Source: Levilactobacillus suantsaii (GTDB taxonomy: Bacteria > Bacillota > Bacilli > Lactobacillales > Lactobacillaceae). Taken from it: a DNA stretch of 64,000 nucleotides. Below, piece by piece: positions 1-64,000 of this stretch (position 1 is the stretch's first letter; each line of letters begins with the position of its first letter). A program made the translations under genes and the position numbers. The stretch spans positions 62,001-126,000 of the forward strand of contig NZ_QXIL01000004.1 in NCBI RefSeq assembly GCF_004115745.1. Direction: 5' to 3'. The notes below the pieces were generated by a model, which was not told where the DNA came from, searched no databases, and saw only the letters and a list, made by a program, of their open reading frames with translations.

Positions 1-171
1 GGATTCAGCCGGTAACTTTACCAGTTGCATCTCCTTAATATCGCGGGAAATGGTGGCTTGCGTGACCTGAATCCCCTCTGCGGCGAGTAACGCCACAAAG
101 TCTTCCTGTCGTTGAATCTCGCGGGTCGTGAGTAATCGCTTCAATAATTGTTGTCGTTCTTGCTTCTTCAC
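1..171 (-). CDS. argR: Arginine repressor ArgR, N-terminal part (cut by window edge)
   Basis: Only the first 57 codons lie in the window; the gene continues beyond position 1. The translation starts KKQERQQLLKRLL and contains the winged-helix stretch around QVTQATISRDIKEM, which is the ArgR/AhrC DNA-binding motif with the SR recognition pair. The family represses arginine biosynthesis and activates catabolism as an arginine-bound hexamer. The start is a GTG at 169-171 with a strong Shine-Dalgarno AAGGGGGGA just upstream. It follows tlyA on the same strand, the usual Firmicutes order (xseAB-ispA-tlyA-argR-recN). The C-terminal arginine-binding domain cannot be seen, so the specific paralogue (ArgR1 or ArgR2) is open. 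Confidence 0.9.
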   Translation of the reverse strand, partial: MKKQERQQLLKRLLTTREIQRQEDFVALLAAEGIQVTQATISRDIKEMQLVKLPAES

Positions 172-209
172 ACCTAAGTCCCCCCTTAGTCGCTAAAATG
201 CATAAATCT

Positions 210-238
210 ATCATATACCAGCGCTAAGCAATTGGGAA
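210..238 (-). promoter_or_regulatory. Candidate promoter of argR
   Basis: On the minus strand TTCCCA (233-238), a 17-base spacer and TATGAT (210-215) precede argR by about 40 bases. The -35 is weak (four of six), so activity is inferred. No clear ARG box was seen overlapping it. Confidence 0.4.
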
Positions 239-260
239 GTATATTCAATTTTCTCATAAT

Positions 261-1076
261 CTAGTGCTTTAAGTCCGCATAGGCTGCCGTAACGGTCTTA
301 GCGACCGACACGGTATCCGCACAAACTGCATCTTTATCAACCGAATGCAAGTGTATCAAAAATTCGATATTGCCCTCGCCACCCTTGATGGGGGAAAAAT
401 CGAGGCCCAACACACTGTACCCGTTAGCTAGTGCAAAGTCGATGATCTCTTGGATCACAGCCTCGTGGACGGCACGATCCCGGACGATACCGTGCGCGCC
501 GACCTGGTCACGTTCGGCCTCGAATTGGGGCTTGATGAGCGCCGCCACGTCACCGCCAACCTTCAAAATGGCCTTCAACGGCGGCAAAATCATCTTCAAC
601 GAGATGAACGACACGTCGATTGACGCAAAGGTCGGTTGCCCGTGGGTAAAGTCACGCAATTGACTGTAGCGAAAGTTAGTGTGTTCCATTACGATGACCC
701 GCGGGTCTTGCCGGAGTTTCCAGACTAACTGGTTACTGCCGACATCGAGAGCGTAACTCAACTTGGCTCCGTTTTGAAGCATCACGTCGGTAAAGCCCCC
801 GGTCGACGACCCAATGTCTAAGACCACCTGGTCGGTGACGTCGATACCAAAAACTTCCAGGGCCTTGGCAAGCTTGAAACCGCCGCGCGACACGTACGGC
901 AACGGATGCCCCTTGCGGTGAAGTTCAGTATCGATAGGCACTAACGACCCGGGTTTATCGAGCCGTTCTTCATTGGTCCCCAAAATCTCCCCGGCCATCA
1001 CGGCGCGCTTGGCGTCGTCCAGCGAGGTGTAGAGGCCCTGCTCCACTAATAAATCTGCGACGCGTTTTTTCTTCAT
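261..1076 (-). CDS. tlyA: TlyA family rRNA 2'-O-methyltransferase / haemolysin-like protein
   Basis: The 271-residue protein has an N-terminal S4 RNA-binding domain (about residues 3-65) followed by an FtsJ/RrmJ-type Rossmann methyltransferase with motif I VLDIGSSTGGFTD at about 85-97 and the ALDVG acidic motif behind it. TlyA proteins 2'-O-methylate cytidines in rRNA; in many Firmicutes the substrate has not been proven and the haemolysin label is historical. The ATG overlaps the ispA stop by four bases (1073-1076), so the two are translationally coupled. It lies in the xseA-xseB-ispA-tlyA-argR run. Length agrees with the family (about 270). Confidence 0.93.
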   Translation of the reverse strand: MKKKRVADLLVEQGLYTSLDDAKRAVMAGEILGTNEERLDKPGSLVPIDTELHRKGHPLPYVSRGGFKLAKALEVFGIDVTDQVVLDIGSSTGGFTDVMLQNGAKLSYALDVGSNQLVWKLRQDPRVIVMEHTNFRYSQLRDFTHGQPTFASIDVSFISLKMILPPLKAILKVGGDVAALIKPQFEAERDQVGAHGIVRDRAVHEAVIQEIIDFALANGYSVLGLDFSPIKGGEGNIEFLIHLHSVDKDAVCADTVSVAKTVTAAYADLKH

Positions 1077-1984
1077 GCCTTCACCCGATCCGTTTTAAAG
1101 TAACTAAAGAATGCCGCTAATAAACTCGCATCTTGCCCACTCGGTAAGGCTTTCAGGGCTTTTTGTCCACTAGCGATCGTGTCGATCAGCGCCTGATTAG
1201 CGCCCTGTAAACCCAAGTGTCCGGGGTACGTGTTCTTGGCTTCGCCGGCGTCCTTTTGCGTGGCCTTGCCTAATTCTTCGGGCGTCGCCACGACGTCTAA
1301 AATATCATCGTAAATCTGAAAGGCCAGCCCAAAAGCATCAGCGAACCGTAAGTACGGTTGCCATTGCGCCGTGGGTAAGCCGCCCAGAATCAAGCCGGCT
1401 TCGACCGCGTAATGCAACAAAGCGCCGGTCTTTTCGCGGTGAAGCGTCTGTAACTGCGGCATCGACAGAGTCACTTGTTCGGACTGAATGTCGCGCGCTT
1501 GCCCCGCGACCATGCCGTTAGGACCAACCGCGTGGGCTAAGCCACTGACCAACGCAGCCTTGGTCTCACTAGGCAAGTCCGTGGCGGTCAGCCACTGAAA
1601 GGCCAGCGTCAACAACCCATCGCCGGCTAAGGTGGCCATCCCGGCCCCAAACTTCATGTGGTTCGTAGGTTCTCCGCGGCGTAAGGGGTCGTTGTCCATC
1701 GCCGGTAGATCGTCGTGAATCAGCGAATAGGTATGTAATAGCTCTAACGCCATCACGGGCCGCCAATCACGGTCATCGTCGAACTGGCCGCCGACCGTAG
1801 TCAACGTTGCCACCGTCAGTAACGGCCGCAACCGCTTGCCGCCAGCCAACAACGAGTACGTCATGGCTTCAGCCAGCCGGACGTCGGTGGTGTCTGCCTG
1901 CACCGCCGCGGCTAACGGCGCATTCAACCGGGGCACCCACGCCTGTTCAAAATCACTTAAGCGTTGACGTGCGTTACTGGGCAT
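1073..1984 (-). CDS. ispA: Farnesyl diphosphate synthase (geranyltranstransferase)
   Basis: Short-chain trans-prenyl diphosphate synthase of 303 residues, making farnesyl diphosphate from IPP and DMAPP for undecaprenyl and other isoprenoids in the cytosol. Both aspartate-rich motifs are present: DDLPAMDND with RRGEPTNH (about residues 91-108) and YDDILD (about 225), followed by KNTYPG. I chose the ATG at 1982-1984 ([11 protein letters not shown]) because an AGGGAGG Shine-Dalgarno lies eight bases upstream; an in-frame start nine codons earlier has none. The start overlaps the end of xseB by 11 bases, and the stop overlaps tlyA, pointing to one operon. Confidence 0.95.
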
Positions 1985-2225
1985 CCGTTTGGCCTCCCTG
2001 CGGCTTTTCAAATGGAACCTCCTGGTCGTTATCGTTCATCATGGTGGTCAACGTCTTTTCAGCGTCTTGCAGGGTCGTTTGCAACGTCTTACTCAACGCC
2101 ACGCCCTTTTGGAATTGGGCTAAGGCCTGTTCCAAGGGGACATCACCTTTTTCCAATTGGGTCACGATGTTTTCTAAGGTACTCAAATTTTCTTCAAAGG
2201 TTGGTTTTGGTGCTTCTTCAGTCAT
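1974..2225 (-). CDS. xseB: Exodeoxyribonuclease VII small subunit
   Basis: Small acidic helical protein of 83 residues with the family signature [20 protein letters not shown] and [15 protein letters not shown]. It binds XseA to form exonuclease VII, which degrades single-stranded DNA to oligonucleotides in repair. The start at 2223-2225 has GGAGG six bases upstream; a longer frame begins 19 codons earlier inside xseA but lacks a ribosome site. It overlaps xseA by eight bases and ispA by eleven, so expression is coupled to both. Confidence 0.95.
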
Positions 2226-3570
2226 GTTTAGCCTCCGTTGCTGGTTTAATAGTCTTGATTTCGGCTTCGGCCGTCCCGTCACTCAAGTGAATCGTGGCAG
2301 GTCCCGGCTTCAAAGCAGCCGTTTGACGAATAATCTGATCATCTTGTGTCACGTAACTGTATCCGCGGCTCATGATCTTCAACGGGCTCAAATAGTCCAA
2401 TCCGCTAGCCAGTTGGGCCACGCGATTCTCCTGCGTCGTCAAGTACCGGTGAATCTCGTTGGTCAGCCGTTCCGTCGTGACCGTGACCTGTTGTTGGTCC
2501 TGGCGCACTAATGCTAGTGGCGTTTGACTCTGTAACCGTTGGGTGACCAATTGAACGCGCTGCTGGCGCTGCTGGAGTTGTAGTTGCATCCGCTGAGTCA
2601 ACCCCTGTTGCGCGTTGTCCAGCCGCTGCACGTAGGTCTCGTATAACCGTTGTGGCTGTTGGAACACATAGCTGGTCATCAATTGGTTCAACCGTTCCTG
2701 GCGTAACTTGATGCGGTTAGCCATTGCGTTGACCAAGCGGGTCTGCTGTTGTTGGAGCTTGACCAACTCATCACTTAAGACCGGCACCGCCAGTTCAGCC
2801 GCTGCGGTCGGGGTTGCCGCCCGTACGTCAGCCACCAGATCGGCGATGGTGGTATCCGTTTCGTGGCCGACCGATGAAATCACAGGTAAGGTACTGGCCG
2901 CAATGGCCCGGGCGACCTTCTCCTCGTTGAACGGCCAGAGGTCTTCGATGGACCCCCCGCCCCGACCAATAATCAAGGTGTCAAAACTACCGTTGGCGTT
3001 AGCCCTGGTAATCTGACGCACGATGTCATCCGCCGCTTCTTGGCCCTGGACCAACGCCGGGTATAAGACAATCTGGGCGATGGGAAAACGTCGTTTGGTG
3101 GTCGTCATGATATCGCGAATCACGGCCCCACTCGGACTGGTCACCACGGCAATCCGCTTGGGAAAACGTGGTAACGCCTGCTTGGGCGCCGTGAACAGCC
3201 CTTCGCTAGCGAGTTTACGTTTCAATTGTTCATAGGCCTGGTAGAGTTGCCCCACCCCGTCTGGTTCCATGCGCTCCACGTAGACTTGATAGTTCCCACT
3301 GGGCCCATACAACGAGATACGGCCAACGACCAGGACCTTCATCCCCGTTTCGGGAGTGAACTTCAACTTTTCAAAGGCTGAGCGAAACATGATCGCGTTG
3401 ATCTTAGCGTGGTCGTCTTTCAAACTAAAGTATTGATGCGCGTGCGGCCGTAACCGGAAGTTGGAAATCTCTCCGGTCAGATAGACCTTGCCCAAATAAG
3501 GGTCCATGTCGAACTTGCGTTTTAAATATTGGGTCAACGCTGTGACCGTTAAGTAATCAGTTGTTGCCAC
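2218..3570 (-). CDS. xseA: Exodeoxyribonuclease VII large subunit
   Basis: 450-residue catalytic subunit of exonuclease VII. The N-terminal OB-fold carries [26 protein letters not shown], followed by the catalytic core with [16 protein letters not shown] and [18 protein letters not shown], then a glutamine- and arginine-rich coiled-coil region (about 270-400) that binds XseB. The start is probably the GTG at 3568-3570, because GGAGGGAACAAC stands directly before it; an ATG six codons upstream would place that site inside the gene. It overlaps folD by 14 bases. Confidence 0.94.
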
Positions 3571-4423
3571 GTTGTTCCCTCCACTCACATAAATCCACGG
3601 TCTGTTGCATCAACGTTGCAATCGTCATCGGCCCCACACCGCCAGGTACTGGGGTGATGGCCCCCGCTACGGGACTGACCGCATCAAAGTCGACGTCGCC
3701 GGTCAATTTGCCCTGAGCGTCGCGATCCATGCCCACGTCAATCACGATGGCCCCCGGCTTCACGTCGGCAGCTTTAATCAAGTGGGTAATGCCCGTCGCC
3801 ACCACCAAGACGTCGGCCGTCTTGGTCAGTGCCCGCAAATCTTGAGCGTAGCGGTGGGCGACCGTGACCACGAGATTGGCATTTAAGAGCAACGCCGCCA
3901 TCGGCCGTCCGACAATGTTACTGCGTCCAACCACCACGGCCCGCTTCCCTGCCAGTGGCTGGTGGAGGCTCTTCAGCATGGTCATAATCCCCTGTGGCGT
4001 GCAGGATACGGGGTAAGGTCCGGGAAGATTCCCGAATAATTTGCCGGTATTCAGCGGATGGAACCCGTCAACGTCCTTTTCTGGGGCAATAGCGTCAAAA
4101 ACTGCCCGCTCATCTAACCCTGCCGGGAGTGGTGATTGCACCAGGATCCCGTCGATTGTGGGATCGGCGTTGTATTCCGCCACGGCCGCCAATAATTCCG
4201 TTTGGCTGACCGTTGGTGAAAACGTCCGGACCACGGAACGAATCCCCAGTTGCCCGGCCTTCTTATGTTTATTACGAACGTAAATCGAACTTGCAGGGTC
4301 TGTCCCCACGATGATGACTGCTAGTCCGGGCGTAATCCCCCGTTGGGCTAGCTGGGCCACGCGTTGCTGGGTCTTTGCGTTCAGCTCACGGGCCAACTGT
4401 CTGCCATCAATGATGGTCGTCAT
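3557..4423 (-). CDS. folD: Bifunctional methylenetetrahydrofolate dehydrogenase / methenyl-THF cyclohydrolase
   Basis: 288-residue FolD, interconverting 5,10-methylene-THF, methenyl-THF and 10-formyl-THF for purine and formyl-methionine supply. Visible are YVRNKHKKAGQLGI (substrate site with the catalytic Tyr/Lys), QSPLPAG, the PEKDVDGFHPLN motif, the NADP loop VVVGRSNIVGRP and the C-terminal PGGVGPMTIATL. The ATG at 4421-4423 is preferred over one 12 codons upstream because GGGGGAAG precedes it. It heads the folD-xseA-xseB-ispA-tlyA-argR run, whose promoter appears to lie at about 4530. Confidence 0.96.
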   Translation of the reverse strand: MTTIIDGRQLARELNAKTQQRVAQLAQRGITPGLAVIIVGTDPASSIYVRNKHKKAGQLGIRSVVRTFSPTVSQTELLAAVAEYNADPTIDGILVQSPLPAGLDERAVFDAIAPEKDVDGFHPLNTGKLFGNLPGPYPVSCTPQGIMTMLKSLHQPLAGKRAVVVGRSNIVGRPMAALLLNANLVVTVAHRYAQDLRALTKTADVLVVATGITHLIKAADVKPGAIVIDVGMDRDAQGKLTGDVDFDAVSPVAGAITPVPGGVGPMTIATLMQQTVDLCEWREQRGNN

Positions 4424-4527
4424 GTTAACTTCCCCCGTCTCATAGTAAAGTAATTTCATCAGTGATTCTCATAAATGATCACCAATGTTGTCGGTGTCAG
4501 GTTACGGCACCCACAAAGTCATGTCTA

Positions 4528-4536
4528 ATTCTAGCA
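4528..4536 (-). promoter_or_regulatory. Candidate extended -10 promoter for the folD-xseAB-ispA operon
   Basis: The minus strand reads TGCTAGAAT (4528-4536), an extended -10 element, with only a weak -35 (TTCGTT) upstream. It would give a leader of roughly 100 bases before folD. The leader contains GGTG/CACC complementary segments but no riboswitch that I recognise. Confidence 0.45.
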
Positions 4537-4589
4537 TATTTGAACTGAAAACGAACCCGGTCGGGTGCAAGAACCCGAAAAACTCCGAA

Positions 4590-4638
4590 AAAACACAAAA
4601 CCGGCGCTTCAAGAACTCAAAGTCCTGAAGCACCGGTT
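4590..4638 (-). terminator. Rho-independent terminator after nusB
   Basis: On the minus strand ACCGGTGCTTCA pairs with TTGAAGCGCCGGT around a short loop (arms within 4600-4637) and is followed by a T-rich tract. It closes the efp-yqhY-nusB unit before folD. Confidence 0.88.
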
Positions 4639-4689
4639 AGTGATTATTTTTTTGATTGGGTGACCCTAAGACGTCACGTCAGGCACTGA

Positions 4690-5124
4690 TTACGCTTGCG
4701 CGTCGTCACTGGCCTCGTCATCTAACGTGTGGGCCAAGACCCCGTTGATGAACCGCCGCGACCGGTCATCACTAAAGTTCTTGGCTAATTCCAAGGCTTC
4801 GTTGACGGCCACTCGGTTCGGCACATCGGTGACGTGATCGATTTCGAAGAATGCCAGGCGTAAAATCACCAGGTCAGTCTTCGCAATCCGTTGCAGTTGC
4901 CAGCCGGCACTCAAGTAACGCGTAATCTCAGCGTCTAGGTCCCGTTGGTGGTCTAACACCCCGGTGACCAACGTCTGCAGATACTCGGGCACGGGAACCG
5001 TTTGGTCCGGATCATCCGTTAACACTCGTTGGTAGAGTGCCTCTTGGTCAGCGTCCGCGTTGGCATTGAGGGCGAACAGCATTTGAAAAGCCCGCTCCCG
5101 AATTTGATGTCGTGTAAGTGTCAC
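4690..5124 (-). CDS. nusB: Transcription antitermination factor NusB
   Basis: 144-residue all-helical NusB, which with S10 (NusE) binds boxA in rRNA leaders and supports antitermination. Family signatures are the N-terminal RHQIRERAFQMLFAL, the middle ITRYLSAGWQLQRIAKTDLVILRLAFFEI and VAVNEALELAKNFSDDRSRRFINGVL. The start is GTG at 5122-5124, overlapping the stop of the Asp23-like gene as GTGA; an AGGAG lies about 12 bases upstream. Pairing with yqhY is conserved in Bacilli. Confidence 0.96.
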   Translation of the reverse strand: MTLTRHQIRERAFQMLFALNANADADQEALYQRVLTDDPDQTVPVPEYLQTLVTGVLDHQRDLDAEITRYLSAGWQLQRIAKTDLVILRLAFFEIDHVTDVPNRVAVNEALELAKNFSDDRSRRFINGVLAHTLDDEASDDAQA

Positions 5125-5561
5125 GATTGCTCACTGTCTCCTTCATCTGATTGGTTGAACAGGTGATCAGGATCGACCTGTTGCGCCGTCTTTTCGGGAA
5201 TGACGCCTTCCACGTGAACGTTGACTTCACGCAAGTCAAGGTCCGTCATGAACAACAATTGTTGCTTGACGCTATCCTGAATGGCTAAGGCAACCTTGGG
5301 AACGGCGACACCGTAGTTCAGGTAAACGTAAACGTCCACAGCGAGTTCGTCGCCATCAAACGTCAATTTGACACCCTTACCGTGTTCTTTTTTGCCAAAC
5401 AGCTCCGTTACGCTGTTCGCCAAAGAACCCCGCATCCGGGCCACGCCCTCGGTCTGACTAGCCGCAATGCCGACAATGATTTCAAGAACTTGCGGCGCGA
5501 CTTCAATCTTTCCTAAGGCCGGTTCCTTGGATTCTAAAATAATATTCGTATCTTCTGCCAT
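5121..5561 (-). CDS. yqhY: Asp23/Gls24 family envelope stress protein (YqhY-like)
   Basis: 146 residues with the Asp23 family core: GKIEVAPQVLEIIVGIAASQTEGVARMRG, then DVYVYLNYGVAVPKVALAIQ and VHVEGVIPE. The C-terminus is acidic. In Bacillus subtilis the homologue YqhY sits between the acetyl-CoA carboxylase genes and nusB and affects fatty acid synthesis; here accBC is absent and efp precedes it. The exact role in lactobacilli is unknown. The ATG has AGGGAGG nine bases upstream. It is translationally coupled to nusB. Confidence 0.88.
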   Translation of the reverse strand: MAEDTNIILESKEPALGKIEVAPQVLEIIVGIAASQTEGVARMRGSLANSVTELFGKKEHGKGVKLTFDGDELAVDVYVYLNYGVAVPKVALAIQDSVKQQLLFMTDLDLREVNVHVEGVIPEKTAQQVDPDHLFNQSDEGDSEQS

Positions 5562-5608
5562 TCATTGACCCTCCCTTACAGATTAAACGTCAGTTAAGTC
5601 CGTTGCAC

Positions 5609-6169
5609 TTAGGCCCGAGAAATGTAAGTCGAGTCCTGCGTGTTGATGGATAACTTGTCGCCTTCGTTAACGAAGAAAGGCACTTGAACCACTAAGCCCG
5701 TGGTCATAGTTGCCGGCTTGGAGCCACCGGAAGCGGTGTTCCCCTTGATGCCCGGTTCCGTTGAAGCCACTTCTAAGACGACCGTGTTTGGCACTTCGAT
5801 GCCCAACACTTCGGCGTTGTACTGGATCAAATCCACGTTCATGTTTTCTTGCAAGAATGGGAGTTGATCTTTGATGGTATCGTTTGGTACCGCGATTTGT
5901 TCGTAGTTGTCCGTATCCATGAAGACCCGGCTGTCGCCATCTTCGTACAAGTATTGCATACTGCGCGTTTGGATGTCCGCCTGTTCCATCTTAGCCCCGG
6001 ACCGGAAAGTCTTTTCTTGCACGGCACCAGTCCGTAAGTTCTTCAGCTTCGTCCGCACGAATGCGCCACCCTTACCGGGTTTAACGTGCTGGAACTCCAT
6101 GATCCGCCAGATAGCGTGATCGACTTCGATGGTTAAACCATTTTTGAAATTAGCAGTTGAAATTGCCAT
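5609..6169 (-). CDS. efp: Translation elongation factor P
   Basis: 186-residue three-domain EF-P that relieves ribosome stalling at polyproline. The tip loop reads [15 protein letters not shown], with the modifiable lysine at residue 33, as in Gram-positive EF-Ps; the modifying enzyme is not in this window. The C-terminal signature [19 protein letters not shown] is intact. An AGGAGG precedes the ATG, although at a long distance (12 bases). It leads the efp-yqhY-nusB unit, with a candidate promoter just upstream. Confidence 0.97.
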
Positions 6170-6201
6170 AATGTGTCAGCCTCCTAAAAGATGTCCTCTT
6201 T

Positions 6202-6231
6202 ATAATATCAATTCTCCCCCCTAAAAAGCAA
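6202..6231 (-). promoter_or_regulatory. Candidate promoter of efp
   Basis: Minus strand TTGCTT (6226-6231), 18-base spacer, TATTAT (6202-6207). The spacer includes a G-run that can pair with a C-run just after the peptidase gene, so the region may double as a weak terminator for that gene. Confidence 0.5.
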
Positions 6232-6245
6232 GACAGGGGGTTAGT

Positions 6246-7310
6246 TTACAAAATAATTAACTCTCGCGGCACCGAGGTCAACTCCTCGTGACCACTGGGG
6301 GTCACCAGTAAGTCGTCTTCGATGCGAATCCCGCCTTGTTGCGGGAAATAGGCGCCCGGTTCTACGGTGATGACCTGGTTGGCCACCAATTTGTCTGGCC
6401 AACCAGCACCAATGTTGGGGCCCTCATGAATATCTAAGCCAATGCCGTGTCCGGTCCCGTGGATAAAGGCTTGACCGTACCCGGCCTGGGTCAGATACTC
6501 ACGCCCGATTTGGTCCAACTCTGCGCCGGTGACACCGGGTTTAACTGCCGCCTTGATCTTCTCCTGGGCGGTCTGGACGGCTCGGTACGCGGCGGTCAAC
6601 GCTGGACCCGGGTCGCCCAGCGCCACGGTCCGCGTCACGTCAGACGTGTACCCGTCCACGTAAAATCCACAGTCGATGGTCACCAAAGCGTTCTGTTCGA
6701 GGGGGTGGTCACTGGCCTGGGCGTGGGGCCAGGCACTTCGGGCCCCACTGGCCACAATGGTCGCAAAGCTCTCGCCAATCGCGCCGTGGTCTTGCATCCA
6801 GCGGGTCAGCCATAATGCCGCGGCCCGTTCCGTCATTTGCGGGCGTAGGACTTTAAACAACGCTTCTAGGCCCTGACTGGTCAAAGCCGTAGCGTGCCGT
6901 AAGGCCGCAATTTCACTGGAATCCTTGACCTGCCGTAATTGGTCGACTACGCCCGTTAAGGGGACCGGGTCGGCCAATAGGTTTTCATCTAACCAGGAAA
7001 ACTCCCGCCAACTCAACGTGTCTTCGAAGCCCAACACCGTCGCTTGGTCGGCCTGTAACACGTCGTTGACTGCTTGCAGGTAGTTTCTGGTGATGACCAG
7101 TTCAACTTGAGGCACCGTCGTCTGCAACTCCGTTTGGTAACGGGCGTCGGTGATGAAGACCACCCGTTTGGGCGTCACCAAGACGTAGCCGTCACCGGCT
7201 AACACACTAGCACCAACTAGGTAACGTTGGTTGCTGGGTGCCTGAATTAAGAAACTATCTACACTTAACGCCGGCAATGCGGCGCGTAACCGTTCGATTC
7301 TTGTGGCCAT
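6246..7310 (-). CDS. M24 family Xaa-Pro peptidase
   Basis: 354 residues: a creatinase-type N-terminal domain (about 1-125) and a pita-bread metallopeptidase domain. The five dimetal ligands are visible in order: DCGFYVDGYTSD (two Asp), GTGHGIGLDIHEGP (His), VEPGAYFP (Glu) and RIEDD (Glu). Such enzymes cleave bonds next to proline and help recycle peptides; in Firmicutes the gene upstream of efp (YqhT/PepP type) is the usual context. Whether it is an aminopeptidase P or a prolidase cannot be decided from the sequence. GGAGGGG precedes the ATG. It likely has its own promoter after the rpmA terminator. Confidence 0.92.
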   Translation of the reverse strand: MATRIERLRAALPALSVDSFLIQAPSNQRYLVGASVLAGDGYVLVTPKRVVFITDARYQTELQTTVPQVELVITRNYLQAVNDVLQADQATVLGFEDTLSWREFSWLDENLLADPVPLTGVVDQLRQVKDSSEIAALRHATALTSQGLEALFKVLRPQMTERAAALWLTRWMQDHGAIGESFATIVASGARSAWPHAQASDHPLEQNALVTIDCGFYVDGYTSDVTRTVALGDPGPALTAAYRAVQTAQEKIKAAVKPGVTGAELDQIGREYLTQAGYGQAFIHGTGHGIGLDIHEGPNIGAGWPDKLVANQVITVEPGAYFPQQGGIRIEDDLLVTPSGHEELTSVPRELIIL

Positions 7311-7335
7311 CCTAACCCCTCCTCAAGGTTGTGGA

Positions 7336-7381
7336 ACAAAAGAAGAGCTCAAAGCGAATTGGTCTCGCCTCAAGCTCTTCA
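7336..7381 (-). terminator. Terminator after rpmA
   Basis: The minus strand forms GAAGAGCTTGAG...CTTTGAGCTCTTC followed by a short T-run (TTTTG). It ends the rplU-prp-rpmA operon. Confidence 0.75.
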
Positions 7382-7404
7382 GTCGTACGAGGAAAACCCC
7401 GTGA

Positions 7405-7704
7405 TTATTTAGCTGCTTCTTCAGCAACTGGGTAAACGGATACTTGGCGCTTGTGGCGACCTAAGCGTTCGAATTTAACCACACCAGCTGCCTTAGCAAA
7501 TAAGGTGTCATCTCCACCACGACCAACGTTTTGGCCTGGGTAGATGTGCGTGCCCCGTTGCCGGTAAAGGATAGAACCGCAAGTTACGGTTGAACCGTCG
7601 GCAGCCTTCGTCCCAAGACGACGACCTGCAGAATCCCGCCCGTTGGCAGTGGACCCACCACCTTTATGGTGAGAGAAGAATTGTAAGTTCATGTTCATCA
7701 ACAT
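7405..7704 (-). CDS. rpmA: Ribosomal protein bL27 with cleavable N-terminal extension
   Basis: 99-residue L27, located near the peptidyl transferase centre. The protein begins [17 protein letters not shown]: the LQFF sequence followed by a small residue is the Firmicutes extension that the Prp protease removes so that the mature N-terminus can reach the catalytic site. The prp gene is directly upstream. The rest ([32 protein letters not shown]) is canonical. The first ATG is chosen because GGGGGTG lies seven bases upstream; an internal ATG four codons on would remove part of the pre-sequence. Confidence 0.97.
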
Positions 7705-7724
7705 ATTGTTTCACCCCCGTGAAT

Positions 7725-8063
7725 TTAATCAACGACTTCGTTCAAGTGAATGAAGTCGGCATAATTCGTGGCGACGTCCCGTAATCCATCCGCAAAACTC
7801 TGGAGTAACGTTTGTCCCTTAAGTTCGGTCGTTGCTTCCAGCTTTGGTGGCAGGTGCACTTCCAGAAAGCCCCCCGCCTGATTACGATTGTCCACGGTAA
7901 CTGGAATCTTAGCGACCCGTTGTAACCCGTTGACCGTCGTAATCGCAAGCACCGAGACCGCGGCACAGACGATGTCCTGACCATATTCACCGGAATCGGC
8001 GTGGCCAGTGATTTGAAATGAATTGATTCGATCGGATCCGCGATGGATCGTAGCTTGAATCAT
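7725..8063 (-). CDS. prp: Ribosomal-processing cysteine protease Prp
   Basis: 112-residue YsxB/Prp family protein. The catalytic pair is visible as GHADSGEYGQDIVCAAVS, with His21 and Cys33. In Staphylococcus aureus Prp cleaves the L27 pre-sequence, and this genome encodes the matching LQFF target immediately downstream, so enzyme and substrate are linked. It lies between rplU and rpmA in the standard order, in one transcript. Confidence 0.95.
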   Translation of the reverse strand: MIQATIHRGSDRINSFQITGHADSGEYGQDIVCAAVSVLAITTVNGLQRVAKIPVTVDNRNQAGGFLEVHLPPKLEATTELKGQTLLQSFADGLRDVATNYADFIHLNEVVD

Positions 8064-8084
8064 CCGGACTCGCTCCTTTAATCT

Positions 8085-8393
8085 TTAAGCGTTAATGGCG
8101 TCAATGACAACCTTGGTGTATGGTTGACGGTGACCCTTCTTGGTGTGTTGACCCTTCTTAGGCTTGTACTTGTAGGTCACAACCTTCTTTTCCAGGCCCT
8201 GCTTTTCAACAGTTCCCGTAACAGTTGCGCCATCTACAGTAGGCGTCCCAATCTTAGGCGTCTCACCACCGACGAAAGCGACTTGGTCAAAAGTGACCTT
8301 AGCGCCGGCTTCGACGTTTAACTTTTCCACGTAAACAGCTTGGCCAGCTTCGACCTTGTACTGCTTACCGCCAGTTACGATAATTGCGTACAT
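8085..8393 (-). CDS. rplU: Ribosomal protein bL21
   Basis: 102-residue L21 of the large subunit. It starts [18 protein letters not shown] and has the C-terminal [19 protein letters not shown]. It binds 23S rRNA and is first gene of rplU-prp-rpmA. An AAGGAGGTG lies before the ATG. The roughly 110-base structured leader upstream suggests autogenous control. Confidence 0.97.
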
Positions 8394-8396
8394 CTA

Positions 8397-8508
8397 TGTG
8401 CACCTCCTTATAAGTTAAGACTTAGACTCGCCGAAGACAAGTGGCCGCAAAGCGACACTTAGAAACTCGTTCCGAGCGGTTGCAGCTGTGGAAGTCCACA
8501 AATACAAC
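8397..8508 (-). promoter_or_regulatory. Structured leader of the rplU operon (L21 leader type)
   Basis: The transcript upstream of rplU can form several hairpins: GTGGACTTCCAC, CTCGGAACGAG, and a stem from AAGTGTCGC with GCGGCCACTT. Position and multi-helix form match the L21 leader that occurs ahead of rplU in Bacilli. Identity is inferred by position and structure, not by covariance search. Confidence 0.65.
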
Positions 8509-8514
8509 ATGAGA

Positions 8515-8543
8515 ATTGTACCGGAAGCCCCTGCTCCTGTCAA
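8515..8543 (-). promoter_or_regulatory. Strong sigma-A promoter of rplU-prp-rpmA
   Basis: Minus strand TTGACA (8538-8543), exactly 17 bases, TACAAT (8515-8520). This is near consensus, as expected for ribosomal protein genes. Confidence 0.9.
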
Positions 8544-8567
8544 GCCTTTTTCCTGCCATCAAACCAT

Positions 8568-8602
8568 AAAATGCGCCCAGCTAGATTTAGCTGGGCGCAT
8601 TT
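8568..8602 (-). terminator. Terminator after the dUTPase-like gene
   Basis: AAATGCGCCCAGCTA pairs perfectly with TAGCTGGGCGCATTT around a short loop. It separates the three-gene operon at 8626-10992 from the rplU promoter. Confidence 0.88.
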
Positions 8603-8625
8603 CTTGCTAGCTGTTAACTTAATAA

Positions 8626-9168
8626 TTAGTAATCCGCTGACTGACGCTTTAAGTTGACCTCACGTTTGGCTTCGTAAGCCGCTTGAATCTCATCTTGACT
8701 GAAGCCTAAATCAACGAAGCCCCATTTCAAGAAGAGCCGCCAAGCGTGGCGAAAATCATCTTGCCGGTGGCTGAAGTGACTGTTAAAGACCATCCGTTTC
8801 AAGATTAAGTATTGTTGGTCGAGGTCTTTGGCCGGCCGACTCTTTTCCAGCAAGGTCAAGTCCTCTTCCTTAAGCATGATCAGTTGCGTCCAGGTCTTCT
8901 TGGCCGCCACTAATAAGAAGAAATCTAGCGCGTCGGTGTACTCCGTCAACAGCGTTTCCCGTGGCGTTTTGTTCGGGTCACTTTTCCCCCGGTGGGTCTT
9001 CCAGACTTTGAACCATTCTGAAGTGTTGGCCACTTCGGCTAGTTCAACGTCCAGCGCCACGTAGGCGTTTTCAATCTGACGGGTGCGCGACAGTTCGAGA
9101 TCACGGTCGCGGGTGATCTGCTCATCCAGCGCGATGGACTGTTGCACGAGTTTGGCAAGTTCTAACAC
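8626..9168 (-). CDS. Dimeric-type dUTPase homologue (all-alpha NTP pyrophosphatase)
   Basis: 180 residues resembling the dimeric dUTPase family (dUTPase_2) of the all-alpha NTP pyrophosphatase superfamily. The metal-binding pattern is visible: VELAEVANT with Glu42 and Glu45, the FKVWK substrate-side element, and LLTEYTDALDFFLLVA with Glu76 and Asp79. Such enzymes hydrolyse dUTP to dUMP and keep uracil out of DNA; substrate here is inferred. Start is GTG at 9166-9168 with AGGAGG seven bases upstream. It is the last gene of an operon with two unrecognised proteins, 11 bases behind the preceding stop. Confidence 0.72.
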   Translation of the reverse strand: MLELAKLVQQSIALDEQITRDRDLELSRTRQIENAYVALDVELAEVANTSEWFKVWKTHRGKSDPNKTPRETLLTEYTDALDFFLLVAAKKTWTQLIMLKEEDLTLLEKSRPAKDLDQQYLILKRMVFNSHFSHRQDDFRHAWRLFLKWGFVDLGFSQDEIQAAYEAKREVNLKRQSADY

Positions 9169-9179
9169 ACACGTTCCTC

Positions 9180-10121
9180 CTAGCTAAAAATCAAGGGATC
9201 CGAAACGACCTCTAAATCATTCAAATTTTCTAAGTACCAATCCCGCATGAACGGGTAACGTAACAGGATATCAAACCAGGAGATCTTCTGTTCATCATCG
9301 TGGACGGTCAGGACCCATTCCGGTTGACCCTCCAGTTGGTTGTTGAAAATGTCCACGGTCACGCCCTTATCCAGTTCGATGCGGGCCCCGTTGCCGTTCG
9401 CCCCGTTGGTCAGCATGTAATCGTGCTTCGCCGCAGCCACGAACAGCCGGTCAACCACACCGGCTGGTAAATCTGCCGAACGCACGGCATAATTCTGTCG
9501 GTTCGCCGCGTCTAAAATGTTGAAGTCCACGGAGTAGCCATAGTCCTCTTTCAGATACCGGGCAAAGTCGACCAAAACCTGAACGGAAGATTTGACCGTA
9601 TCGGCAGGGACCGTCTCGTGCAGATCAATGATGAACAGTTGAGTTAGCGCGTGGCTGTTAAACCGAAACATCTTGCGGTCTAAATTTAAGTAAAAGAGCG
9701 ATTGGCCCGTCGCTTTCTCGCGGTAGAAGACGCCACCATTAGCGGAGGTCTCGACCCGAAAGTTGAAGGTTCCCCGGTCACCCAAGGGGGTCAATTGTTG
9801 GGTCAATTCTTCTTGGTGATCTCGGGACTGCAGCATGACGTGTTTACCCTGATCATGCAGTTCTAGCATCCGCGACATGAACAATAAGTAGTAGTCCGCG
9901 TTGCTGTATTGGTGCGGAAAGGTCACGTAATCTGAATCCAACTGAAAGTCGGCCAGTTCCGTTGCCGCAGCGACCAGTTCATCGGCATCGTGGGTTTTGA
10001 TCAGTTGGTCCATCAGCTGGGTAAATTTTAAGCCGGTAGCCAACCCGCTCTTAATGGCCTCGTTATAGTTCAACAACCGACCACTAATCGTCAGAGTTGC
10101 TGGATCATTGTCATTAATCAT
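9180..10121 (-). CDS. Uncharacterised protein, middle gene of the dUTPase-linked operon
   Basis: I do not recognise this 313-residue protein. It is acidic and soluble, with no signal peptide or membrane segment. A repeat-poor alpha/beta pattern is suggested; a central segment LFYLNLDRKMFRFNSHALTQLFIIDLHE and a C-terminal WFDILLRYPFMRDWYLENLNDLEV stand out, but I cannot map them to a known family. The ATG lies inside the 3' end of the upstream gene (eight-base overlap), with a GGGGTGAAGG site, so the two are coupled and probably act together. Codon use and composition look like its neighbours. Confidence 0.75.
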   Translation of the reverse strand: MINDNDPATLTISGRLLNYNEAIKSGLATGLKFTQLMDQLIKTHDADELVAAATELADFQLDSDYVTFPHQYSNADYYLLFMSRMLELHDQGKHVMLQSRDHQEELTQQLTPLGDRGTFNFRVETSANGGVFYREKATGQSLFYLNLDRKMFRFNSHALTQLFIIDLHETVPADTVKSSVQVLVDFARYLKEDYGYSVDFNILDAANRQNYAVRSADLPAGVVDRLFVAAAKHDYMLTNGANGNGARIELDKGVTVDIFNNQLEGQPEWVLTVHDDEQKISWFDILLRYPFMRDWYLENLNDLEVVSDPLIFS

Positions 10122-10992
10122 CAGCCTTCACCCCGCCTTCACTCTTGCCAATCAGACTATTGAGGTAGTCAGCGTAGAGGCTTTGATTGTGGGCCTCAAA
10201 GTGTTCAAAGTCGTCAAAGGCATCCCGAATACTTTGCTTTTCGTAGTTTAAAATCGTGTCTTCCTTGGACAACACTAGGATTTGGTCGTCGTTTTTCTTA
10301 ATCAGTTTGTGTGCGTTCAAGGCTTTTTCGTCCTGGTCAGCCAACTGCGTCAACTGGTCGATGATGCCTTGCCGTTCGTCCTTTAATTTGCCGGAGTCCC
10401 ATGGCAGGCTACTTTTTTGACTATTTTCTTTTAATTGTTCACGCAACTTGGTCTTTTGATTATCCCGAACTGGCTGCGCATCCATCAGTTTTTGCAGGTC
10501 TTCACTTTGCGCCGAAATCTTCTCGATTTGCGCCGTATTCAAGCGTTGATGCTGACTTTCCAGGTTGAAGGACTGTTGGAGCTTCTGGTACTCCGTCTGG
10601 TCGAACTCGAATTTAACGTTAATCACATCGAGGTCACCAAACAGGCGCCGATCCCACCAGTTCCCAAAATAAATGTGAAAGAGGCCCGTCGTGTACTCGT
10701 CATAGTAAAAGAACGGGTAAATATGACCCAAATAATCAATCAGCCGGTCACTTAAATAGTGACTGATCTGGGGGTGAATATTGTCGACCAATTCCGCAAG
10801 ATGATTCACGGTCTTAGTCGCCCGGGTCTTCTTGACCTCTTTATGATAGCGGACCTGGTCAAGTAATTCGTAGACTTGCCGGTCATCGCCGTGTTGAACC
10901 GCTGCCTGCAACGTGCTCAAGTAATCGAGTTTGTTGGCGATTGCCTGGGTTAAAACGTCGGCAGCACTTGCTTGCTGTTCTTGATTTTCCAT
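10114..10992 (-). CDS. Uncharacterised coiled-coil protein, first gene of the dUTPase-linked operon
   Basis: I do not recognise this 292-residue protein. The first half is mixed and contains an aromatic stretch (HIYPFFYYDEYTTGLFHIYFGNWWDRRLFG, about residues 89-118; listed as a region, not a motif). The second half (about 130-270) is charged, rich in Gln, Lys and Glu and likely coiled coil. There is no signal peptide. The ATG follows GAATGAGGG. It begins a three-gene transcript downstream of the glnA terminator. A structural or partner role is possible, but nothing in the sequence fixes it. Confidence 0.75.
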   Translation of the reverse strand: MENQEQQASAADVLTQAIANKLDYLSTLQAAVQHGDDRQVYELLDQVRYHKEVKKTRATKTVNHLAELVDNIHPQISHYLSDRLIDYLGHIYPFFYYDEYTTGLFHIYFGNWWDRRLFGDLDVINVKFEFDQTEYQKLQQSFNLESQHQRLNTAQIEKISAQSEDLQKLMDAQPVRDNQKTKLREQLKENSQKSSLPWDSGKLKDERQGIIDQLTQLADQDEKALNAHKLIKKNDDQILVLSKEDTILNYEKQSIRDAFDDFEHFEAHNQSLYADYLNSLIGKSEGGVKADD

Positions 10993-11195
10993 GAATTATC
11001 CCTCATTCTCGTGTTCTTAGGCACTGCCGTGAACATTGGTTATAAGTTCATGTTACCAAAAAAAGACACAGAATAAAGCAGTTTGCCCCAATTTTGACCA
11101 AAAACAATACTTTTTATAATGACGACCGCCATAATTTACCCGGTAGACCCTTTTACCTCGGTCAAACGCTACGGCCGTCATACCAAGACCCAAAA

Positions 11196-11226
11196 GGACC
11201 GTTGATGACATCGCCATCAACGGTCC
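11196..11226 (-). terminator. Terminator after glnA
   Basis: GGACCGTTGATG pairs with CATCAACGGTCC around a seven-base loop, followed on the minus strand by TTTTG. The hairpin is symmetric and could also end a transcript from the plus strand, though the plus-side T tract is poor. Confidence 0.82.
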
Positions 11227-11257
11227 CGTTTCAAAATTTAAATTTTTACCTAAACCT

Positions 11258-12598
11258 TTAGTAGAGTTCCAGGTACTGGTCCCGTTCCCACTGGGAAACC
11301 TGAGTCCGGTAGGAATTGTACTCGAGGTTCTTGGCTTCGATGAAGCTCTGGTACAGGTGATTCCCCATGGCGTTACGCATGACCTCATCAGCCGCCAAAT
11401 CCTTAAGGGTGTTATGCAAGGTGTCTGGCAAATTGGTGATGTGGTTCTCTTGCCGTTCCTCGGCATCCATCCGGTAGATGTTGCGGTCCACGGCCTCTTG
11501 TGGGACCAGCTGGTTCCGTAAGCCGTCTAAGCCGGCCTCTAAGACCGCTGCGATGGCCAAATAAGGATTGGCCGCCGGGTCAACGCTACGCAACTCTAAC
11601 CGTGTCGATAAGCCGCGTGAGCTTGGGACCCGGATCAATGGTGAACGGTTCGACCCGGACCAGGCCACGTAAACTGGCGCTTCGTACCCCGGCACTAACC
11701 GCTTGTAGCTGTTCACAATGGGGTTGCAGATAGCGGTAAAGCTACGGGCGTGCTTCAACAGACCGCCCAGGAAGTGGAACGCGTCTTCAGATAATTCCAT
11801 CTTCCCCTGCTTGTCGTAAAAGGCGTTGCCCTTGTCGTGGAAGAGCGACATGTTCAGGTGCATCCCTGAGCCATTGATGCCCGTCAACGGTTTCGGCATG
11901 AACGTTGCGAACAGCCCGTACTTGCGGGCAATCGTCTTGACAACCAGTTTGAAGGTCTGGATGTTATCCGCCGCGGTCAACGCATCGGCATACTTGAAGT
12001 CGATTTCGTGTTGGCCAGGAGCCACTTCGTGATGGGCCGCTTCGACGTCAAAGCCCATTTTTTCCAGGGTCAGTACGATTTCCCGTCGGCAATTTTCCCC
12101 CAAGTCCATCGGGGCCATGTCGAAGTAGCTCCCTTTATCGTTTAATTCCATGGTCGGCTTCCCGTTTTCATCCATCTTGAACAGGAAGAATTCCGGTTCT
12201 GGACCGATATTGAAGTCGGTAAAACCGGCCTTACGCATATCGCTGAGGACCCGAATTAAGTTGTTCCGCGGGTCGCCTTCGAAAGGTTCGCCGTTGGGCT
12301 TATAGACCTCACAGATGACCCGGGCGATTTTGCCCCGTTCCGTACTCCACGGGAAGATCATCCACGTGGATAAGTCGGGATACAGGTACATGTCACTTTC
12401 TTCGATACGGACGAAGCCATCGATCGAAGACCCGTCAAACATGAGCTTGTTATCCAATAATTTTCCTAATTGACTGATTGGGACTTCCACGTTTTTGATC
12501 GTACCGAACAGGTCAGTGAACATTAACCGCAAGAACTTGACGTCTTCGTCCTTCGCCATCTGACGAATATCGTCTTTTGTGTATGCCGGTTTTGCCAT
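11258..12598 (-). CDS. glnA: Glutamine synthetase, type I
   Basis: 446-residue GSI-alpha type enzyme that makes glutamine from glutamate, ammonia and ATP. Signatures: [11 protein letters not shown] (about 53-63), EPEFFLF metal ligands, [11 protein letters not shown] near the active site, [18 protein letters not shown], and [24 protein letters not shown]. It lacks an adenylylation-type insertion, as expected in Firmicutes where GlnR and feedback control replace adenylylation. It is second gene of glnR-glnA, 47 bases behind glnR, with GGGAGCG before the ATG. Confidence 0.97.
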
Positions 12599-12645
12599 TC
12601 AAATCGCTCCCTATCAAATTTTTAACTGCCAAACTACCTTACTTG

Positions 12646-13032
12646 CTAAAGAGGCCGGTGCGGCTCGTGTGCAGCGTTCGGCCGGTTAAGGCCGCCCTGA
12701 CGCAAGATTTCATCCTGCAAGATGTGTCGCACGTCCTCGTCCGTCAACGGCTGCTTTTGAGCTGCTTTTTTGGCCGCGGCCGCTTGGGCTTGCTGGGTGT
12801 AAATTGCCTTGATGCCCGCCACGTTGACCCCATCATCGAGATAATCCTTGATTTCTAACAACCGGTCGACGTCGTTCAACGAATACATGCGCCGGTTGCC
12901 TTCGTTACGTTGTGGCGTAATAAGTTCTTGCGCCTCGTAGTACCGAATTTGCCGGGCAGTCAAACTCGTCAATTTCATCACGGTTCCAATTGGTAAAACG
13001 GCCAGTGACCGTCGAAGTTCTTTACCTTTCAA
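12646..13032 (-). CDS. glnR: Nitrogen regulator GlnR (MerR family)
   Basis: 128-residue MerR-type regulator with the helix-turn-helix VMKLTSLTARQIRYYEAQEL followed by NRRMYSLNDVDRLLEI; the C-terminal tail senses feedback-inhibited glutamine synthetase in the family. It represses glnRA when nitrogen is in excess. The start is TTG at 13030-13032, giving KGKELRRS, which matches other lactobacillar GlnRs, with a GGGGGG site eight bases upstream. A GlnR operator lies at 13097-13113, indicating autoregulation. Confidence 0.95.
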   Translation of the reverse strand: MKGKELRRSLAVLPIGTVMKLTSLTARQIRYYEAQELITPQRNEGNRRMYSLNDVDRLLEIKDYLDDGVNVAGIKAIYTQQAQAAAAKKAAQKQPLTDEDVRHILQDEILRQGGLNRPNAAHEPHRPL

Positions 13033-13061
13033 CCTACCGACCCCCCTTCAACACTACCGAT

Positions 13062-13089
13062 ATCATACCACGCCACCGGGGGGAGTCAA
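13062..13089 (-). promoter_or_regulatory. Promoter of glnRA
   Basis: Minus strand TTGACT (13084-13089), 16-base spacer, TATGAT (13062-13067), about 30 bases before the glnR start. The GlnR operator lies just upstream of the -35. Confidence 0.8.
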
Positions 13090-13096
13090 GGTATCG

Positions 13097-13113
13097 TGTT
13101 AGATTTTATAACA
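13097..13113 (-). promoter_or_regulatory. GlnR/TnrA operator
   Basis: TGTTAGATTTTATAACA fits the consensus TGTNA-N7-TNACA exactly, with symmetric TGTTA/TAACA arms. It lies seven bases upstream of the glnRA -35, where GlnR binds in Bacillus and Lactobacillus. Confidence 0.9.
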
Positions 13114-13154
13114 TGAACCTCGTTTTCCGCCCCATCTTTAGTTAATCGTAAAAA

Positions 13155-14072
13155 CTAATGCCCCCACCACCGGGTGACGAGATCCACCACCTGGTCCTGT
13201 TGTTCCGGGTGTTGCACGAGATTAAACCAACGGGCCATCGTCTGGTGCCGAAACCAAGTCAATTGTCGTTTGGCATAGTGGCGGGAATCTTGCTTGACGC
13301 GGTCGATGCCCGCCGCTAAGCGCTCAGGATCGTCTAAGACTGGTAAGAGTTCGCGGTAACCAATGCCACTGGCAGCGGGTAAGGCACTCCCACCCTGCTG
13401 GGCCAGCCAGCGGACTTCATCTAATAGCCCGTTTTGAACCATCACATCCACCCGTTGATTGATACGTTGGTACAGCAACTGACGGTCCGTGGTCAACGCC
13501 ACATATTGCTCATCATAAGTCGGTCCCCCATTTTTCTGCTGGGAGAACAACTGGCCCGTGACCTGAATCACCTCTAGTGCGCGAACCGTCCGCCGGATAT
13601 TAGTCGGCGGAATCTTCGCGGCCGCTACCGGGTCACGTTGTTGTAGACGCTGCCACAACGCTTCGGGGCCCTGTTCGGCGGCTTCCTGGCGTAACGTTTG
13701 CCGAATCTCAGGATCACCCGGCGCATCGGCTCCCAAAGCCAAGCCATCGAAGAGCGCCTGTAAATAAAAGCCGGTTCCCCCCGCGATGATTGGTAAATGA
13801 CCCCGAGCCGTAATGGCCGTGATCAACGGCCGGGCGGCTACCACGAACTGGGCCACGGTAAACTGCTGAGTGACGTCACACACATCGATCAGATACTGAG
13901 GCACCACCCGCTGTTCGGCCGGGGTGGCCTTGGCCGTGCCAATATCCAGGTGGCGATACACCTGCATCGAGTCCCCAGAAATAATCTCACCATTGAATTT
14001 TTGGGCCAACTTCAAAGCCAACGCAGTCTTGCCGACCGCTGTCGGGCCCACGATGGCCAACACTTTTTCCAT
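13155..14072 (-). CDS. miaA: tRNA dimethylallyltransferase MiaA
   Basis: 305 residues. The P-loop GPTAVGKTALALKLA (about 9-23) and the SGDSMQVYRHLDIGTAK motif, IIAGGTGFYLQALFDGL and SGIGYRELLPVL identify MiaA, which adds a dimethylallyl group to adenosine 37 of tRNAs reading U-initial codons. The C-terminal HYAKRQLTWFRHQ motif is intact. ATG follows AGGGG. It lies upstream of glnRA, an order common in Firmicutes (miaA-hfq-glnRA in Bacillus; no hfq is visible here). Confidence 0.96.
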   Translation of the reverse strand: MEKVLAIVGPTAVGKTALALKLAQKFNGEIISGDSMQVYRHLDIGTAKATPAEQRVVPQYLIDVCDVTQQFTVAQFVVAARPLITAITARGHLPIIAGGTGFYLQALFDGLALGADAPGDPEIRQTLRQEAAEQGPEALWQRLQQRDPVAAAKIPPTNIRRTVRALEVIQVTGQLFSQQKNGGPTYDEQYVALTTDRQLLYQRINQRVDVMVQNGLLDEVRWLAQQGGSALPAASGIGYRELLPVLDDPERLAAGIDRVKQDSRHYAKRQLTWFRHQTMARWFNLVQHPEQQDQVVDLVTRWWGH

Positions 14073-14252
14073 AATCAGGGTCCCCTCAATCTAAGATAAG
14101 TTAAGGGTAACATAGGACTGCCGCCCGCGCAGAAAAAATGTGGCCACCGTCCACTTAAGGCCAAATGGAGTTAAATCACTAGCTATTTCACTGCCAAGCC
14201 TGCATAATGGAAGCGGATAATTGATTTGCCCACTGAAAGGAGTTCACTTAAA

Positions 14253-14429
14253 ATGAAACATTTTACCAAGGGGTTCCTCTTTGGGGTCGTGGCTACTGCC
14301 AGTGCCGTTGCCGGCGCCGTCTTCTCCTTTAAGAAAAAGGTCGTCCAACCCATCGAAGACCAAGAAGCTCGCTTTGAAGAAAACCGTAAAAAAGCCAACC
14401 GTAAGAGTCATGCCGCCCACCACGGCTAA
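14253..14429 (+). CDS. DUF3042 small membrane-associated protein
   Basis: 58 residues, with an N-terminal hydrophobic helix GFLFGVVATASAVAGAVFSF and a charged tail VVQPIEDQEARFEENRKKANRKS. This arrangement is that of the DUF3042 family found widely in lactobacilli; function unknown. The ATG at 14253 has AAAGGAG ten bases upstream; a longer frame start has no ribosome site. It is monocistronic, with a strong terminator directly after. Confidence 0.85.
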   Translation: MKHFTKGFLFGVVATASAVAGAVFSFKKKVVQPIEDQEARFEENRKKANRKSHAAHHG

Positions 14430-14455
14430 GACGTCTCACCGGCCGACCGTTACCT

Positions 14456-14494
14456 GCGTTGCTGGATGCTAATTCATCCAACAACGCTTTTTTT
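14456..14494 (+). terminator. Terminator after the DUF3042 gene
   Basis: GCGTTGCTGGATG pairs with CATCCAACAACGC and is followed by TTTTTTT. Confidence 0.92.
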
Positions 14495-14985
14495 GTCCAA
14501 AATTTGGCTCGTCACCAGTCAACTCTAACGGTGACTCCTACTGACTAGTAAGTGAAACAACCATTCCTACCAGGTGGTTCTTCCAGCAGTCGTCTACTCA
14601 TTTAGTTAATAATTGGGGTCAAGCACGACGCAGGTTCAACACCATTCTGAGAAATCGTGGCGAGTCCGTACACATCTTGCTGCTGGCGTGGTCACCACGG
14701 CCATACCCCCAGGCCGTTGGTTAGTCCTGTGACCGTTCCTTGCTTCTGACACTTACTTTTTTCTTATCTTCCCAGGAGCCCGTGCTAATGCCCGCTTAGC
14801 GGTGATTATGAATAATTCATGAATAAAGTTTGAGGACTTTTCTCATAAAACAGGGTTGAAAATGAGAATTTGATTAACTATAATCAATCACAATAAACGA
14901 TTATCAGATTAAAGCTTCATCAAAACGCTGATTACATTAGCGTTTGCCTGAAAATGAGAGATACATTAGAAAATGGGGGCTTTCC
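14495..14985. other. Intergenic region before opp, no gene seen
   Basis: About 490 bases. The first 300 show no coding pattern or RNA that I recognise, apart from a local palindrome CGTGGTCACCACG. The last 170 are AT-rich and hold the opp promoter, an inverted repeat TCTCAT/ATGAGA overlapping it, and two copies of TGAAAATGAGA (14857-14867 and 14949-14959). Confidence 0.6.
14856..14884 (+). promoter_or_regulatory. Promoter of the opp operon
   Basis: TTGAAA (14856-14861), 17-base spacer, TATAAT (14879-14884). The -35 lies within the second arm of a TTCTCAT...ATGAGAA inverted repeat, a plausible operator. It leaves a leader of about 95 bases before oppD. Confidence 0.85.
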
Positions 14986-16002
14986 ATGGAAAATGCAACG
15001 AACTTTCTGAACATCCAGGACGTCAGCACCGCCTTTAAGATTAACGGGCGCTTTTATGACGCCATCTCACACATCAACCTGCAGGTCCACCGCGATGAAA
15101 TTATGGCCATTGTGGGCGAATCCGGTTGCGGCAAGAGTACCTTGGCCACGACGATCATGGGACTCCATGACCCCGCCGAAACTAAGACTTCCGGCGTGAT
15201 TGATTTTGAAGGGACCGATTTACTGCAGCTCTCCGACGACCAGTACAATGATTACCGGGGCGCTAAGATTGGCATGATCTTCCAAGATCCTTTGTCAGCC
15301 CTTAACCCGTTAAAACGCGTGGAGGATCAAATCAGTGAGGTGATGGACTACCACTCCGATTTGTCGCGCGATGCCAAGCACGCCCGGGTCCTCGAACTTC
15401 TGGACCAAGTCGGCATCGTGGCCCCCAAACGGACCGCCCGGCAATTCCCCCACGAACTTTCCGGTGGGATGCGCCAACGGGTCATCATCGCCATCGCGAT
15501 TGCCTGCAAACCCGATTTGATTATCGCCTATGAACCGACCACCGCGCTCGATGTGACCATCCAAGCCCAGATCCTCGACGTCTTACGGGCGATTCAACAG
15601 GAGAACCACGCCGGCATCATCCTCATCACCCACGATTTAGGGGTCGTTGCCGAGACGGCCGACCGGGTCGCCGTGATGTACGCCGGACAGATTGTCGAAG
15701 AGGGTAGTGCCGAACAGATTTTTACCACCCCCCAGCACCCTTACACCCGTTCCTTACTACGGTCGATGCCCCAACGGGAAAACGAAAACGACGACCTGTA
15801 CGTGATTCAGGGCAACGTGCCCTCCCTTCAACGGATGCCCCAAGGCGGCGACCGCTTTGCCCCTCGGATTCCCTGGGTCCCGCAAAGCGCTCATGAAGCC
15901 GAACCCACCATGCACACGGTGGCGCCGGGGCATTCGGTCCGCTGCACTTGTTACAAGGTCTTCACGTTTCCCGACCAGCAGAAAGGACCGGTGACCCCAT
16001 GA
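14986..16002 (+). CDS. oppD: Oligopeptide ABC transporter ATP-binding protein OppD
   Basis: 338-residue ATPase with Walker A GESGCGKST, Q-loop IFQDPLSALNP, signature LSGGMRQRV, a Walker B of the form LIIAYEPTTALD (the canonical ADEPT is AYEPT here) and the C-terminal oligopeptide-transporter extension ending in a cluster HSVRCTCYKV. With OppF it powers import of peptides. The ATG at 14986 is preceded by GGGGG; the TTG start 14 codons earlier has no good ribosome site. First gene of oppDFBCA; stop overlaps oppF. Confidence 0.95.
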   Translation: MENATNFLNIQDVSTAFKINGRFYDAISHINLQVHRDEIMAIVGESGCGKSTLATTIMGLHDPAETKTSGVIDFEGTDLLQLSDDQYNDYRGAKIGMIFQDPLSALNPLKRVEDQISEVMDYHSDLSRDAKHARVLELLDQVGIVAPKRTARQFPHELSGGMRQRVIIAIAIACKPDLIIAYEPTTALDVTIQAQILDVLRAIQQENHAGIILITHDLGVVAETADRVAVMYAGQIVEEGSAEQIFTTPQHPYTRSLLRSMPQRENENDDLYVIQGNVPSLQRMPQGGDRFAPRIPWVPQSAHEAEPTMHTVAPGHSVRCTCYKVFTFPDQQKGPVTP

Positions 16003-16973
16003 GTTTAGTTGAAATCAAAAATCTTAAGGTCCACTACCCGATTCGGTCGGGATTCTGGAACCGCATCACCGACGAAGTCCCCGCTGTAGACGGTATCAGC
16101 TTCAACATCGAAGCCGGTGAAACTTATGGTTTGGTGGGTGAATCCGGGTCGGGCAAGTCAACGACCGGTAAATCCGTGGTGGGTCTCGAAAAGGTCACTA
16201 GCGGCCAGATTCTCTACAACGGACACGACATCACCCGCCGCAACAACCGGCGCAAGCTCGACTATAACCACGACGTTCAGATGATTTTTCAGGATTCACT
16301 CTCTAGTTTGAACCCTCGGAAACGGATTGAAGACATTATCGCCGAACCCCTGCGGAACTTTGAACATCTCAGTAAGCAAGACGAGAAACTGCGGGTCTTG
16401 CAACTTCTCGACATCGTTGGGTTAGATGCCGATGCACTGTATAAGTATCCTCACCAATTTTCAGGGGGCCAACGGCAACGGATCGGGGTCGCTCGGGCCG
16501 TGGCGACCAATCCCAAATTGATCATCGCCGATGAACCCGTGTCCGCGTTGGATTTGTCCGTGCAAGCTCAGGTACTGAACTTCATGAAAAAGATTCAGCG
16601 TGACTTCGGTATCTCCTACCTCTTCATTTCCCACGATTTAGGCGTGGTTCGCCACATGTGCACCAATTTGGCCATCATGAACCGCGGTCGCTTGGTTGAA
16701 ATTGGGACCTGTGACGATATCTATAATCACCCGCTCCATATTTACACCAAGCGTTTGCTAGCCGCGATTCCCCGCACCGACGTGTCCCAACGCGCCGCAC
16801 ACCGGGCTTCCCGGTTAGCCGTTGAGGAAATCTACCGTGAGCAGCAGGATAAGTACTACGACGATAACGGACGGGCCTATCCGCTGGTCGCCGTGTCGCC
16901 GACCCATCAGGTGGCCCTCCCACCGGATATTGCCCAGCAACTTGCCCACCAGGAAAGCGAGGCGGACGTCTAA
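15999..16973 (+). CDS. oppF: Oligopeptide ABC transporter ATP-binding protein OppF
   Basis: 324-residue ATPase paired with OppD. Walker A GESGSGKST, Q-loop MIFQDSLSSLNPR, signature FSGGQRQRIGVARA, Walker B LIIADEPVSALD, and the H-loop ISHDLGVV are all intact. The ATG overlaps the oppD stop (ATGA). Its own stop overlaps the oppB ATG by one base, so the whole operon is translationally coupled. Confidence 0.96.
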   Translation: MSLVEIKNLKVHYPIRSGFWNRITDEVPAVDGISFNIEAGETYGLVGESGSGKSTTGKSVVGLEKVTSGQILYNGHDITRRNNRRKLDYNHDVQMIFQDSLSSLNPRKRIEDIIAEPLRNFEHLSKQDEKLRVLQLLDIVGLDADALYKYPHQFSGGQRQRIGVARAVATNPKLIIADEPVSALDLSVQAQVLNFMKKIQRDFGISYLFISHDLGVVRHMCTNLAIMNRGRLVEIGTCDDIYNHPLHIYTKRLLAAIPRTDVSQRAAHRASRLAVEEIYREQQDKYYDDNGRAYPLVAVSPTHQVALPPDIAQQLAHQESEADV

Positions 16974-17932
16974 TGTGGAAAACGATTTTACGGCGGGTCC
17001 TCATCATGATCCCCGAAGTCATTATTTTAAGTATTTTAGTCTTCTTACTGGCGAAAGCCATGCCCGGTGACCCGTTTACCGGCTCGATCAACCCCAAGGC
17101 GGACCCCGCCCAGATTCACCATTTAATGAAAATCAATGGGCTGTACGACCCCTGGTACCAGCAATACTGGAACTGGGTGGTCCATCTGTTCCACGGTAAC
17201 CTGGGGAACAGCTACCAGTACCAAGAACCGGTCACCCGCTTGATTAGTAGCCGGGCGGCCAACACTCTCTGGTTAGCCTTACTGACCATGGTCTTGACCT
17301 ACGCGTTGGCGTTACCCATGGGCGTCTTTGCCGGCCGGCATGAAGGAAAGTTACCCGACACGGTTATCCGGGTCTACACCTATGTGACCTACTGCATCCC
17401 CTTCTTCGTCATCTTGGTCATCGGTATCTGGATCTTCGGCTACGTGCTGGGGTGGTTCCCCACGACCGGGTCGATTTCGGCGGACGCGACTAGCGGCTTT
17501 AAATCTATCTGGTCTCGCGCCTATCATATTCTCTTACCGGCTATTTTGGGAGCACTGTTCAGTACCGTTAACATCGTCCAGTACCTGCGTTCCGAAGTCA
17601 TCGATGCCAAACGTTCCGATTATGTGCGGACGGCCCGGTCCAAAGGGGTCCCGAACAAGGACGTTTACCGGCACCACATCTTCCGAAACTCCCTGTTACC
17701 TATCGCGGCTTTCGCGGGTTACTCCATTACCGGCTTACTGAACGGGTCGATCTTCACCGAGACCGTCTTCTCCTATCCCGGCATGGGCCTGCTCTTCGTG
17801 AACTCAATCAGCTATCGGGACTACACCGTCATCACCGCTTTGGTCTTAATTTATGGCATTTTGAATCTGTTAGGGACCCTGCTCTCAGACATCATCTTGA
17901 GTATTGTCGATCCCCGGATTCGGATTGAATAG
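16973..17932 (+). CDS. oppB: Oligopeptide ABC transporter permease OppB
   Basis: 319-residue inner-membrane permease with six predicted membrane spans. N-terminal ILRRVLIMIPEVIILSILVF is the first span, and the cytoplasmic EAA loop is visible around YVRTARSKGVPNKDVYRHHIFRNSLLP. It forms the channel with OppC. Between oppF and oppC, in standard order. Confidence 0.95.
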   Translation: MWKTILRRVLIMIPEVIILSILVFLLAKAMPGDPFTGSINPKADPAQIHHLMKINGLYDPWYQQYWNWVVHLFHGNLGNSYQYQEPVTRLISSRAANTLWLALLTMVLTYALALPMGVFAGRHEGKLPDTVIRVYTYVTYCIPFFVILVIGIWIFGYVLGWFPTTGSISADATSGFKSIWSRAYHILLPAILGALFSTVNIVQYLRSEVIDAKRSDYVRTARSKGVPNKDVYRHHIFRNSLLPIAAFAGYSITGLLNGSIFTETVFSYPGMGLLFVNSISYRDYTVITALVLIYGILNLLGTLLSDIILSIVDPRIRIE

Positions 17933-17947
17933 GAGGTCGATAACACC

Positions 17948-18898
17948 ATGGCAGAAAACTTTAACCGCAACACCAATGTCTCGGCTAACGACCTCGCCCG
18001 GCTTTCGCAAGAAGCCGAGGCTGAAGCCACGCCGTCATCGGCCCGCATCGTCTGGGACGAATTCAAGGCCGACAAACCCGCGATGGTCGCTCTAGTCATC
18101 GTGGTGGGCTTCATCCTCTTCGTGATGATTGCCAGTCTCTTTATCAACACGCCCAAAATGATGCAGACCAATATCATGGCCTACTTTGACCGCCCCGGCA
18201 CCGACGGCATGTGGCTCGGCGCCGATTCCGCCGGTCGCTCCGTCGCCAAGCAACTCATCGTGGGGTCCAGAAACTCGATTGGCATTGCTATCGGGCTGAC
18301 CGTGATCTCGTCCACCTTCGGGATCTGCTGGGGACTCATCTCCGGCTACTTCAACGGTTACATCGACTGGGGCATGCAACGGGTCTACGACTTCATGATG
18401 ATGCTACCGATGACCATGATGATCATCGTATTGGTCACCATCATCCCGCACTATAACGCCATCACTCTGACGCTGATCTTCTCCATCTTTTACTGGGAAG
18501 GCACGTCCCGGTTGATTCGTTCGCGGACCTTGGCCGAATCGGAAAAGGATTACGTGGCCGCGTCCAAGACCTCGGGAACTAGCAATTTTAAGATTATCTT
18601 TCGCGAGATCATGCCAAATATCTCGTCACTGATCATCGTTGACACCACCTTGTCCTTCGCTGAAAACATCGGGGTCGAAACCGGGCTCTCCTACCTGGGC
18701 TTTGGCTTACCGACCCAGACACCGTCTTTAGGGACCATGATTGCTAACGCCAACGACCCCAACAACATCACCCAGTACTGGTGGACTTGGCTCCCTGCGG
18801 CGTTAGAGATCATTATTCTTTGTTTATCCATTAGTTACATCGGTCAAGTTATTCGCCGGGCCGCCGACGCGTCGCAACGTCAAGGCGCTGGCGACTAA
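17948..18898 (+). CDS. oppC: Oligopeptide ABC transporter permease OppC
   Basis: 316-residue permease with a charged N-terminal tail (about 1-45), a first span VALVIVVGFILFVMIASLF, and the EAA motif YVAASKTSGTSNFKIIFREIMPN. The sequence FWLGADSAGRS-like segment (MWLGADSAGRSV) matches OppC/DppC proteins. GGAGG precedes the ATG. It is the fourth gene of oppDFBCA. Confidence 0.95.
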   Translation: MAENFNRNTNVSANDLARLSQEAEAEATPSSARIVWDEFKADKPAMVALVIVVGFILFVMIASLFINTPKMMQTNIMAYFDRPGTDGMWLGADSAGRSVAKQLIVGSRNSIGIAIGLTVISSTFGICWGLISGYFNGYIDWGMQRVYDFMMMLPMTMMIIVLVTIIPHYNAITLTLIFSIFYWEGTSRLIRSRTLAESEKDYVAASKTSGTSNFKIIFREIMPNISSLIIVDTTLSFAENIGVETGLSYLGFGLPTQTPSLGTMIANANDPNNITQYWWTWLPAALEIIILCLSISYIGQVIRRAADASQRQGAGD

Positions 18899-19032
18899 CT
18901 TCACTTCCACCCAGTTAAGGAGATGGTGCCATCCAGTTAGTGACGATATCCAGCTTCACCCAGCCCTGATTTCTTTTAGAAACTCCGACTGGTCACCCGT
19001 TCATGAGGATTTTATTTAAGGGGGAAACATAT

Positions 19033-20844
19033 ATGGTAAAAAAGAAATTGGCACTCTCGGCTATGGCCGTGCTAGCCACTTTGAGCCTGGCTGCTTGTTC
19101 CAGCAGTAGCAGTAAGAAGAGCTCATCTGGCGCCAACGACAACGCGTCCGTCAAGCTCTCCGAATCATACAACAACAAGGCGAAGAGCACGACGGCCGCT
19201 AACAACACCACGCTGAAGGTCGCCGAACCAAACGACTCGCCGTTCCAAGGGATTTCAGACCCCGTCTTGGCATCTAACGCGGAAGACTCCGACGTCTTTG
19301 CACCTGGTGGTTCAGATAGCCTCTTTAACGTCGACAAGAACTACAAGATCATCGACGGTGGGTTAGCTAACCTGCGGCTCAGCCGGAAGAACAATACGGC
19401 TACTATAACGCTGCGGAAAGACGCCAAGTGGTCGAACGGCGATCCGGTCACCGCTAAGGACGTGGAGTACCCTTATGAAGTGATTGCCAATAAGAAGACG
19501 ACGTCACAGCAGTACTCTTCTGACTATGCTCGGATCAAAGGGATGGCCGCATATCACAGTGGTAAAGCCAAGACCATCTCCGGTATCACCTTCCCAGACG
19601 GTCAAAAGGGCCGGAAAGTGGTCATCCACTACTCCAGCATCTCACCAAGCATGAAGTTCAGTGGGAACTCCTTCCTCTGGACGACCGTTGAACCTTACGA
19701 GTATATCAAGAACGTGCCAATTGCTAAGTTAGCCGCTTCCAAGCAAGTTCGGAAATCCCCAATCTTCACCGGGCCTTACAAGCTGGATAAAGTGGTCGAA
19801 GGCGAATCTACGACTTGGTCCCCGAACAAGTACTACTACGGCAAGCCGCCAAAGATCAAGCACATCAGTATCAACGTGGTTTCCTCGAACAACATCGACA
19901 AGGCTATCCAGTCCAAGAAGTATGACTTTACGGCTCCTGGTGGCGTCATGCACGGAACCGACTACAAGCAATTAAAGAACTTGAAGAATTACAAGATGGT
20001 CGGCAGTGCCGCTTTGAGTTACGACTACTTCGGCTTTAACGTCGGCCACTACGACACTAAGACAGGCAAGAACGTCATGGATAAGAACAGCAAGATGGCC
20101 AACAAGAACTTGCGGCAAGCCATGATGTACGCCTTGAACCTGGATCAAGTCACCAAGAAGTTTGGGTACGGCATGACTTGGCGGGCGAACACCCTGATTC
20201 CACCAATCTTCACGAAGTACTGGGATTCTTCCGAAAAAGGCTTCCCGTTGAACCTGAAGAAGGCTAAACAGCTTTTGAATGAAGCCGGCTACAAGAAGCG
20301 TAACGGCAGCAAGTGGCGGAGCGATCCGAATGGTAAGAAGTTGACCATCTACTTCGGCGCCATGACCGGGACCTCCGCGCAAGCCGCTGAGTACCAAGAT
20401 TACCTGCAACAATGGCACAAGATTGGCTTGAACGTTCAGTTGACCGGTGGCAAGACCATGGAAATGAACAGCTTCTACTCCACCCTGCAATCGCCAAAGC
20501 AAAGCAAGATTGACGTTTACGCCGCTGCCTGGGGGCTGTCTTCCGAACCAACGCCAACGCAACTGTACGGGGTTGAAGCCCCTTACAACATGGGTCACTT
20601 CGTTTCGAAAGAAAACACGAAGTTGATGAATGAAATGAACAGTGAGAAGGCTTGGAACGATAGCTACCGGACCAAGATCTTCAAGAAGTGGCAAGCTTAC
20701 ATGAACGAACAGGCCGCCGTGGCCCCTGGTTCCTTCGCTTACACTTGGAGTCCAGTTAACAAGCGGGTCAAAGGCTACAACATTGACCCATCCAACAACG
20801 AGTTCTGGAGCAACCTGTCGTTGACGTCAACGAAGATCCAGTAA
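19033..20844 (+). CDS. oppA: Oligopeptide-binding lipoprotein OppA
   Basis: 603-residue solute-binding protein of family 5. The signal peptide ends in the lipobox LAAC with Cys22, so it is lipid-anchored outside the membrane. A Ser/Lys linker follows, then the SBP_bac_5 fold with AKWSNGDPVTAKDVEYPYEV and ANKNLRQAMMYALNLDQVTKKF. It delivers peptides to OppBCDF. ATG at 19033 follows GGGGG; an ATG ten codons earlier is rejected because the signal peptide would be displaced. The 134-base gap from oppC holds a small hairpin GATGGTGCCATC that might tune the OppA to OppBCDF ratio. Confidence 0.95.
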   Translation: MVKKKLALSAMAVLATLSLAACSSSSSKKSSSGANDNASVKLSESYNNKAKSTTAANNTTLKVAEPNDSPFQGISDPVLASNAEDSDVFAPGGSDSLFNVDKNYKIIDGGLANLRLSRKNNTATITLRKDAKWSNGDPVTAKDVEYPYEVIANKKTTSQQYSSDYARIKGMAAYHSGKAKTISGITFPDGQKGRKVVIHYSSISPSMKFSGNSFLWTTVEPYEYIKNVPIAKLAASKQVRKSPIFTGPYKLDKVVEGESTTWSPNKYYYGKPPKIKHISINVVSSNNIDKAIQSKKYDFTAPGGVMHGTDYKQLKNLKNYKMVGSAALSYDYFGFNVGHYDTKTGKNVMDKNSKMANKNLRQAMMYALNLDQVTKKFGYGMTWRANTLIPPIFTKYWDSSEKGFPLNLKKAKQLLNEAGYKKRNGSKWRSDPNGKKLTIYFGAMTGTSAQAAEYQDYLQQWHKIGLNVQLTGGKTMEMNSFYSTLQSPKQSKIDVYAAAWGLSSEPTPTQLYGVEAPYNMGHFVSKENTKLMNEMNSEKAWNDSYRTKIFKKWQAYMNEQAAVAPGSFAYTWSPVNKRVKGYNIDPSNNEFWSNLSLTSTKIQ

Positions 20845-20892
20845 GCGTTATGCCTTAACGTTTAATCGCAAGGTCTCCTGTGAGGGACCCGC

Positions 20893-20933
20893 AAAGCCCC
20901 CGGAACACCTCTCGTCAGTGTTCCGGGGGCTTT
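20893..20933 (+). terminator. Terminator of the opp operon
   Basis: AAAGCCCCCGGAACAC pairs perfectly with GTGTTCCGGGGGCTTT. T-tract is short (three T) but the 16-base stem is very stable. Confidence 0.88.
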
Positions 20934-21042
20934 CGTGTGCGCAATAAGCCGGTACGGTGCTTAACCAGCGCCTTGAAATACTATTTCCGTCTAATTCCCC
21001 ACCGCCAAGTTAACAACCGTTAAACGGCCAATTAGAGGCCAA

Positions 21043-21084
21043 AACAGGCAGGCCCCCTCCACCTCTGGAGTTGACCTGCCTGTT
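21043..21084 (-). terminator. Terminator after the rhodanese-like gene
   Basis: AACAGGCAGG pairs with CCTGCCTGTT around a long loop; TTTTGG follows on the minus strand. Convergent with the opp terminator. Confidence 0.75.
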
Positions 21085-21087
21085 AGC

Positions 21088-21498
21088 TTAATACTTACTT
21101 TTTTTGGTTTTACCTTCCCAGCGAGCGTAACCGGTCTTCAAGATATAGATCTCCTGAAAACCCGCTTTGCCCAGGGTAATGGCTGCCCGGGTACTCAACG
21201 TCTTGCCTTGGTCGTAAAGATAGACCGGCAAGTCGGGCCGCAATTGGTTTTGCGCCGTCCGGAAGGTTGAGAACGGAATGCTGCGAGCGCCTAGGATGTG
21301 CCCCGCTTTAAAGTCCTTCTTTTCACGCAGGTCGACCACTTGGGCTTTGCGCATGCCTTCTTGAAAGGTTTTTTCATCAATCAGGGTCGCGACCCGGTTG
21401 CGCCGGATAACCGTGCTGAGTTGCCAGCCCCCCCAGATGACCAAAATCAAAATCAAGACGATGGTATAAATCGTCCATCCAGAAACTGCAATTACCAA
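21088..21498 (-). CDS. Membrane-anchored rhodanese-like protein lacking the catalytic Cys
   Basis: 136 residues: an N-terminal membrane helix (about 6-27) and a rhodanese domain with VVDLREKKDFKAGHILGARSIPF. At the position where active sulfurtransferases have Cys (usually YCRSG) this protein reads LYDQGKTLS, so the catalytic Cys is Asp; it is probably not a sulfurtransferase. The gene is the last of the rhomboid-yqgQ-glk run, as in many lactobacilli. The start is TTG at 21496-21498 with AAGGAAGG upstream. Role unknown; a scaffolding function is possible. Confidence 0.88.
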   Translation of the reverse strand: MVIAVSGWTIYTIVLILILVIWGGWQLSTVIRRNRVATLIDEKTFQEGMRKAQVVDLREKKDFKAGHILGARSIPFSTFRTAQNQLRPDLPVYLYDQGKTLSTRAAITLGKAGFQEIYILKTGYARWEGKTKKSKY

Positions 21499-21533
21499 AA
21501 CAAAATCGTCCTTCCTTGACGGGAAACCCGCCT

Positions 21534-22502
21534 CTAATTAGTCTTTTGGAACCGTAATGCCAGTGACGCGGCCCCAATCACCCCGGCATCGTTGCCAAGT
21601 TGCGCTAAGCGTAATTTGGTCGTATCCCGGGCCGCCGGAAAGGCGTTTTCTTGAAAGTAACGGGTCGTCGGTTGCAATAACGTGTTCCCGGCGTTCGACA
21701 CGCCGCCCCCAATGGTGATGTTCGCAGGGTTCAAAATATTCGCCACGTTGGCGAGGGCTAGGCCTAAGTAGAACGTGACCCGATCCACCACCTGGTTAGC
21801 CAGGATATCACCGTTGTCGGCTAAATAAAAGACCATCTTGGACGTAATGTTTTCTTGATTGTCTTCCATTTCTTTCAACCGCGACGTGCCCAAGAAATCC
21901 TTAGCCATATCCGAGGCCACGTGGACAACCCCAGTGGCTGAGGCATACTGTTCCAAGCAGCCCCGCTTGCCGCAATTGCACAAGTACCCGTTGGGTTGGA
22001 CCGTGACGTGACCGAGTTCGCCGGCCCCGCCGTTGCCCCCGTGTAAGAGGCGGCCACCAGCAATGACGCCGCCCCCGACGCCGGTACCCAGCGTAACGAA
22101 GACCACATCTTCATCCTTTTCGCCAGCACCCTTCCAGTACTCACCTAAAGCCGCCACGTTCGCGTCGTTATCCAACACGAAGGGAAGACCTAAGCCAGCC
22201 TGGACCTGGTCGCGCACGTGTTGACGCTTCTTCCAGTTCAGGTTGACCGCAAAGAGAACGGTTCCATTTTCAATGTCCACCGGTCCGGGGACCCCCATCC
22301 CCACCCCGAGGAAATCAGCCGGGGTAAATTCCGAACTGGTGATATGTTCGGTGACCGATTGAATCAGGTTCGGGACGATATGACTGCCATCATCATCCGT
22401 ATTAGTTGGGATACTCCACTTGGTTAGGATCTCCCCGTCAACAGAAATAAACGCTATCTTGGTGGTCGTACCACCCAAATCAATTCCAATTAAATTCCGT
22501 GC
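21534..22502 (-). CDS. glcK: ROK family glucokinase
   Basis: 322-residue sugar kinase that phosphorylates glucose from ATP. N-terminal NLIGIDLGGTTTKIAF phosphate-binding motif, ROK signatures VFVTLGTGVGGGVI and the zinc-binding CNCGKRGCLEQYAS are intact. Start ATG at 22502 has GGAGG 11 bases upstream; the upstream frame extension runs into yqgQ. Eight bases behind yqgQ, so the order rhomboid-yqgQ-glcK of Bacilli is kept. Confidence 0.94.
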   Translation of the reverse strand, partial: ARNLIGIDLGGTTTKIAFISVDGEILTKWSIPTNTDDDGSHIVPNLIQSVTEHITSSEFTPADFLGVGMGVPGPVDIENGTVLFAVNLNWKKRQHVRDQVQAGLGLPFVLDNDANVAALGEYWKGAGEKDEDVVFVTLGTGVGGGVIAGGRLLHGGNGGAGELGHVTVQPNGYLCNCGKRGCLEQYASATGVVHVASDMAKDFLGTSRLKEMEDNQENITSKMVFYLADNGDILANQVVDRVTFYLGLALANVANILNPANITIGGGVSNAGNTLLQPTTRYFQENAFPAARDTTKLRLAQLGNDAGVIGAASLALRFQKTN

Positions 22503-22509
22503 CATAGTC

Positions 22510-22740
22510 CTAAATGCCTCCAATGGATTGGTGTTTATCTCGTGCCCGTTGTTCCTCAATTCGGTGTTCATGTGTCAGGACTAATTTTGCTTGAAGAAAG
22601 GTCGGCTCATCGACCAACCTTGCTTGCCGCAAGTGGTCTAGCTCTAATGCCATGACTTCAATGTCCCACATACGCTTGCCCACGTAGACATAAATCCCGA
22701 AATTTTTAAGTAACTGCTGAACATCATATAACGTTCTCAT
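22510..22740 (-). CDS. yqgQ: YqgQ family protein (DUF910)
   Basis: 76 residues, MRTLYDVQQLLKNFGIYVYVGKR then DIEVMALELDHL, a small helical protein of the YqgQ/DUF910 family, which may bind single-stranded nucleic acid; function is not established. It always sits between the rhomboid and glucokinase genes in Bacilli. The ATG at 22740 follows GGAGG (10 bases). Confidence 0.9.
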   Translation of the reverse strand: MRTLYDVQQLLKNFGIYVYVGKRMWDIEVMALELDHLRQARLVDEPTFLQAKLVLTHEHRIEEQRARDKHQSIGGI

Positions 22741-22781
22741 TGTCCCACAACCTCCGTTAAATTGCACGATACATTTGTAAA

Positions 22782-23462
22782 CTACTGCGCCATCCCGTGC
22801 AAATATAACCAGGCGTAGCCGCCAATGAGCACGACCGTCGCAATCACCCGTTTAACTACACTGACCTTGCCGATTCGGGGCACGCCGACCAGGTAGGCCG
22901 CCAAGAACCCGGCGACTAACCCACCCAGGTGGCCAGCGATATCAATGCCGGGACTGAAAACGTCCACGGCCAAGTTCATCACGATGAACAACAAGAAAGT
23001 ATTGGCCAACTGCCGAATCACCGGATTTTGCCAGAAGGATTCTCCGAGCATCATAAACGCGCCAAACAGCCCGAAGATGGCAGTACTGGCCCCCGCCGAT
23101 AAACTGGTTGAAAAACAAAAACTGGCGATGTTACCGCCGATGCCAGCCAGCAAGAAGATGCCCAGATAACGTAGATGTCCGAAGGCTGCTTCCAGCTGCA
23201 TCCCCACGAAGTACAGGGTAATCATATTCATCAAAATGTGGGTAAAGCCCATGTGGAGAAAGACTGGCGTAATCAAGCGCCACCATTGTCCCTGTTGAAT
23301 CAACGCATTCAATTTAGCCCCAAAGGTAATCAAAACGTTGATATTGGTACTCCCACCGGCCAGCGTCATGCCTAAATAGACCAGCACCATGATCACGATC
23401 AACCCCACGGTCATATATGGGGTCTGGTCCAGACGCCGGAACCAATTTCGTTGTGTTGTCAC
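22782..23462 (-). CDS. gluP: Rhomboid family intramembrane serine protease
   Basis: About 226 residues, six to seven membrane spans. The catalytic Ser is in AGASTAIFG (Ser126) and the His in IDIAGHLGGLV (His178); the conserved loop-1 WWR and the H-x-x-x-N motif HILMN (the oxyanion Asn) are present. It corresponds to the membrane domain of B. subtilis GluP (YqgP), but without TPR or long soluble domains. I prefer GTG at 23460-23462 with GGGGAG seven bases upstream; the TTG one codon earlier is also possible. In the fthC-gluP-yqgQ-glcK operon. Confidence 0.93.
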   Translation of the reverse strand: MTTQRNWFRRLDQTPYMTVGLIVIMVLVYLGMTLAGGSTNINVLITFGAKLNALIQQGQWWRLITPVFLHMGFTHILMNMITLYFVGMQLEAAFGHLRYLGIFLLAGIGGNIASFCFSTSLSAGASTAIFGLFGAFMMLGESFWQNPVIRQLANTFLLFIVMNLAVDVFSPGIDIAGHLGGLVAGFLAAYLVGVPRIGKVSVVKRVIATVVLIGGYAWLYLHGMAQ

Positions 23463-23486
23463 CAAAAAACTCCCCTCATTAGCCCG

Positions 23487-24029
23487 TTAGGCCTTAATTA
23501 CAGCATCTAGTAACACGTCAAACGATTCGACCGGCCAAGTCGGTTGCCCCACCTGCTGGGCGGGCAACGCCAAAGCCACCTTGTAGCCCGTGGTTCGGGG
23601 CAAGTAGCGATCGTAATAGCCCCCACCAAAGCCTAGCCGTTCACCATTCGGCGCAAATCGCAAGCCAGGGACCACGATGAGGTCCAGGGCATGTGGCGCT
23701 AAAATCACGCCGTCCTGAGGCTCTTGGAGACCGAACTTAGTGGTTATGAGCGTTGTTTTCGCCGTCAGCGGACGAAACGCCATCTGCCGTTTGGGCAACG
23801 TCTGTGGCACCGCCACAACCTTGCCTTCGGCTTGAGCTCGGTCGATAATTGGCTGAGTAGGCAACTCCAAGGGCCCACTCAAGGTCGTAGCGACCGTTTG
23901 AGCGGCCTGCCACTGCGGCGTCGCAAATAAGGCGTGATAGAGGCGCTGAGCAGCGGCTTGCCGGTCAGCGGGTGCCAACTGTTGTAACGCTTGAATCGTT
24001 TGTAGGCGCACGGTGGCTTTATCGTCCAT
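23487..24029 (-). CDS. fthC: 5-formyltetrahydrofolate cyclo-ligase
   Basis: 180 residues, YqgN family. It converts 5-formyl-THF to 5,10-methenyl-THF using ATP. The signature NGERLGFGGGYYDRYLP is intact near residue 130. ATG at 24029 is nine bases behind AAAGGAG; TTG two codons earlier is less likely. First gene of the fthC-gluP-yqgQ-glcK-rhodanese run, consistent with YqgN in Bacilli. Confidence 0.93.
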   Translation of the reverse strand: MDDKATVRLQTIQALQQLAPADRQAAAQRLYHALFATPQWQAAQTVATTLSGPLELPTQPIIDRAQAEGKVVAVPQTLPKRQMAFRPLTAKTTLITTKFGLQEPQDGVILAPHALDLIVVPGLRFAPNGERLGFGGGYYDRYLPRTTGYKVALALPAQQVGQPTWPVESFDVLLDAVIKA

Positions 24030-24070
24030 GAGCAATTTCTCCTTTACGTGTTCCTAGACCGTTACTGTCG

Positions 24071-24099
24071 ATATTACCCGGCTACGCGATGAATAGCAA
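24071..24099 (-). promoter_or_regulatory. Candidate promoter of the fthC-gluP-yqgQ-glcK operon
   Basis: Minus strand TTGCTA (24094-24099), 17 bases, TAATAT (24071-24076), 40 bases before fthC and downstream of the rpmG terminator. Confidence 0.6.
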
Positions 24100-24154
24100 C
24101 TGACTTGGTAGTCACCGCGACCTTTAAGTCAATCGCCCACCAAACGCCGGGAAA

Positions 24155-24185
24155 CAAAAAAAGGTGCGGACTTTCGCCCGTACCC
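24155..24185 (-). terminator. Terminator after rpmG
   Basis: GGTACGGG pairs with CCGCACC-type arm on the minus strand (24163-24184), followed by TTTTTTTG. The stem contains one mismatch. Confidence 0.82.
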
Positions 24186-24335
24186 TTACTTAGTTTCACG
24201 ATGCAAAGTTACTTTCCGTTGACGCGGGCAGTACTTCTTGAATTCAACCCGGTCCGGGTTATTACGCCGGTTCTTGCTGGATAAGTAATTGCGTTCGTGG
24301 CATTCCGTACATTCTAAAGTGATGTGGACACGCAT
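24186..24335 (-). CDS. rpmG: Ribosomal protein bL33
   Basis: 49-residue L33: [20 protein letters not shown], then [17 protein letters not shown]. The first CxxC (CTEC) is kept, the second motif has only one Cys (CPRQ), similar to the RpmGA-type L33, so zinc binding may be lost. ATG at 24335 has GGGAGG upstream. Too short for standard ORF thresholds; placed between fthC and the PBP gene. Confidence 0.94.
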
Positions 24336-24462
24336 GTGGGTAACCTCCCAACTTGTTCAGAATTACAGGCTTGAGCCTTAACTCGTAATATATTACCATT
24401 AATCGGCCATAATTACCAGCCCATTGTCTAAATAATGTTAAGGAAAATTACTTTACACGTGA

Positions 24463-26574
24463 TTATCCCGCCGCGTTCTGCGCGGACCCGGCCTTGGTGG
24501 CCTTCGTTGGGTTCGTCAGCGTCGACTTCGACTGAACGGTCTTCCAGTAGGCCGAGTAGATTTTCTTGGCCAACTGCATGTTGTTGTCTTCGTCGTCCGT
24601 GCTCAAGTTCGGCATCGCTAACGCCACCACGACCTGTGGATCATTAGATGGCGCGTAGGAAGCCAGACTCAAAGTGACGGTGGAGTGACCCTTGTAGTAG
24701 GTTTCGGCCGTCCCCGTCTTCGCGGAGATTCCTGGTGAGATTGAGGCTAATTCGGCCCCCGTCTTGTAAGTGTTAGTCCCATGGACCACGTCGTACAAGC
24801 CTTCCTTGACCAATTTCTTTTCGGCAGCCGTCATATCGATCGTGTTCAAGACCTTCGGCGTCACCGTCGATTTGACCTTTCCTAGTTTACCACTCGACGT
24901 GGTCCCCCGGATGGCCTGGACCACGTGCGGTGCGATCCGCGTCCCACCGTTGGCAATCGTCGACATGTACTGAGCGACCTGCATCGTCGTGTAGGCGTCG
25001 TAGTTCCCGAAGGACAGGTCAAGCGCACTCCCGATGTAAGTCTTCGAACTGGCCCCTTCCAAACCAGAGCTTTCACCCGGCAAGTCGATACCAGTTTTGA
25101 CTCCCAGCCCAAATTGGTTGAAGTAACCCCGTTCGATATCGAAGGCTTTCGTGCTCATGTTCAAAGCACCACCAGCTTTGTAAGTGAAGCCGGCTTCCTT
25201 CATGGCTAGTTGCATCATGTAGGAGTTAGACGAGACTTCTAGCGCCGTAGCAGCATTCAACGTTGTGTTGGCATTCCCACTGTGGTTGAACCACGACGAC
25301 TTCTTCACGCCCCCGGTGTTGATGACTTTATCGGTCAAGGTACTGTTGGACGGCGTAATGACCCCTTTCATCAAGGCCCCGGAAACCATGGCGCCCTTGA
25401 CGACCGACCCCATGACGATGTCACTGTTGATGGTCCCCAGCGCGTTGTTCGTCAGCTTGCCACTCGACGGGTTCCGGTCGACCCCAGCGATACCGATTAC
25501 GCCCCCGGTGTTCGGGTTCATAACTACCGCGTAGGTCCCAGTAGAATAGCCCCCCGCACTCGATTCAGCGGAACGGACCAACTTCTGCAGCTTCGACTGG
25601 AACTTCGAGTTGATGGTCAATTGCAGGTTGTCACCCTTTTGACCACCGTACTTCTTGACTTCCTTGGTCACCGTGTTGTTGCCGGCGACTTCGACTTGTT
25701 TCTCAGCCTTGGTTCCCCGTAAGACAGATTCGTATTCCTTTTCGAGATACGATTGGCCGACACTGTCGTTTCGTGAGTACCCTTGAGCCAGTAACTCGTT
25801 GATCTCATCACTCGGAAGCCCCGACTTTTCGGACGAAACGGTCCCAATGATCGACTTGATGGAATCCCCGTTCGGGTAATCCCGTGACCAACTTGTCCCG
25901 ACTTTGATTCCCGGCATCTCGGACAAATGTTCTCCAATCTCCGCAATTTCACGACTGGAAACATCTGAGTCTTTAATATACGTGGTGGACAGCGCGTAGG
26001 CTCCGCTCATCTTCGCAAAGATGGCCGCCGCGTTTTTCTGGGCTGCGGTCAGCTTGAACGAGGAATCGTTTTCCAAGTAATTTAACGCCTTATTGTACCG
26101 GGTAGAAGAAGAATACTGCTTGATCTTAGGAATCTTCTTTTCCACGGCAGCTAACCGCTTCGTATCGGTCAGATAGTAATCGATTGCTTGCCGTGGGGTT
26201 AATGAGCTGGTGGACACCGTTAAGTACTTGCTCAGCCGGTTGGCGATAGCGTACATGTCGGTCGATAATACGTTGACCCCTTTGGTATACGAAATCGCTT
26301 GGTGGGCTTTATTGCCGACCAAGACCCGACCAGTCGAGTCGTAAACCATCCCCCGTTGAACGTTAGTGGTTTCAACGGTGGTGTCCGTCTGGTTAACGAC
26401 CGCTTTAAACTGAGCCCCGTAGATTACCTGCAAATACGCCAATTGACCAATCAACGCCGCAAATAACAGGGCTACGATAATGAAAAGAAAGTTTAACCGA
26501 AACGGGATGGAGGACTTTTGCGGACCTCGCGACTGCCGATTGCGGTTACTAATCCGATTATAAAAATTCTTCAC
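24463..26574 (-). CDS. Class B penicillin-binding protein (PBP2 type transpeptidase)
   Basis: 703 residues. One N-terminal membrane anchor (about 28-50), a dimerisation region with RGMVYDSTGRVLVGNK, and a transpeptidase domain with SVVK (Ser390, Lys393), SSN (448-450) and KTG (619-621). It crosslinks peptidoglycan on the outer face; in lactobacilli this gene beside rpmG is the PBP2a/PBP2b-like elongation PBP (pbpA family); exact subtype is not settled here. Start is GTG at 26572-26574 with AAGGAGC. Low-complexity tail rich in Ala, Thr and Lys. Confidence 0.92.
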   Translation of the reverse strand: MKNFYNRISNRNRQSRGPQKSSIPFRLNFLFIIVALLFAALIGQLAYLQVIYGAQFKAVVNQTDTTVETTNVQRGMVYDSTGRVLVGNKAHQAISYTKGVNVLSTDMYAIANRLSKYLTVSTSSLTPRQAIDYYLTDTKRLAAVEKKIPKIKQYSSSTRYNKALNYLENDSSFKLTAAQKNAAAIFAKMSGAYALSTTYIKDSDVSSREIAEIGEHLSEMPGIKVGTSWSRDYPNGDSIKSIIGTVSSEKSGLPSDEINELLAQGYSRNDSVGQSYLEKEYESVLRGTKAEKQVEVAGNNTVTKEVKKYGGQKGDNLQLTINSKFQSKLQKLVRSAESSAGGYSTGTYAVVMNPNTGGVIGIAGVDRNPSSGKLTNNALGTINSDIVMGSVVKGAMVSGALMKGVITPSNSTLTDKVINTGGVKKSSWFNHSGNANTTLNAATALEVSSNSYMMQLAMKEAGFTYKAGGALNMSTKAFDIERGYFNQFGLGVKTGIDLPGESSGLEGASSKTYIGSALDLSFGNYDAYTTMQVAQYMSTIANGGTRIAPHVVQAIRGTTSSGKLGKVKSTVTPKVLNTIDMTAAEKKLVKEGLYDVVHGTNTYKTGAELASISPGISAKTGTAETYYKGHSTVTLSLASYAPSNDPQVVVALAMPNLSTDDEDNNMQLAKKIYSAYWKTVQSKSTLTNPTKATKAGSAQNAAG

Positions 26575-26605
26575 AACAGCTCTGCTCCTTATTGTACTGC
26601 TACCT

Positions 26606-26614
26606 ATTCTACCA
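26606..26614 (-). promoter_or_regulatory. Extended -10 promoter of the PBP gene
   Basis: The minus strand reads TGGTAGAAT, a TGn-extended -10; no convincing -35. About 35 bases before the GTG start. Confidence 0.5.
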
Positions 26615-26645
26615 AACTTCGGTAAACTCCACTATCCCACACCAG

Positions 26646-26666
26646 AATTTAAGCAAAAATTTAAGC
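26646..26666 (-). promoter_or_regulatory. Direct repeat upstream of the PBP promoter
   Basis: Two identical GCTTAAATT copies (26646-26654 and 26658-26666) with a 12-base period lie just beyond the expected -35. This spacing is that used by OmpR-family response regulators, so it is a candidate activator site; binding is inferred. Confidence 0.4.
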
Positions 26667-26960
26667 CAGTTTTCGCCATGCTCATCGCTACGTGCTGCGG
26701 TCCACCTAACCGCCCACCAAATTTTAGCGAATCTTTAGACCGCAGCCAAATAACCTGACCCAATCAGTTTGTTCCGTCAGATAACCACAGCCTAGATGGC
26801 CTGGTCATCGCGTCTTTAAGCCTAATTCATCGCGGTTCAGAATCGTTCACCAAGCGGCGTTTTGGCTCCGATACGCCCCAAGAGGCACAGATACCGGGGT
26901 ACTTCCGATAGGTCACCAGCGGATTCTATGCTATTCTAGGTAATTGAGAACAAAATGTAC

Positions 26961-26977
26961 AGGTTCCCTCAGAACCT
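26961..26977 (+). promoter_or_regulatory. Inverted repeat overlapping the yfhO promoter spacer
   Basis: AGGTTC-CCTCA-GAACCT, perfect six-base arms, lies directly before TTTTATACT, the likely -10 of yfhO. It could be an operator or a short hairpin; no known regulator motif matches. Confidence 0.4.
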
Positions 26978-27009
26978 TTTATACTTTCTAAAGATTGAGG
27001 TGGCTAGCT

Positions 27010-29646
27010 TTGCCAGAAAGAAAACGGCGTTGGGCCTTCACTGCCAAACAGTGGACCCTTTTGGGAGCATTCCTCACGCCTTTCATTATTATGACGGTCT
27101 ATTTTGCGTACCGCCAGATGGCCCCCTTCGGTAGTAGTAGTTTACTGACCGTCGACTTGGGGCAACAATACGTGGACTTTTTCGCTTACCTGCGGCGCGC
27201 CCTGTTGCACGACCCTGGTTCCATTTTTTACTCGTTTAGCAACGGGCTTGGAGGCGAGATGGTCGGGACCTGGGCTTACTACCTGTTAAGTCCCTTGAAC
27301 CTGCTCTTACTGGCCTTTCCGGGTAATACGTTGACTAGTGGGATTCTACTCATCACCGTACTTAAATACGGATTAGCCGGGCTGACCTTCGCGTGGTTAC
27401 TGCTCAAAGTGACGCCACAACGGGGGCTGATTGCCATCACCCTGTCGACCGCCTATGCCTTGATGGGTTGGGCCATCGCTAACCAACTGAACATCATGTG
27501 GCTGGACGCCATTGTCCTGTTGCCCCTGATTTTCTACGGGTTATTGCAGCTGATGATCACCGGCCATTGGAAACCCTACTTGATCTGGCTTCCCATCATG
27601 CTCATCGTCAATTACTATATGGCGTACATGATCTGCTTGTTCCTGATTCTGGCGTTTATCTGGTTGGCCGTCGATAAATTCTCGACCTGGCGTAATCTTG
27701 CCGTCCAGACTGGCCGGTTTGCGGGGGCGTCTCTTCTAAGTGGGGCGTTGGTCGCCGCTTTACTACTGCCGACCTGGTGGTCCTTGACCCAAAGTAAGGT
27801 CCAATACACCATCCAGTCCTTCAAGTGGCACTTCGAACTAGTCCCGTTCAAGACACTCTCCAAATTCTTCTTGGGGGCGTTCAACTTCGACCAGATGCCT
27901 AACGGTCCCGCCAACATCTTTATCGGGGCTTTGGCCGTACTCGGCGCACTGTTCTTCTTCGTCGATCGGCGCATTGCCTTAAAGAGTCGGTTAGCCGCCG
28001 GTGTTGTGACCGTCTTTTTGGCCCTCTCCACTTGCCTGCAACCGTTAGATTTGCTCTGGCACGCCGGGCAATTTCCGGTTTGGTACCCGTACCGCTTCTC
28101 CTTTATCATCTGTTTTTGGCTGATTTGGCTGGCTGCCCAGACGCTGACCCTCGACTTTCACCCGGGACCGATTGCTATTGGCGCCGTCGTGGTCGTGGTG
28201 GCACTCGGTTGTTACTACGTCGAAGCGCACCTCAAAAGCTTCAAGTACCTTAAAGCTAACCAATTCTGGTTGGGTATCTTGTTCGTCGTCTTCGCGTTGA
28301 TTCTCGCGACCTTCCCGTATAAGAAACACTGGATTTATCCGGTAATGCTCTTCGTTATTGGGGTGACTGAGGTCACGGCGAACGCCTACATGGATTTGAA
28401 CAACATCAGCTACGTTTCACAATCGGAATATGGAAATTACACTGCGGAACTCCAACGACTCGTCAACAAAACGACTAAGAGCGACCACAGTTTCTACCGT
28501 ATCGGCAAGACTTTTGAACGGACCAAGGGAGACGCCTTTCAGACCGGTTTCAACGGCGGGTCCGTCTTCTCCTCGGCCTTGCCAAAGACCACGCCCACGT
28601 TTATGGGGAACATCGGGAGTCCCGATGGCGATGGTTTTGTCGAGTACAGTAACGGGACTTTGGTCACCGATTCGCTGTTGAACATGAAGTATTACTTCCA
28701 AGACAAACAACTCTCCGGAGCGTTGAGCGGCACATCGATGCTGCCCGCCTCCAGTAACAAGGCCGACCTCGCTGACTATAAAGTCGTTGGCCAAGACACG
28801 TGGGCCAAGCGCTACAAGAATCCGTATGCCCTGTCGATGGGCTACGCGGCCAGTGATGATATCCTCACGCTAAAAGACAAGACAGCCGACCCGACACAGT
28901 ATCAAGCAAATTGGCTGGCCGCCTTGACCGGTAATCAGCAGGATAAGCACCTCTTCACCGCCGAGAACTTCGACCAGGTCGCCTTCCAAAACATCAACCA
29001 ACAAAGTAAGATTACTGGCGCCATGTTGCAGAAGAAGAGTCTGGTCAAAGATGGTAGTATCACGCTGACCTTTAAGCCTAAGGACAACGCGGCTTACTAC
29101 CTAACCATGGGATCGACGGTCAACCCGCAAAATGCGACCTTCACGTTGAACGGTAAGGCCTTGGCACAATACCCAACCTACCGGAACACTATCATCGTCA
29201 GTGCAGCGGATCACGATAAGGGTAAGACCATGAAGCTGACCATCAAGCTCAAGAAGGGCTCGTTGTGGCTGCAAAACTTCACCCTATATCGGTTGAATAC
29301 CCAGCGATTCAAACAAGCCGTCCATAAGTTACAACAACACCCGTGGAAGCTCAGTCACCACTCTGACCGCAACTTTAACGGGACCGTCACCGCGACTAAG
29401 AACAATCAGGTGCTCAACACCTCGATTCCTTATTCGCCCGGCTGGCACGCAACCGTCAATGGCAAGTCCGTCAAGACTTACAAGACGATTAACATGTTTA
29501 CCGCCGTTAAACTTAAGAAGGGCACCAACCACGTCAAGCTCACTTACTGGCCACCCCTGTTGAATTGGGGACTGCTTATCAGTGGCTTGAGCCTGGTACT
29601 GGTCTTCGGTAGCTGGTGGTGGCGCGCCCATCGGCGTCCCCGCTAA
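27010..29646 (+). CDS. yfhO: YfhO family polytopic membrane protein (lipoteichoic acid/lipid-linked glycosylation type)
   Basis: 878 residues. The first half has many membrane spans (about 12), starting GAFLTPFIIMTVYFA and including the conserved DLGQQYVDFFAYLR loop; the C-terminal half is a large extracytoplasmic region with beta-rich segments and ends in a last span. This matches the YfhO family; YfhO in Bacillus and Listeria relatives puts sugars onto lipoteichoic acid from a lipid-linked donor. Start is TTG at 27010 because GAGGTGG lies six bases upstream; the TTG five codons before lacks one. Confidence 0.9.
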   Translation: MPERKRRWAFTAKQWTLLGAFLTPFIIMTVYFAYRQMAPFGSSSLLTVDLGQQYVDFFAYLRRALLHDPGSIFYSFSNGLGGEMVGTWAYYLLSPLNLLLLAFPGNTLTSGILLITVLKYGLAGLTFAWLLLKVTPQRGLIAITLSTAYALMGWAIANQLNIMWLDAIVLLPLIFYGLLQLMITGHWKPYLIWLPIMLIVNYYMAYMICLFLILAFIWLAVDKFSTWRNLAVQTGRFAGASLLSGALVAALLLPTWWSLTQSKVQYTIQSFKWHFELVPFKTLSKFFLGAFNFDQMPNGPANIFIGALAVLGALFFFVDRRIALKSRLAAGVVTVFLALSTCLQPLDLLWHAGQFPVWYPYRFSFIICFWLIWLAAQTLTLDFHPGPIAIGAVVVVVALGCYYVEAHLKSFKYLKANQFWLGILFVVFALILATFPYKKHWIYPVMLFVIGVTEVTANAYMDLNNISYVSQSEYGNYTAELQRLVNKTTKSDHSFYRIGKTFERTKGDAFQTGFNGGSVFSSALPKTTPTFMGNIGSPDGDGFVEYSNGTLVTDSLLNMKYYFQDKQLSGALSGTSMLPASSNKADLADYKVVGQDTWAKRYKNPYALSMGYAASDDILTLKDKTADPTQYQANWLAALTGNQQDKHLFTAENFDQVAFQNINQQSKITGAMLQKKSLVKDGSITLTFKPKDNAAYYLTMGSTVNPQNATFTLNGKALAQYPTYRNTIIVSAADHDKGKTMKLTIKLKKGSLWLQNFTLYRLNTQRFKQAVHKLQQHPWKLSHHSDRNFNGTVTATKNNQVLNTSIPYSPGWHATVNGKSVKTYKTINMFTAVKLKKGTNHVKLTYWPPLLNWGLLISGLSLVLVFGSWWWRAHRRPR

Positions 29647-29668
29647 ACCAACCGTTAAATAAATGCTT

Positions 29669-29706
29669 AAATAAGGGCGTGAGGCTAAAGTCTCACGCCC
29701 TTATTT
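29669..29706 (+). terminator. Bidirectional terminator between yfhO and the HesB-like gene
   Basis: AAATAAGGGCGTGAG pairs perfectly with CTCACGCCCTTATTT around a short loop. The A and T ends serve both strands. Confidence 0.92.
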
Positions 29707-29726
29707 GTCGCGGTTTTCCAATCACC

Positions 29727-30029
29727 TTAAAGTTCGCCATTTTCTGTATAGTCATACTTAGGACCGTCTGTCTTTTCGTCATAGTCAACCGTTAAGTCGT
29801 AACCGATAAAGAACCACTCGTCACCCTCGGTGATGTAGTAAGTTACGTCGTCTTTGGACTCGGTCACAACGGGGTCGCGGGGATTATCGTCAGGGGTCAT
29901 CCCCAAAGAAAAGCCCTGGTGGACCGGCGTCTTGCCGTAGACCTTACCGAAGAACCGGATGCCCCGGCCCGTCATGCCCATTTCTTCGCGAAACCATTTA
30001 CTAGCTGCATCCGTCACTGTAATTTTCAT
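29727..30029 (-). CDS. HesB/IscA-fold protein without cluster-binding cysteines
   Basis: 100 residues of the iron-sulphur biosynthesis fold (YneR/HesB type): MKITVTDAASKWFREEM, IRFFGKVYGKTPVHQGFSLGM, then DDVTYYITEGDEWFFIGYDLTVDYDE. There is no cysteine in the protein, so it cannot hold a cluster through the classical IscA cysteines. Such Cys-less members are common in lactobacilli and their role is unknown. The ATG follows GAGGGG. Monocistronic with a candidate promoter at 30075-30104. Confidence 0.85.
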   Translation of the reverse strand: MKITVTDAASKWFREEMGMTGRGIRFFGKVYGKTPVHQGFSLGMTPDDNPRDPVVTESKDDVTYYITEGDEWFFIGYDLTVDYDEKTDGPKYDYTENGEL

Positions 30030-30074
30030 ATTAAACCCCTCTTAACCAAGACTTTGTATCCGTTTTCACCTCCC

Positions 30075-30104
30075 TTTATACCATGAGTTAAATAGTTTTG
30101 GCAA
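30075..30104 (-). promoter_or_regulatory. Candidate promoter of the HesB-like gene
   Basis: Minus strand TTGCCA (30099-30104), 18-base spacer, TATAAA (30075-30080), about 50 bases before the ATG. Confidence 0.6.
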
Positions 30105-30323
30105 GTAAATCGCCCAACTTAATTGTTATCAATTTAATTGTAAACAATGGTCCGTTTAATTCTCCCGAACGACAATCATGAACAACGGGTTGGCTTCTAA
30201 ACAGCGCCAATAACCCGCTCCTACTAACCCGAACAACATCGTTTTCGTGGAATTAGTCGACCCCTGCCAGCAAAAATCAATTTATATTGAGGGATTGTTC
30301 TCATCAAAGCTAGACCCCACCAC

Positions 30324-30358
30324 CAAAAACGGTCACCCTTATTAAAAGAGTGACCGTT
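30324..30358 (-). terminator. Terminator after the rhamnosidase pseudogene
   Basis: AACGGTCACTCTTTT pairs with AAGGGTGACCGTT (one G-T) and is followed by TTTGG on the minus strand. The rest of 30105-30323 shows nothing I can name. Confidence 0.82.
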
Positions 30359-30368
30359 GCAAAAAATC

Positions 30369-33233
30369 TTATTGTGATTGGCCAAAGGACGTTGTCCCGG
30401 CTGCTAGTGTCAGTTCATAGCTGTCCGGTGCCGAGGCCTCATGACTGACCAAATTTAACCGGCGAGCATCTGCTAGCGGAAGTTTAAGGGTCGCTTGCGT
30501 ATTGACCGGAATGGTCACTTTCAGGCTGGTCAGAGCGGCGCCGTCTGATTGCCAGGCCACTTTAATGGGGCCGTAAACCGAATCCATTTCTCCCGTGACT
30601 GTCGTAATCCTGGACTCATCATTATACACCTGTCCCCGGTCAATTTTCGGCGCGATGACGATGGCGTCCTCGCCACGACTGGGAGTAACGTTGATTCCTA
30701 ACATGGTGGCATACAACCACTGAGCAATCGACCCGTAAGCATAGTGGTTATACGAGTTCATCGCGTCGGGTGAGATGCCTCGTTCTTGCGTGTAAGAGTC
30801 CCAGCGTTCCCACAGGGTCGTGGCTCCATTTTTGACCGCTAATAGCCACGAGGGATTCTGGTCACTCAAGAGTAAGTCATAAGCTTGGTCGTTTAGTCCG
30901 GCCGCACTCAGTTCGGGAAGTAACACGTTGATTCCCAAAAAGCCCACGGCCAAGGATTTTGCCGGCATCGTTGGCCGACTCGTTTGGTCGTGGTTGTCCA
31001 CGACCCGTTTCAAGGTGGCGATAGCCCGTTGCTTTTGCGTCTCGTCCGTGAATAGCTGCAATTTCAAAAACCACAGCAAACCAGTCTCCGCATCATCCAC
31101 GAATGAATACCCCTGAAATGACCGGTCCACCTGATCAGCGGTCCGTGTCAGCAAATGGAACTCTTCCGTCTCATCGTCAGCAACGTATTTTTCTTGGATT
31201 TTTGCTCGAACTAACTTAAAGAGGTGGGCATATTGTTGCTGCCCCAGATCATCTGCCACGACCCGTGCCATTTTAGTCATCAATTGGGCGGTATAGGCAC
31301 GGTAGATGAGGTTCATGAACGGTGTCGCTGCCGGCGCAAAACCTAACCAGTCACCGAATAGATGCTCATCGTAAGTCGTTGCCGTTGTCGTCAGCGGCCC
31401 AATTTGCCGCATATAAGCCGTTATCTGGGGGTAATACTGGGTCACAAAAGTTTTATCTCCCGTGAACTGATATAACCGCCACGGCAACACGATACCAATG
31501 TCCGACCACCCCGCCGCTCTTGCCTGCGCCAATTTCGGTAAAAAGGACTGCGGCATAATGATCTGGTAGGCGGAACCCACCTCGGTTTGGTTGATGACCT
31601 TTAAGTAGTGGCCTAAAAACGCCACGCTGTCAAAGCCCATTAAGCCACTTTGCGCAAAAATTTGTGCATCGGCCGTCCATCCGGCTCGTTCGGCCCGGTT
31701 GGGCGAATCAATGGGGATCGACAAGTAGTTCGACTGCTCACTAAACTGAATATTCTTAATCAATCGGTTCACAGCCGCATTATTGGTCTGTAACCAAGCC
31801 GTCTGGTGAGTCAGCGAGCTGACCGGAATCTGCTGAATAGCCTGAATCGTGACCGGTCCGTCCGTCACCACTTCGACGTAGCGGTATCCATGGAAGGTCC
31901 AGCGGGCATTGACCGTGTGGACCTTTTCGTCTTGGGTGTAGAAGACTTCTGCGGACCGGGCATCACCCCCGATTTCAGAGACCAAGTTACGATGGTGCAA
32001 CGTATTTTTCGGCCCGTCACTTCCGGTCTGCTGGACAACATCCCCCTGACCATCGTTGAGGATCTCTCCCGTGCGCACTTCAATTTTCGTCAGCGCCAAC
32101 GTATTGGCATGGAAGGTCACGGCTAACGTTGCCGCCATATTTTGGCCAAAATCGAACAATAGACGTTGTTGCCGGTCTGCTCGCCAATCTTCGTGGTGCA
32201 CATCCACCAACTGAACTGCCCCTAACGGTAGCGTTGCCTTGGAGCCGATTCGGTCTATGCGATAATTGGCGCTTGCGACCGGACTGTTCTGCTGATCCAA
32301 TAATTCATAGACCTTTGCTTCATGACTGGGGGCTAAAGTCTGCCGCACCGCCGCCTGGTCGATTGGTGGCGTCACTACCGGTTGTAACTCACCAGGAGCT
32401 AACCTAAAATCAATGGTTTCACCATCGTAAATATCGTTATCCACGACCCGGTAATCATCGTAGTAGGCCCATTTGTCGGTCTCGGCGCTGGTCACCGTTT
32501 GCTGTTGACCATCGGTGTATGTTATCACCAATTTAAAAATCAGGAGTGGTCGTTTGATCCCGTCTGTAAACAAGCTTTCGTAATTTGAAAATTGCGCGAT
32601 TCGTCCCAAAAAATAGCCCTTGCCGACAGGAATGTTGACGTGATTGTCACGTTTTAAGTCAGCCTGCACATCGTAAGCTTGGTAATTGATGCGAGTATGA
32701 TAATCCGTCCAACCAGGGTTTAGAATCTCTAAGCGTTCATCCCCGATTGCCTGTAAGTTGTGGTGATTCATCTGTACTGCGTACGCTCCTAATCCCGAAA
32801 CGTATAGGATTGCCGACGCAACGGCGCTAGGGGTCTGGTGTAACGTAAACTGCCGGGTAAAGACGGGCAAAGCCGTAGCAGGTTGAGCACTGATGAACGG
32901 AATCCCCGCCCAATCAGTGGTGGTAAAAAATCCCACCGGCGCTGACGTCACGACGTTGGCGTGATTGTCTTGCACGCTGACTTGCCAGGTATAGTGCTTT
33001 TCTGGTGCCAGCGGAAGCGCTTCAAAATAATTATTAATGGTCTGCGCACTCTGGACTTCTGGACTCCGCCAGATCTCCCGGGTCGCGTCAGCAATCACTA
33101 ATTGAAAAGCGGTTTATGTCACCGTCGCGGGGTCCGTGGACTCCCGGTGTAATTTCCAGCTAAAAGTCATTCCGGCCGTTGCGACCACGATGGGGGTCAC
33201 GGCATGGTTTAGCTGTAAGGTATCAATCTTCAT
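30369..33233 (-). pseudogene. Alpha-L-rhamnosidase (GH78) interrupted by an in-frame TAA
   Basis: From an ATG at 33231-33233 the frame reads KIDTLQLNHAVTPI... up to codon 39, then TAA at 33114-33116, then TAFQLVIADATREIW and on without further stops to 30369. The remaining 910 codons are a complete GH78 enzyme: rhamnosidase N-domains, the (alpha/alpha)6 barrel with ERAGWTADAQIFAQSGL, FGDWLGF, TLWERWDSY and MNSYNHYAYGS. The expected residue at the stop is Gln (CAA), so one C-to-T change would explain it. A GTG at 33096-33098 could restart translation, but no Shine-Dalgarno precedes it. The enzyme would release rhamnose from plant glycosides intracellularly (no signal peptide). A strong extended -10 promoter and a terminator remain, suggesting a recent loss or a sequencing artefact. 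Confidence 0.85.
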
Positions 33234-33283
33234 TTTCCAATCAACTCCAACTTACTTTCAGTTTCATGCTTCAAATGTAATCC

Positions 33284-33292
33284 ATTATAGCA
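33284..33292 (-). promoter_or_regulatory. Extended -10 promoter of the rhamnosidase gene
   Basis: The minus strand reads TGCTATAAT, a perfect TGn-extended -10, about 50 bases before the ATG at 33233. The -35 is poor. No clear cre site was seen. Confidence 0.65.
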
Positions 33293-33357
33293 TGACCGTT
33301 GGCCTAACTTTCCGCTCGACTAGACCATTGGCCATGACCGCTCCGCCAAACACTAAC

Positions 33358-33408
33358 GCAAAAAAGGTTCCCAACACCGGCATCGCTGCCCGCACTGGGA
33401 ACCTCTTT
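33358..33408 (-). terminator. Terminator after greA
   Basis: AGGTTCCCA pairs with TGGGAACCT around a GC-rich loop, followed on the minus strand by TTTTTTG. Confidence 0.85.
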
Positions 33409-33424
33409 GACGCTAAACTTATGA

Positions 33425-33901
33425 TTAATCGACTTTCAAGACTTCGACCGTCATGTCACCACCGGGCGTTTCCAGCGTGACTTTTTCGCCTACGCGGTGA
33501 CCTAATAAGCCCTTGGCAATTGGCGATTCGTTAGAAATCTTCCCCGACATCGGGTCAGCTTCGGCCGCACCCACGATGGTGTATTCTTCGGGATCTTCGT
33601 CAGGCAATTCCTTGAACGTTACCTTTTTTCCGACGGAGATTTCGTCCTTGTCGGTGTCATCGTTATCGATGATTTGGGCGTATTGGAGCATGCGTTCGAC
33701 CGTGCTGATTCGGGTCTCTAACATACTCTGTTCATCCTTGGCCGACTCGTATTCGGAGTTTTCCGATAAGTCCCCGTAGGAACGGGCAATCTTGATGCGG
33801 TCGATGACTTTCGGCCGCTTGACCGTTTTAAGTTCTTCTAATTCATTTTGTAATTTTTGTTGACCTTCTTCAGTCATTGGATACATTTTTTCTTCTGCCA
33901 C
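33425..33901 (-). CDS. greA: Transcription elongation factor GreA
   Basis: 158-residue GreA. The N-terminal coiled coil holds [21 protein letters not shown], including the acidic tip that reaches the RNA polymerase active site and stimulates transcript cleavage; the C-terminal FKBP-like domain has [21 protein letters not shown] prefer the GTG at 33899-33901 ([12 protein letters not shown]), as in other lactobacillar GreAs, with AAGGGGTGG upstream; the GTG three codons earlier falls within that site. It follows udk on the same strand. Confidence 0.94.
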
Positions 33902-33995
33902 AATGGCCACCCCTTTTTCTCACTTAGTCTGAGTTAGCGGTTTCTCCGCCACGACTTGCCGGGTCCGATTCCCGGACTTCACTGACTCCCCCATC

Positions 33996-34667
33996 TTAAA
34001 TGGTGGTGTCGGGATTGTCAAAGACTTCCTTGTTGCCGTGTGATTCCAGAATCGCGCGAATCTTAGTCACCAACAGATCGATGGCCACTTGATTCTCGCC
34101 GCCTTCGGGTACAATGATGTCCGCGTAACGCTTGGTCGGTTCTACAAATTGATGATACATCGGTTTGACCGTCTTCAGGTATTGGCCAATAACTGATTCC
34201 AAGGAACGGTCCCGTTCGTTCATGTCCCGTTGGATTCGGCGAATGATGCGGATATCGTCGTCGGTGTCGACAAAGACCTTGATATCCATCAAATCTCGCA
34301 ACCGTTCATCGTCTAGAATCAGGATACCTTCCAAGATGATGACGTCACGGGGTTCCTGCAAGATCGTCTGGTCACTTCGGGTGAACCGGTTATAATCATA
34401 GACGGGTTTTTCGATGGGTTCGTAGCGCAACAACTGCTTGAGTTGCTCGATCAACAAATCCGTATCGAAAGTCAACGGATGGTCATAGTTGACCGCCCGC
34501 CGTTCCGCCATACTCATATCCGACTGGTCCCGGTAGTAGGAATCCTGTTGCAAAATCATGATGGAGTGGCCCACTAACTGATTGAAAATGGCGCGACTTA
34601 CAGTCGTCTTCCCACTTCCGGACCCCCCGGTGACCCCGATGATGATGGGGCGTTTCTTATCTGCCAA
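33996..34667 (-). CDS. udk: Uridine kinase
   Basis: About 223 residues. The P-loop [15 protein letters not shown], the [10 protein letters not shown] region, [13 protein letters not shown] and the [24 protein letters not shown] sequence identify Udk, which phosphorylates uridine and cytidine in pyrimidine salvage. The likely start is TTG at 34665-34667 with AAAGGATGG eight bases upstream; the ATG four codons earlier overlaps that site. It sits between mltG and greA, the conserved mltG-udk-greA order of Bacilli. Confidence 0.95.
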
Positions 34668-34682
34668 TACTGTCGCCATCCT

Positions 34683-35819
34683 TTACTTATTATCGCCAGC
34701 TAAGGAGCTGGTCAATGCTTGGTGTTGATTATACGTCTTAGAGAAATAAACCTTCCCGGTCTTGGTATTGGCAATGAAGTAGTAATACCCCTTGCTTCGG
34801 GCCGCGGGATGGAGCACCGCCTTGATTGACGACACACTTGGGTTGTCAAACGGTCCTGGGCCATACCCCGTGTGTACGTAGAGGTTATACGGTGACTTGA
34901 CTTTCAAATCCTTATAGGTCAACGTCTTCTTGGTCGTCTTCAACGCGTATTGCACGGAAATATCGGACTGCAGAGCCATGTTGGCCTTGATGCGGTTCAA
35001 GAAGACGCCGGCAATCTTGTTACGGTCCTTTTGGTTGACCCCTTCACGTTCGACTAACGACGCCAAGGTCAAAGTTTCTTGAACGGTGAGCTTGTTTTTC
35101 TTGATGGTCTGGTACTGACCCTGTAAGTTCTGGTCCATCTTAGCAACCATCGACGTGACGATGTCCTTTAAGGTCATCTTCTTGCCAGCCTGGTAAGTTG
35201 CCGGAGCCAGGTAACCTTCGAGCCGGTAGCGCACGTGCTTGGCTTTTTTGGCCGAGCTTAACAACCGCGGGTACTTGGCGGCCAACTGGTTAAAGAACTT
35301 TTTATTGGTCATCAAGCTCAAGAATTCCTTCTTGGTGAAGTCCGTTTGCTTGGGGATCTCCTTGGCCAACTGGTCGATGGTCTCGCCTTCACGTAACAAC
35401 ACCTTTCCCGTTGCACTTTGAACCGGTTCCGCCGAGCCACCTTGCTGCAACTGCTTGGCAATCGTCTTCAGCGTCATCGAGGGCTTCAATTGGTAATACC
35501 CCGCCCGAAAATTCGTAAATTTATGGGATTTCACGTAATAATTGAAGACCATCCCACTCTTGACGATTTTCTTGTCCTGCAGGATCTGACCGATCTTATT
35601 CGAGGTTGCCCCCATCGGCACGTGGACCTGCACGACATTTTGGTTATGGGTATCCAACGGCTTTAACGCCGTTTGAAAGTAGTGATACCCGATGATGCCG
35701 ATTGCCACTGCTAAAATAACTAATAAACTTACCACACCAATCATGATTCGCCGGCCAAACGAACTACGTTTGGGTCCTCTGGCGTCATGCTTAGGCGTAG
35801 GATCCGTACCATTATCCAA
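34683..35819 (-). CDS. mltG: Endolytic murein transglycosylase MltG
   Basis: 378 residues. A short cytoplasmic tail (about 1-24), one membrane anchor (about 25-48), a LysM-like region, and the YceG domain with LASLVEREGVNQKDRNKIAGVFLNRI, in which the catalytic Glu follows LVER, and a C-terminal YNLYVHTGYGPGPFDNPSVSSI. It cuts nascent glycan strands and sets their length, near the PBP complexes. The start is TTG at 35817-35819 with GGAGG seven bases upstream. Followed directly by udk. Confidence 0.95.
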   Translation of the reverse strand: MDNGTDPTPKHDARGPKRSSFGRRIMIGVVSLLVILAVAIGIIGYHYFQTALKPLDTHNQNVVQVHVPMGATSNKIGQILQDKKIVKSGMVFNYYVKSHKFTNFRAGYYQLKPSMTLKTIAKQLQQGGSAEPVQSATGKVLLREGETIDQLAKEIPKQTDFTKKEFLSLMTNKKFFNQLAAKYPRLLSSAKKAKHVRYRLEGYLAPATYQAGKKMTLKDIVTSMVAKMDQNLQGQYQTIKKNKLTVQETLTLASLVEREGVNQKDRNKIAGVFLNRIKANMALQSDISVQYALKTTKKTLTYKDLKVKSPYNLYVHTGYGPGPFDNPSVSSIKAVLHPAARSKGYYYFIANTKTGKVYFSKTYNQHQALTSSLAGDNK

Positions 35820-35947
35820 CTTGTTTCCTCCGTTCTATGCCATAATCCCCTATATTATACAGAACTTCTGCGCTCACGAAAACCGGCAAAGCCGACTTTG
35901 ACCAAAATGTAATCTTTCAAGCCCCACAACGGCTTAGCGTCCCTGCA

Positions 35948-35979
35948 AAAAAGAGTTTGGGAAGTTCCCAAACTCTTTT
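35948..35979 (-). terminator. Terminator of pheST
   Basis: AAAAGAGTTTGGGAA pairs perfectly with TTCCCAAACTCTTTT. T-tract follows on the minus strand. Confidence 0.93.
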
Positions 35980-35988
35980 ACGGGTGGC

Positions 35989-38400
35989 TTACCGAATTTC
36001 GGCACCCAGATCCGATTCTAAGCGTTTCGTGACCTTTTCAAAGGCTTGGTTGACCGCATCATCGACCAACGTCGCCGTCTTGTCCTGATAAGTCAAGGTG
36101 TACGCCAGTGACTTCTTGCCGGCTGGCACATTGTCTCCCGCGTAAACGTCAAACAGCTTCGTGGATTGTAAATAAGCGCCACCCCGCCGGTTGATGACCG
36201 CCATAATTTGATCATTCGTGACGTTCTCGTCGACTAACATCGCAATATCCCGCGTAATGGCTGGGTAACGGGAAATCACGTCGTACTGGTTCGCGCGTTT
36301 TGGCATATCGATAATGGCCTGGAGATTCAAATCAAAGACCATCGTAGCCCCAATCTTAAAGGCTTTAGCCACCGTCGGATGAATCTGACCCATGAAGCCA
36401 ATCTTGTGCCCGTGAATCAAGATGTCCGCAGTCCGACCCGGATGCATCTCTTTCATCTGCGGGTTTGCTTCAAAGGTCACGTCGCCATTGACCGCCATGT
36501 CTTGCAGGTAGGCCTCCACGATACCCTTCAGTTGATAAAAATCAACGGGTTGGGCGGGGTGGTTCCAGGCCTTCGGCAGTAACGTTCCAGTCACAGCCCC
36601 GGCAATATGTTCTTCTTCTGCCGGCCGTTCTTGACCGTCTTCACGGTAGAAGACCCGGCCTTGTTCGTACAGCGCCACATCCTTGACCTTCCGGGCCGTG
36701 TTGTAGGCGATATCGTCTAACAAGCCGGTGACCAAGTTCATCCGCAAGACCGCGTGGTCCACACTCATCGGCCAAGCCAGCTTCGTGACTTGACTATCAG
36801 GATGGGTCAAGAACATTTTGGCTTTATCTTCGGTGGTCAACGCATAGGAGATGGCCTGGTTCAACCCTAAGCCCTCAAGCGAGTGCCGAGTGGCCCGCAC
36901 TAGACGTTGGGCGGGCGTCAACCGGCCCTGCGTCATCCGGCCGGTCGGTAACGTGGCCGGCAGCTTATCGTACCCGTAGATTCGGGCGATTTCTTCCAAC
37001 AAATCCGCGGGAATATGGATATCGTTGCGCCGAATCGGGACCGTGACGGTCATTTCGTCGTCAGCCGTTTCCACGGCAAAGCCCAACGTGTCCAAAATAT
37101 GGGTCACTTGGTCTAAGCTCAATAATGTTCCCAGGACCTGATTGACCCGGGTCAGAGTTAACTTGATGATTGCAGGGTCGGGTTGATTATTACTCCCGAC
37201 CACCGTTCCAGCTTGGACTTCACCGCCAGCTAATTCGGTGAACAATTGCGCTGCCGCGTCCGCCGCATCTTGAACCCCGGCCTGGTTAACGCCTCGTTCG
37301 AAACGTTGGGACGCATCGGTGTGCAGGTTATGCCGTTGGGCTGCCTTACGGATGTGAGTCCGGTCGAAGACGGCCGATTCAATAGCCACCGTCGTCGTCT
37401 GGTCGGTAATGGCCGTCGACAGCCCCCCCATGACGCCAGCTAAGGCAATCGGTGCTTTAGCGTCAGCAATCACGATGTCTTGTGGATCCAAGTCATGGTC
37501 ATTTTCGTCTAGCGTAGTCAGTTTTTCGTCTGCTTGAGCAGCCCGCACATAAACGTCTTGACCATCGAACTTGTCGTAGTCAAAGGCGTGAAGTGGTTGA
37601 CCGTACTTCAACATCACATAATTCGTCACATCGACCACGTTATTGATGGGCCGCATGCCCGCGTTCCAGAGGCGAATCTGGAGCCACATTGGGCTAGGTG
37701 CAATTTTTAAGTTGCGCACCAAGCGCATCCGGTATTGTGGTGCTAAGGCCTCGTCGACGTGCAGCGTCAGTTGGTCCGCCACCGCGGGACCTTCCGCTTT
37801 AACTTCAGGCACGTCAAGTTGGACGGGTTGGTCGTAAATGGCCGCTAAATCGCGTAACGTCCCGTTCAAGCTCAGCATGTCCCCCCGGTTCGGCGTGACG
37901 TCTAAGTCAATTAAACTATCATTCATGCCTAATAAGTCAAACACGGGAGCGCCTGGCTGGGCGTCAGCCGGTAAGACGTAAATGCCATCCACGTAAGCTT
38001 TAGGCACCACGTCTTCGGGAAAGCCGATTTCCTGTAAGGCACAGATCATGCCGGCGGATTCCACGCCGCGCATCTTGGAACGCTTGATTTTTACGTTGTC
38101 CGCAATCCGTGAGCCGGGTAAGGCCACGATGACGTTTTGGCCTTCAGCGATATTCGGGGCCCCACAAACGATTTGGGATGGCTCCTCATCGCCCACATCG
38201 ACCTGGCAAATGTGCAAATGGTCGGAATCGGGATGGGCCTTCACGCTCAAGACGTGGCCCACGACGATTTTCTTCAAGCCGGCACTAGGTTGGACCACGC
38301 TGTCGACTTCAACGGAGGTCCGTTCAATCTTTTCCGCCAAGTCAGTGGCAGAAACGTCTAAATCGAGATAATTTTTAATCCAATTGTATGAAATCTTCAT
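35989..38400 (-). CDS. pheT: Phenylalanyl-tRNA synthetase beta subunit
   Basis: 803-residue beta subunit with an N-terminal tRNA-binding domain (VVGHVLSVKAHPDSDHLHICQVDVG, about 46-70), B3/B4 editing domain (HRTHIRKAAQRHN region), B5, and a C-terminal anticodon-binding domain (ISRYPAITRDIAMLVDENV). With PheS it forms the alpha2beta2 enzyme that charges tRNA-Phe and edits Tyr-tRNA-Phe. Separated from pheS by nine bases. The ATG is at 38398-38400. Confidence 0.97.
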   Translation of the reverse strand: MKISYNWIKNYLDLDVSATDLAEKIERTSVEVDSVVQPSAGLKKIVVGHVLSVKAHPDSDHLHICQVDVGDEEPSQIVCGAPNIAEGQNVIVALPGSRIADNVKIKRSKMRGVESAGMICALQEIGFPEDVVPKAYVDGIYVLPADAQPGAPVFDLLGMNDSLIDLDVTPNRGDMLSLNGTLRDLAAIYDQPVQLDVPEVKAEGPAVADQLTLHVDEALAPQYRMRLVRNLKIAPSPMWLQIRLWNAGMRPINNVVDVTNYVMLKYGQPLHAFDYDKFDGQDVYVRAAQADEKLTTLDENDHDLDPQDIVIADAKAPIALAGVMGGLSTAITDQTTTVAIESAVFDRTHIRKAAQRHNLHTDASQRFERGVNQAGVQDAADAAAQLFTELAGGEVQAGTVVGSNNQPDPAIIKLTLTRVNQVLGTLLSLDQVTHILDTLGFAVETADDEMTVTVPIRRNDIHIPADLLEEIARIYGYDKLPATLPTGRMTQGRLTPAQRLVRATRHSLEGLGLNQAISYALTTEDKAKMFLTHPDSQVTKLAWPMSVDHAVLRMNLVTGLLDDIAYNTARKVKDVALYEQGRVFYREDGQERPAEEEHIAGAVTGTLLPKAWNHPAQPVDFYQLKGIVEAYLQDMAVNGDVTFEANPQMKEMHPGRTADILIHGHKIGFMGQIHPTVAKAFKIGATMVFDLNLQAIIDMPKRANQYDVISRYPAITRDIAMLVDENVTNDQIMAVINRRGGAYLQSTKLFDVYAGDNVPAGKKSLAYTLTYQDKTATLVDDAVNQAFEKVTKRLESDLGAEIR

Positions 38401-38409
38401 GGTTGGCGG

Positions 38410-39456
38410 TTATCCTTTCTTGGTAAATTGGGTGAGGAAGCGAACGTCATTTAAGTAGAAGTTCCGGATGTCGTCCACCCCGTACTTCAGCATGGCGAAG
38501 CGGTCGGGGCCCACCCCAAAGGCAAACCCGCCGTAAACGTCGGGATCGACGCCGGCCATCTTCAAGACGTTCGGGTGCACCATGCCGGCCCCTAAGACTT
38601 CGATCCAGCCGGTCTGCTTGCAGACGCTGCAGCCCTTACCACCACAGTTAAAGCAGGTGATATCGGCTTCGACGGAAGGTTCCGTAAACGGGAAGTAGCT
38701 TGGCCGTAACCGTACGTCGAACTTGTCACCAAATAGCTCATGGGCCAAGACTTGTAAGGTCCCCTTCAAGTCCGCCATGGTCACGTGCTTGTCAATGACT
38801 AAGCCTTCAACCTGGTGGAACTGGTGGGAGTGCGTCGGGTCATCGGTATCCCGGCGATAAACGACTCCCGGAGAAATCATCTTCAATGGGCCTTGCGAGA
38901 AATCGTGCTTCTCTAACGTCCGCGCCTGCATTGGTGAGGTTTGCGTCCGCATCAAGATTTCCTTGGTGATGTAGAACGTATCCTGCATGTCGCGGGCCGG
39001 GTGGTCCTTCGGCAAGTTCATCATTTCAAAGTTGTACTTGTCCTCTTCGACTTCGGGGCCACTCAAGACCTGGTAGCCCATGCCTAAGAACAAGTCTTCA
39101 ATTTGGTCGATGATCTGTTGGATCACGTGCGGTTCACCCTTTGCCACTGGGGTCCCTGGTAAAGTCACATCCAGCGCTTCCTTAGCCAAACGGGCGTTCA
39201 ACGCCGCGTTCTCTAAAGTTTCGCGCCGGTTAGCCACCGCCGTGGTCAAGTCATCGCGCACCTCGTTAGCAAAGGCACCGACTACGGGCCGTTCACTAGC
39301 CTCTAAATCGCGCATCCCCCGCAGCACCTCGGTGATGGGGCCTTTCTTGCCTAACAGGTGCACCCGAATCTCGTTGACAGCCTTGAGGTCCGTGGCCTGT
39401 TCAATATCGGCCAACCCCTGCTGTCGCAACGCAGTTAATTTATCTTTTAACGACAT
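38410..39456 (-). CDS. pheS: Phenylalanyl-tRNA synthetase alpha subunit
   Basis: 348-residue catalytic subunit. Class II motifs are visible: motif 1 region around [30 protein letters not shown], motif 2 [24 protein letters not shown], motif 3 [18 protein letters not shown] central zinc-like [12 protein letters not shown] insert is present. It catalyses Phe-adenylate formation. Transcribed with pheT behind a T-box leader. Confidence 0.97.
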
Positions 39457-39503
39457 CTCATATCCTCCATTTCTGTCTTATCCCAATCCGCAGATGAGGC
39501 CAC

Positions 39504-39765
39504 AAAAAAGCCCCGTCCCTCACTAAAGAGGGACGAAGCGCTTCGCGGTACCACCCTGATTCAGCGACTCATTGCGTCGCCACACTCAGACGTGATAACG
39601 GTCACTCACCGGTGGGCCATTCATTACGGATGTAAATCCCGGCCACAACTCGAGAACTGAATTCACCGTGTCCGCTTCGAGGTCATCTTCCAATCGTGAA
39701 CGACCCTCCCTGGCAAAACGGCCCGGTTACTACTTTTCTGTCATCGTTTTTAAGTTAATTGATAT
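39504..39765 (-). promoter_or_regulatory. T-box riboswitch leader of pheST
   Basis: The minus strand holds the T-box sequence CAGGGTGGTACCGCG (39544-39558) and then a terminator in which CGTCCCTC pairs with GAGGGACG (39514-39535) with a run of T at 39504-39509. Upstream lies a stem I with an AGTA bulge-type sequence and a specifier candidate TTC (Phe) at 39654-39656. Uncharged tRNA-Phe binding would favour the antiterminator. Confidence 0.9.
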
Positions 39766-39772
39766 CGTTTTA

Positions 39773-39801
39773 AGGGTAACGGTTTTTTGAAAACCTGTCA
39801 A
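39773..39801 (-). promoter_or_regulatory. Promoter of pheST
   Basis: Minus strand TTGACA (39796-39801), 17-base spacer, TACCCT (39773-39778). The -35 directly adjoins the stop of the HxlR gene; the spacer contains GGTTTT/AAAACC complementarity, maybe a weak terminator for that gene. Confidence 0.65.
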
Positions 39802-40164
39802 CTACTTCTGGTCGTCTTCACACGACCACTTATCGGACCATGCGTGAACCGCAGTCATCACACCCTGCAATTCTTGGCCTTTAGGGGTCAAGCGGTACTC
39901 GATCAACGCATTATCCGGATAAGTCTGCCGGAGGACCACGCCGTTAGCTTCCAGTTCCTTGAGTCGTTCGACTAGGACCCGGTCACTGCAGCGCGGGATG
40001 TTGTGGGCGAGGTCCCGAAAACGTTGCGGCCCCTCCTGTAACAGGACATCGATGATGAGCCCGTTCCACTTCTTCCCTAAAAAGGAAAAAGTCCGTTCGA
40101 AGCGGGGACACAGGGTAAAGTCCACCGGTGACGAGTTTAAAGATGTCATCATTTGCATCAGCAA
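39802..40164 (-). CDS. HxlR family transcriptional regulator
   Basis: 120 residues with the winged-helix signature CPRFERTFSFLGKKWNGLIIDVL, RFRDLAHNIPRCSDRVLVERLKELE and RLTPKGQEL. HxlR proteins sense oxidants or aldehydes, often through the N-terminal Cys (here Cys19), and usually control a neighbouring gene; the neighbour here is an HD-domain gene on the same strand, 34 bases upstream, so the target is unclear. Start among TTG at 40162 or ATG two codons later; AGGAGG lies before both. Confidence 0.88.
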   Translation of the reverse strand: MLMQMMTSLNSSPVDFTLCPRFERTFSFLGKKWNGLIIDVLLQEGPQRFRDLAHNIPRCSDRVLVERLKELEANGVVLRQTYPDNALIEYRLTPKGQELQGVMTAVHAWSDKWSCEDDQK

Positions 40165-40198
40165 TTTCGCCTCCTATTCCACCCGAACGGCTTAAACG

Positions 40199-40696
40199 TT
40201 AAGCGTTGGGCGTTCCTTTTGCCAGCCACGTGTGAACGTGCTGCCGCGCTGGACCGGAAAACTCGTGGATGGCTTCGTAATCATCCACCAATGACACAAT
40301 CAGGCTTTCCCGGTACTTCGGCACGGCCAGCGTGGCGCCCCACATATGCTTCAAAATAATGTCTTTTTCCATCGGACTTAAGTCCGTTAATTTCTCCGCG
40401 TTACGTAGCGCGACCCGGGGATGGATAAAGGCGTGGGAACCCAAGTTGAACTTCGTGGTCCGCCAATCATAGTAAAATAAATCGTGCAATAAGCCACCCC
40501 GAGCGGTCGCCCGGACGTTTAGATGCAGCCGTTTAGCAATCAGGTAACTGTTGTACGAAACCGAAATGGAGTGGTCCAAGCGGTTTGAATGGTGATGTTG
40601 TGTGTAATTCGCCAGTCGTTGGACCGGCTCTTTGGCCAACAAATCAGAAACAAGTGCCAGATACTCGGGGTCATCACGCCATGTCAGTTTGGTCAT
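40199..40696 (-). CDS. HD-domain phosphohydrolase
   Basis: 165 residues. The HD pattern is seen as NRLDHSISVSYNSYLIA and GGLLHDLFYYD (metal-binding His and HisAsp), with a further IILKHMWG and SLVDDYEAI for the distal His and Asp. Members hydrolyse nucleotides or act on phosphate esters; the substrate is not predictable. ATG follows AAAGGAAG. Probably co-transcribed with the HxlR gene. Confidence 0.83.
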   Translation of the reverse strand: MTKLTWRDDPEYLALVSDLLAKEPVQRLANYTQHHHSNRLDHSISVSYNSYLIAKRLHLNVRATARGGLLHDLFYYDWRTTKFNLGSHAFIHPRVALRNAEKLTDLSPMEKDIILKHMWGATLAVPKYRESLIVSLVDDYEAIHEFSGPARQHVHTWLAKGTPNA

Positions 40697-40828
40697 AGAA
40701 TGCTTCCTTTTCCTTTAAATTTAAAGCTAAAAACTCAATCTTATAGTTACTGTATATCTTAATGCCTTTTGGCCAAAATGCAATCAAAACGCCCCGTTTT
40801 CCCGGGGATTAATCATTTCTTATAGAAT

Positions 40829-41599
40829 TTAGCCAAATAGTTGAAACATAACGATTCCAGCGGCCACAGCCACGTTCAATGATTCCGCCTGCCCTTTGAT
40901 GGGGATATAGAGGTTGCGCGTGGTCAGTTGCTGCAAGTCGGGGGCCATGCCGTTACCTTCGTTACCCATCACGATGGCCCCTGCCGTTAGCGGCGAAACG
41001 TCGCGATAGTCCTTAGCCTGAGGATCTAAGTTGGTCCCGTAGACCGGCAAATGCCGGGCCGTAAAGGTTTGAATCCACTCATGCAAATCATCTTCAACTA
41101 ACTGAATATGAAACTGACTGCCCTGCATCGACCGTAAGACTTTAGGCAGGTAGCGACTGGCGCTCCCCAGTCCAAAGACCACGCCGGTCAAGCCCGCGGC
41201 GTCAGCGGTCCGGACCATGGTACCAATGTTGCCCGGGTCTTGGACCTGATCCAAAAAGAGCCAGCCGCCCTGCGCGTCCTGTGGGTCGACCGAAGTCGTC
41301 TCCGCCAAGGGTGCCGTGGCAAAGATGCCCTGTGGCGTGTTGGCATCGCCGATGGTCTTGGCGATGCTGTCCGTTAATTCAAAGGTCGCCACGTCGGGGG
41401 GGAAGACCGCCGCGTGGGCCGTCAATTGTTCGGCGGTCCCCATGATGGCCGTTAACGCTTGCTTGGCTTTGATGGCCTCCTGGACCAGATGCCACCCCTC
41501 TAATAGGTAAGTTTCGGTCTGCTTGCGGCCCTTTTTGGTGGTCAACGCCCGCCACTGCTTGACCCGTTTGTTTTGACTTGATGTAATTTTTTCTCTCAC
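40829..41599 (-). CDS. SpoU/TrmH family RNA 2'-O-methyltransferase
   Basis: 256 residues of the SPOUT superfamily. An N-terminal L30-like substrate-binding domain (about 1-95) is followed by the knotted domain with motif 1 VQDPGNIGTMVRTADAAG, motif 2 VIMGNEGNGMAPDL and motif 3 IPIKGQAESLNVAVAAG. It resembles YsgA/RlmB-like methyltransferases of Firmicutes; the exact rRNA or tRNA target is not fixed. Start is GTG at 41597-41599 with AGGGG upstream. It is divergent to acyP, as in other lactobacilli. Confidence 0.92.
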   Translation of the reverse strand: MREKITSSQNKRVKQWRALTTKKGRKQTETYLLEGWHLVQEAIKAKQALTAIMGTAEQLTAHAAVFPPDVATFELTDSIAKTIGDANTPQGIFATAPLAETTSVDPQDAQGGWLFLDQVQDPGNIGTMVRTADAAGLTGVVFGLGSASRYLPKVLRSMQGSQFHIQLVEDDLHEWIQTFTARHLPVYGTNLDPQAKDYRDVSPLTAGAIVMGNEGNGMAPDLQQLTTRNLYIPIKGQAESLNVAVAAGIVMFQLFG

Positions 41600-41646
41600 C
41601 GTTAGTTGCCCCTATTTTCAATTTTAGGTTAATTCTACCATATCCC

Positions 41647-41675
41647 TAGGCAGACCGGGACGACCGCTGTATGAT
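41647..41675 (+). promoter_or_regulatory. Candidate promoter of acyP
   Basis: TAGGCA (41647-41652), 17 bases, TATGAT (41670-41675), about 32 bases before the GTG start. Confidence 0.55.
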
Positions 41676-41706
41676 AGATATAAACTTTTTTAAAGGGGGC
41701 CTTGAC

Positions 41707-41982
41707 GTGCAAACGCAACGTTTCGTGATTTCGGGGCGGGTCCAGGGCGTTGGCTTTCGCTGGACGACGGTCCAGATTGCCCGTCGCCTCGGGGTAACCG
41801 GCACCGTGCAGAACCTGCGCTCCGGCCAAGTCGCCGTGGTGGCTAGCGGCAGTGCCGAGCAACTCGCACAGTTTCAAACGGCACTCCAACATCCACAAGC
41901 GTCGCCCTGGATTGACGTCGTCGATTTGGCCGTGACGGACTTGCCCGTCCACCGCTTTACTGATTTTTCAATAATTATTTGA
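41707..41982 (+). CDS. acyP: Acylphosphatase
   Basis: 91 residues with the acylphosphatase signature RFVISGRVQGVGFRWTT, including the catalytic Arg, and GTVQNLRSGQV with the catalytic Asn. It hydrolyses the carboxyl-phosphate bond of acyl phosphates. The start is GTG at 41707-41709 behind AAGGGGGC; an ATG 12 codons upstream is within the promoter. In Firmicutes acyP often precedes yidC, as here. Confidence 0.94.
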   Translation: MQTQRFVISGRVQGVGFRWTTVQIARRLGVTGTVQNLRSGQVAVVASGSAEQLAQFQTALQHPQASPWIDVVDLAVTDLPVHRFTDFSIII

Positions 41983-42007
41983 AAAAGCCCGCCAAATCAA
42001 GTAATAT
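41979..42007 (+). promoter_or_regulatory. Candidate promoter of yidC
   Basis: TTGAAA (41979-41984), 17-base spacer, TAATAT (42002-42007). The -35 overlaps the acyP stop. Leader of about 75 bases with a small GGCGTTTACGCC hairpin. Confidence 0.65.
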
Positions 42008-42088
42008 GTTGGGTGTTCACGGCGTTTACGCCGCATGGGGACGGTCACGTCGCCCATTGTTAACTAATGAAGGGGTTCAAGAAAACAC

Positions 42089-43000
42089 ATGAAAATCTCC
42101 AAGAAATTTTCGGCTACCGCCGCCTTAGCGGGGTTGGCACTGGTCCTAAGTGGCTGTGTCCAAACCAAGAACGGTAAGCCTTACGGGTTCGTCTACGACT
42201 ACCTCGCCGTCCCCGGCCAACACGTGATGGACTGGCTGGCCAGCATCTTTTCTGGCAGCTATGGTTGGGCCATTATCATTTTGACCGTGATCGTCCGGAT
42301 GGTCCTCTTGCCAATCATGGTCAAGCAAATGCGCAACGCCACGATTCAACAGGAAAAGATCTCGATGATTCGGCCACAAATGGCCGCCTTACAGAAACAA
42401 CAAAAGGCCGCCAAGACCCAGGAAGAACAAGCCGCCGCGGGGCAAGCCATGATGGCGTTGTACCGCAATAACGGTATCAGCATGACTGGTGGAATCGGGT
42501 GTTTACCCCTCCTGATCCAAATGCCAATCTTTGCCGCTCTGTACGCCGCGATTCGCTACTCTCCGGAATTGTCTAAAGCGGTCTTCATGAACATCCCGCT
42601 GGGAAAGGCGAGTTGGATTTTAGCGTTATTGTCCTTCCTGTCCTACCTGTTACAAAGTTACCTCTCCATGTTGGGGTTGCCACAGGAACAAAAGAAACAA
42701 ATGCGCTACACCTTGCTTCTCTCACCCGTGATGATTCTCTTCTTCACTATGAATTCACCAGCCGGATTAGGGTTATACTTCTTCGTCGGGGGCCTCTTCG
42801 CCTGCCTGCAAACGTTGATCATCAACTTCTATCGGCCACGGATTCGCCGCGAAATTAAGGAAAAGATGAAGGACCAACCGGCACCCGTCATGCCAACGCC
42901 AGTCAAACCAGCGGCTAAGCCCGAACAGGCCGCCGCGGAGACTCACACGCACAACCGCAACCGAAATCGGAACGCGGGTAAGCAACAACATCACCACTAA
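42089..43000 (+). CDS. yidC: Membrane protein insertase YidC (OxaA lipoprotein form)
   Basis: 303 residues. N-terminal signal ends in the lipobox LSGC (Cys23), then five membrane spans with GWAIIILTVIVRMVLLPIMVKQM and the conserved arginine in the hydrophilic groove, and MFAALYAAIRYSPE-like (PIFAALYAAIRY). The C-terminus is basic with an NRNRNRNAG tail ending in His. It inserts and folds membrane proteins, alone or with SecYEG. An AAGGGG lies at a longish distance (13 bases) from the ATG. Confidence 0.96.
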   Translation: MKISKKFSATAALAGLALVLSGCVQTKNGKPYGFVYDYLAVPGQHVMDWLASIFSGSYGWAIIILTVIVRMVLLPIMVKQMRNATIQQEKISMIRPQMAALQKQQKAAKTQEEQAAAGQAMMALYRNNGISMTGGIGCLPLLIQMPIFAALYAAIRYSPELSKAVFMNIPLGKASWILALLSFLSYLLQSYLSMLGLPQEQKKQMRYTLLLSPVMILFFTMNSPAGLGLYFFVGGLFACLQTLIINFYRPRIRREIKEKMKDQPAPVMPTPVKPAAKPEQAAAETHTHNRNRNRNAGKQQHHH

Positions 43001-43018
43001 TCATATAACTTGATACTT

Positions 43019-43066
43019 AAAACGGTCACCCGTTCTCGTGTTTGGAGAACGGGTGACCGTTTTTTG
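43019..43066 (+). terminator. Terminator after yidC
   Basis: AACGGTCACCCGTTCTC pairs perfectly with GAGAACGGGTGACCGTT, followed by TTTT. Confidence 0.94.
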
Positions 43067-43076
43067 ACGTGCTTGA

Positions 43077-43781
43077 CTAATCGTTATTGCGTGAAGAATT
43101 GTAACTGGCACTGGCCGCAAAAATCGTCGACGCGATGGCCCAATTTTTGGCCGCGCGGGCGTTGATCTCGGCTTGATGACTCGATTCGTAAATGGAGTCC
43201 GCCTTGCTAATCATTTTATCATGATAAAGATCGTCTTCTAAAGCGTTGAGCGCTTCCTTCAAGTCATCGGCGCGACCGACGGACACGATGTCGTACAGCC
43301 GTGATGGGTACCCGTAATAAAGGTACTTTGCCGGATAGTTGAACGCCGTACCTAAGCGCTTCAAGTTGGTGTTCGCTTGATTGATCTTTTGGTTGTCCAC
43401 CGCTAGGACTCGCTGCCACCCCTGACTCTTGGGCAGCAGGCGGTTGACCTCATCCGCCACGTACTTTGTTTTGATTCGGAAACATAGTGCCGGTAGTCCT
43501 ACGATTACCAGACAAACGATGAAGCTCTGAAAAATACCTGTAAAAAAGCCATCTTCCCTGAACACCATCATATAGAAAAGAACCATTAGCACACCAAAGA
43601 CCGTCCAAAAGCCCTTTTGATATTTTTCATGGGCTTGTTGTCCCAAACGGGCCTGCCAACTGGACCGATCCTGATTTCTTTTTTGAAGGGTCTGGGCGTA
43701 CATGTTGAATCCCCGACTTAAAATGGCTAACGCGTCGAGCAACTCTTGCTTGCTCAGACTATGTATATCTTGTTGTTCCAA
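43077..43781 (-). CDS. Uncharacterised membrane protein
   Basis: I do not recognise this 234-residue protein. It has a cytoplasmic N-terminal helix region (about 1-55), two membrane spans (FWTVFGVLMVLFYMMVF and IFQSFIVCLVIVGLPALCF), and a C-terminal soluble portion with charged helices and a Ser/Ala-rich end. No catalytic motif is visible. Single gene with a ribosome site AAGGAGAG. Composition is slightly lower in G+C than its neighbours. Confidence 0.7.
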   Translation of the reverse strand: MEQQDIHSLSKQELLDALAILSRGFNMYAQTLQKRNQDRSSWQARLGQQAHEKYQKGFWTVFGVLMVLFYMMVFREDGFFTGIFQSFIVCLVIVGLPALCFRIKTKYVADEVNRLLPKSQGWQRVLAVDNQKINQANTNLKRLGTAFNYPAKYLYYGYPSRLYDIVSVGRADDLKEALNALEDDLYHDKMISKADSIYESSHQAEINARAAKNWAIASTIFAASASYNSSRNND

Positions 43782-44035
43782 GGTGAATCTCTCCTTATAC
43801 CAGCAATTTTATGGTTGCTGCGCTTCACCATTAATTGATCATCCCCAGTTTTCAAAAAATGCGAGCACCGTTTGCTGACGAGTCTGGACTCGTCACGGGT
43901 GGGCTACCACCTCCTTTGACTGTAACGTCAACCCCCTTACCCTAACACCTTCTGACCTGTTGACTTTTCAATCTTAATACTATAAGTCTCACCCTTATTC
44001 GTCAACCGGCCATCACCGTTAACGTTCCCCGATAA
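43782..44035. other. Structured intergenic region, no gene seen
   Basis: About 250 bases upstream of the 43077-43781 gene. It carries three consecutive inverted repeats: GACGAGTC/GACTCGTC (43877-43894), GGTGG/CCACC (43898-43911) and TTGAC/GTCAA (43916-43931), and a six-T run on the minus strand at about 43855-43860. Promoter elements of the gene are not obvious. It may contain a structured leader or small RNA. Confidence 0.45.
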
Positions 44036-44076
44036 AAACGGCCACACCTCAGTAAACTACTGACATGTGGCCGTTC
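44036..44076 (-). terminator. Terminator after the histidine kinase gene
   Basis: AACGGCCACA pairs with TGTGGCCGTT around a long loop, and the minus strand continues TTTTATC. Confidence 0.8.
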
Positions 44077-44155
44077 ATTTTCTATATTTATGCAGCTAAC
44101 AATTTCAGGTACTAAACCCGCTAAATCCCCAATTTCATCATTTTCACGCAGGTGA

Positions 44156-45778
44156 TTAGTCCTTGGGGGACGTATCGTGATTGGTATCGTCTTTAGGCGC
44201 ATCTTCTAGCAACTCGGACTTGATGCCCGGAATCCCGTTATTAGCAGCTTGGGCCTGTTGTTTCTTACGTTCGAGTGTTTTCGCCGCTTTGGCCGACAAA
44301 ATCGGTAATGAGATGCGGAAGACCGAGCCGTGGCCCACGGCACTCTCAATCGTGATGTTCCCGTGGTAGCCCTCAATCAACCGTTTAGCGATCGACAAGC
44401 CTAACCCGTTACCACCCTTAGTCCGGGAACGCGCCTTATCGACCCGGTAGAACCGGTTGAAGACCCGTTCACGGTTGGCCTGCGAGATGCCTTCCCCGAA
44501 GTCTTGGACCGCGATTTCCACGTTGCGCGTGTCGCGTTCGTAGGACAAGTGGACTTCCTTGCGCGTGGTGGAGTATTTCACCGCGTTATCCAGCAGAATA
44601 ATCAAAATCTGTTCCAAGTGATTGCGGTAGATCTGCGCTTGAACCGTCTCGTGGACATCGTCATCCAAGATAAAGATGAAGTCCGGATGAATCATCTTGA
44701 AGTTGTCGTAGACTTGGTTGACCACTTCGGTGACGTCGGTGACGTCGTTGGTAAAGGTGATTTCGATTTGTTCGGCCCGTTGCAAGTCGAGCATCTCTTG
44801 GACCAGGCTCTTCATCCGCTTGGTCTCTTGTAACGAAGCCTGAATCGATTCGTTCAGGACTTCTGGGTCGTCCTTGCCCCACCGGTCGAGCATCTCCATG
44901 TGGCCCTGAATGATGGCCACCGGTGTGCGCAACTCGTGGGACACATCTTCGACGAACTGCTGTTGCTGGTCGATGTAGCGTTGCGTGGTGTCAATCATGT
45001 CGTTCAACAGCTCCGTCAAGTCGCCCAGTTCATCGCTTCGCTTAGATTCGGGAACCCGTTGATCCGTTTGTGGGTCGTCGCGCACCGCATCGATGGTTTC
45101 ACGAATCGCGTCGATGGGTCGCAAGAGAAACGACGCTAAAATGTAGCTAAGGACCGCCGCGGCCAACGCCGCAATCAAGCCCAGTACGATAACCACCTGA
45201 ATCAAAGTGGTCCGGGTCTCACGATAATCTTGCAAGGTATCGACGACCTGAACGTATCCAATCGTGCGGTTATTTTTCTTCGAATGGATAGGCGCGCGAC
45301 CAATCAGGCCGGGGCCGTTTTGAACCCTTTGGGATCGAACGTGTTGCTTTGTCGCGGCCTTGAAGGTCACGTTCGGGGTATCACGGCTACTGAACAACTG
45401 CTGGCCGGCACGATTGTAGACCACAACGGTCTGACTGTCACGCGCCAGACTAGTAATCACGGCGTTGTTGTACGGGGTGCGGGGGTCTTTGCCCTGTTGG
45501 AACGTAACCGCCTTAGGCCGTAACAGACTATTCACACTTTGACTATCCAAGTCTTGACTTTGGGTCTCAAGTTTTTCGATTACCACGTTCAAGGTATCAT
45601 TGACGTGACTGCGCTCCTGACGCATCAAAACCGTCATAAAACTGTTGAAAATCAGGATGGCAATGACGCTAAAAATCACCAAAACCGCCGCGGTCGTGGC
45701 AATCGTCCACTTCCACTTTAAGGAAAAACGGAAGGCCGCTTTTTGCGGTGCTTCCGTTTCAACATCGGGTTCTCTCAT
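44156..45778 (-). CDS. Sensor histidine kinase, ArlS/LisK-like
   Basis: 540 residues: membrane span 1 (24-46), extracytoplasmic sensor (about 47-190), span 2 (192-215), HAMP (216-270), H-box FVEDVSHELRTPVAII with His281, N-box LDNAVKYS, G1 DFGEGIS and G2 GGNGLGLSI. The overall layout and KDDPEVLNES segment match the ArlS/LisK group of Firmicutes, which control autolysis, adhesion and stress. It overlaps the response regulator by four bases, so it is a classic pair. Ligand unknown. Confidence 0.9.
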   Translation of the reverse strand: MREPDVETEAPQKAAFRFSLKWKWTIATTAAVLVIFSVIAILIFNSFMTVLMRQERSHVNDTLNVVIEKLETQSQDLDSQSVNSLLRPKAVTFQQGKDPRTPYNNAVITSLARDSQTVVVYNRAGQQLFSSRDTPNVTFKAATKQHVRSQRVQNGPGLIGRAPIHSKKNNRTIGYVQVVDTLQDYRETRTTLIQVVIVLGLIAALAAAVLSYILASFLLRPIDAIRETIDAVRDDPQTDQRVPESKRSDELGDLTELLNDMIDTTQRYIDQQQQFVEDVSHELRTPVAIIQGHMEMLDRWGKDDPEVLNESIQASLQETKRMKSLVQEMLDLQRAEQIEITFTNDVTDVTEVVNQVYDNFKMIHPDFIFILDDDVHETVQAQIYRNHLEQILIILLDNAVKYSTTRKEVHLSYERDTRNVEIAVQDFGEGISQANRERVFNRFYRVDKARSRTKGGNGLGLSIAKRLIEGYHGNITIESAVGHGSVFRISLPILSAKAAKTLERKKQQAQAANNGIPGIKSELLEDAPKDDTNHDTSPKD

Positions 45779-46461
45779 GAACGCATCACGTACCCCGTCC
45801 CCCGGACCGTCTGAATGTAGCTCTTCTGGCCAGGGACATCAATTTTGTTGCGTAAGTACCGGACGTACACGTCCACCACGTTAGTCTCGACTTCGGACTC
45901 GTAGCCCCACACCTTGGTGAGTAACACGTCTCGAGCCAAAACCACGTTGACGTTTTCCATCAACGCTAGCAGAAGTTCGTATTCCCGCTTGGTCAGATTG
46001 ATGACCTCGTCGCCGCGGCGCACGATGCGATTTTCTTTTTCAATGGTCAGGTCCTTGAACTTGACTGTTGTCTGCTTAGTGCTCTTCTGTTCACCTTCAA
46101 GGTGAATCCGCCGGAGCAACGCCCGGACGCGGGCCAACAGTTCTTCGATGGCAAAGGGCTTAACGATGTAATCATCGGCACCGTGATCTAAACCGGATAC
46201 TCGGTCAATCACGGAATCTCTGGCCGTCATCATAATGATAGGCGTACTTTTCATTTCGCGTACCCGCCGAGCCACTTCAATACCGTTCAGTTCGGGTAAC
46301 ATCAGGTCTAATAAGATGACGTCGAAGTCTTGGGACAACGCTGCGTCCAATCCCGTGCGACCATTAAATTGCACGTTCGTGTCGTATCCTTCGTGCTTGA
46401 GTTCCAACTCCACGAAACGAGCGAGATTCTTTTCATCTTCAATAATTAAAATTCGACTCAT
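45775..46461 (-). CDS. OmpR-family response regulator, ArlR/LisR-like
   Basis: 228 residues. Receiver domain with Asp52 as the phosphoacceptor (LLDLMLPELNG), acidic pair Glu9-Asp10-Glu, Lys101 in VKPF, and a winged-helix output domain with TKREYELLLALMENVNVVLARDVLLTKVWGY and VDVYVRYLRNKID. It lies directly upstream of its kinase; the pair resembles ArlRS/LisRK. Its promoter region upstream is AT-rich and includes a distant inverted repeat. Confidence 0.93.
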   Translation of the reverse strand: MSRILIIEDEKNLARFVELELKHEGYDTNVQFNGRTGLDAALSQDFDVILLDLMLPELNGIEVARRVREMKSTPIIMMTARDSVIDRVSGLDHGADDYIVKPFAIEELLARVRALLRRIHLEGEQKSTKQTTVKFKDLTIEKENRIVRRGDEVINLTKREYELLLALMENVNVVLARDVLLTKVWGYESEVETNVVDVYVRYLRNKIDVPGQKSYIQTVRGTGYVMRS

Positions 46462-46686
46462 TACTCTTTAACTCCTCTAGGGCGATTTAGCTGTGTTCGG
46501 GAAGCCAATACTCATTAATTCCGCGAACAACCGTGATTCATTCCAATATTTAATTTTATCATATTTCACTCTAATTGTGCGGCTTTTACATCACCCTTCT
46601 GAGAGAATTCAATTTAGCGTAATTAATGAGCAAGCCGCGAAACAGCAACCGGTTGCATACAATTTTTTTGTTATTTTGAAAGGTTC

Positions 46687-46700
46687 AGAAAACGTTTTCT
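46687..46700 (+). promoter_or_regulatory. cre-like palindrome upstream of adh
   Basis: AGAAAACGTTTTCT is a perfect 14-base palindrome with the central AAACGTTT of catabolite-responsive elements; only the end bases differ from TGAAAACGTTTTCA. It lies about 100 bases upstream of the adh -35. CcpA control is inferred. Confidence 0.5.
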
Positions 46701-46799
46701 TTCACAAGACAGGAAACTCAACTCCCCTTGTTATGCGGCCGTATTGGCCCGCATTCATTCAGGGGCACTAAGTTTTTTATTTATTGTTCATTTTTTCAC

Positions 46800-46827
46800 T
46801 TGAATTTGCTCACTTTTTAAGTATACT
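46800..46827 (+). promoter_or_regulatory. Promoter of adh
   Basis: TTGAAT (46800-46805), 16-base spacer, TATACT (46822-46827). 35 bases before the ATG. Confidence 0.7.
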
Positions 46828-46862
46828 AGGACTGTAGACAAAAAAGAAAAGGGGTTCTTTTC

Positions 46863-47879
46863 ATGAAAGCTGCTGTTATTCGCGATTCTGTTGATGGGTA
46901 TGTTGATATTAAGGATGTTACCTTACGGCCAATCACCCACGGTGAAGCCTTAGTCAAGATGGAATATTGTGGTCTCTGTCACACCGACTTACACGTAGCT
47001 GCCGGTGACTTTGGCAAGCAACCAGGCCGGATTATTGGGCACGAAGGTGTCGGTCGGGTCATCCAAGTCGCTGACGACGTGGACAACTTGAAGATTGGTG
47101 ACCGGGTTTCCATTGCTTGGTTCTTTAAGGGCTGTGGCCACTGTGAATACTGCTTGACCGGTCGGGAAACGTTGTGCCGCAACGTTAAAAACTCCGGCTT
47201 CACGGTTGACGGTGCGATGGCGGAAGAATGCATCGTGGACGCTAACTACGCGGTCAAAGTCCCAGAAGGCTTGGATCCCGTTGAAGCCACTTCCCTCACC
47301 TGTGCTGGGGTGACCATGTACAAGGCCTTAAAGGTCGGTGAAACGAAACCCGGTCAATGGGTCGAAGTCGTTGGCTGTGGGGGCTTAGGGAACTTAGCCG
47401 TTCAATACGCCCACAACGTCTTCGGTGCTCACGTGGTTGCCGTTGATGGGAACCCCGACAAATTAGCTGCGGCTAAGAAAGATGGTGCCGAGGTCTTAAT
47501 CAACCGGCACGACAACAATGTGGCTGAACAGATTCAAGAAAAAGTCGGCGGCGTTAACAACGCTCAAATCACGGCCGTTACGCCCGACGCCTTTACCCAA
47601 TCTGTTAACGCGCTACGTCCCGATGGCAAGTTAGTTGCCGTGGCCTTACCACAAGGTGACATGCAACTGAACATCGCTAAGACGGTCCTAGACGGTATCT
47701 CTGTACGTGGCTCCTTAGTCGGGACCCGGCAAGACTTAGCCGAAACCTTCCAGTTCGGTGCTGAAGGCAAGGTTCACCCAATCGTTCAAACCCGGCGGTT
47801 GGATGAAGTCAACGACATCATCGATGAAATGAAAGCTAACTCGATCGTTGGCCGGATGGTTGTCGACTTCACTAAATAA
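46863..47879 (+). CDS. adh: Zinc-dependent alcohol dehydrogenase
   Basis: 338 residues of the medium-chain dehydrogenase family. Catalytic zinc site CGLCHTDLH and GHEGVGRV; structural zinc loop [15 protein letters not shown]; Rossmann motif [13 protein letters not shown]. The form (no long insertions, about 340 residues) matches the propanol-preferring AdhP/AdhA type, which reduces acetaldehyde and other aldehydes with NADH. AAAAGGGG precedes the ATG. Its codon use with frequent GTT/GTC and CGG looks highly expressed. Monocistronic. Confidence 0.93.
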
Positions 47880-47905
47880 TCCTATTAATTCATGATAAAC
47901 CATCA

Positions 47906-47941
47906 AAGGGAACGAGAAATCAAATTTCTCGTTCCCTTTTG
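47906..47941 (+). terminator. Terminator after adh
   Basis: AAAGGGAACGAGAAA pairs with TTTCTCGTTCCCTTT, followed by TTGAG. Confidence 0.92.
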
Positions 47942-48055
47942 AGTTGTCTTGGCTTTATGCTATGTCAAAAAGATGGTCGTTCACCATCATCGGGTAATCA
48001 AGTACCCTAAAAATTGGCGGCCCATTCGTCTTAAGAACGAGTGCGATGCCACTGC

Positions 48056-48304
48056 TTATTTTCCGCTGAATTTCCCCGATTCGCCTGTTTTTAACGACTT
48101 AGCGTGCGATTGCGTCAGGTGAGACTCGTGATTATCCCAATCGGTAAACGCGTCTCCAGCTTGGGCCAGCATGGCCAAAACAAAAACTAAACCACCCAAG
48201 ATATCGCCATGGCGCAAAACAATCAATGCTAAAACGACCCACAGCAAAAATATGTAAAAGCTTAAATTGCGATAAAACCGCCAATTGAAATGAATTCGTA
48301 GCAT
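48056..48304 (-). CDS. Small membrane protein of unknown function
   Basis: 82 residues. Two hydrophobic segments (about 12-30 and 33-48) and a hydrophilic Ser/Lys-rich tail. Unrecognised; no domain or motif. The ATG is well placed behind AAGGAGC, which supports translation. It stands alone with no obvious operon partner. Confidence 0.6.
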   Translation of the reverse strand: MLRIHFNWRFYRNLSFYIFLLWVVLALIVLRHGDILGGLVFVLAMLAQAGDAFTDWDNHESHLTQSHAKSLKTGESGKFSGK

Positions 48305-48750
48305 GTGACCCGCTCCTTCTTCAAGTTATGCCCTAGCTCAAAAATACTTATGCTACCCTAACTTTCAATACCCTCAGTGTACCACGAATCCCAATGGAAT
48401 TAGCTAAGATTTCCTCCTGTTTTTTCTATTTTTTCTTAACTTGCGTGACCAGCTTTAAGGAGCTAATTTATATCTTAGTAGTTCTACAAAATCATCGCCC
48501 CCAAATAAAGTAAGCCTAAAATAATTAAAAAATATATCTCATTTTTCCCTTCGTATTTCTGAAAAACGCCAGTCCTGGCATCAATAGAAAGCTGTATTTC
48601 TTAATATTAGCACTTACCCGGTGACGTTATTAAGCGACGCAAAAACAAACGCTATGTCAATGATTTATGACCATAAAGAAAAGGAACTCTATTCGAAAAT
48701 GAACTGGATTCCGCTAAAACGCCTCATCAACACTGGTTGACCAAGAACCA
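48305..48750. other. AT-rich intergenic region with a possible gene remnant
   Basis: About 450 bases, clearly lower in G+C than the rest of the window and without an intact gene. It contains a short open frame on the minus strand (see 48484-48600) and no transposon ends or long repeats. Confidence 0.5.
48484..48600 (-). pseudogene. Possible decayed gene 3' end
   Basis: The minus strand encodes 38 residues before a TAG at 48484-48486: EIQLSIDARTGVFQKYEG then a hydrophobic tail LLYLGAMIL. The pattern (IDARTG...) recalls the end of a PepSY-type domain followed by a membrane helix, but a stop lies directly upstream in frame and there is no start codon or ribosome site, so it would be a remnant. 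The resemblance is weak. Confidence 0.25.
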
Positions 48751-48789
48751 AAAAACTCCCAGAAGCCGCGGACTTCATGGGAGTTTTTC
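48751..48789 (-). terminator. Terminator after rpmF
   Basis: AAAAACTCCCATGAAG pairs with CTTCTGGGAGTTTTT on the minus strand; T-tract is part of the stem. Confidence 0.9.
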
Positions 48790-48796
48790 GTTTGGT

Positions 48797-48988
48797 TTAG
48801 TTGTTGCTTGCGTTCTTCGTTGCAACGACCTGACGGCCATCGTAGAAGCCACAGCTTGGGCAAACCATGTGAGACTTACGTAATTCTCCACAGTTTGGGC
48901 AAGGGGTCAAGCCAGGGACATTCAACTTAATGTGACCCTGACGCATCCGCTTTTTCGTCTTAGACGTTTTCCGTGCTGGTACAGCCAA
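48797..48988 (-). CDS. rpmF: Ribosomal protein bL32
   Basis: 63-residue L32: (M)[26 protein letters not shown] and a zinc ribbon CPNC...[12 protein letters not shown]. Start is TTG at 48986-48988 behind AAAGGAGG; a GTG three codons earlier lies inside the ribosome site. It follows yceD and precedes a terminator: the ylbM-yceD-rpmF arrangement of Bacilli, although ylbM lies 50 bases upstream of yceD here. Confidence 0.95.
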
Positions 48989-49052
48989 AGAAAACACCTC
49001 CTTTAATTAAAATTATCCACTAGTGAAAAAATTTTTAAGGCTTACAAAGTGA

Positions 49053-49607
49053 CTACTTATCATCCTGATCAGGGAAGAAGTCTTTGAGCTTTGCAAGACG
49101 TGGATCAACTGATTGATGTTCCGCCTCGACCTGATCGAGATCCGCTTCACTGACAACTTGCCAGTCCTGCCCTTCAGGCATTGCGGAACCCTGTTTCTCA
49201 GCGTCAGACAGAATGTGCATTGGAATCTGCAAAATAAGGTTATCACCGACGGCTTTGTTAAAATCAATCACGCCATCGGGGACGACCATCACAACATCGG
49301 TCTTCTCAAACCGTTGCGTTGCGGCGGCGTCCGCGACATAGTACTCAGTCATTTGAAAATCAACTGGTAGCTTCACCGGTGTCAAAGACCGGCTTGACGG
49401 TACCGTTAGGACCGCCTTGACCTGCGCGACGACCACCACATCTCCCCCGGAAACGACGGACACTAAGCCCTTCGTCTTCACCGGACTGAGATCTAAGACC
49501 TCATCTCCGTACCGAGCCTTCAAATCAGCCGTTAAATCTAACGTCTCCTCAAAGGTCAGCGGGTCATTGCGGTGGGTCTTACGTAACTCGGTCAACGACC
49601 ATTTCAT
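49053..49607 (-). CDS. yceD: YceD family protein (DUF177)
   Basis: 184 residues. The acidic C-terminus with QSVDPRLAKLKDFFPDQD and the NLILQIPMHILS segment mark the YceD/DUF177 family, which accompanies rpmF and is linked to 23S rRNA accumulation in other bacteria. ATG at 49605-49607. It is 50 bases downstream of tmcAL and 64 upstream of rpmF. Confidence 0.9.
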   Translation of the reverse strand: MKWSLTELRKTHRNDPLTFEETLDLTADLKARYGDEVLDLSPVKTKGLVSVVSGGDVVVVAQVKAVLTVPSSRSLTPVKLPVDFQMTEYYVADAAATQRFEKTDVVMVVPDGVIDFNKAVGDNLILQIPMHILSDAEKQGSAMPEGQDWQVVSEADLDQVEAEHQSVDPRLAKLKDFFPDQDDK

Positions 49608-49659
49608 CGTTATCCCTCCAATGCAACGTGATAAATTATACCTGTCAACAGATTTGATG

Positions 49660-50829
49660 TCAAGGGAATTTCCTTGATAGTCCCGGAGAATCGGGAAACG
49701 CGACCGGCACCCGACCGTTATCCTGTGCGATACCGGTCACTAGCGTGCGGACGTTGCCCGCCCGATCATCGAGAGCACCGACCCCGCGTTGCCAATCCCG
49801 GTCGGAATGACTCACGATTGGCAGCGTCACACTCTTCTTGATTTGGTGCAGATAGTGACGCCCCGCCGTGCGATAGCCCAGGACCCGCAAGTACTGCGGG
49901 CCGGTCAGCATCTCGGCTGGCTTAGTCTGCAGCAACACCGATGCAGCCTGCCGCTGTAAGCGGGTGTAGGTGTAGCGCTTGGTCTTCACCGCGTGCATGA
50001 AGCCCGCAAAGCTTGTCGCCGGTAGTGCGGCCTGCTTCAAGCGGTACTCAACGCCTTCCGATAGCTGATACAACTGGTGCAAATCGCTCACAGCCCCGCT
50101 AACCAGCTCATAGCGCAATAATGGCCAGAAGTCGGCCCAACTGGTCAATTGACTGGTTTGGAGCCGCTCCAGGGTCGCTGGGGGCACCACCGGCGCCACG
50201 GCAGCCCAATCTCCAGCTAGTGCCGCCGTGCGAATCGCACTGGCACTGGCAAAGGCCGTATCGGCCGCAATGGTTTGGTCGGTGTGTTGACTGCCCCGCC
50301 GCGCTAAGGGTAACAGCGTCAACGGGTCTCCCTGCCGGCGGTTCGCCAACGCGTAGAAGAAGCCTAAGATGTCGTTCGACGCGTTCAGGGTGATGCCGGT
50401 CTGCTCACGCAAATAGCCCTGAAAGAGGCTGGCGTAAGTCTGATCAAAACGTTTGAACGTCGTCGGATCGGTGGGCAGGTGAGCCATCAACCGGTCATAA
50501 TCCAAATCGGGGTGTTCAGTGCCAAAGGCTAACCACCGGCAACCTAACGCGGCAAGTACCTGGACGCCGCCGGCCGCAAACAAATGAGCCGGTTGCAGGG
50601 CACTGGCGGTCGGTAGTTCGATGACCAAATCGGCTCCACCCGCTAACGCCAGTTCGGTGCGTTGCCACTTATCCAGTAACGCCGGTTCCCCGCGTTGGAC
50701 CCAGTTACCACTCATGGCGACCACTAAGACGTCTGCGTGAGTCGTGGCCTTGACACGACGAAGTTGGTCAGCGTGCCCGTTATGAAACGGATTATATTCA
50801 GCGATAATGCCCGCTGCTTGTAACGTCAT
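49660..50829 (-). CDS. tmcAL: tRNA(Met) cytidine acetate ligase TmcAL (YlbM)
   Basis: 389 residues. Nucleotidyltransferase fold with GIIAEYNPFHNGHADQL (the HxGH motif), VVAMSGNWVQRGEPALLDKW, ADLVIELPT and LGFFYA. TmcAL makes N4-acetylcytidine at position 34 of elongator tRNA-Met. It starts two bases after the methyltransferase gene stop. Standard length about 390. Confidence 0.93.
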   Translation of the reverse strand: MTLQAAGIIAEYNPFHNGHADQLRRVKATTHADVLVVAMSGNWVQRGEPALLDKWQRTELALAGGADLVIELPTASALQPAHLFAAGGVQVLAALGCRWLAFGTEHPDLDYDRLMAHLPTDPTTFKRFDQTYASLFQGYLREQTGITLNASNDILGFFYALANRRQGDPLTLLPLARRGSQHTDQTIAADTAFASASAIRTAALAGDWAAVAPVVPPATLERLQTSQLTSWADFWPLLRYELVSGAVSDLHQLYQLSEGVEYRLKQAALPATSFAGFMHAVKTKRYTYTRLQRQAASVLLQTKPAEMLTGPQYLRVLGYRTAGRHYLHQIKKSVTLPIVSHSDRDWQRGVGALDDRAGNVRTLVTGIAQDNGRVPVAFPDSPGLSRKFP

Positions 50830-50831
50830 GC

Positions 50832-51575
50832 TTACGCCTCCCGCGTCACTTCAAAGAACCACCGGGTCGTGTGGTCGTCAATCGGTTGTTGGCCAAAGTC
50901 AGCACTGACCCGTTGTAAAGTTAAGCCAGCTTGCGCCAAGGCGCGCCGATAATCAGCTAATTCGTACGTCCGTTCATGGTGAAGTTCCGTCACTTTCCGA
51001 TAAGCCTCATCGCCTTGATCCTGAGTAAAAAAGGTCAACTCATGTTCGACCGCGTGGGCCTCATCTTCGAGGCCATAACTTTGCCAGAGAAAAGCCCGGT
51101 GGTCGTCAACGTAATTATACATGTACCCCGGGTAGACGTCATCCGTTTGGTATGGCGTGATGACGTCAAACAAAAACTGTCCGCCAACCTGCAAGTGGTC
51201 GTGGATTTGCGTGAAAGCCTGGGTCAATTCGTTTAGGTCCGTTAGGTAGCAAAATGAGTCGGCAAAACAGGTCACGGTCTGGTACTGCCCGATATCCTGC
51301 AAGTCCAACATGTTTCCCGCCATCAACGGGAAGGTCACCTGGGCCTCTTCAGCGTGCTCTGCGGCCAACGCCAGCATTTCTTCGGACAAATCCAAGCCAC
51401 TAACCTGGTAGCCACGCTGGGCTAGTTGGACGCCTAAACGACCACTGCCACAGGCCAGATCCAGCAAGTTGCCGCTAGCCGGGTCGACCCGTGAGGCCAC
51501 AAAATCCAGCCATTGGGTGTACATGGCTGGATCGAATAACTCATCGTAAAGCTGGGCGAAAGACTGGTAGATCAC
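50832..51575 (-). CDS. yqeM: Class I SAM-dependent methyltransferase (YqeM-like)
   Basis: 247 residues. Motif I LLDLACGSGRLGVQLAQRG, motif II SGLDLSEEMLALA, post I VTCFADSFCYL and a motif VSADFGQQPIDDHTTRWFFEVTRE. In Bacilli YqeM closes the yqeG-yqeM cluster; function is unproven. I prefer GTG at 51573-51575, which overlaps the rsfS stop as GTGA, over the ATG four codons earlier. Confidence 0.87.
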   Translation of the reverse strand: MIYQSFAQLYDELFDPAMYTQWLDFVASRVDPASGNLLDLACGSGRLGVQLAQRGYQVSGLDLSEEMLALAAEHAEEAQVTFPLMAGNMLDLQDIGQYQTVTCFADSFCYLTDLNELTQAFTQIHDHLQVGGQFLFDVITPYQTDDVYPGYMYNYVDDHRAFLWQSYGLEDEAHAVEHELTFFTQDQGDEAYRKVTELHHERTYELADYRRALAQAGLTLQRVSADFGQQPIDDHTTRWFFEVTREA

Positions 51576-51928
51576 GCTTCGACCCAATCGCTGAGGTCAA
51601 CGAGCGGCGCGTCACCCCACAGCTTTTCCAAATTGTAGTGGGCCCGTTGTTCCTTTTGAAAGACGTGGACGACCACGTCACCTAAATCCAATAGGATCCA
51701 ACTGGCATTGTCCTTACCTTCGATGTCCCGAATCTGGACGTCGTTAGCAGCCATTTGGTCGTTGATTTCGTCAGCAATGGCTTTGACCTGCCGACTGGAG
51801 TTAGCTTCCATGATGAGGAAGTAGTCAGCCATCAGACTGACCTTTTGCATGTCTAGTGCGACCATGTTTTCGGCCCGTTTGCTTTCGGCGGCCTTCACCG
51901 CAATTTCTAATAGTGCTTTACTTTCCAT
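51572..51928 (-). CDS. rsfS: Ribosomal silencing factor RsfS
   Basis: 118 residues with DYFLIMEANSSRQVKAIADEI, SWILLDLGDVVVHVFQKEQRAHYNLEKLW. It binds L14 and blocks subunit joining when nutrients fall. GAGGAG precedes the ATG. Translationally coupled to the methyltransferase behind it. Confidence 0.95.
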   Translation of the reverse strand: MESKALLEIAVKAAESKRAENMVALDMQKVSLMADYFLIMEANSSRQVKAIADEINDQMAANDVQIRDIEGKDNASWILLDLGDVVVHVFQKEQRAHYNLEKLWGDAPLVDLSDWVEA

Positions 51929-51946
51929 ATAGTTTTTGTTCTCCTC

Positions 51947-52552
51947 TCAAACGTTGGGATAACGGCGAATCCAGGCGTTATACGCCAAAATCGACTGCGG
52001 ATAGATGGGCTGACCCTGACTGACCAAATAAGCCAGCGTGTGCTTAGACTGGTAGGTCACCCCGAGTTGCAGTTGCTGAGCCGTCAACTCGCGAGCGCGG
52101 TCGACCCCCGGAAAATTCCGGGCAGATTCGATAAAGTCGGCCATATAGACCACTTGTTCCAACGGGGTCATGTATTCTGCTCCCGTGGTGTGGTGGCGAA
52201 TAGCATTTAAGATGTCTTCATCGGTCACGCCGAGTTCACGTTTGACGAACTCAGCTCCCACGACACCGTGCCAGATGGCGTTACCGTAGTCTAATAAATC
52301 GGTGGTCAATCGGTACTGATGAATGGCGTCGATAAAGTCTTGGTCCGGGCGCTGCTTAGCGTAATCGTGGGTCAAGCCCGCGATACTAGCATGCTCCACG
52401 TCAACGTCGTTAGCCTGAGCCAACTGAATGGCCGTTTGCTCCACGCGTAATACGTGTTGGTAGCGCGCATCATCTAATTGGGCCTTGATCTTGGCCAATA
52501 GTTCCGTACGCGTGCCCGGAAACAGCTGCTGCGTATACGTTAATTCAGTCAC
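51947..52552 (-). CDS. yqeK: HD-domain diadenosine tetraphosphatase YqeK
   Basis: 201 residues with HVLRVEQTAIQLA, IAGLTHDYAKQRP (HD), IRHHTTG and YMADFIESARNFPGVDRAREL. YqeK hydrolyses Ap4A symmetrically in Gram-positive bacteria. Start is GTG at 52550-52552, overlapping the end of nadD by eight bases. Between nadD and rsfS in canonical order. Confidence 0.94.
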   Translation of the reverse strand: MTELTYTQQLFPGTRTELLAKIKAQLDDARYQHVLRVEQTAIQLAQANDVDVEHASIAGLTHDYAKQRPDQDFIDAIHQYRLTTDLLDYGNAIWHGVVGAEFVKRELGVTDEDILNAIRHHTTGAEYMTPLEQVVYMADFIESARNFPGVDRARELTAQQLQLGVTYQSKHTLAYLVSQGQPIYPQSILAYNAWIRRYPNV

Positions 52553-53177
52553 GATATAACAGATGCTCCTTTATATATAAGTCCACCATGGTGGGAACCA
52601 GATATCGAATCGATTGATTATTGCGCACCCGTTGTCGAATCATGGTCGAACTAATCCCAATATTAGGCACATCGACCCATAAAACCGGGTACGGCGATTC
52701 GTGGGCGTACCCCTGCCGGCAAACGCCGACAAACTGGACCAGCTTGACTAAGTCGTCAATCCGGTACCACTTCGGCAAATAAGCGACCATGTCGCCCCCA
52801 ATAATGAAGTAATATTGGTTTTCGGGGTGCTGTTGCGTCAGCTGGCGCATGGTATCGTAGCTGTAACTGCGACCACCACGGTTCACCTCGGTCAATTCCA
52901 AGTTGAACTGGGGGTTATCCGCAATCGCCGCACGGACCATGGCCACCCGGTCAGTTGCCGGGATGGTCAACTTGCGGTCCACGTGCGGCGGCTCAGCGTC
53001 GGGCATAAATAAGACCTGATCCAAGCCGAGTTGCGTCGCCACTTGATCAGCAATCACGAGGTGCCCCAGGTGTGGTGGATTGAACGTCCCACCCAAAATG
53101 CCGATACGCCGTTTTTTGGCGGTAGCGGTCATTTGGGTGACGACCTGGGTGCTCGTGCGCTCTGAAATCTTAACCAC
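52545..53177 (-). CDS. nadD: Nicotinate-nucleotide adenylyltransferase
   Basis: 210 residues. GGTFNPPHLGHLVIAD (HxGH), FMPDAEPPH and the C-terminal NIGISSTMIRQRV motif define NadD, which makes nicotinic acid adenine dinucleotide. It has a 17-residue N-terminal extension, also seen in other lactobacilli. Start is GTG at 53175-53177 with GGGAGG nine bases upstream. Confidence 0.94.
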   Translation of the reverse strand: MVKISERTSTQVVTQMTATAKKRRIGILGGTFNPPHLGHLVIADQVATQLGLDQVLFMPDAEPPHVDRKLTIPATDRVAMVRAAIADNPQFNLELTEVNRGGRSYSYDTMRQLTQQHPENQYYFIIGGDMVAYLPKWYRIDDLVKLVQFVGVCRQGYAHESPYPVLWVDVPNIGISSTMIRQRVRNNQSIRYLVPTMVDLYIKEHLLYRD

Positions 53178-53192
53178 GCTGCTCAGCCTCCC

Positions 53193-53501
53193 TTACATTT
53201 CTTCGACAACCGGTGAAAAGCGTTGGTTCTCGGCCGCCGTTGCGGGCCGGTACAACACCAAGACCCGTCCAATCGTTTGGACGACTTGGATATCGGTGTT
53301 GGTTTCAATGAAGGTCTTGGTCTCGGCCACCGTAGCTTCAGCACTTTGTTGCAGGTTGATTTTGATCAATTCCCGTTTTTCGAGTGCCCCGGTCAGTTGG
53401 TCGAGCCAAACCTGTGTTAACCCGTTCTTCCCGACCGAAAAGATAGGCCGTAAACTATGAGCTTGCGCCCGTAAGTAGCGTTTCTGCTTCCCTCGTAACA
53501 A
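53193..53501 (-). CDS. yhbY: Ribosome assembly RNA-binding protein YhbY
   Basis: 102 residues, LRGKQKRYLRAQAHSLRPIFSVGKNGL then ELIKINL, a CRM/YhbY domain that binds pre-50S rRNA. The start is TTG at 53499-53501, because the GGAGG lies between it and an in-frame ATG at 53514-53516; translation from that ATG would place the site inside the coding region. Next to yqeH, as in Bacilli. Confidence 0.93.
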   Translation of the reverse strand: MLRGKQKRYLRAQAHSLRPIFSVGKNGLTQVWLDQLTGALEKRELIKINLQQSAEATVAETKTFIETNTDIQVVQTIGRVLVLYRPATAAENQRFSPVVEEM

Positions 53502-53520
53502 ATTATTTTCCTCCATTATA

Positions 53521-54660
53521 TTAAATCATTGCGCGGCGTAACAACACGGCAACCCCTTCAGGTGCCCAACCCGTCACGTTGACCCCGGCCGGAACCGTAA
53601 TCCAACCCAACCCTTCAAAAACCAGGTCACTTTTGACCGTAGTCTTGAACTGGTGGGCCGTCAACGGTGGAAAGTCGGTGTTGTCTGCTTCGGGAGGCGT
53701 CAGAAGTTGGCCTAACTGCCGGTCATAGAAGTCGGCCGCGTTTTCTAACTTGGTGCGGTGAATGTACAGATTATTTTCAAAGTAGGCGGTAAACCCAGCC
53801 TTAGGGCCCTGATTATAATCGAACCGCCCCACGCCCCCTAAGAAGAGCGTCTGCTGGTCGTTCAACTGGTAGACCTTCGGCTTAATTTGCTTTTGTGGCG
53901 TCACAATCTTCAAATCCTTGCCCGTTAAGAAGTGAGCCATCTGCTGATTTTGAATGATTCCCGGCGTATCGACTAAGACGTGGTCGTCGTCTAAGGGCAG
54001 TTCAATCTTATCCAACGTGGTGCCCGGGAAGCGCGACGTGGTAATCAAATCGCGTTTCCCAGTATTCTGTCGGATGATCTGGTTGATCAGCGTAGATTTC
54101 CCCACATTGGTGACCCCGACCACGTACACGTCCCGGTCGCCCCGGTACTTATCGATCAGCTCTAACAAGTGGTCGACGGATTGATTGGTCTTGGCACTAA
54201 GTAGCGTAACGTCCAGGGGTCGTAATCCCGCTTCATTTGCCCGTTGGCGCAGCCAGTCGCGTAACTTCGAGCGCCGCAGCGAACTCGGCAACAAGTCTTC
54301 CTTGTTCCCGACCAGTAGGATGGGGTTATCCCCCACGAACCGGTGGAGTCCCGGAATCAAGCTCCCGTTAAAGTCGAAAATATCCACCACATAAACAATC
54401 AGGGCGTTGGCGTCTTGAATTTGAGTTAAAAGGCGCAGAAAATCGTCATCGGTCAGACCGACCGGGACAATCTCGTTATAGTGCCGCAAGCGAAAGCAGC
54501 GTTGACAATAAACTTCTTGGTTGTCAATGCCCTTCGCCAAAGCCGACTGCGGGGTATAGCCCGGCGCCGTCTTATCCGTTGTTTGGATCACTGCGCCACA
54601 GCCAATGCAGCGCAACGGTTCCCCGTCAACGAGAACGGGTTCAATGTGTTTTTCGTTCAT
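53521..54660 (-). CDS. yqeH: Ribosome biogenesis GTPase YqeH
   Basis: 379 residues. N-terminal zinc finger with CIGCG and CQRCF, circularly permuted GTPase order: NKEDLLP, SAKT, then VGVTNVGKSTLINQI, and DTPGII. A C-terminal regulatory domain follows. It takes part in 30S maturation. It overlaps yqeG by 20 bases. Confidence 0.95.
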   Translation of the reverse strand: MNEKHIEPVLVDGEPLRCIGCGAVIQTTDKTAPGYTPQSALAKGIDNQEVYCQRCFRLRHYNEIVPVGLTDDDFLRLLTQIQDANALIVYVVDIFDFNGSLIPGLHRFVGDNPILLVGNKEDLLPSSLRRSKLRDWLRQRANEAGLRPLDVTLLSAKTNQSVDHLLELIDKYRGDRDVYVVGVTNVGKSTLINQIIRQNTGKRDLITTSRFPGTTLDKIELPLDDDHVLVDTPGIIQNQQMAHFLTGKDLKIVTPQKQIKPKVYQLNDQQTLFLGGVGRFDYNQGPKAGFTAYFENNLYIHRTKLENAADFYDRQLGQLLTPPEADNTDFPPLTAHQFKTTVKSDLVFEGLGWITVPAGVNVTGWAPEGVAVLLRRAMI

Positions 54661-55183
54661 GCAGATCCTCCTGCCAAGTTAATTTCGGATAACGATGCCG
54701 CAACCGCCACATCACGAACTTTTCCATTAGGCGGTTGCCCTTGGTCACCCAGGCGTCCGATTTCAGAATCGGCTTGACCAACACGCTGCGAATCCCGCTA
54801 CGGTTGGCTGCCCAGATATCGGTCATCAATTGGTCACCAACCATAATGACTTCGTCGCGACGTAAATGCCACCGGCGTAACGCCCGATGCATCCCCACGG
54901 TCAGCGGTTTTAACGCGCGGTGAACGTAAGGTAAGTTGAACGGGGCCACCGCCCGGTCTACCCGCCGGCGACTATTGTTCGACACCACGATGACTTTGAT
55001 ACCGGCTAATTCCAGTAAATTGAGCCAGTGGCGTAACTCAGGCGTGCCGTCCGGGTTATTCCACGCAATCAGTGTATTGTCTAAATCGGTCAGCACCGCT
55101 CTGATACCATGTGCCCGTAAATCTTTGGGGGTCAAATCGTAAATATTCGTGACCATCCACGTTGGTTTTAATCCAACAACCAT
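54641..55183 (-). CDS. yqeG: YqeG family HAD-type phosphatase
   Basis: 180 residues. HAD motif I VLTDLDNTLIAWNN (Asp nucleophile), VIVVSNNSR motif II, motif III KPLTVGMHRALRR, and VGDQLMTDIWAANRSG motif IV. A class IIIA phosphatase of unknown substrate, first gene of the yqeG-yqeH-yhbY-nadD-yqeK-rsfS-yqeM operon. The usual aroE between yqeH and yhbY is absent. GGGAGG precedes the ATG. Confidence 0.93.
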   Translation of the reverse strand: MVVGLKPTWMVTNIYDLTPKDLRAHGIRAVLTDLDNTLIAWNNPDGTPELRHWLNLLELAGIKVIVVSNNSRRRVDRAVAPFNLPYVHRALKPLTVGMHRALRRWHLRRDEVIMVGDQLMTDIWAANRSGIRSVLVKPILKSDAWVTKGNRLMEKFVMWRLRHRYPKLTWQEDLHERKTH

Positions 55184-55328
55184 GCGGGTGTGCCTCCCTT
55201 CGTTCCACCAATATCTAGCACTACATTATACGCATTCTCCTGCGTTTTGGCTACTCTGACCCCTTTGGACTTTTCGACCAGTTTTGATCAGAACGATAAT
55301 TGGTTGGAACTGTTTCTCTCGCATTAGT

Positions 55329-55363
55329 AAAAAAGACCCCGCTGACAGTCAGCGAAGTCTTTT
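55329..55363 (-). terminator. Terminator after rplT
   Basis: AAAGACTTCGCTG pairs with CAGCGGGGTCTTT (G-T and mismatch tolerated), followed by TTTTTTAC on the minus strand. Confidence 0.82.
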
Positions 55364-55375
55364 CCATCAGCTGAA

Positions 55376-55735
55376 TTAAGCAGCCAATGCATCCTTAGCT
55401 TGATCAGCCAAGGCCGTGAAAGCAGCAGCATCGTTCACTGCCAAGTCGGCTAACATTTTCCGGTTAACGTCAATGTTGGCTAACTTCAAACCGTGCATCA
55501 ACTTGCTGTAGCTCAGACCGTTCATCCGGGCTGCGGCGTTGATCCGGGCAATCCAAAGCTTACGGAAGTTACGCTTCGTGGCCTTCCGATCACGGAATGC
55601 GTATTGGTAACCTTTGCGAACTTGGTCCTTAGCAACCTTGAATAAACGGTGCTTGGAGCCCCGGTAACCCTTAGCTAATTTTAAAACCTTTTTGCGCCGT
55701 GCGCGTGTAACAGTACCGCCTTTAACTCGTGGCAT
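55376..55735 (-). CDS. rplT: Ribosomal protein bL20
   Basis: 119-residue L20: [29 protein letters not shown], then [27 protein letters not shown]. It nucleates 50S assembly and in Bacilli represses the infC-rpmI-rplT operon by binding the leader. Last gene of that operon. Confidence 0.98.
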
Positions 55736-55808
55736 AATCTTTTCCTCCTAAATCAATTCAAACATTATGGCGACGATAATTCGTCAACCCGAAATTTTTA
55801 ACGACCGC

Positions 55809-56003
55809 TTACTTTTGTAATAAACTCCGGTAAGTCTTGATCGTCGTTTGGTCCATCATCCGGGTCCCACGAAGGTTCCGGCGTTGCTTCTTGGTCTTAC
55901 CGTGGAAACGGTGAGACGTGTACGCGTTGGCACTCTTGATTCCGCCCTTAGCAGTTACCTTGAAACGCTTAGCTGCGGCACGGTTGGTCTTCATCTTTGG
56001 CAT
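55809..56003 (-). CDS. rpmI: Ribosomal protein bL35
   Basis: 64 residues: [23 protein letters not shown]. Start ATG at 56003 behind AGGAGG; the frame extends 11 codons further without a ribosome site. Between infC and rplT. Confidence 0.97.
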
Positions 56004-56056
56004 AGTACGAAATTTCCTCCTTGTGTCGGTAACCACCAGGATTACCGCATCAATTC

Positions 56057-56581
56057 TTACTTTTTCTCTGTGATGGGAGCGAGCATGAGAAACATGCTCC
56101 GGCCATCCATCTTTGGCCGTTGTTCAATCGTGGCCACGTCAGCAGTTTCCTTAGCCATTCGGTTTAATACTTCACGACCAATATCCTTATGGGTAATGGC
56201 CCGCCCTTTAAAGCGGATCGAAACCCGGACCTTCTCACCCTTCGCTAAGAATTTCTTAGCGTTCTTGAGCTTGAAGTTAAAGTCGTTCGTATCAATGGTT
56301 GGACTGAGTCGCACTTCCTTCACACTGACCACTTTTTGCTTCTTTCGAGCTTCACGTTGCTTCTTTTGCAGCTCGAAACGATACTTCCCGTAGTCCATAA
56401 TGCGAGCTACCGGTGGCTTAGCTTTCGGTGCAACCAAAACTAAATCGAGGTTCGCGTCTTCGGCGATCCGCAAAGCGTCTCGCTTGGATTTGATACCCAA
56501 TTGGTCACCGTTGCCGGCAATCAACCGAACTTCGCGTGCGCGAATTCCCTCGTTGACAATCGTGTCGTTTGCTATGGTAAT
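56057..56581 (-). CDS. infC: Translation initiation factor IF-3 (AUU start)
   Basis: 174 residues. N-terminal [22 protein letters not shown], and C-terminal [29 protein letters not shown]-type [15 protein letters not shown]. The true start is ATT at 56579-56581 directly after GGAGGTGG, yielding (M)[12 protein letters not shown], as in related genomes; the first ATG-like codon is an internal position at 56524. AUU is the classical autoregulated infC start, since IF-3 itself discriminates against it. First gene of infC-rpmI-rplT. Confidence 0.96.
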
Positions 56582-56616
56582 CCACCTCCAAAATAATTCT
56601 TGAGAATGACATGAGA

Positions 56617-56757
56617 CAAAAAATGCGGGAACCTTTGATGATAATCAAACGGCTCCCGCAAGGAATCCCATCAAAAATGGGATTAACGTACGTATCCAGC
56701 CCAGCAATGTCATTATCACTAGGCGAGAAGCGGCAGCCTCTGCTTAATTTCTCAACT
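56617..56757 (-). promoter_or_regulatory. L20 leader with attenuator of infC-rpmI-rplT
   Basis: Before infC the transcript can form GCGGGAGCCGTTTG pairing with CAAAGGTTCCCGC followed by TTTTTTG (56617-56660), a transcription attenuator, and a second hairpin AATCCCATTTTTGATGGGATT further upstream. Position and form match the L20 leader in which L20 mimics its rRNA site. Confidence 0.85.
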
Positions 56758-56762
56758 TAACC

Positions 56763-56791
56763 ATCATATCAAGACAAGTTGGTTCTGTCAA
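56763..56791 (-). promoter_or_regulatory. Promoter of infC-rpmI-rplT
   Basis: Minus strand TTGACA (56786-56791), exactly 17 bases, TATGAT (56763-56768); near-consensus. Confidence 0.9.
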
Positions 56792-56895
56792 CCGTCTCTT
56801 GGCAATTAAGTTTATCAGTCGAAACGACGACTCCCTGGCCCTCACCTTGGTTGCCTGGCATGGACCGCACTTACGGCCAAAGTGTTAAATCGTTC

Positions 56896-58836
56896 CTACT
56901 CTTCACGGCTATATGAAGCAATATCAGCGAGAATTTCCTTCATAAAGGCATCACTGGCCATCGCCGTTGCATCGTCTTCCCCGTACTTCCGTACAGACAC
57001 GCTGTTGTTAGCCATTTCTTGTTCCCCAACAACTAACGTGTACGGGATCTTGTGCGTCTGTGCGTCACGAATCAGGTAACCCATCTTTTCGCCCCGCTTG
57101 TCGACGTTGACCCGGATATCAGCTGCCCGGAGTTGAGCGGCTAACTTATCGGCGTAAGCGCCGTGCTTTTCTTCGGAAACCGGAATGATGGTGACTTGCT
57201 TCGGCGCCAACCAGGTTGGGAAGGCCCCCTTGTAGATTTCCGTCAGGTAAGCCGTGAAGCGTTCCATGGTGGAGACCAAGCCCCGGTGAATCATGACCGG
57301 CCGGTGCTCTTCACCATCGGCGCCGACGTAGTGCAAATCGAAGCGTTCTGGCAACATGAAATCTAACTGGATGGTCGACAACGTTTCTTCGTTGCACATC
57401 GCCGTCTTGGTCTGAACGTCTAATTTCGGACCGTAGAAGGCGGCTTCCCCTTCGGCTTCAACGTAGTCCAAGTGCAGGTCATCCATGGCACCCTTCAACA
57501 TGGTCTGTGCCTTGTTCCACATCTCATCATCGTCAAAGTACTTTTCCGTGTTCTTTGGATCACGGTAGCTTAACCGGAACGTGTAATCCTTGATGTCGAA
57601 ATCATCGTAAACCTTAACCATTAAGTTCAAGATCTTCTTGAATTCGTCTTGGATTTGGTCTGGCGCCACGAAGGTGTGGCCGTCGTTCAACGTCATTTCC
57701 CGAACCCGTTGCAGACCACTCAAAGCACCAGATTTTTCGTACCGGTGCATCATCCCTAATTCAGCAATTCGCAATGGCAACTCACGGTAGGAACGGATGT
57801 GGTGGTTGTAAATCTGAATGTGGCTTGGGCAGTTCATTGGCCGTAATTCCAACATTTCGCCATCACCCATGTCCATTGGTGGGAACATGTCGTCGCGGTA
57901 GTGGGCCCAGTGACCGGATTGCTTGTAAAGATCCAGGTTAGCTAAGACTGGCGTGTACACGTGTTGGTACCCGTTGGCGACTTCCTTGTCGATGATGTAA
58001 CGTTCGATGGTCCGCCGAATCGTGGCTCCGTTGGGCATCCAGTAAGGTAAGCCGGCACCGACCTTGGGATCCACGAAGAACAAGTCGAGTTGGTTCCCAA
58101 TGACCCGGTGGTCGCGTTCACGCGCTTCTTGGCGCTTCTCTAAGTCGGCCTTTAAGTCGGCATCCTTGAAGAAGACCGTCCCGTAAATCCGTTGCAGCAT
58201 TGGGTTAGAAGACTTGCCTTGCCAGTAAGCCCCGGCAACGGACAAGAGCTTGAAGTGCTTGACGTCACCGGTGTTAGCCAGTTGGGCCCCGTCACTTAAG
58301 ACTTGGTAATCGCCAATCTTTAAGAAGGGCACTTCGTCACCGGAAACGGCGTTGACTAAGGCCGTGCTGAATGGGTCGTCCTTAACTTGGGCTAAGGCGT
58401 CGGCCTTGCTGACGGAGATCCGTTCGATATCCAGCTTGTCCTTGGCTAACTTTTCGATAACCACGGCCAAAGCATCCAGTTCGTCGGCGCTGACTTGTTG
58501 GTCATCCTTATCGGTGTCGACGTAAAAGCCATCATCTTCGGCACTCGCAACACCTAACCGAATTGCGGGGAAGTCCTTTTTCAAGGCAATCCGCAGTAAA
58601 GCGGCCGCGGTGTTCCGTAAGACCTTTAAACCATCAGCGTCACTCTTGGTCACGATTTCGATCGCACCATCGCCCTTTAATGGGGTCAGGTAGTCCACCA
58701 ATTCACCGTTGTACTTCGCCGCAACGGCTTTCTTAGCTAAACTGATTGAAATTGACTTGGCAACGTCAGCTGGCGTTGTCCCTTCAGCAAAAGCCTGTAC
58801 CTTGCCGTCTGGGAATTTAATTGAAACATCTGCCAT
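56896..58836 (-). CDS. thrS: Threonyl-tRNA synthetase
   Basis: 646 residues. TGS domain ([19 protein letters not shown]), editing domain, class II core with motif 2 [17 protein letters not shown], the zinc-site [10 protein letters not shown], and motif 3 [15 protein letters not shown], and an anticodon-binding domain with [24 protein letters not shown]. Start ATG at 58836 with GGGAG upstream; the longer frame has no good ribosome site and begins in the T-box terminator. Single gene under T-box control. Confidence 0.97.
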
Positions 58837-58871
58837 ACTATCAGATCTCCCTTTGTTTTTAGGGTGGCCCA

Positions 58872-59125
58872 TAAAAAAAGTCCCCAGTATCCAATAAGGA
58901 CACTGGGGACGTCAATAACGTGGTTCCACCCGATCTTTTTCACGAGACTCCGCCCCGTGAACTCTAATCGTCGATAACGGGACGGCCCGACCGAAAATTT
59001 CCTTTCGGCTGCATCAAGAGCGGTAACCTCACCGGTTGTTTAAGGACGCTTCCAATCAAGGCATCCTCTTCCTGGAAACAAACGCGGTCATGTCGTGTCT
59101 CTTGTTAAGCATTTCCTCTTTCAAT
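58872..59125 (-). promoter_or_regulatory. T-box riboswitch leader of thrS
   Basis: T-box sequence GATCGGGTGGAACCACG (58919-58935 region), followed by a terminator CCCCAGTGTCC/GGATACTGGGG with TTTTTTT at 58873-58879. Stem I contains ACC (Thr) at 59022-59024 in a TGAGGTTACCGCTC loop context. Uncharged tRNA-Thr is the expected ligand. Confidence 0.92.
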
Positions 59126-59131
59126 ACGTCT

Positions 59132-59161
59132 ATTGAACCACTCGCCCCTGACGATTGTCAA
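59132..59161 (-). promoter_or_regulatory. Candidate promoter of thrS
   Basis: Minus strand TTGACA (59156-59161), 18-base spacer, TTCAAT (59132-59137), directly after dnaI. Confidence 0.6.
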
Positions 59162-59176
59162 GGAGAAGTCGTAAAT

Positions 59177-60103
59177 TTATTGTGGCCGGCGGTTGGTGCC
59201 TAACATCGTTACTTCCCGCGCTAAAAAGCGAATCCGCTGCATCAATCGTTGGGCCTTCAAGGGTTCGTCGTCCCCACGCGTCGAGATGCGCAGGTGGTCT
59301 TTTTCGAGTTGGGCCATCGAGAAATTCGAACTGAAAAAGGTCGGTAACTCCTCTTGCATCCGGTATTCCAAGATGACGCCCAACACGTCGTCGCGAATCC
59401 AGGCCGACATGGCGTCGGCCCCAATATCGTCAATCATCAGCACCGGCGCTTTTTTAATGGCGTCCAGTTTATCACCAACACCATCCTTCCCAATGGCGTT
59501 TTTCATCTCAACTGCAAAACTGGGAAAGTGCACCAAAGTGGTGGAGTAGCCATCCGTCGCCAGTTGGTGCGCCACGGCGGCCAACAAGTAGGTCTTACCG
59601 ACACCAAAGTTCCCCGTCAAATACAGGGCTTGGTGGCGTTGGTGGGGGTGGTCTTCGTAACTTTCAATAAAGTCCATCGCCCCCAAAAAGGCTTCCATTC
59701 GGGGGCCATCATTGTCGAAATTATCCAGGCGCGCCGCCCGAATACTTTTAGGCATGGCAATTGAGCGGACACGTTGCCGCAACTGTTGAGCCGCCTGCTT
59801 TTCTTGGGTGCCCTGGGTCGGCACGTACGCCACGTCTAACAAATGGTCAGCCACAATCAACCGGGGTTCATACCCCGTTGCAAAGATATCTTTGCCGGCT
59901 TTGACCTTATCACGTTCCGTTACGAACTCGTAAATTTTCGCCGCCGAACGGGTCAACACGTCGGGGGCCAAGTCAGCTTGGTGCGTCTGAATGAAAGCCG
60001 TGACTTCAGGATCTTTGGCAACCTTCGCCATCAACTGTTGATAGTTTTTAGTCAAATTCCGTTGGTTCATCAGGTCCTGGAGGCTCTTACTCACATCTTC
60101 CAT
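59177..60103 (-). CDS. dnaI: Primosomal protein DnaI (helicase loader)
   Basis: 308 residues. N-terminal helicase-interaction domain (about 1-130) and AAA+ domain with Walker A LTGNFGVGKTYLLAAVA, Walker B VLMIDDIGAD and a sensor II-like RISTRGDDEP. It loads the replicative helicase DnaC in Firmicutes, with DnaB and DnaD. It follows dnaB with zero gap. Confidence 0.94.
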   Translation of the reverse strand: MEDVSKSLQDLMNQRNLTKNYQQLMAKVAKDPEVTAFIQTHQADLAPDVLTRSAAKIYEFVTERDKVKAGKDIFATGYEPRLIVADHLLDVAYVPTQGTQEKQAAQQLRQRVRSIAMPKSIRAARLDNFDNDGPRMEAFLGAMDFIESYEDHPHQRHQALYLTGNFGVGKTYLLAAVAHQLATDGYSTTLVHFPSFAVEMKNAIGKDGVGDKLDAIKKAPVLMIDDIGADAMSAWIRDDVLGVILEYRMQEELPTFFSSNFSMAQLEKDHLRISTRGDDEPLKAQRLMQRIRFLAREVTMLGTNRRPQ

Positions 60104-61495
60104 TTAGGACTCCTCCTTTCCGTGGGGTCGTTGCTTAAAGCGGGCAATCCGCGCTTTTAAGTCCGCCTGTTGTTTAGCGGTTAGCTTGGTAGACGCCGCC
60201 TTTTTCGTAATTTCGGGGTTTTGGGCCCAATCCGGTAGGGTCTCGGTCACCCCGGTCCCCTGCCGGTAACTGTTCCGGCGTCGGGTCTTGGCTTGTTGGG
60301 TCGTTTGTTTGCGCGTCTGAATCTTGACCACCGCCTGTTCAGGTGTCTGAATAGCGGCTTTACTCCAGTCGTTGGCAATCGTGTCCAACAAATTCTTGTT
60401 CAGCGTGGGGCGATCTTCATCGACCAATACATGGTAAATCATCAGGTTTAAAACGCCCTGCGAAAACAGGTGCCGACTCGTCAAATCCTGAACGATTCGT
60501 TGCTCGCCATTGGTCACAAAACCACCGGTCTGCTCCTTGATTGAAGCTAAGAAGTCAGTGGGTGTCTTGGACGTCGCCGCTTTCAACAGGTGTTGGTTGT
60601 TTTTCGCTTCCGCCGTAGTATCAGCCGCTTGGGCCGGTGCGGCACTGGTGGCCGCACTAGTCGCCGCGGTTGGCGCCAATTGCCCGCGGTGTTGTTGTCC
60701 AAATTGCTTCACGATTAGGCGTTTGAACTGCTCTGGGTCGAACTGATTGGTAGCCAGATTGGTGGCTTCCCCAATGAAGCGCGCCATGGTCGGTTCATCC
60801 ATGCCGTAGGTAGCGTGCTCCGTTAAGAATAACTGCCGGTGCGCCTGCACGGACTGCGGGTCAACGTAGGAGTGCGCCAAGATTTCCCCTAAGAGTTGCA
60901 GGTCGAAGTCCGCGGCATTCGTTCCAATTTCCGGCGCCGTCGACTTGGCCGTAGTCAAGCGGTCCCGACTACTGGTGATGGTGTTGGGCAGTTGCTTGAG
61001 TTCCCCACCAACCACTTGAAAGACGTCCAAGAAGGTCTTGGTGATGTCTTGTCCTTTGACCGGGGCAGCCGGTTTATTTTGGTTGACCAATTCCTGATAG
61101 AAATCATCCCCAACGGCGTCCAACAACTGCACACTCAGCAGGTCATCTTTTAAGAAGTCCACCGGTGCCAACGGTGCGTGCAACGTGTAGTTAAACGTTT
61201 GGAGGTCGTTGGTCGTTTCGACCGTGGTCGTCAGTAGTCCGGTCGCTTCCAAACGAATTCGGGCCGCATAAAAATGCGCCAGGTCCACCCCAAGCGTCGC
61301 GAGTAACACCGCGTGCCGGTGCAAGTGCGTCCGTTTGGGTAACCAAAAGAGGCCGCTAAACGCCGCAGCGGCTAGCGGCCCGATCACGGGCTGATAGAGT
61401 TGGCTCAACGTCTGCCAGCTCTGCTCCGTTAAACGATCGGCCAACCGGACGATAAAACCCGTTTTCGGACTCAGTTGATGCCAAGAATCCTCCAT
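60104..61495 (-). CDS. dnaB: Replication initiation and membrane attachment protein DnaB
   Basis: 463 residues. N-terminal winged-helix part (RLTEQSWQTLSQLYQPVIGPLAAA), a Thr/Ala-rich linker (about 265-295), and the C-terminal DnaB/DnaD domain with ISRHLFSQGVLNLMIYHVLV-like segment. In Firmicutes it brings DnaI-helicase to the origin. ATG at 61495 follows GAGGCG. Two bases after nrdR. Confidence 0.93.
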   Translation of the reverse strand: MEDSWHQLSPKTGFIVRLADRLTEQSWQTLSQLYQPVIGPLAAAAFSGLFWLPKRTHLHRHAVLLATLGVDLAHFYAARIRLEATGLLTTTVETTNDLQTFNYTLHAPLAPVDFLKDDLLSVQLLDAVGDDFYQELVNQNKPAAPVKGQDITKTFLDVFQVVGGELKQLPNTITSSRDRLTTAKSTAPEIGTNAADFDLQLLGEILAHSYVDPQSVQAHRQLFLTEHATYGMDEPTMARFIGEATNLATNQFDPEQFKRLIVKQFGQQHRGQLAPTAATSAATSAAPAQAADTTAEAKNNQHLLKAATSKTPTDFLASIKEQTGGFVTNGEQRIVQDLTSRHLFSQGVLNLMIYHVLVDEDRPTLNKNLLDTIANDWSKAAIQTPEQAVVKIQTRKQTTQQAKTRRRNSYRQGTGVTETLPDWAQNPEITKKAASTKLTAKQQADLKARIARFKQRPHGKEES

Positions 61496-61497
61496 GC

Positions 61498-62013
61498 CTA
61501 TTTCGCCTCACTTTGCCCCTTTGAGTGGTGATTTTGATCTTGCTGATCTTTTTTTAACTTATCCTTATCCAAAATATCTTTAAGTTCGTTGAAGAAAACG
61601 CCAGTATCCTTGAATTGCCGGTAAACACTGGCAAAGCGGATATAGGCAATTTCGTCGACATCGACTAGGCGGTTCATCACGTATTCGCCAATCACTTGGC
61701 TGGAGATCTCGTTGACCCCCAACCCCCGAACCTTATTTTCGACCTCGTCGACAATCTTAGCCATGGCGTCCATCCCCACCGGCCGTTTTTCGGCCGAACG
61801 GATGATTCCCCGTAAGATTTTCTCCCGGTTAAATTCTTCGCGTGTCCCGTTTTTCTTGATGACGAGTAACGGGGTCACTTCCACGCGTTCAAACGTCGTG
61901 AACCGAAAGCCGCAGCTCTCGCACTCCCGACGACGTCGAATCACGCGGCCATCGTCGGTCGGACGACTATCCACGACCCGGGAGCCATTGTGATGACAGT
62001 GCGGACACTGCAT
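61498..62013 (-). CDS. nrdR: Transcriptional repressor NrdR
   Basis: 171 residues. Zinc ribbon CPHC and [13 protein letters not shown], then an ATP-cone [18 protein letters not shown]. NrdR represses ribonucleotide reductase genes when dATP is high, at NrdR boxes; none of those genes is here. First of the nrdR-dnaB-dnaI run, 73 bases after coaE. Confidence 0.96.
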
Positions 62014-62086
62014 AATTGGTCACCTCATTTTTACTTTCACTGGTTAATAGTCACGTCGGTCGAGCCAGGTGCCGACACAACGCGGT

Positions 62087-62686
62087 TTACTTTTTAGTTG
62101 CGTCAAGCCATTTTACCACTTGTTGACGCGTTTGGGTAATGTCACCGTCATTGTCGATGACCACATCGGCCAACGCCACCTTACGGGCAAGCGGCCACTG
62201 CCGGTCGATGCGCGCCTGCGCGTCAGCGATTGACAAGTGGTCTCTGGCCATCAACCGCTCACGTTGCCGGGGCAAAGTCGTGGTCACGACCAGAACCCCG
62301 TCGACCAACGACTGTAGGTAACCCACCTCAAAAAAAGTGGGGGCATCGATGACCACCAATGGGGCCCGCTGCGCTCGATACGCGGCTAACTGCCGCTTGA
62401 TTTCTCTTTGAATCAACGGGGTCGTAATGGTGGTCAATCGGGCTAATTCGGCCGGGTCATGAAACACCAATTGTCCAAGTTTGTGCCGGTTCAACGTCTG
62501 GTCAGCTTGCAGATAATCCGAACCAAAGGTCGCCACGATTTGGCGTAACCCGGAAGTCCCCGGCGCCACTACGATTCGAGCAATGACATCGGCATCGATG
62601 ATGGGAATGCCATCCGCCTTAAGCCACGCACTCACGGTCGACTTCCCGGTCGCGATGCCTCCAGTCAACCCCCAGACCTTAGTCAT
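62087..62686 (-). CDS. coaE: Dephospho-CoA kinase
   Basis: 199 residues with P-loop GLTGGIATGKSTVSAWL, IDADVIAR, and PLVVIDAPTFFEVGYL. It phosphorylates dephospho-CoA to CoA. Overlaps mutM by eight bases, so the polA-mutM-coaE operon is coupled, as in other lactobacilli. Confidence 0.95.
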   Translation of the reverse strand: MTKVWGLTGGIATGKSTVSAWLKADGIPIIDADVIARIVVAPGTSGLRQIVATFGSDYLQADQTLNRHKLGQLVFHDPAELARLTTITTPLIQREIKRQLAAYRAQRAPLVVIDAPTFFEVGYLQSLVDGVLVVTTTLPRQRERLMARDHLSIADAQARIDRQWPLARKVALADVVIDNDGDITQTRQQVVKWLDATKK

Positions 62687-63539
62687 CGGCGATCAGCTCC
62701 TCAGCGCCCGGAGGCAATGGTTGGCAGTGCGGACAATAGTGCGTTCCCCGTTGGGCCACTTTAATCTTGACAATGGCGGTCCCACACCGGTCACAGGGTT
62801 CGCCCTCTCGACCATAGACGTGCAAGTCGTTTTGGAATTGCCCGGCCTCGCCAAAGGCCGTCGAAAAGGAATGCACGGTGGTGCCATGCCCGGCGATGGC
62901 CTTCTTGATTTCGGCAATGATAGCCTCTCGTAAGGTGGCCAATTGCGCATCACTGACCGTATTGACCGGCGTCAACGGGTTGATTTTTGATAACCACAAG
63001 ACCTCATCGGCGTAAATGTTGCCCAAACCGGCAATCCGGGATTGGTCCAGCAAAAACGGCTTGATGACCTTGCGCGATTTGCTAAAAATCTGGCGCATGT
63101 AGTCGAGCGTCAACGTGTCGGCCGTGGGTTCGGGGCCCATCTTAGCTAGCGACGGCATCGCCTCGGCTTCCGTGCCGGTCTTGACCAGCCGCATCCGGCC
63201 AAACTTACGGGTATCCGTGTAACGCAACTCCCGGTGATCCTGCAAATAAAAGATCACGTGGGTGTGCTTGGTCACGGGGCTCCCTTCAGGTTGCACGTCG
63301 TATTTGCCTTCCATCCGCAAATGCGACACCATGGTCAAATCCCCGCTAAAGCGGAAGAGCAAATACTTGCCCCGCCGGTCGATTTTTTCGATCTTACGGC
63401 CAATCAGTTCGGCCGTAAAAACTTCGGCGTCGGGGGTGACCATCTTGGGGTAAAAGACCGCCACGTGGTCAATCTGCGCGCCGCCGACCAGTTCGGTCAA
63501 CCCCCGGCGGACCGTTTCAACTTCTGGTAATTCTGGCAT
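62679..63539 (-). CDS. mutM: Formamidopyrimidine-DNA glycosylase
   Basis: 286 residues. N-terminal PELPEVETVRRGL with Pro2 (nucleophile) and Glu3, the helix-two-turn-helix region ARIAGLGNIYADEVLW (containing the conserved Gly-Asn), and the zinc finger CDRCGTAIVKIKVAQRGTHYCPHC. It removes 8-oxoguanine and formamidopyrimidines. Next to polA, standard in lactobacilli. Confidence 0.96.
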   Translation of the reverse strand: MPELPEVETVRRGLTELVGGAQIDHVAVFYPKMVTPDAEVFTAELIGRKIEKIDRRGKYLLFRFSGDLTMVSHLRMEGKYDVQPEGSPVTKHTHVIFYLQDHRELRYTDTRKFGRMRLVKTGTEAEAMPSLAKMGPEPTADTLTLDYMRQIFSKSRKVIKPFLLDQSRIAGLGNIYADEVLWLSKINPLTPVNTVSDAQLATLREAIIAEIKKAIAGHGTTVHSFSTAFGEAGQFQNDLHVYGREGEPCDRCGTAIVKIKVAQRGTHYCPHCQPLPPGAEELIADD

Positions 63540-63558
63540 CTCGTTTACTCCCTTCCGC

Positions 63559-64000
63559 CTATTTCAAATCAAACCAGGTCGGGCCGTAATGGCTTTCGAC
63601 ATTCAACGGGATTTCCAAATCCACAGCTGAATCCATAATCTTCGGGACCAACTTTTCCAAGGTCGCCATTTCTTCAGCCGGTGCTTCGAAAATCAACTCA
63701 TCGTGGACTTGGAGCAACATGGTCGCCTGCAGGTCTTTGATGGCATCTTCCATCCGAATCATCGCAATCTTGATGATGTCCGCGGCACTTCCTTGAATCG
63801 GTGTGTTCATCGCCGTGCGCTCGGCAAACGAGCGCTGGTTGAAGTTGCGTGAGTTGATGTCTGGTAAATACCGGCGCCGATGGGCGATGGTCTCCACATA
63901 CCCCTGGTCGTGGGCTAATTGGACCATTCGTTCCGTGTAAGCCTTGACGCCCGGATACTCCTGGAAATAGGTGTCGATAAAGCGTTTCGCCTGTTGGCGC
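63559..64000 (-). CDS. polA: DNA polymerase I, C-terminal part (cut by window edge)
   Basis: 147 codons of the 3' end. Palm and fingers motifs: ERTAMNTPIQGSAADIIKIAM and QVHDELIFEAP with the catalytic motif C HDE, then VPKIMDSAVDLEIPLNVESHYGPTWFD as the family C-terminus. The gene begins beyond 64000. It is followed by mutM. Confidence 0.95.
   Translation of the reverse strand, partial: RQQAKRFIDTYFQEYPGVKAYTERMVQLAHDQGYVETIAHRRRYLPDINSRNFNQRSFAERTAMNTPIQGSAADIIKIAMIRMEDAIKDLQATMLLQVHDELIFEAPAEEMATLEKLVPKIMDSAVDLEIPLNVESHYGPTWFDLK

Follow-up and report, generated by a model that had tools for sequence, protein, structure and literature searches.

The window analysed here (the whole stretch of 64,000 nucleotides from Levilactobacillus suantsaii) contains a minus-strand gene for a GH78 alpha-L-rhamnosidase that is interrupted by a single in-frame stop codon, and that lies between greA and a HesB-like gene. 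The features relevant to this gene are given below, in window coordinates and with the codons counted from the ATG at 33231-33233:

29727-30029, minus strand: gene resembling HesB/Fe-S_biosyn, on the downstream side of the rhamnosidase gene (Pfam score 24.2, slightly below the cut-off of 26.3)
30328-30358, minus strand: hairpin behind the rhamnosidase gene, likely its intrinsic terminator (from folding; absent from the pattern scan)
30369-33233, minus strand: GH78 alpha-L-rhamnosidase gene, pseudogene candidate (954 codons plus stop, a single interruption)
30372-33113, minus strand: 914 open codons 3' of the premature stop, with the GH78 domains (ORF and Pfam)
30705-31805, minus strand: Bac_rhamnosid6H catalytic domain, codons 477-843 (Pfam)
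30807-30809, minus strand: E809, aligned with E895 of 3W5M
31689-31691, minus strand: E515, aligned with E636 of 3W5M
33096-33098, minus strand: GTG, codon 46, the nearest in-frame start codon behind the stop (separated from the TAA by 15 bases; duplex energy +1.9)
33114-33116, minus strand: premature TAA at codon 40 (the three distinct lactobacillar orthologues that were aligned have CAA here)
33117-33233, minus strand: leading fragment of 39 codons, first strands of an N-terminal Ig-like domain (weak profile match, E 0.019; structure model)
33245-33248, minus strand: GGAG, which likely serves the ATG as ribosome-binding site (sequence and duplex energy)
33284-33292, minus strand: TGCTATAAT, an extended -10-like element (by eye)
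33364-33405, minus strand: hairpin behind greA, on the upstream side of the rhamnosidase gene, likely an intrinsic terminator (from folding)
33425-33910, minus strand: greA, upstream of the insertion (ORF and homologues)

Between the ATG and the normal terminal TAA (30369-30371) the frame of 954 codons contains exactly one stop, at codon 40, and a search for a frameshift within these codons found none, which bears out what the initial annotation had read from the frame: a lone TAA followed by some 910 intact GH78 codons (914 by our count). The fragment behind the stop matched five Pfam families above the cut-off: Ig_Rha78A_N, Bac_rhamnosid_N (codons 137-300), Bac_rhamnosid, Bac_rhamnosid6H (E 2.5e-75) and Bac_rhamnosid_C. 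The first of these is divided by the premature stop, with profile positions 36-101 matched after it and positions 2-30 matched before it, the latter under the cut-off. A structure of the protein was modelled with AlphaFold2, reading codon 40 as glutamine (mean pLDDT 73.5, pTM 0.78; low pLDDT of 50-58 in the first 40 residues). The top five matches of this model in a search against PDB structures were all rhamnosidases (E below 1e-48), the best by E-value being the alpha-L-rhamnosidase of Streptomyces avermitilis (3W5M/3W5N; TM-score 0.75, taken over the model), which shares the GH78 fold with the model but is intact, has a longer chain and is only 21% identical in the structural alignment. Counting positions along the alignment to 3W5M paired E515 with E636 and E809 with E895; both glutamates are invariant across 24 aligned sequences, and we take them to be the catalytic acid and base of GH78. 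By its domain set, these glutamates and the modelled fold, the gene is classified as a GH78 alpha-L-rhamnosidase gene, the activity of its product being predicted.

The promoter, ribosome site and terminator had all been described as intact in the initial annotation, and this was confirmed in part. The GGAG lies 11 bases 5' of the ATG and has a duplex energy of -6.9. Random sites within the gene have a 1% quantile of -9.4, a 5% quantile of -7.1 and a 10% quantile of -6.3, and the GGAG ranks between the last two: a decent site, not an outstanding one. The hairpin behind the gene (30358-30328) is strong, with -19.6 kcal/mol, a z-score of -5.5 and a U stretch following it, and that of greA reaches a z-score of -5.0; the pattern scan listed neither of them. 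The promoter, on the other hand, amounts to a -10-like element recognized by eye: a sigma-70 promoter scan listed no minus-strand promoter, and this includes the element at 33292-33284. The numbers of elements returned by the scans were at the level of shuffled sequence (promoter-like 4 versus 3.7, terminator-like 4 versus 4.3). The rhamnosidase gene has the look of a single-gene unit.

The unit appears to be an insertion. We compared 30 greA loci of the genus, one of which is that of the window itself (34 other genomes have greA, five of whose loci were left out). In all 29 other loci greA and the HesB-like gene are 82-527 bp apart, on the same strand in 27 of them, and in none is a rhamnosidase gene found in between, whereas the distance in the window is 3395 bp. 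About 100 bp 5' of the HesB-like gene are conserved with two relatives (G005 and G014), so that the rhamnosidase unit stands as an insertion between greA and the conserved stretch. The gene is accessory on a larger scale as well. Any match at all was found in only three of 35 genomes of the genus, and only that of the window genome is full-length, the other two being remote GH78 genes (31-40% over parts); within the family Lactobacillaceae 49 of 397 genomes match, the window's own included, and two contain close full-length relatives (G181 and G290). This patchy distribution suggests that the gene arrived horizontally. Its G+C content (52%) equals that of the window, versus 33% and 38% in the orthologues of C. 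halodurans and L. plantarum EGD-AQ4, and thus it has probably been resident in a G+C-richer background for a long time. A plasmid vehicle was sought among 194 matching plasmid records, none of which matches at an identity of at least 60%. One of them, plasmid pMP1 of Melissococcus plutonius (NZ_AP018525.1:119377-121725), has a GH78-like stretch without a listed gene, as do all three Melissococcus plasmid records shown, of which one sequence was opened; the pMP1 stretch may be a pseudogene, or else the plasmid gene table has a gap here.

The orthologues are 47-59% identical to the window gene. The initial annotation expected a glutamine at codon 40, as CAA turned into TAA, and the codon that aligns there is indeed CAA in all three distinct lactobacillar orthologues, those of C. 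halodurans, L. plantarum EGD-AQ4 (whose protein is identical to that of G290) and G181; in a wider set of 100 GH78 loci, 75 of which aligned across codon 40 and which includes duplicates and remote GH78 genes, 53 loci have glutamine, 16 have another residue and 6 have a gap. The gene of C. halodurans TMW 1.2172 (L019:2884-5760; 958 aa) is the nearest counterpart, being 59% identical from end to end and having the same N-terminal start, but unlike the window gene it is intact, much lower in G+C and set among different neighbours. The G181 gene (G181:C1:1036436-1039162, minus strand) is 54% identical and likewise open except for a single in-frame TAA, which however stands at codon 628, where the other orthologues have TTA. 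Since the two stops affect different codons, the one in G181 reads as a lesion independent of that in the window, so that two of the four distinct orthologues carry a single TAA. In the tree the window gene has a branch of 0.40, comparable to that of the intact C. halodurans gene (0.27 plus 0.11 internal) and shorter than that of the intact L. plantarum EGD-AQ4 gene (0.76); the broken G181 gene has 0.43. These branch lengths, from a clade whose nodes have a support of only 54-58%, show no sign of long decay. Given this and the lack of a second lesion, the stop is probably young relative to the divergences between the orthologues. The ratio dN/dS would be uninformative here, because synonymous sites would saturate at such identities.

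The genome contains a second rhamnoside cluster, on contig C29 (C29:1-12351, genes at 48-7262 of this stretch), with the gene order AraC-type regulator, MFS, GH78, MFS, GH78. The first GH78 gene is intact (525 aa, no Ig_Rha78A_N match), and the consequence implied in the initial annotation, a strain left without rhamnosidase, is accordingly too strong. The second is split into frames of 405 and 252 aa by a frameshift at about position 6504; its site is a short run of T, and the frameshift could in turn be a base error. For the AraC-type regulator no match to a DNA-binding domain was found, and its end lies within a sequence that recurs at seven places in the genome, itself included, four of which start with the first base of a contig, the picture that an insertion element would give. 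RhaB1 and RhaB2 of L. plantarum NCC245 are listed in a published table (PMC11901676). In gene order the C29 cluster, and not the window gene, appears to resemble the cluster of these two rhamnosidases, with the difference that here the regulator and one of the GH78 genes are broken. A homologue of the frameshifted gene in another genome (G131:C12:114401-115660) contains one in-frame TAG. A search for the RhaA isomerase returned no match in the L. suantsaii genome, while the control search was positive in three of 14 genomes; freed rhamnose would then probably go unused via the isomerase route.

That the TAA might be a base-call or assembly error, with CAA as the true codon and the gene intact, deserves consideration because the assembly is a draft of 70 contigs and the only genome of the species in this comparison, because the remainder of the rhamnosidase gene shows no decay, and because the frameshift in the T run on C29 would be another possible site of error. 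We regard it as unlikely, given that the window genes common to two relatives are uninterrupted and that several lesions are located in rhamnoside genes (the frameshifted GH78 gene and the truncated regulator on C29). Substitutions of C by T are, moreover, frequent as true mutations but seldom arise as consensus errors when a draft is built from short reads. The soundness of the window was judged from genes of at least 80 aa shared with G005 or G014, leaving out unshared ones such as those at 14.9-20.8 kb. Of the 61 best non-overlapping matches, 55 had a coverage of at least 0.8 and six fell below this value; only three contained a stop. In two of these, the matches from 22610 and 35843, the stop precedes the real start of the gene in the window, the match extending beyond the start site, and the third is a doubtful short ORF. 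A general decay of the sequence was thus not seen among these shared genes. The doubtful ORF (14103-14432) matches a G014 ORF of 119 aa at 54% identity, has one stop and no Pfam match, and is maybe not a gene.

Two of the other possibilities raised by the initial annotation, readthrough and phase variation, left no trace in the sequence. In the case of readthrough, whether through a suppressor tRNA or through a programmed context of the stop, some full-length enzyme would be made at a low level, and it could be argued that the frame of 914 codons is still open and that one orthologue likewise carries a single TAA. The stop of that orthologue is at a different codon, however, and the stop is not conserved in the relatives. 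None of the 62 tRNA genes called by ARAGORN, in the stretches with the 63 Rfam tRNA hits of the 70 contigs, has a stop-reading anticodon (the initial pass of this survey scored 150 of 157 candidates), so that neither a suppressor tRNA nor a change of the code is supported. Around the stop the RNA is predicted to fold no better than shuffled sequence (z-score +0.97), which leaves a stimulatory structure for recoding unsupported as well. Among the stops measured with E. coli reporters, TAA allowed the least readthrough (PMC11126739), and overall we consider readthrough or programmed reassignment highly improbable. The single hit that ARAGORN did not call, a tRNA-like stretch of 58 nt (C13:14027-14084), is perhaps a tRNA remnant.

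In favour of reversible switching of the gene there is nothing but the single lesion itself; a substitution within CAA is not switchable by slippage, and no visible substrate for phase variation was found. The region 32900-33424 contains no direct repeat, and its sole inverted repeat is the greA terminator; there is no invertible element at the TAA, and by eye the longest run near it has four bases (the repeat tool omits runs of one- to three-base units). The probability of such switching is in our view negligible.

A working enzyme could also arise by termination and reinitiation or from an internal start, at the cost of at least the beginning of the N-terminal Ig-like domain, which catalysis on this reading would not require. 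In its favour, the catalytic domain is intact, and the other, intact GH78 protein of the genome has no Ig_Rha78A_N match. Downstream starts were also brought up in the initial annotation, and here the outcome is divided. The GTG at codon 46 is close to the TAA but has no ribosome site, and a start at this codon would remove two and most of a third of the approximately eight Ig-like strands of the model, in which the first 40 residues are of low confidence. The ATG at codon 155 does have a ribosome-site duplex (-7.8) that exceeds in strength the one at the original ATG, and of the in-frame starts found up to 230 codons beyond the stop region it alone scores well, but it lies inside Bac_rhamnosid_N and a start there would cut this domain. 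A site of -7.8, between the 1% and 5% quantiles, is moreover to be expected by chance in a gene of such length. We consider a trimmed but working enzyme very unlikely. A more far-reaching variant, to which we give scarcely any credence, holds that the TAA allele is alive, with restarts after the 39-codon ORF that would yield a little trimmed active rhamnosidase, perhaps depending on conditions, and that the window and G181 alleles are reversible dimmers of lactobacillar rhamnoside use.

Taken together, the data from this single assembly make it quite probable that a recent CAA to TAA nonsense mutation at codon 40 inactivated an accessory GH78 gene. The gene has the marks of a recent pseudogene: a premature stop where the relatives have a sense codon, no further lesion, and conserved sites that are kept. 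The very recent loss proposed in the initial annotation thus finds support in the lone stop, the CAA of the orthologues and the glutamine of the wider set. What speaks against a pseudogene is that promoter-like, ribosome-site and terminator-like elements have been kept, that a GTG follows closely behind the TAA and that there is an ATG at codon 155. The single TAA in two of the four distinct orthologues might also be taken for a pattern, although different codons are affected. On the mutation reading, translation would halt after 39 residues, and no enzyme, or only a trace of it, would be produced; selection on rhamnoside use may have been relaxed in the lineage. We favour such a relaxation over bad sequence because the window genes are sound, the C29 cluster is damaged, no RhaA was found and the G181 gene was broken independently. 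Most likely the lineage is losing rhamnoside use while one other GH78 gene is still intact, and otherwise the case looks like ordinary recent gene loss.

A literature search at topic level, with neither the gene nor the species named, found no paper on the rhamnosidase gene of the window. The locus is a clear-cut example of a lactic-acid bacterium that is probably losing an accessory glycosidase gene, and a second rhamnoside cluster of the genome is damaged too. The annotation of the gene matters for the choice of strains for flavonoid deglycosylation: a gene caller that starts at the GTG at 33098 would list a rhamnosidase of 909 aa, though probably no enzyme is made.

Elsewhere in the window, at 14944-20844, lies a peptide ABC transporter block (ATPase and binding protein by Pfam). 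The stretches of G005 and G014 that are syntenic with 14432-21091 contain nothing that matches it at an identity of at least 35%, and by this comparison it would be another lineage-specific block. The sole Rfam hit in the window at the gathering threshold is the ribosomal protein L21 leader (RF00559), at 8414-8491.
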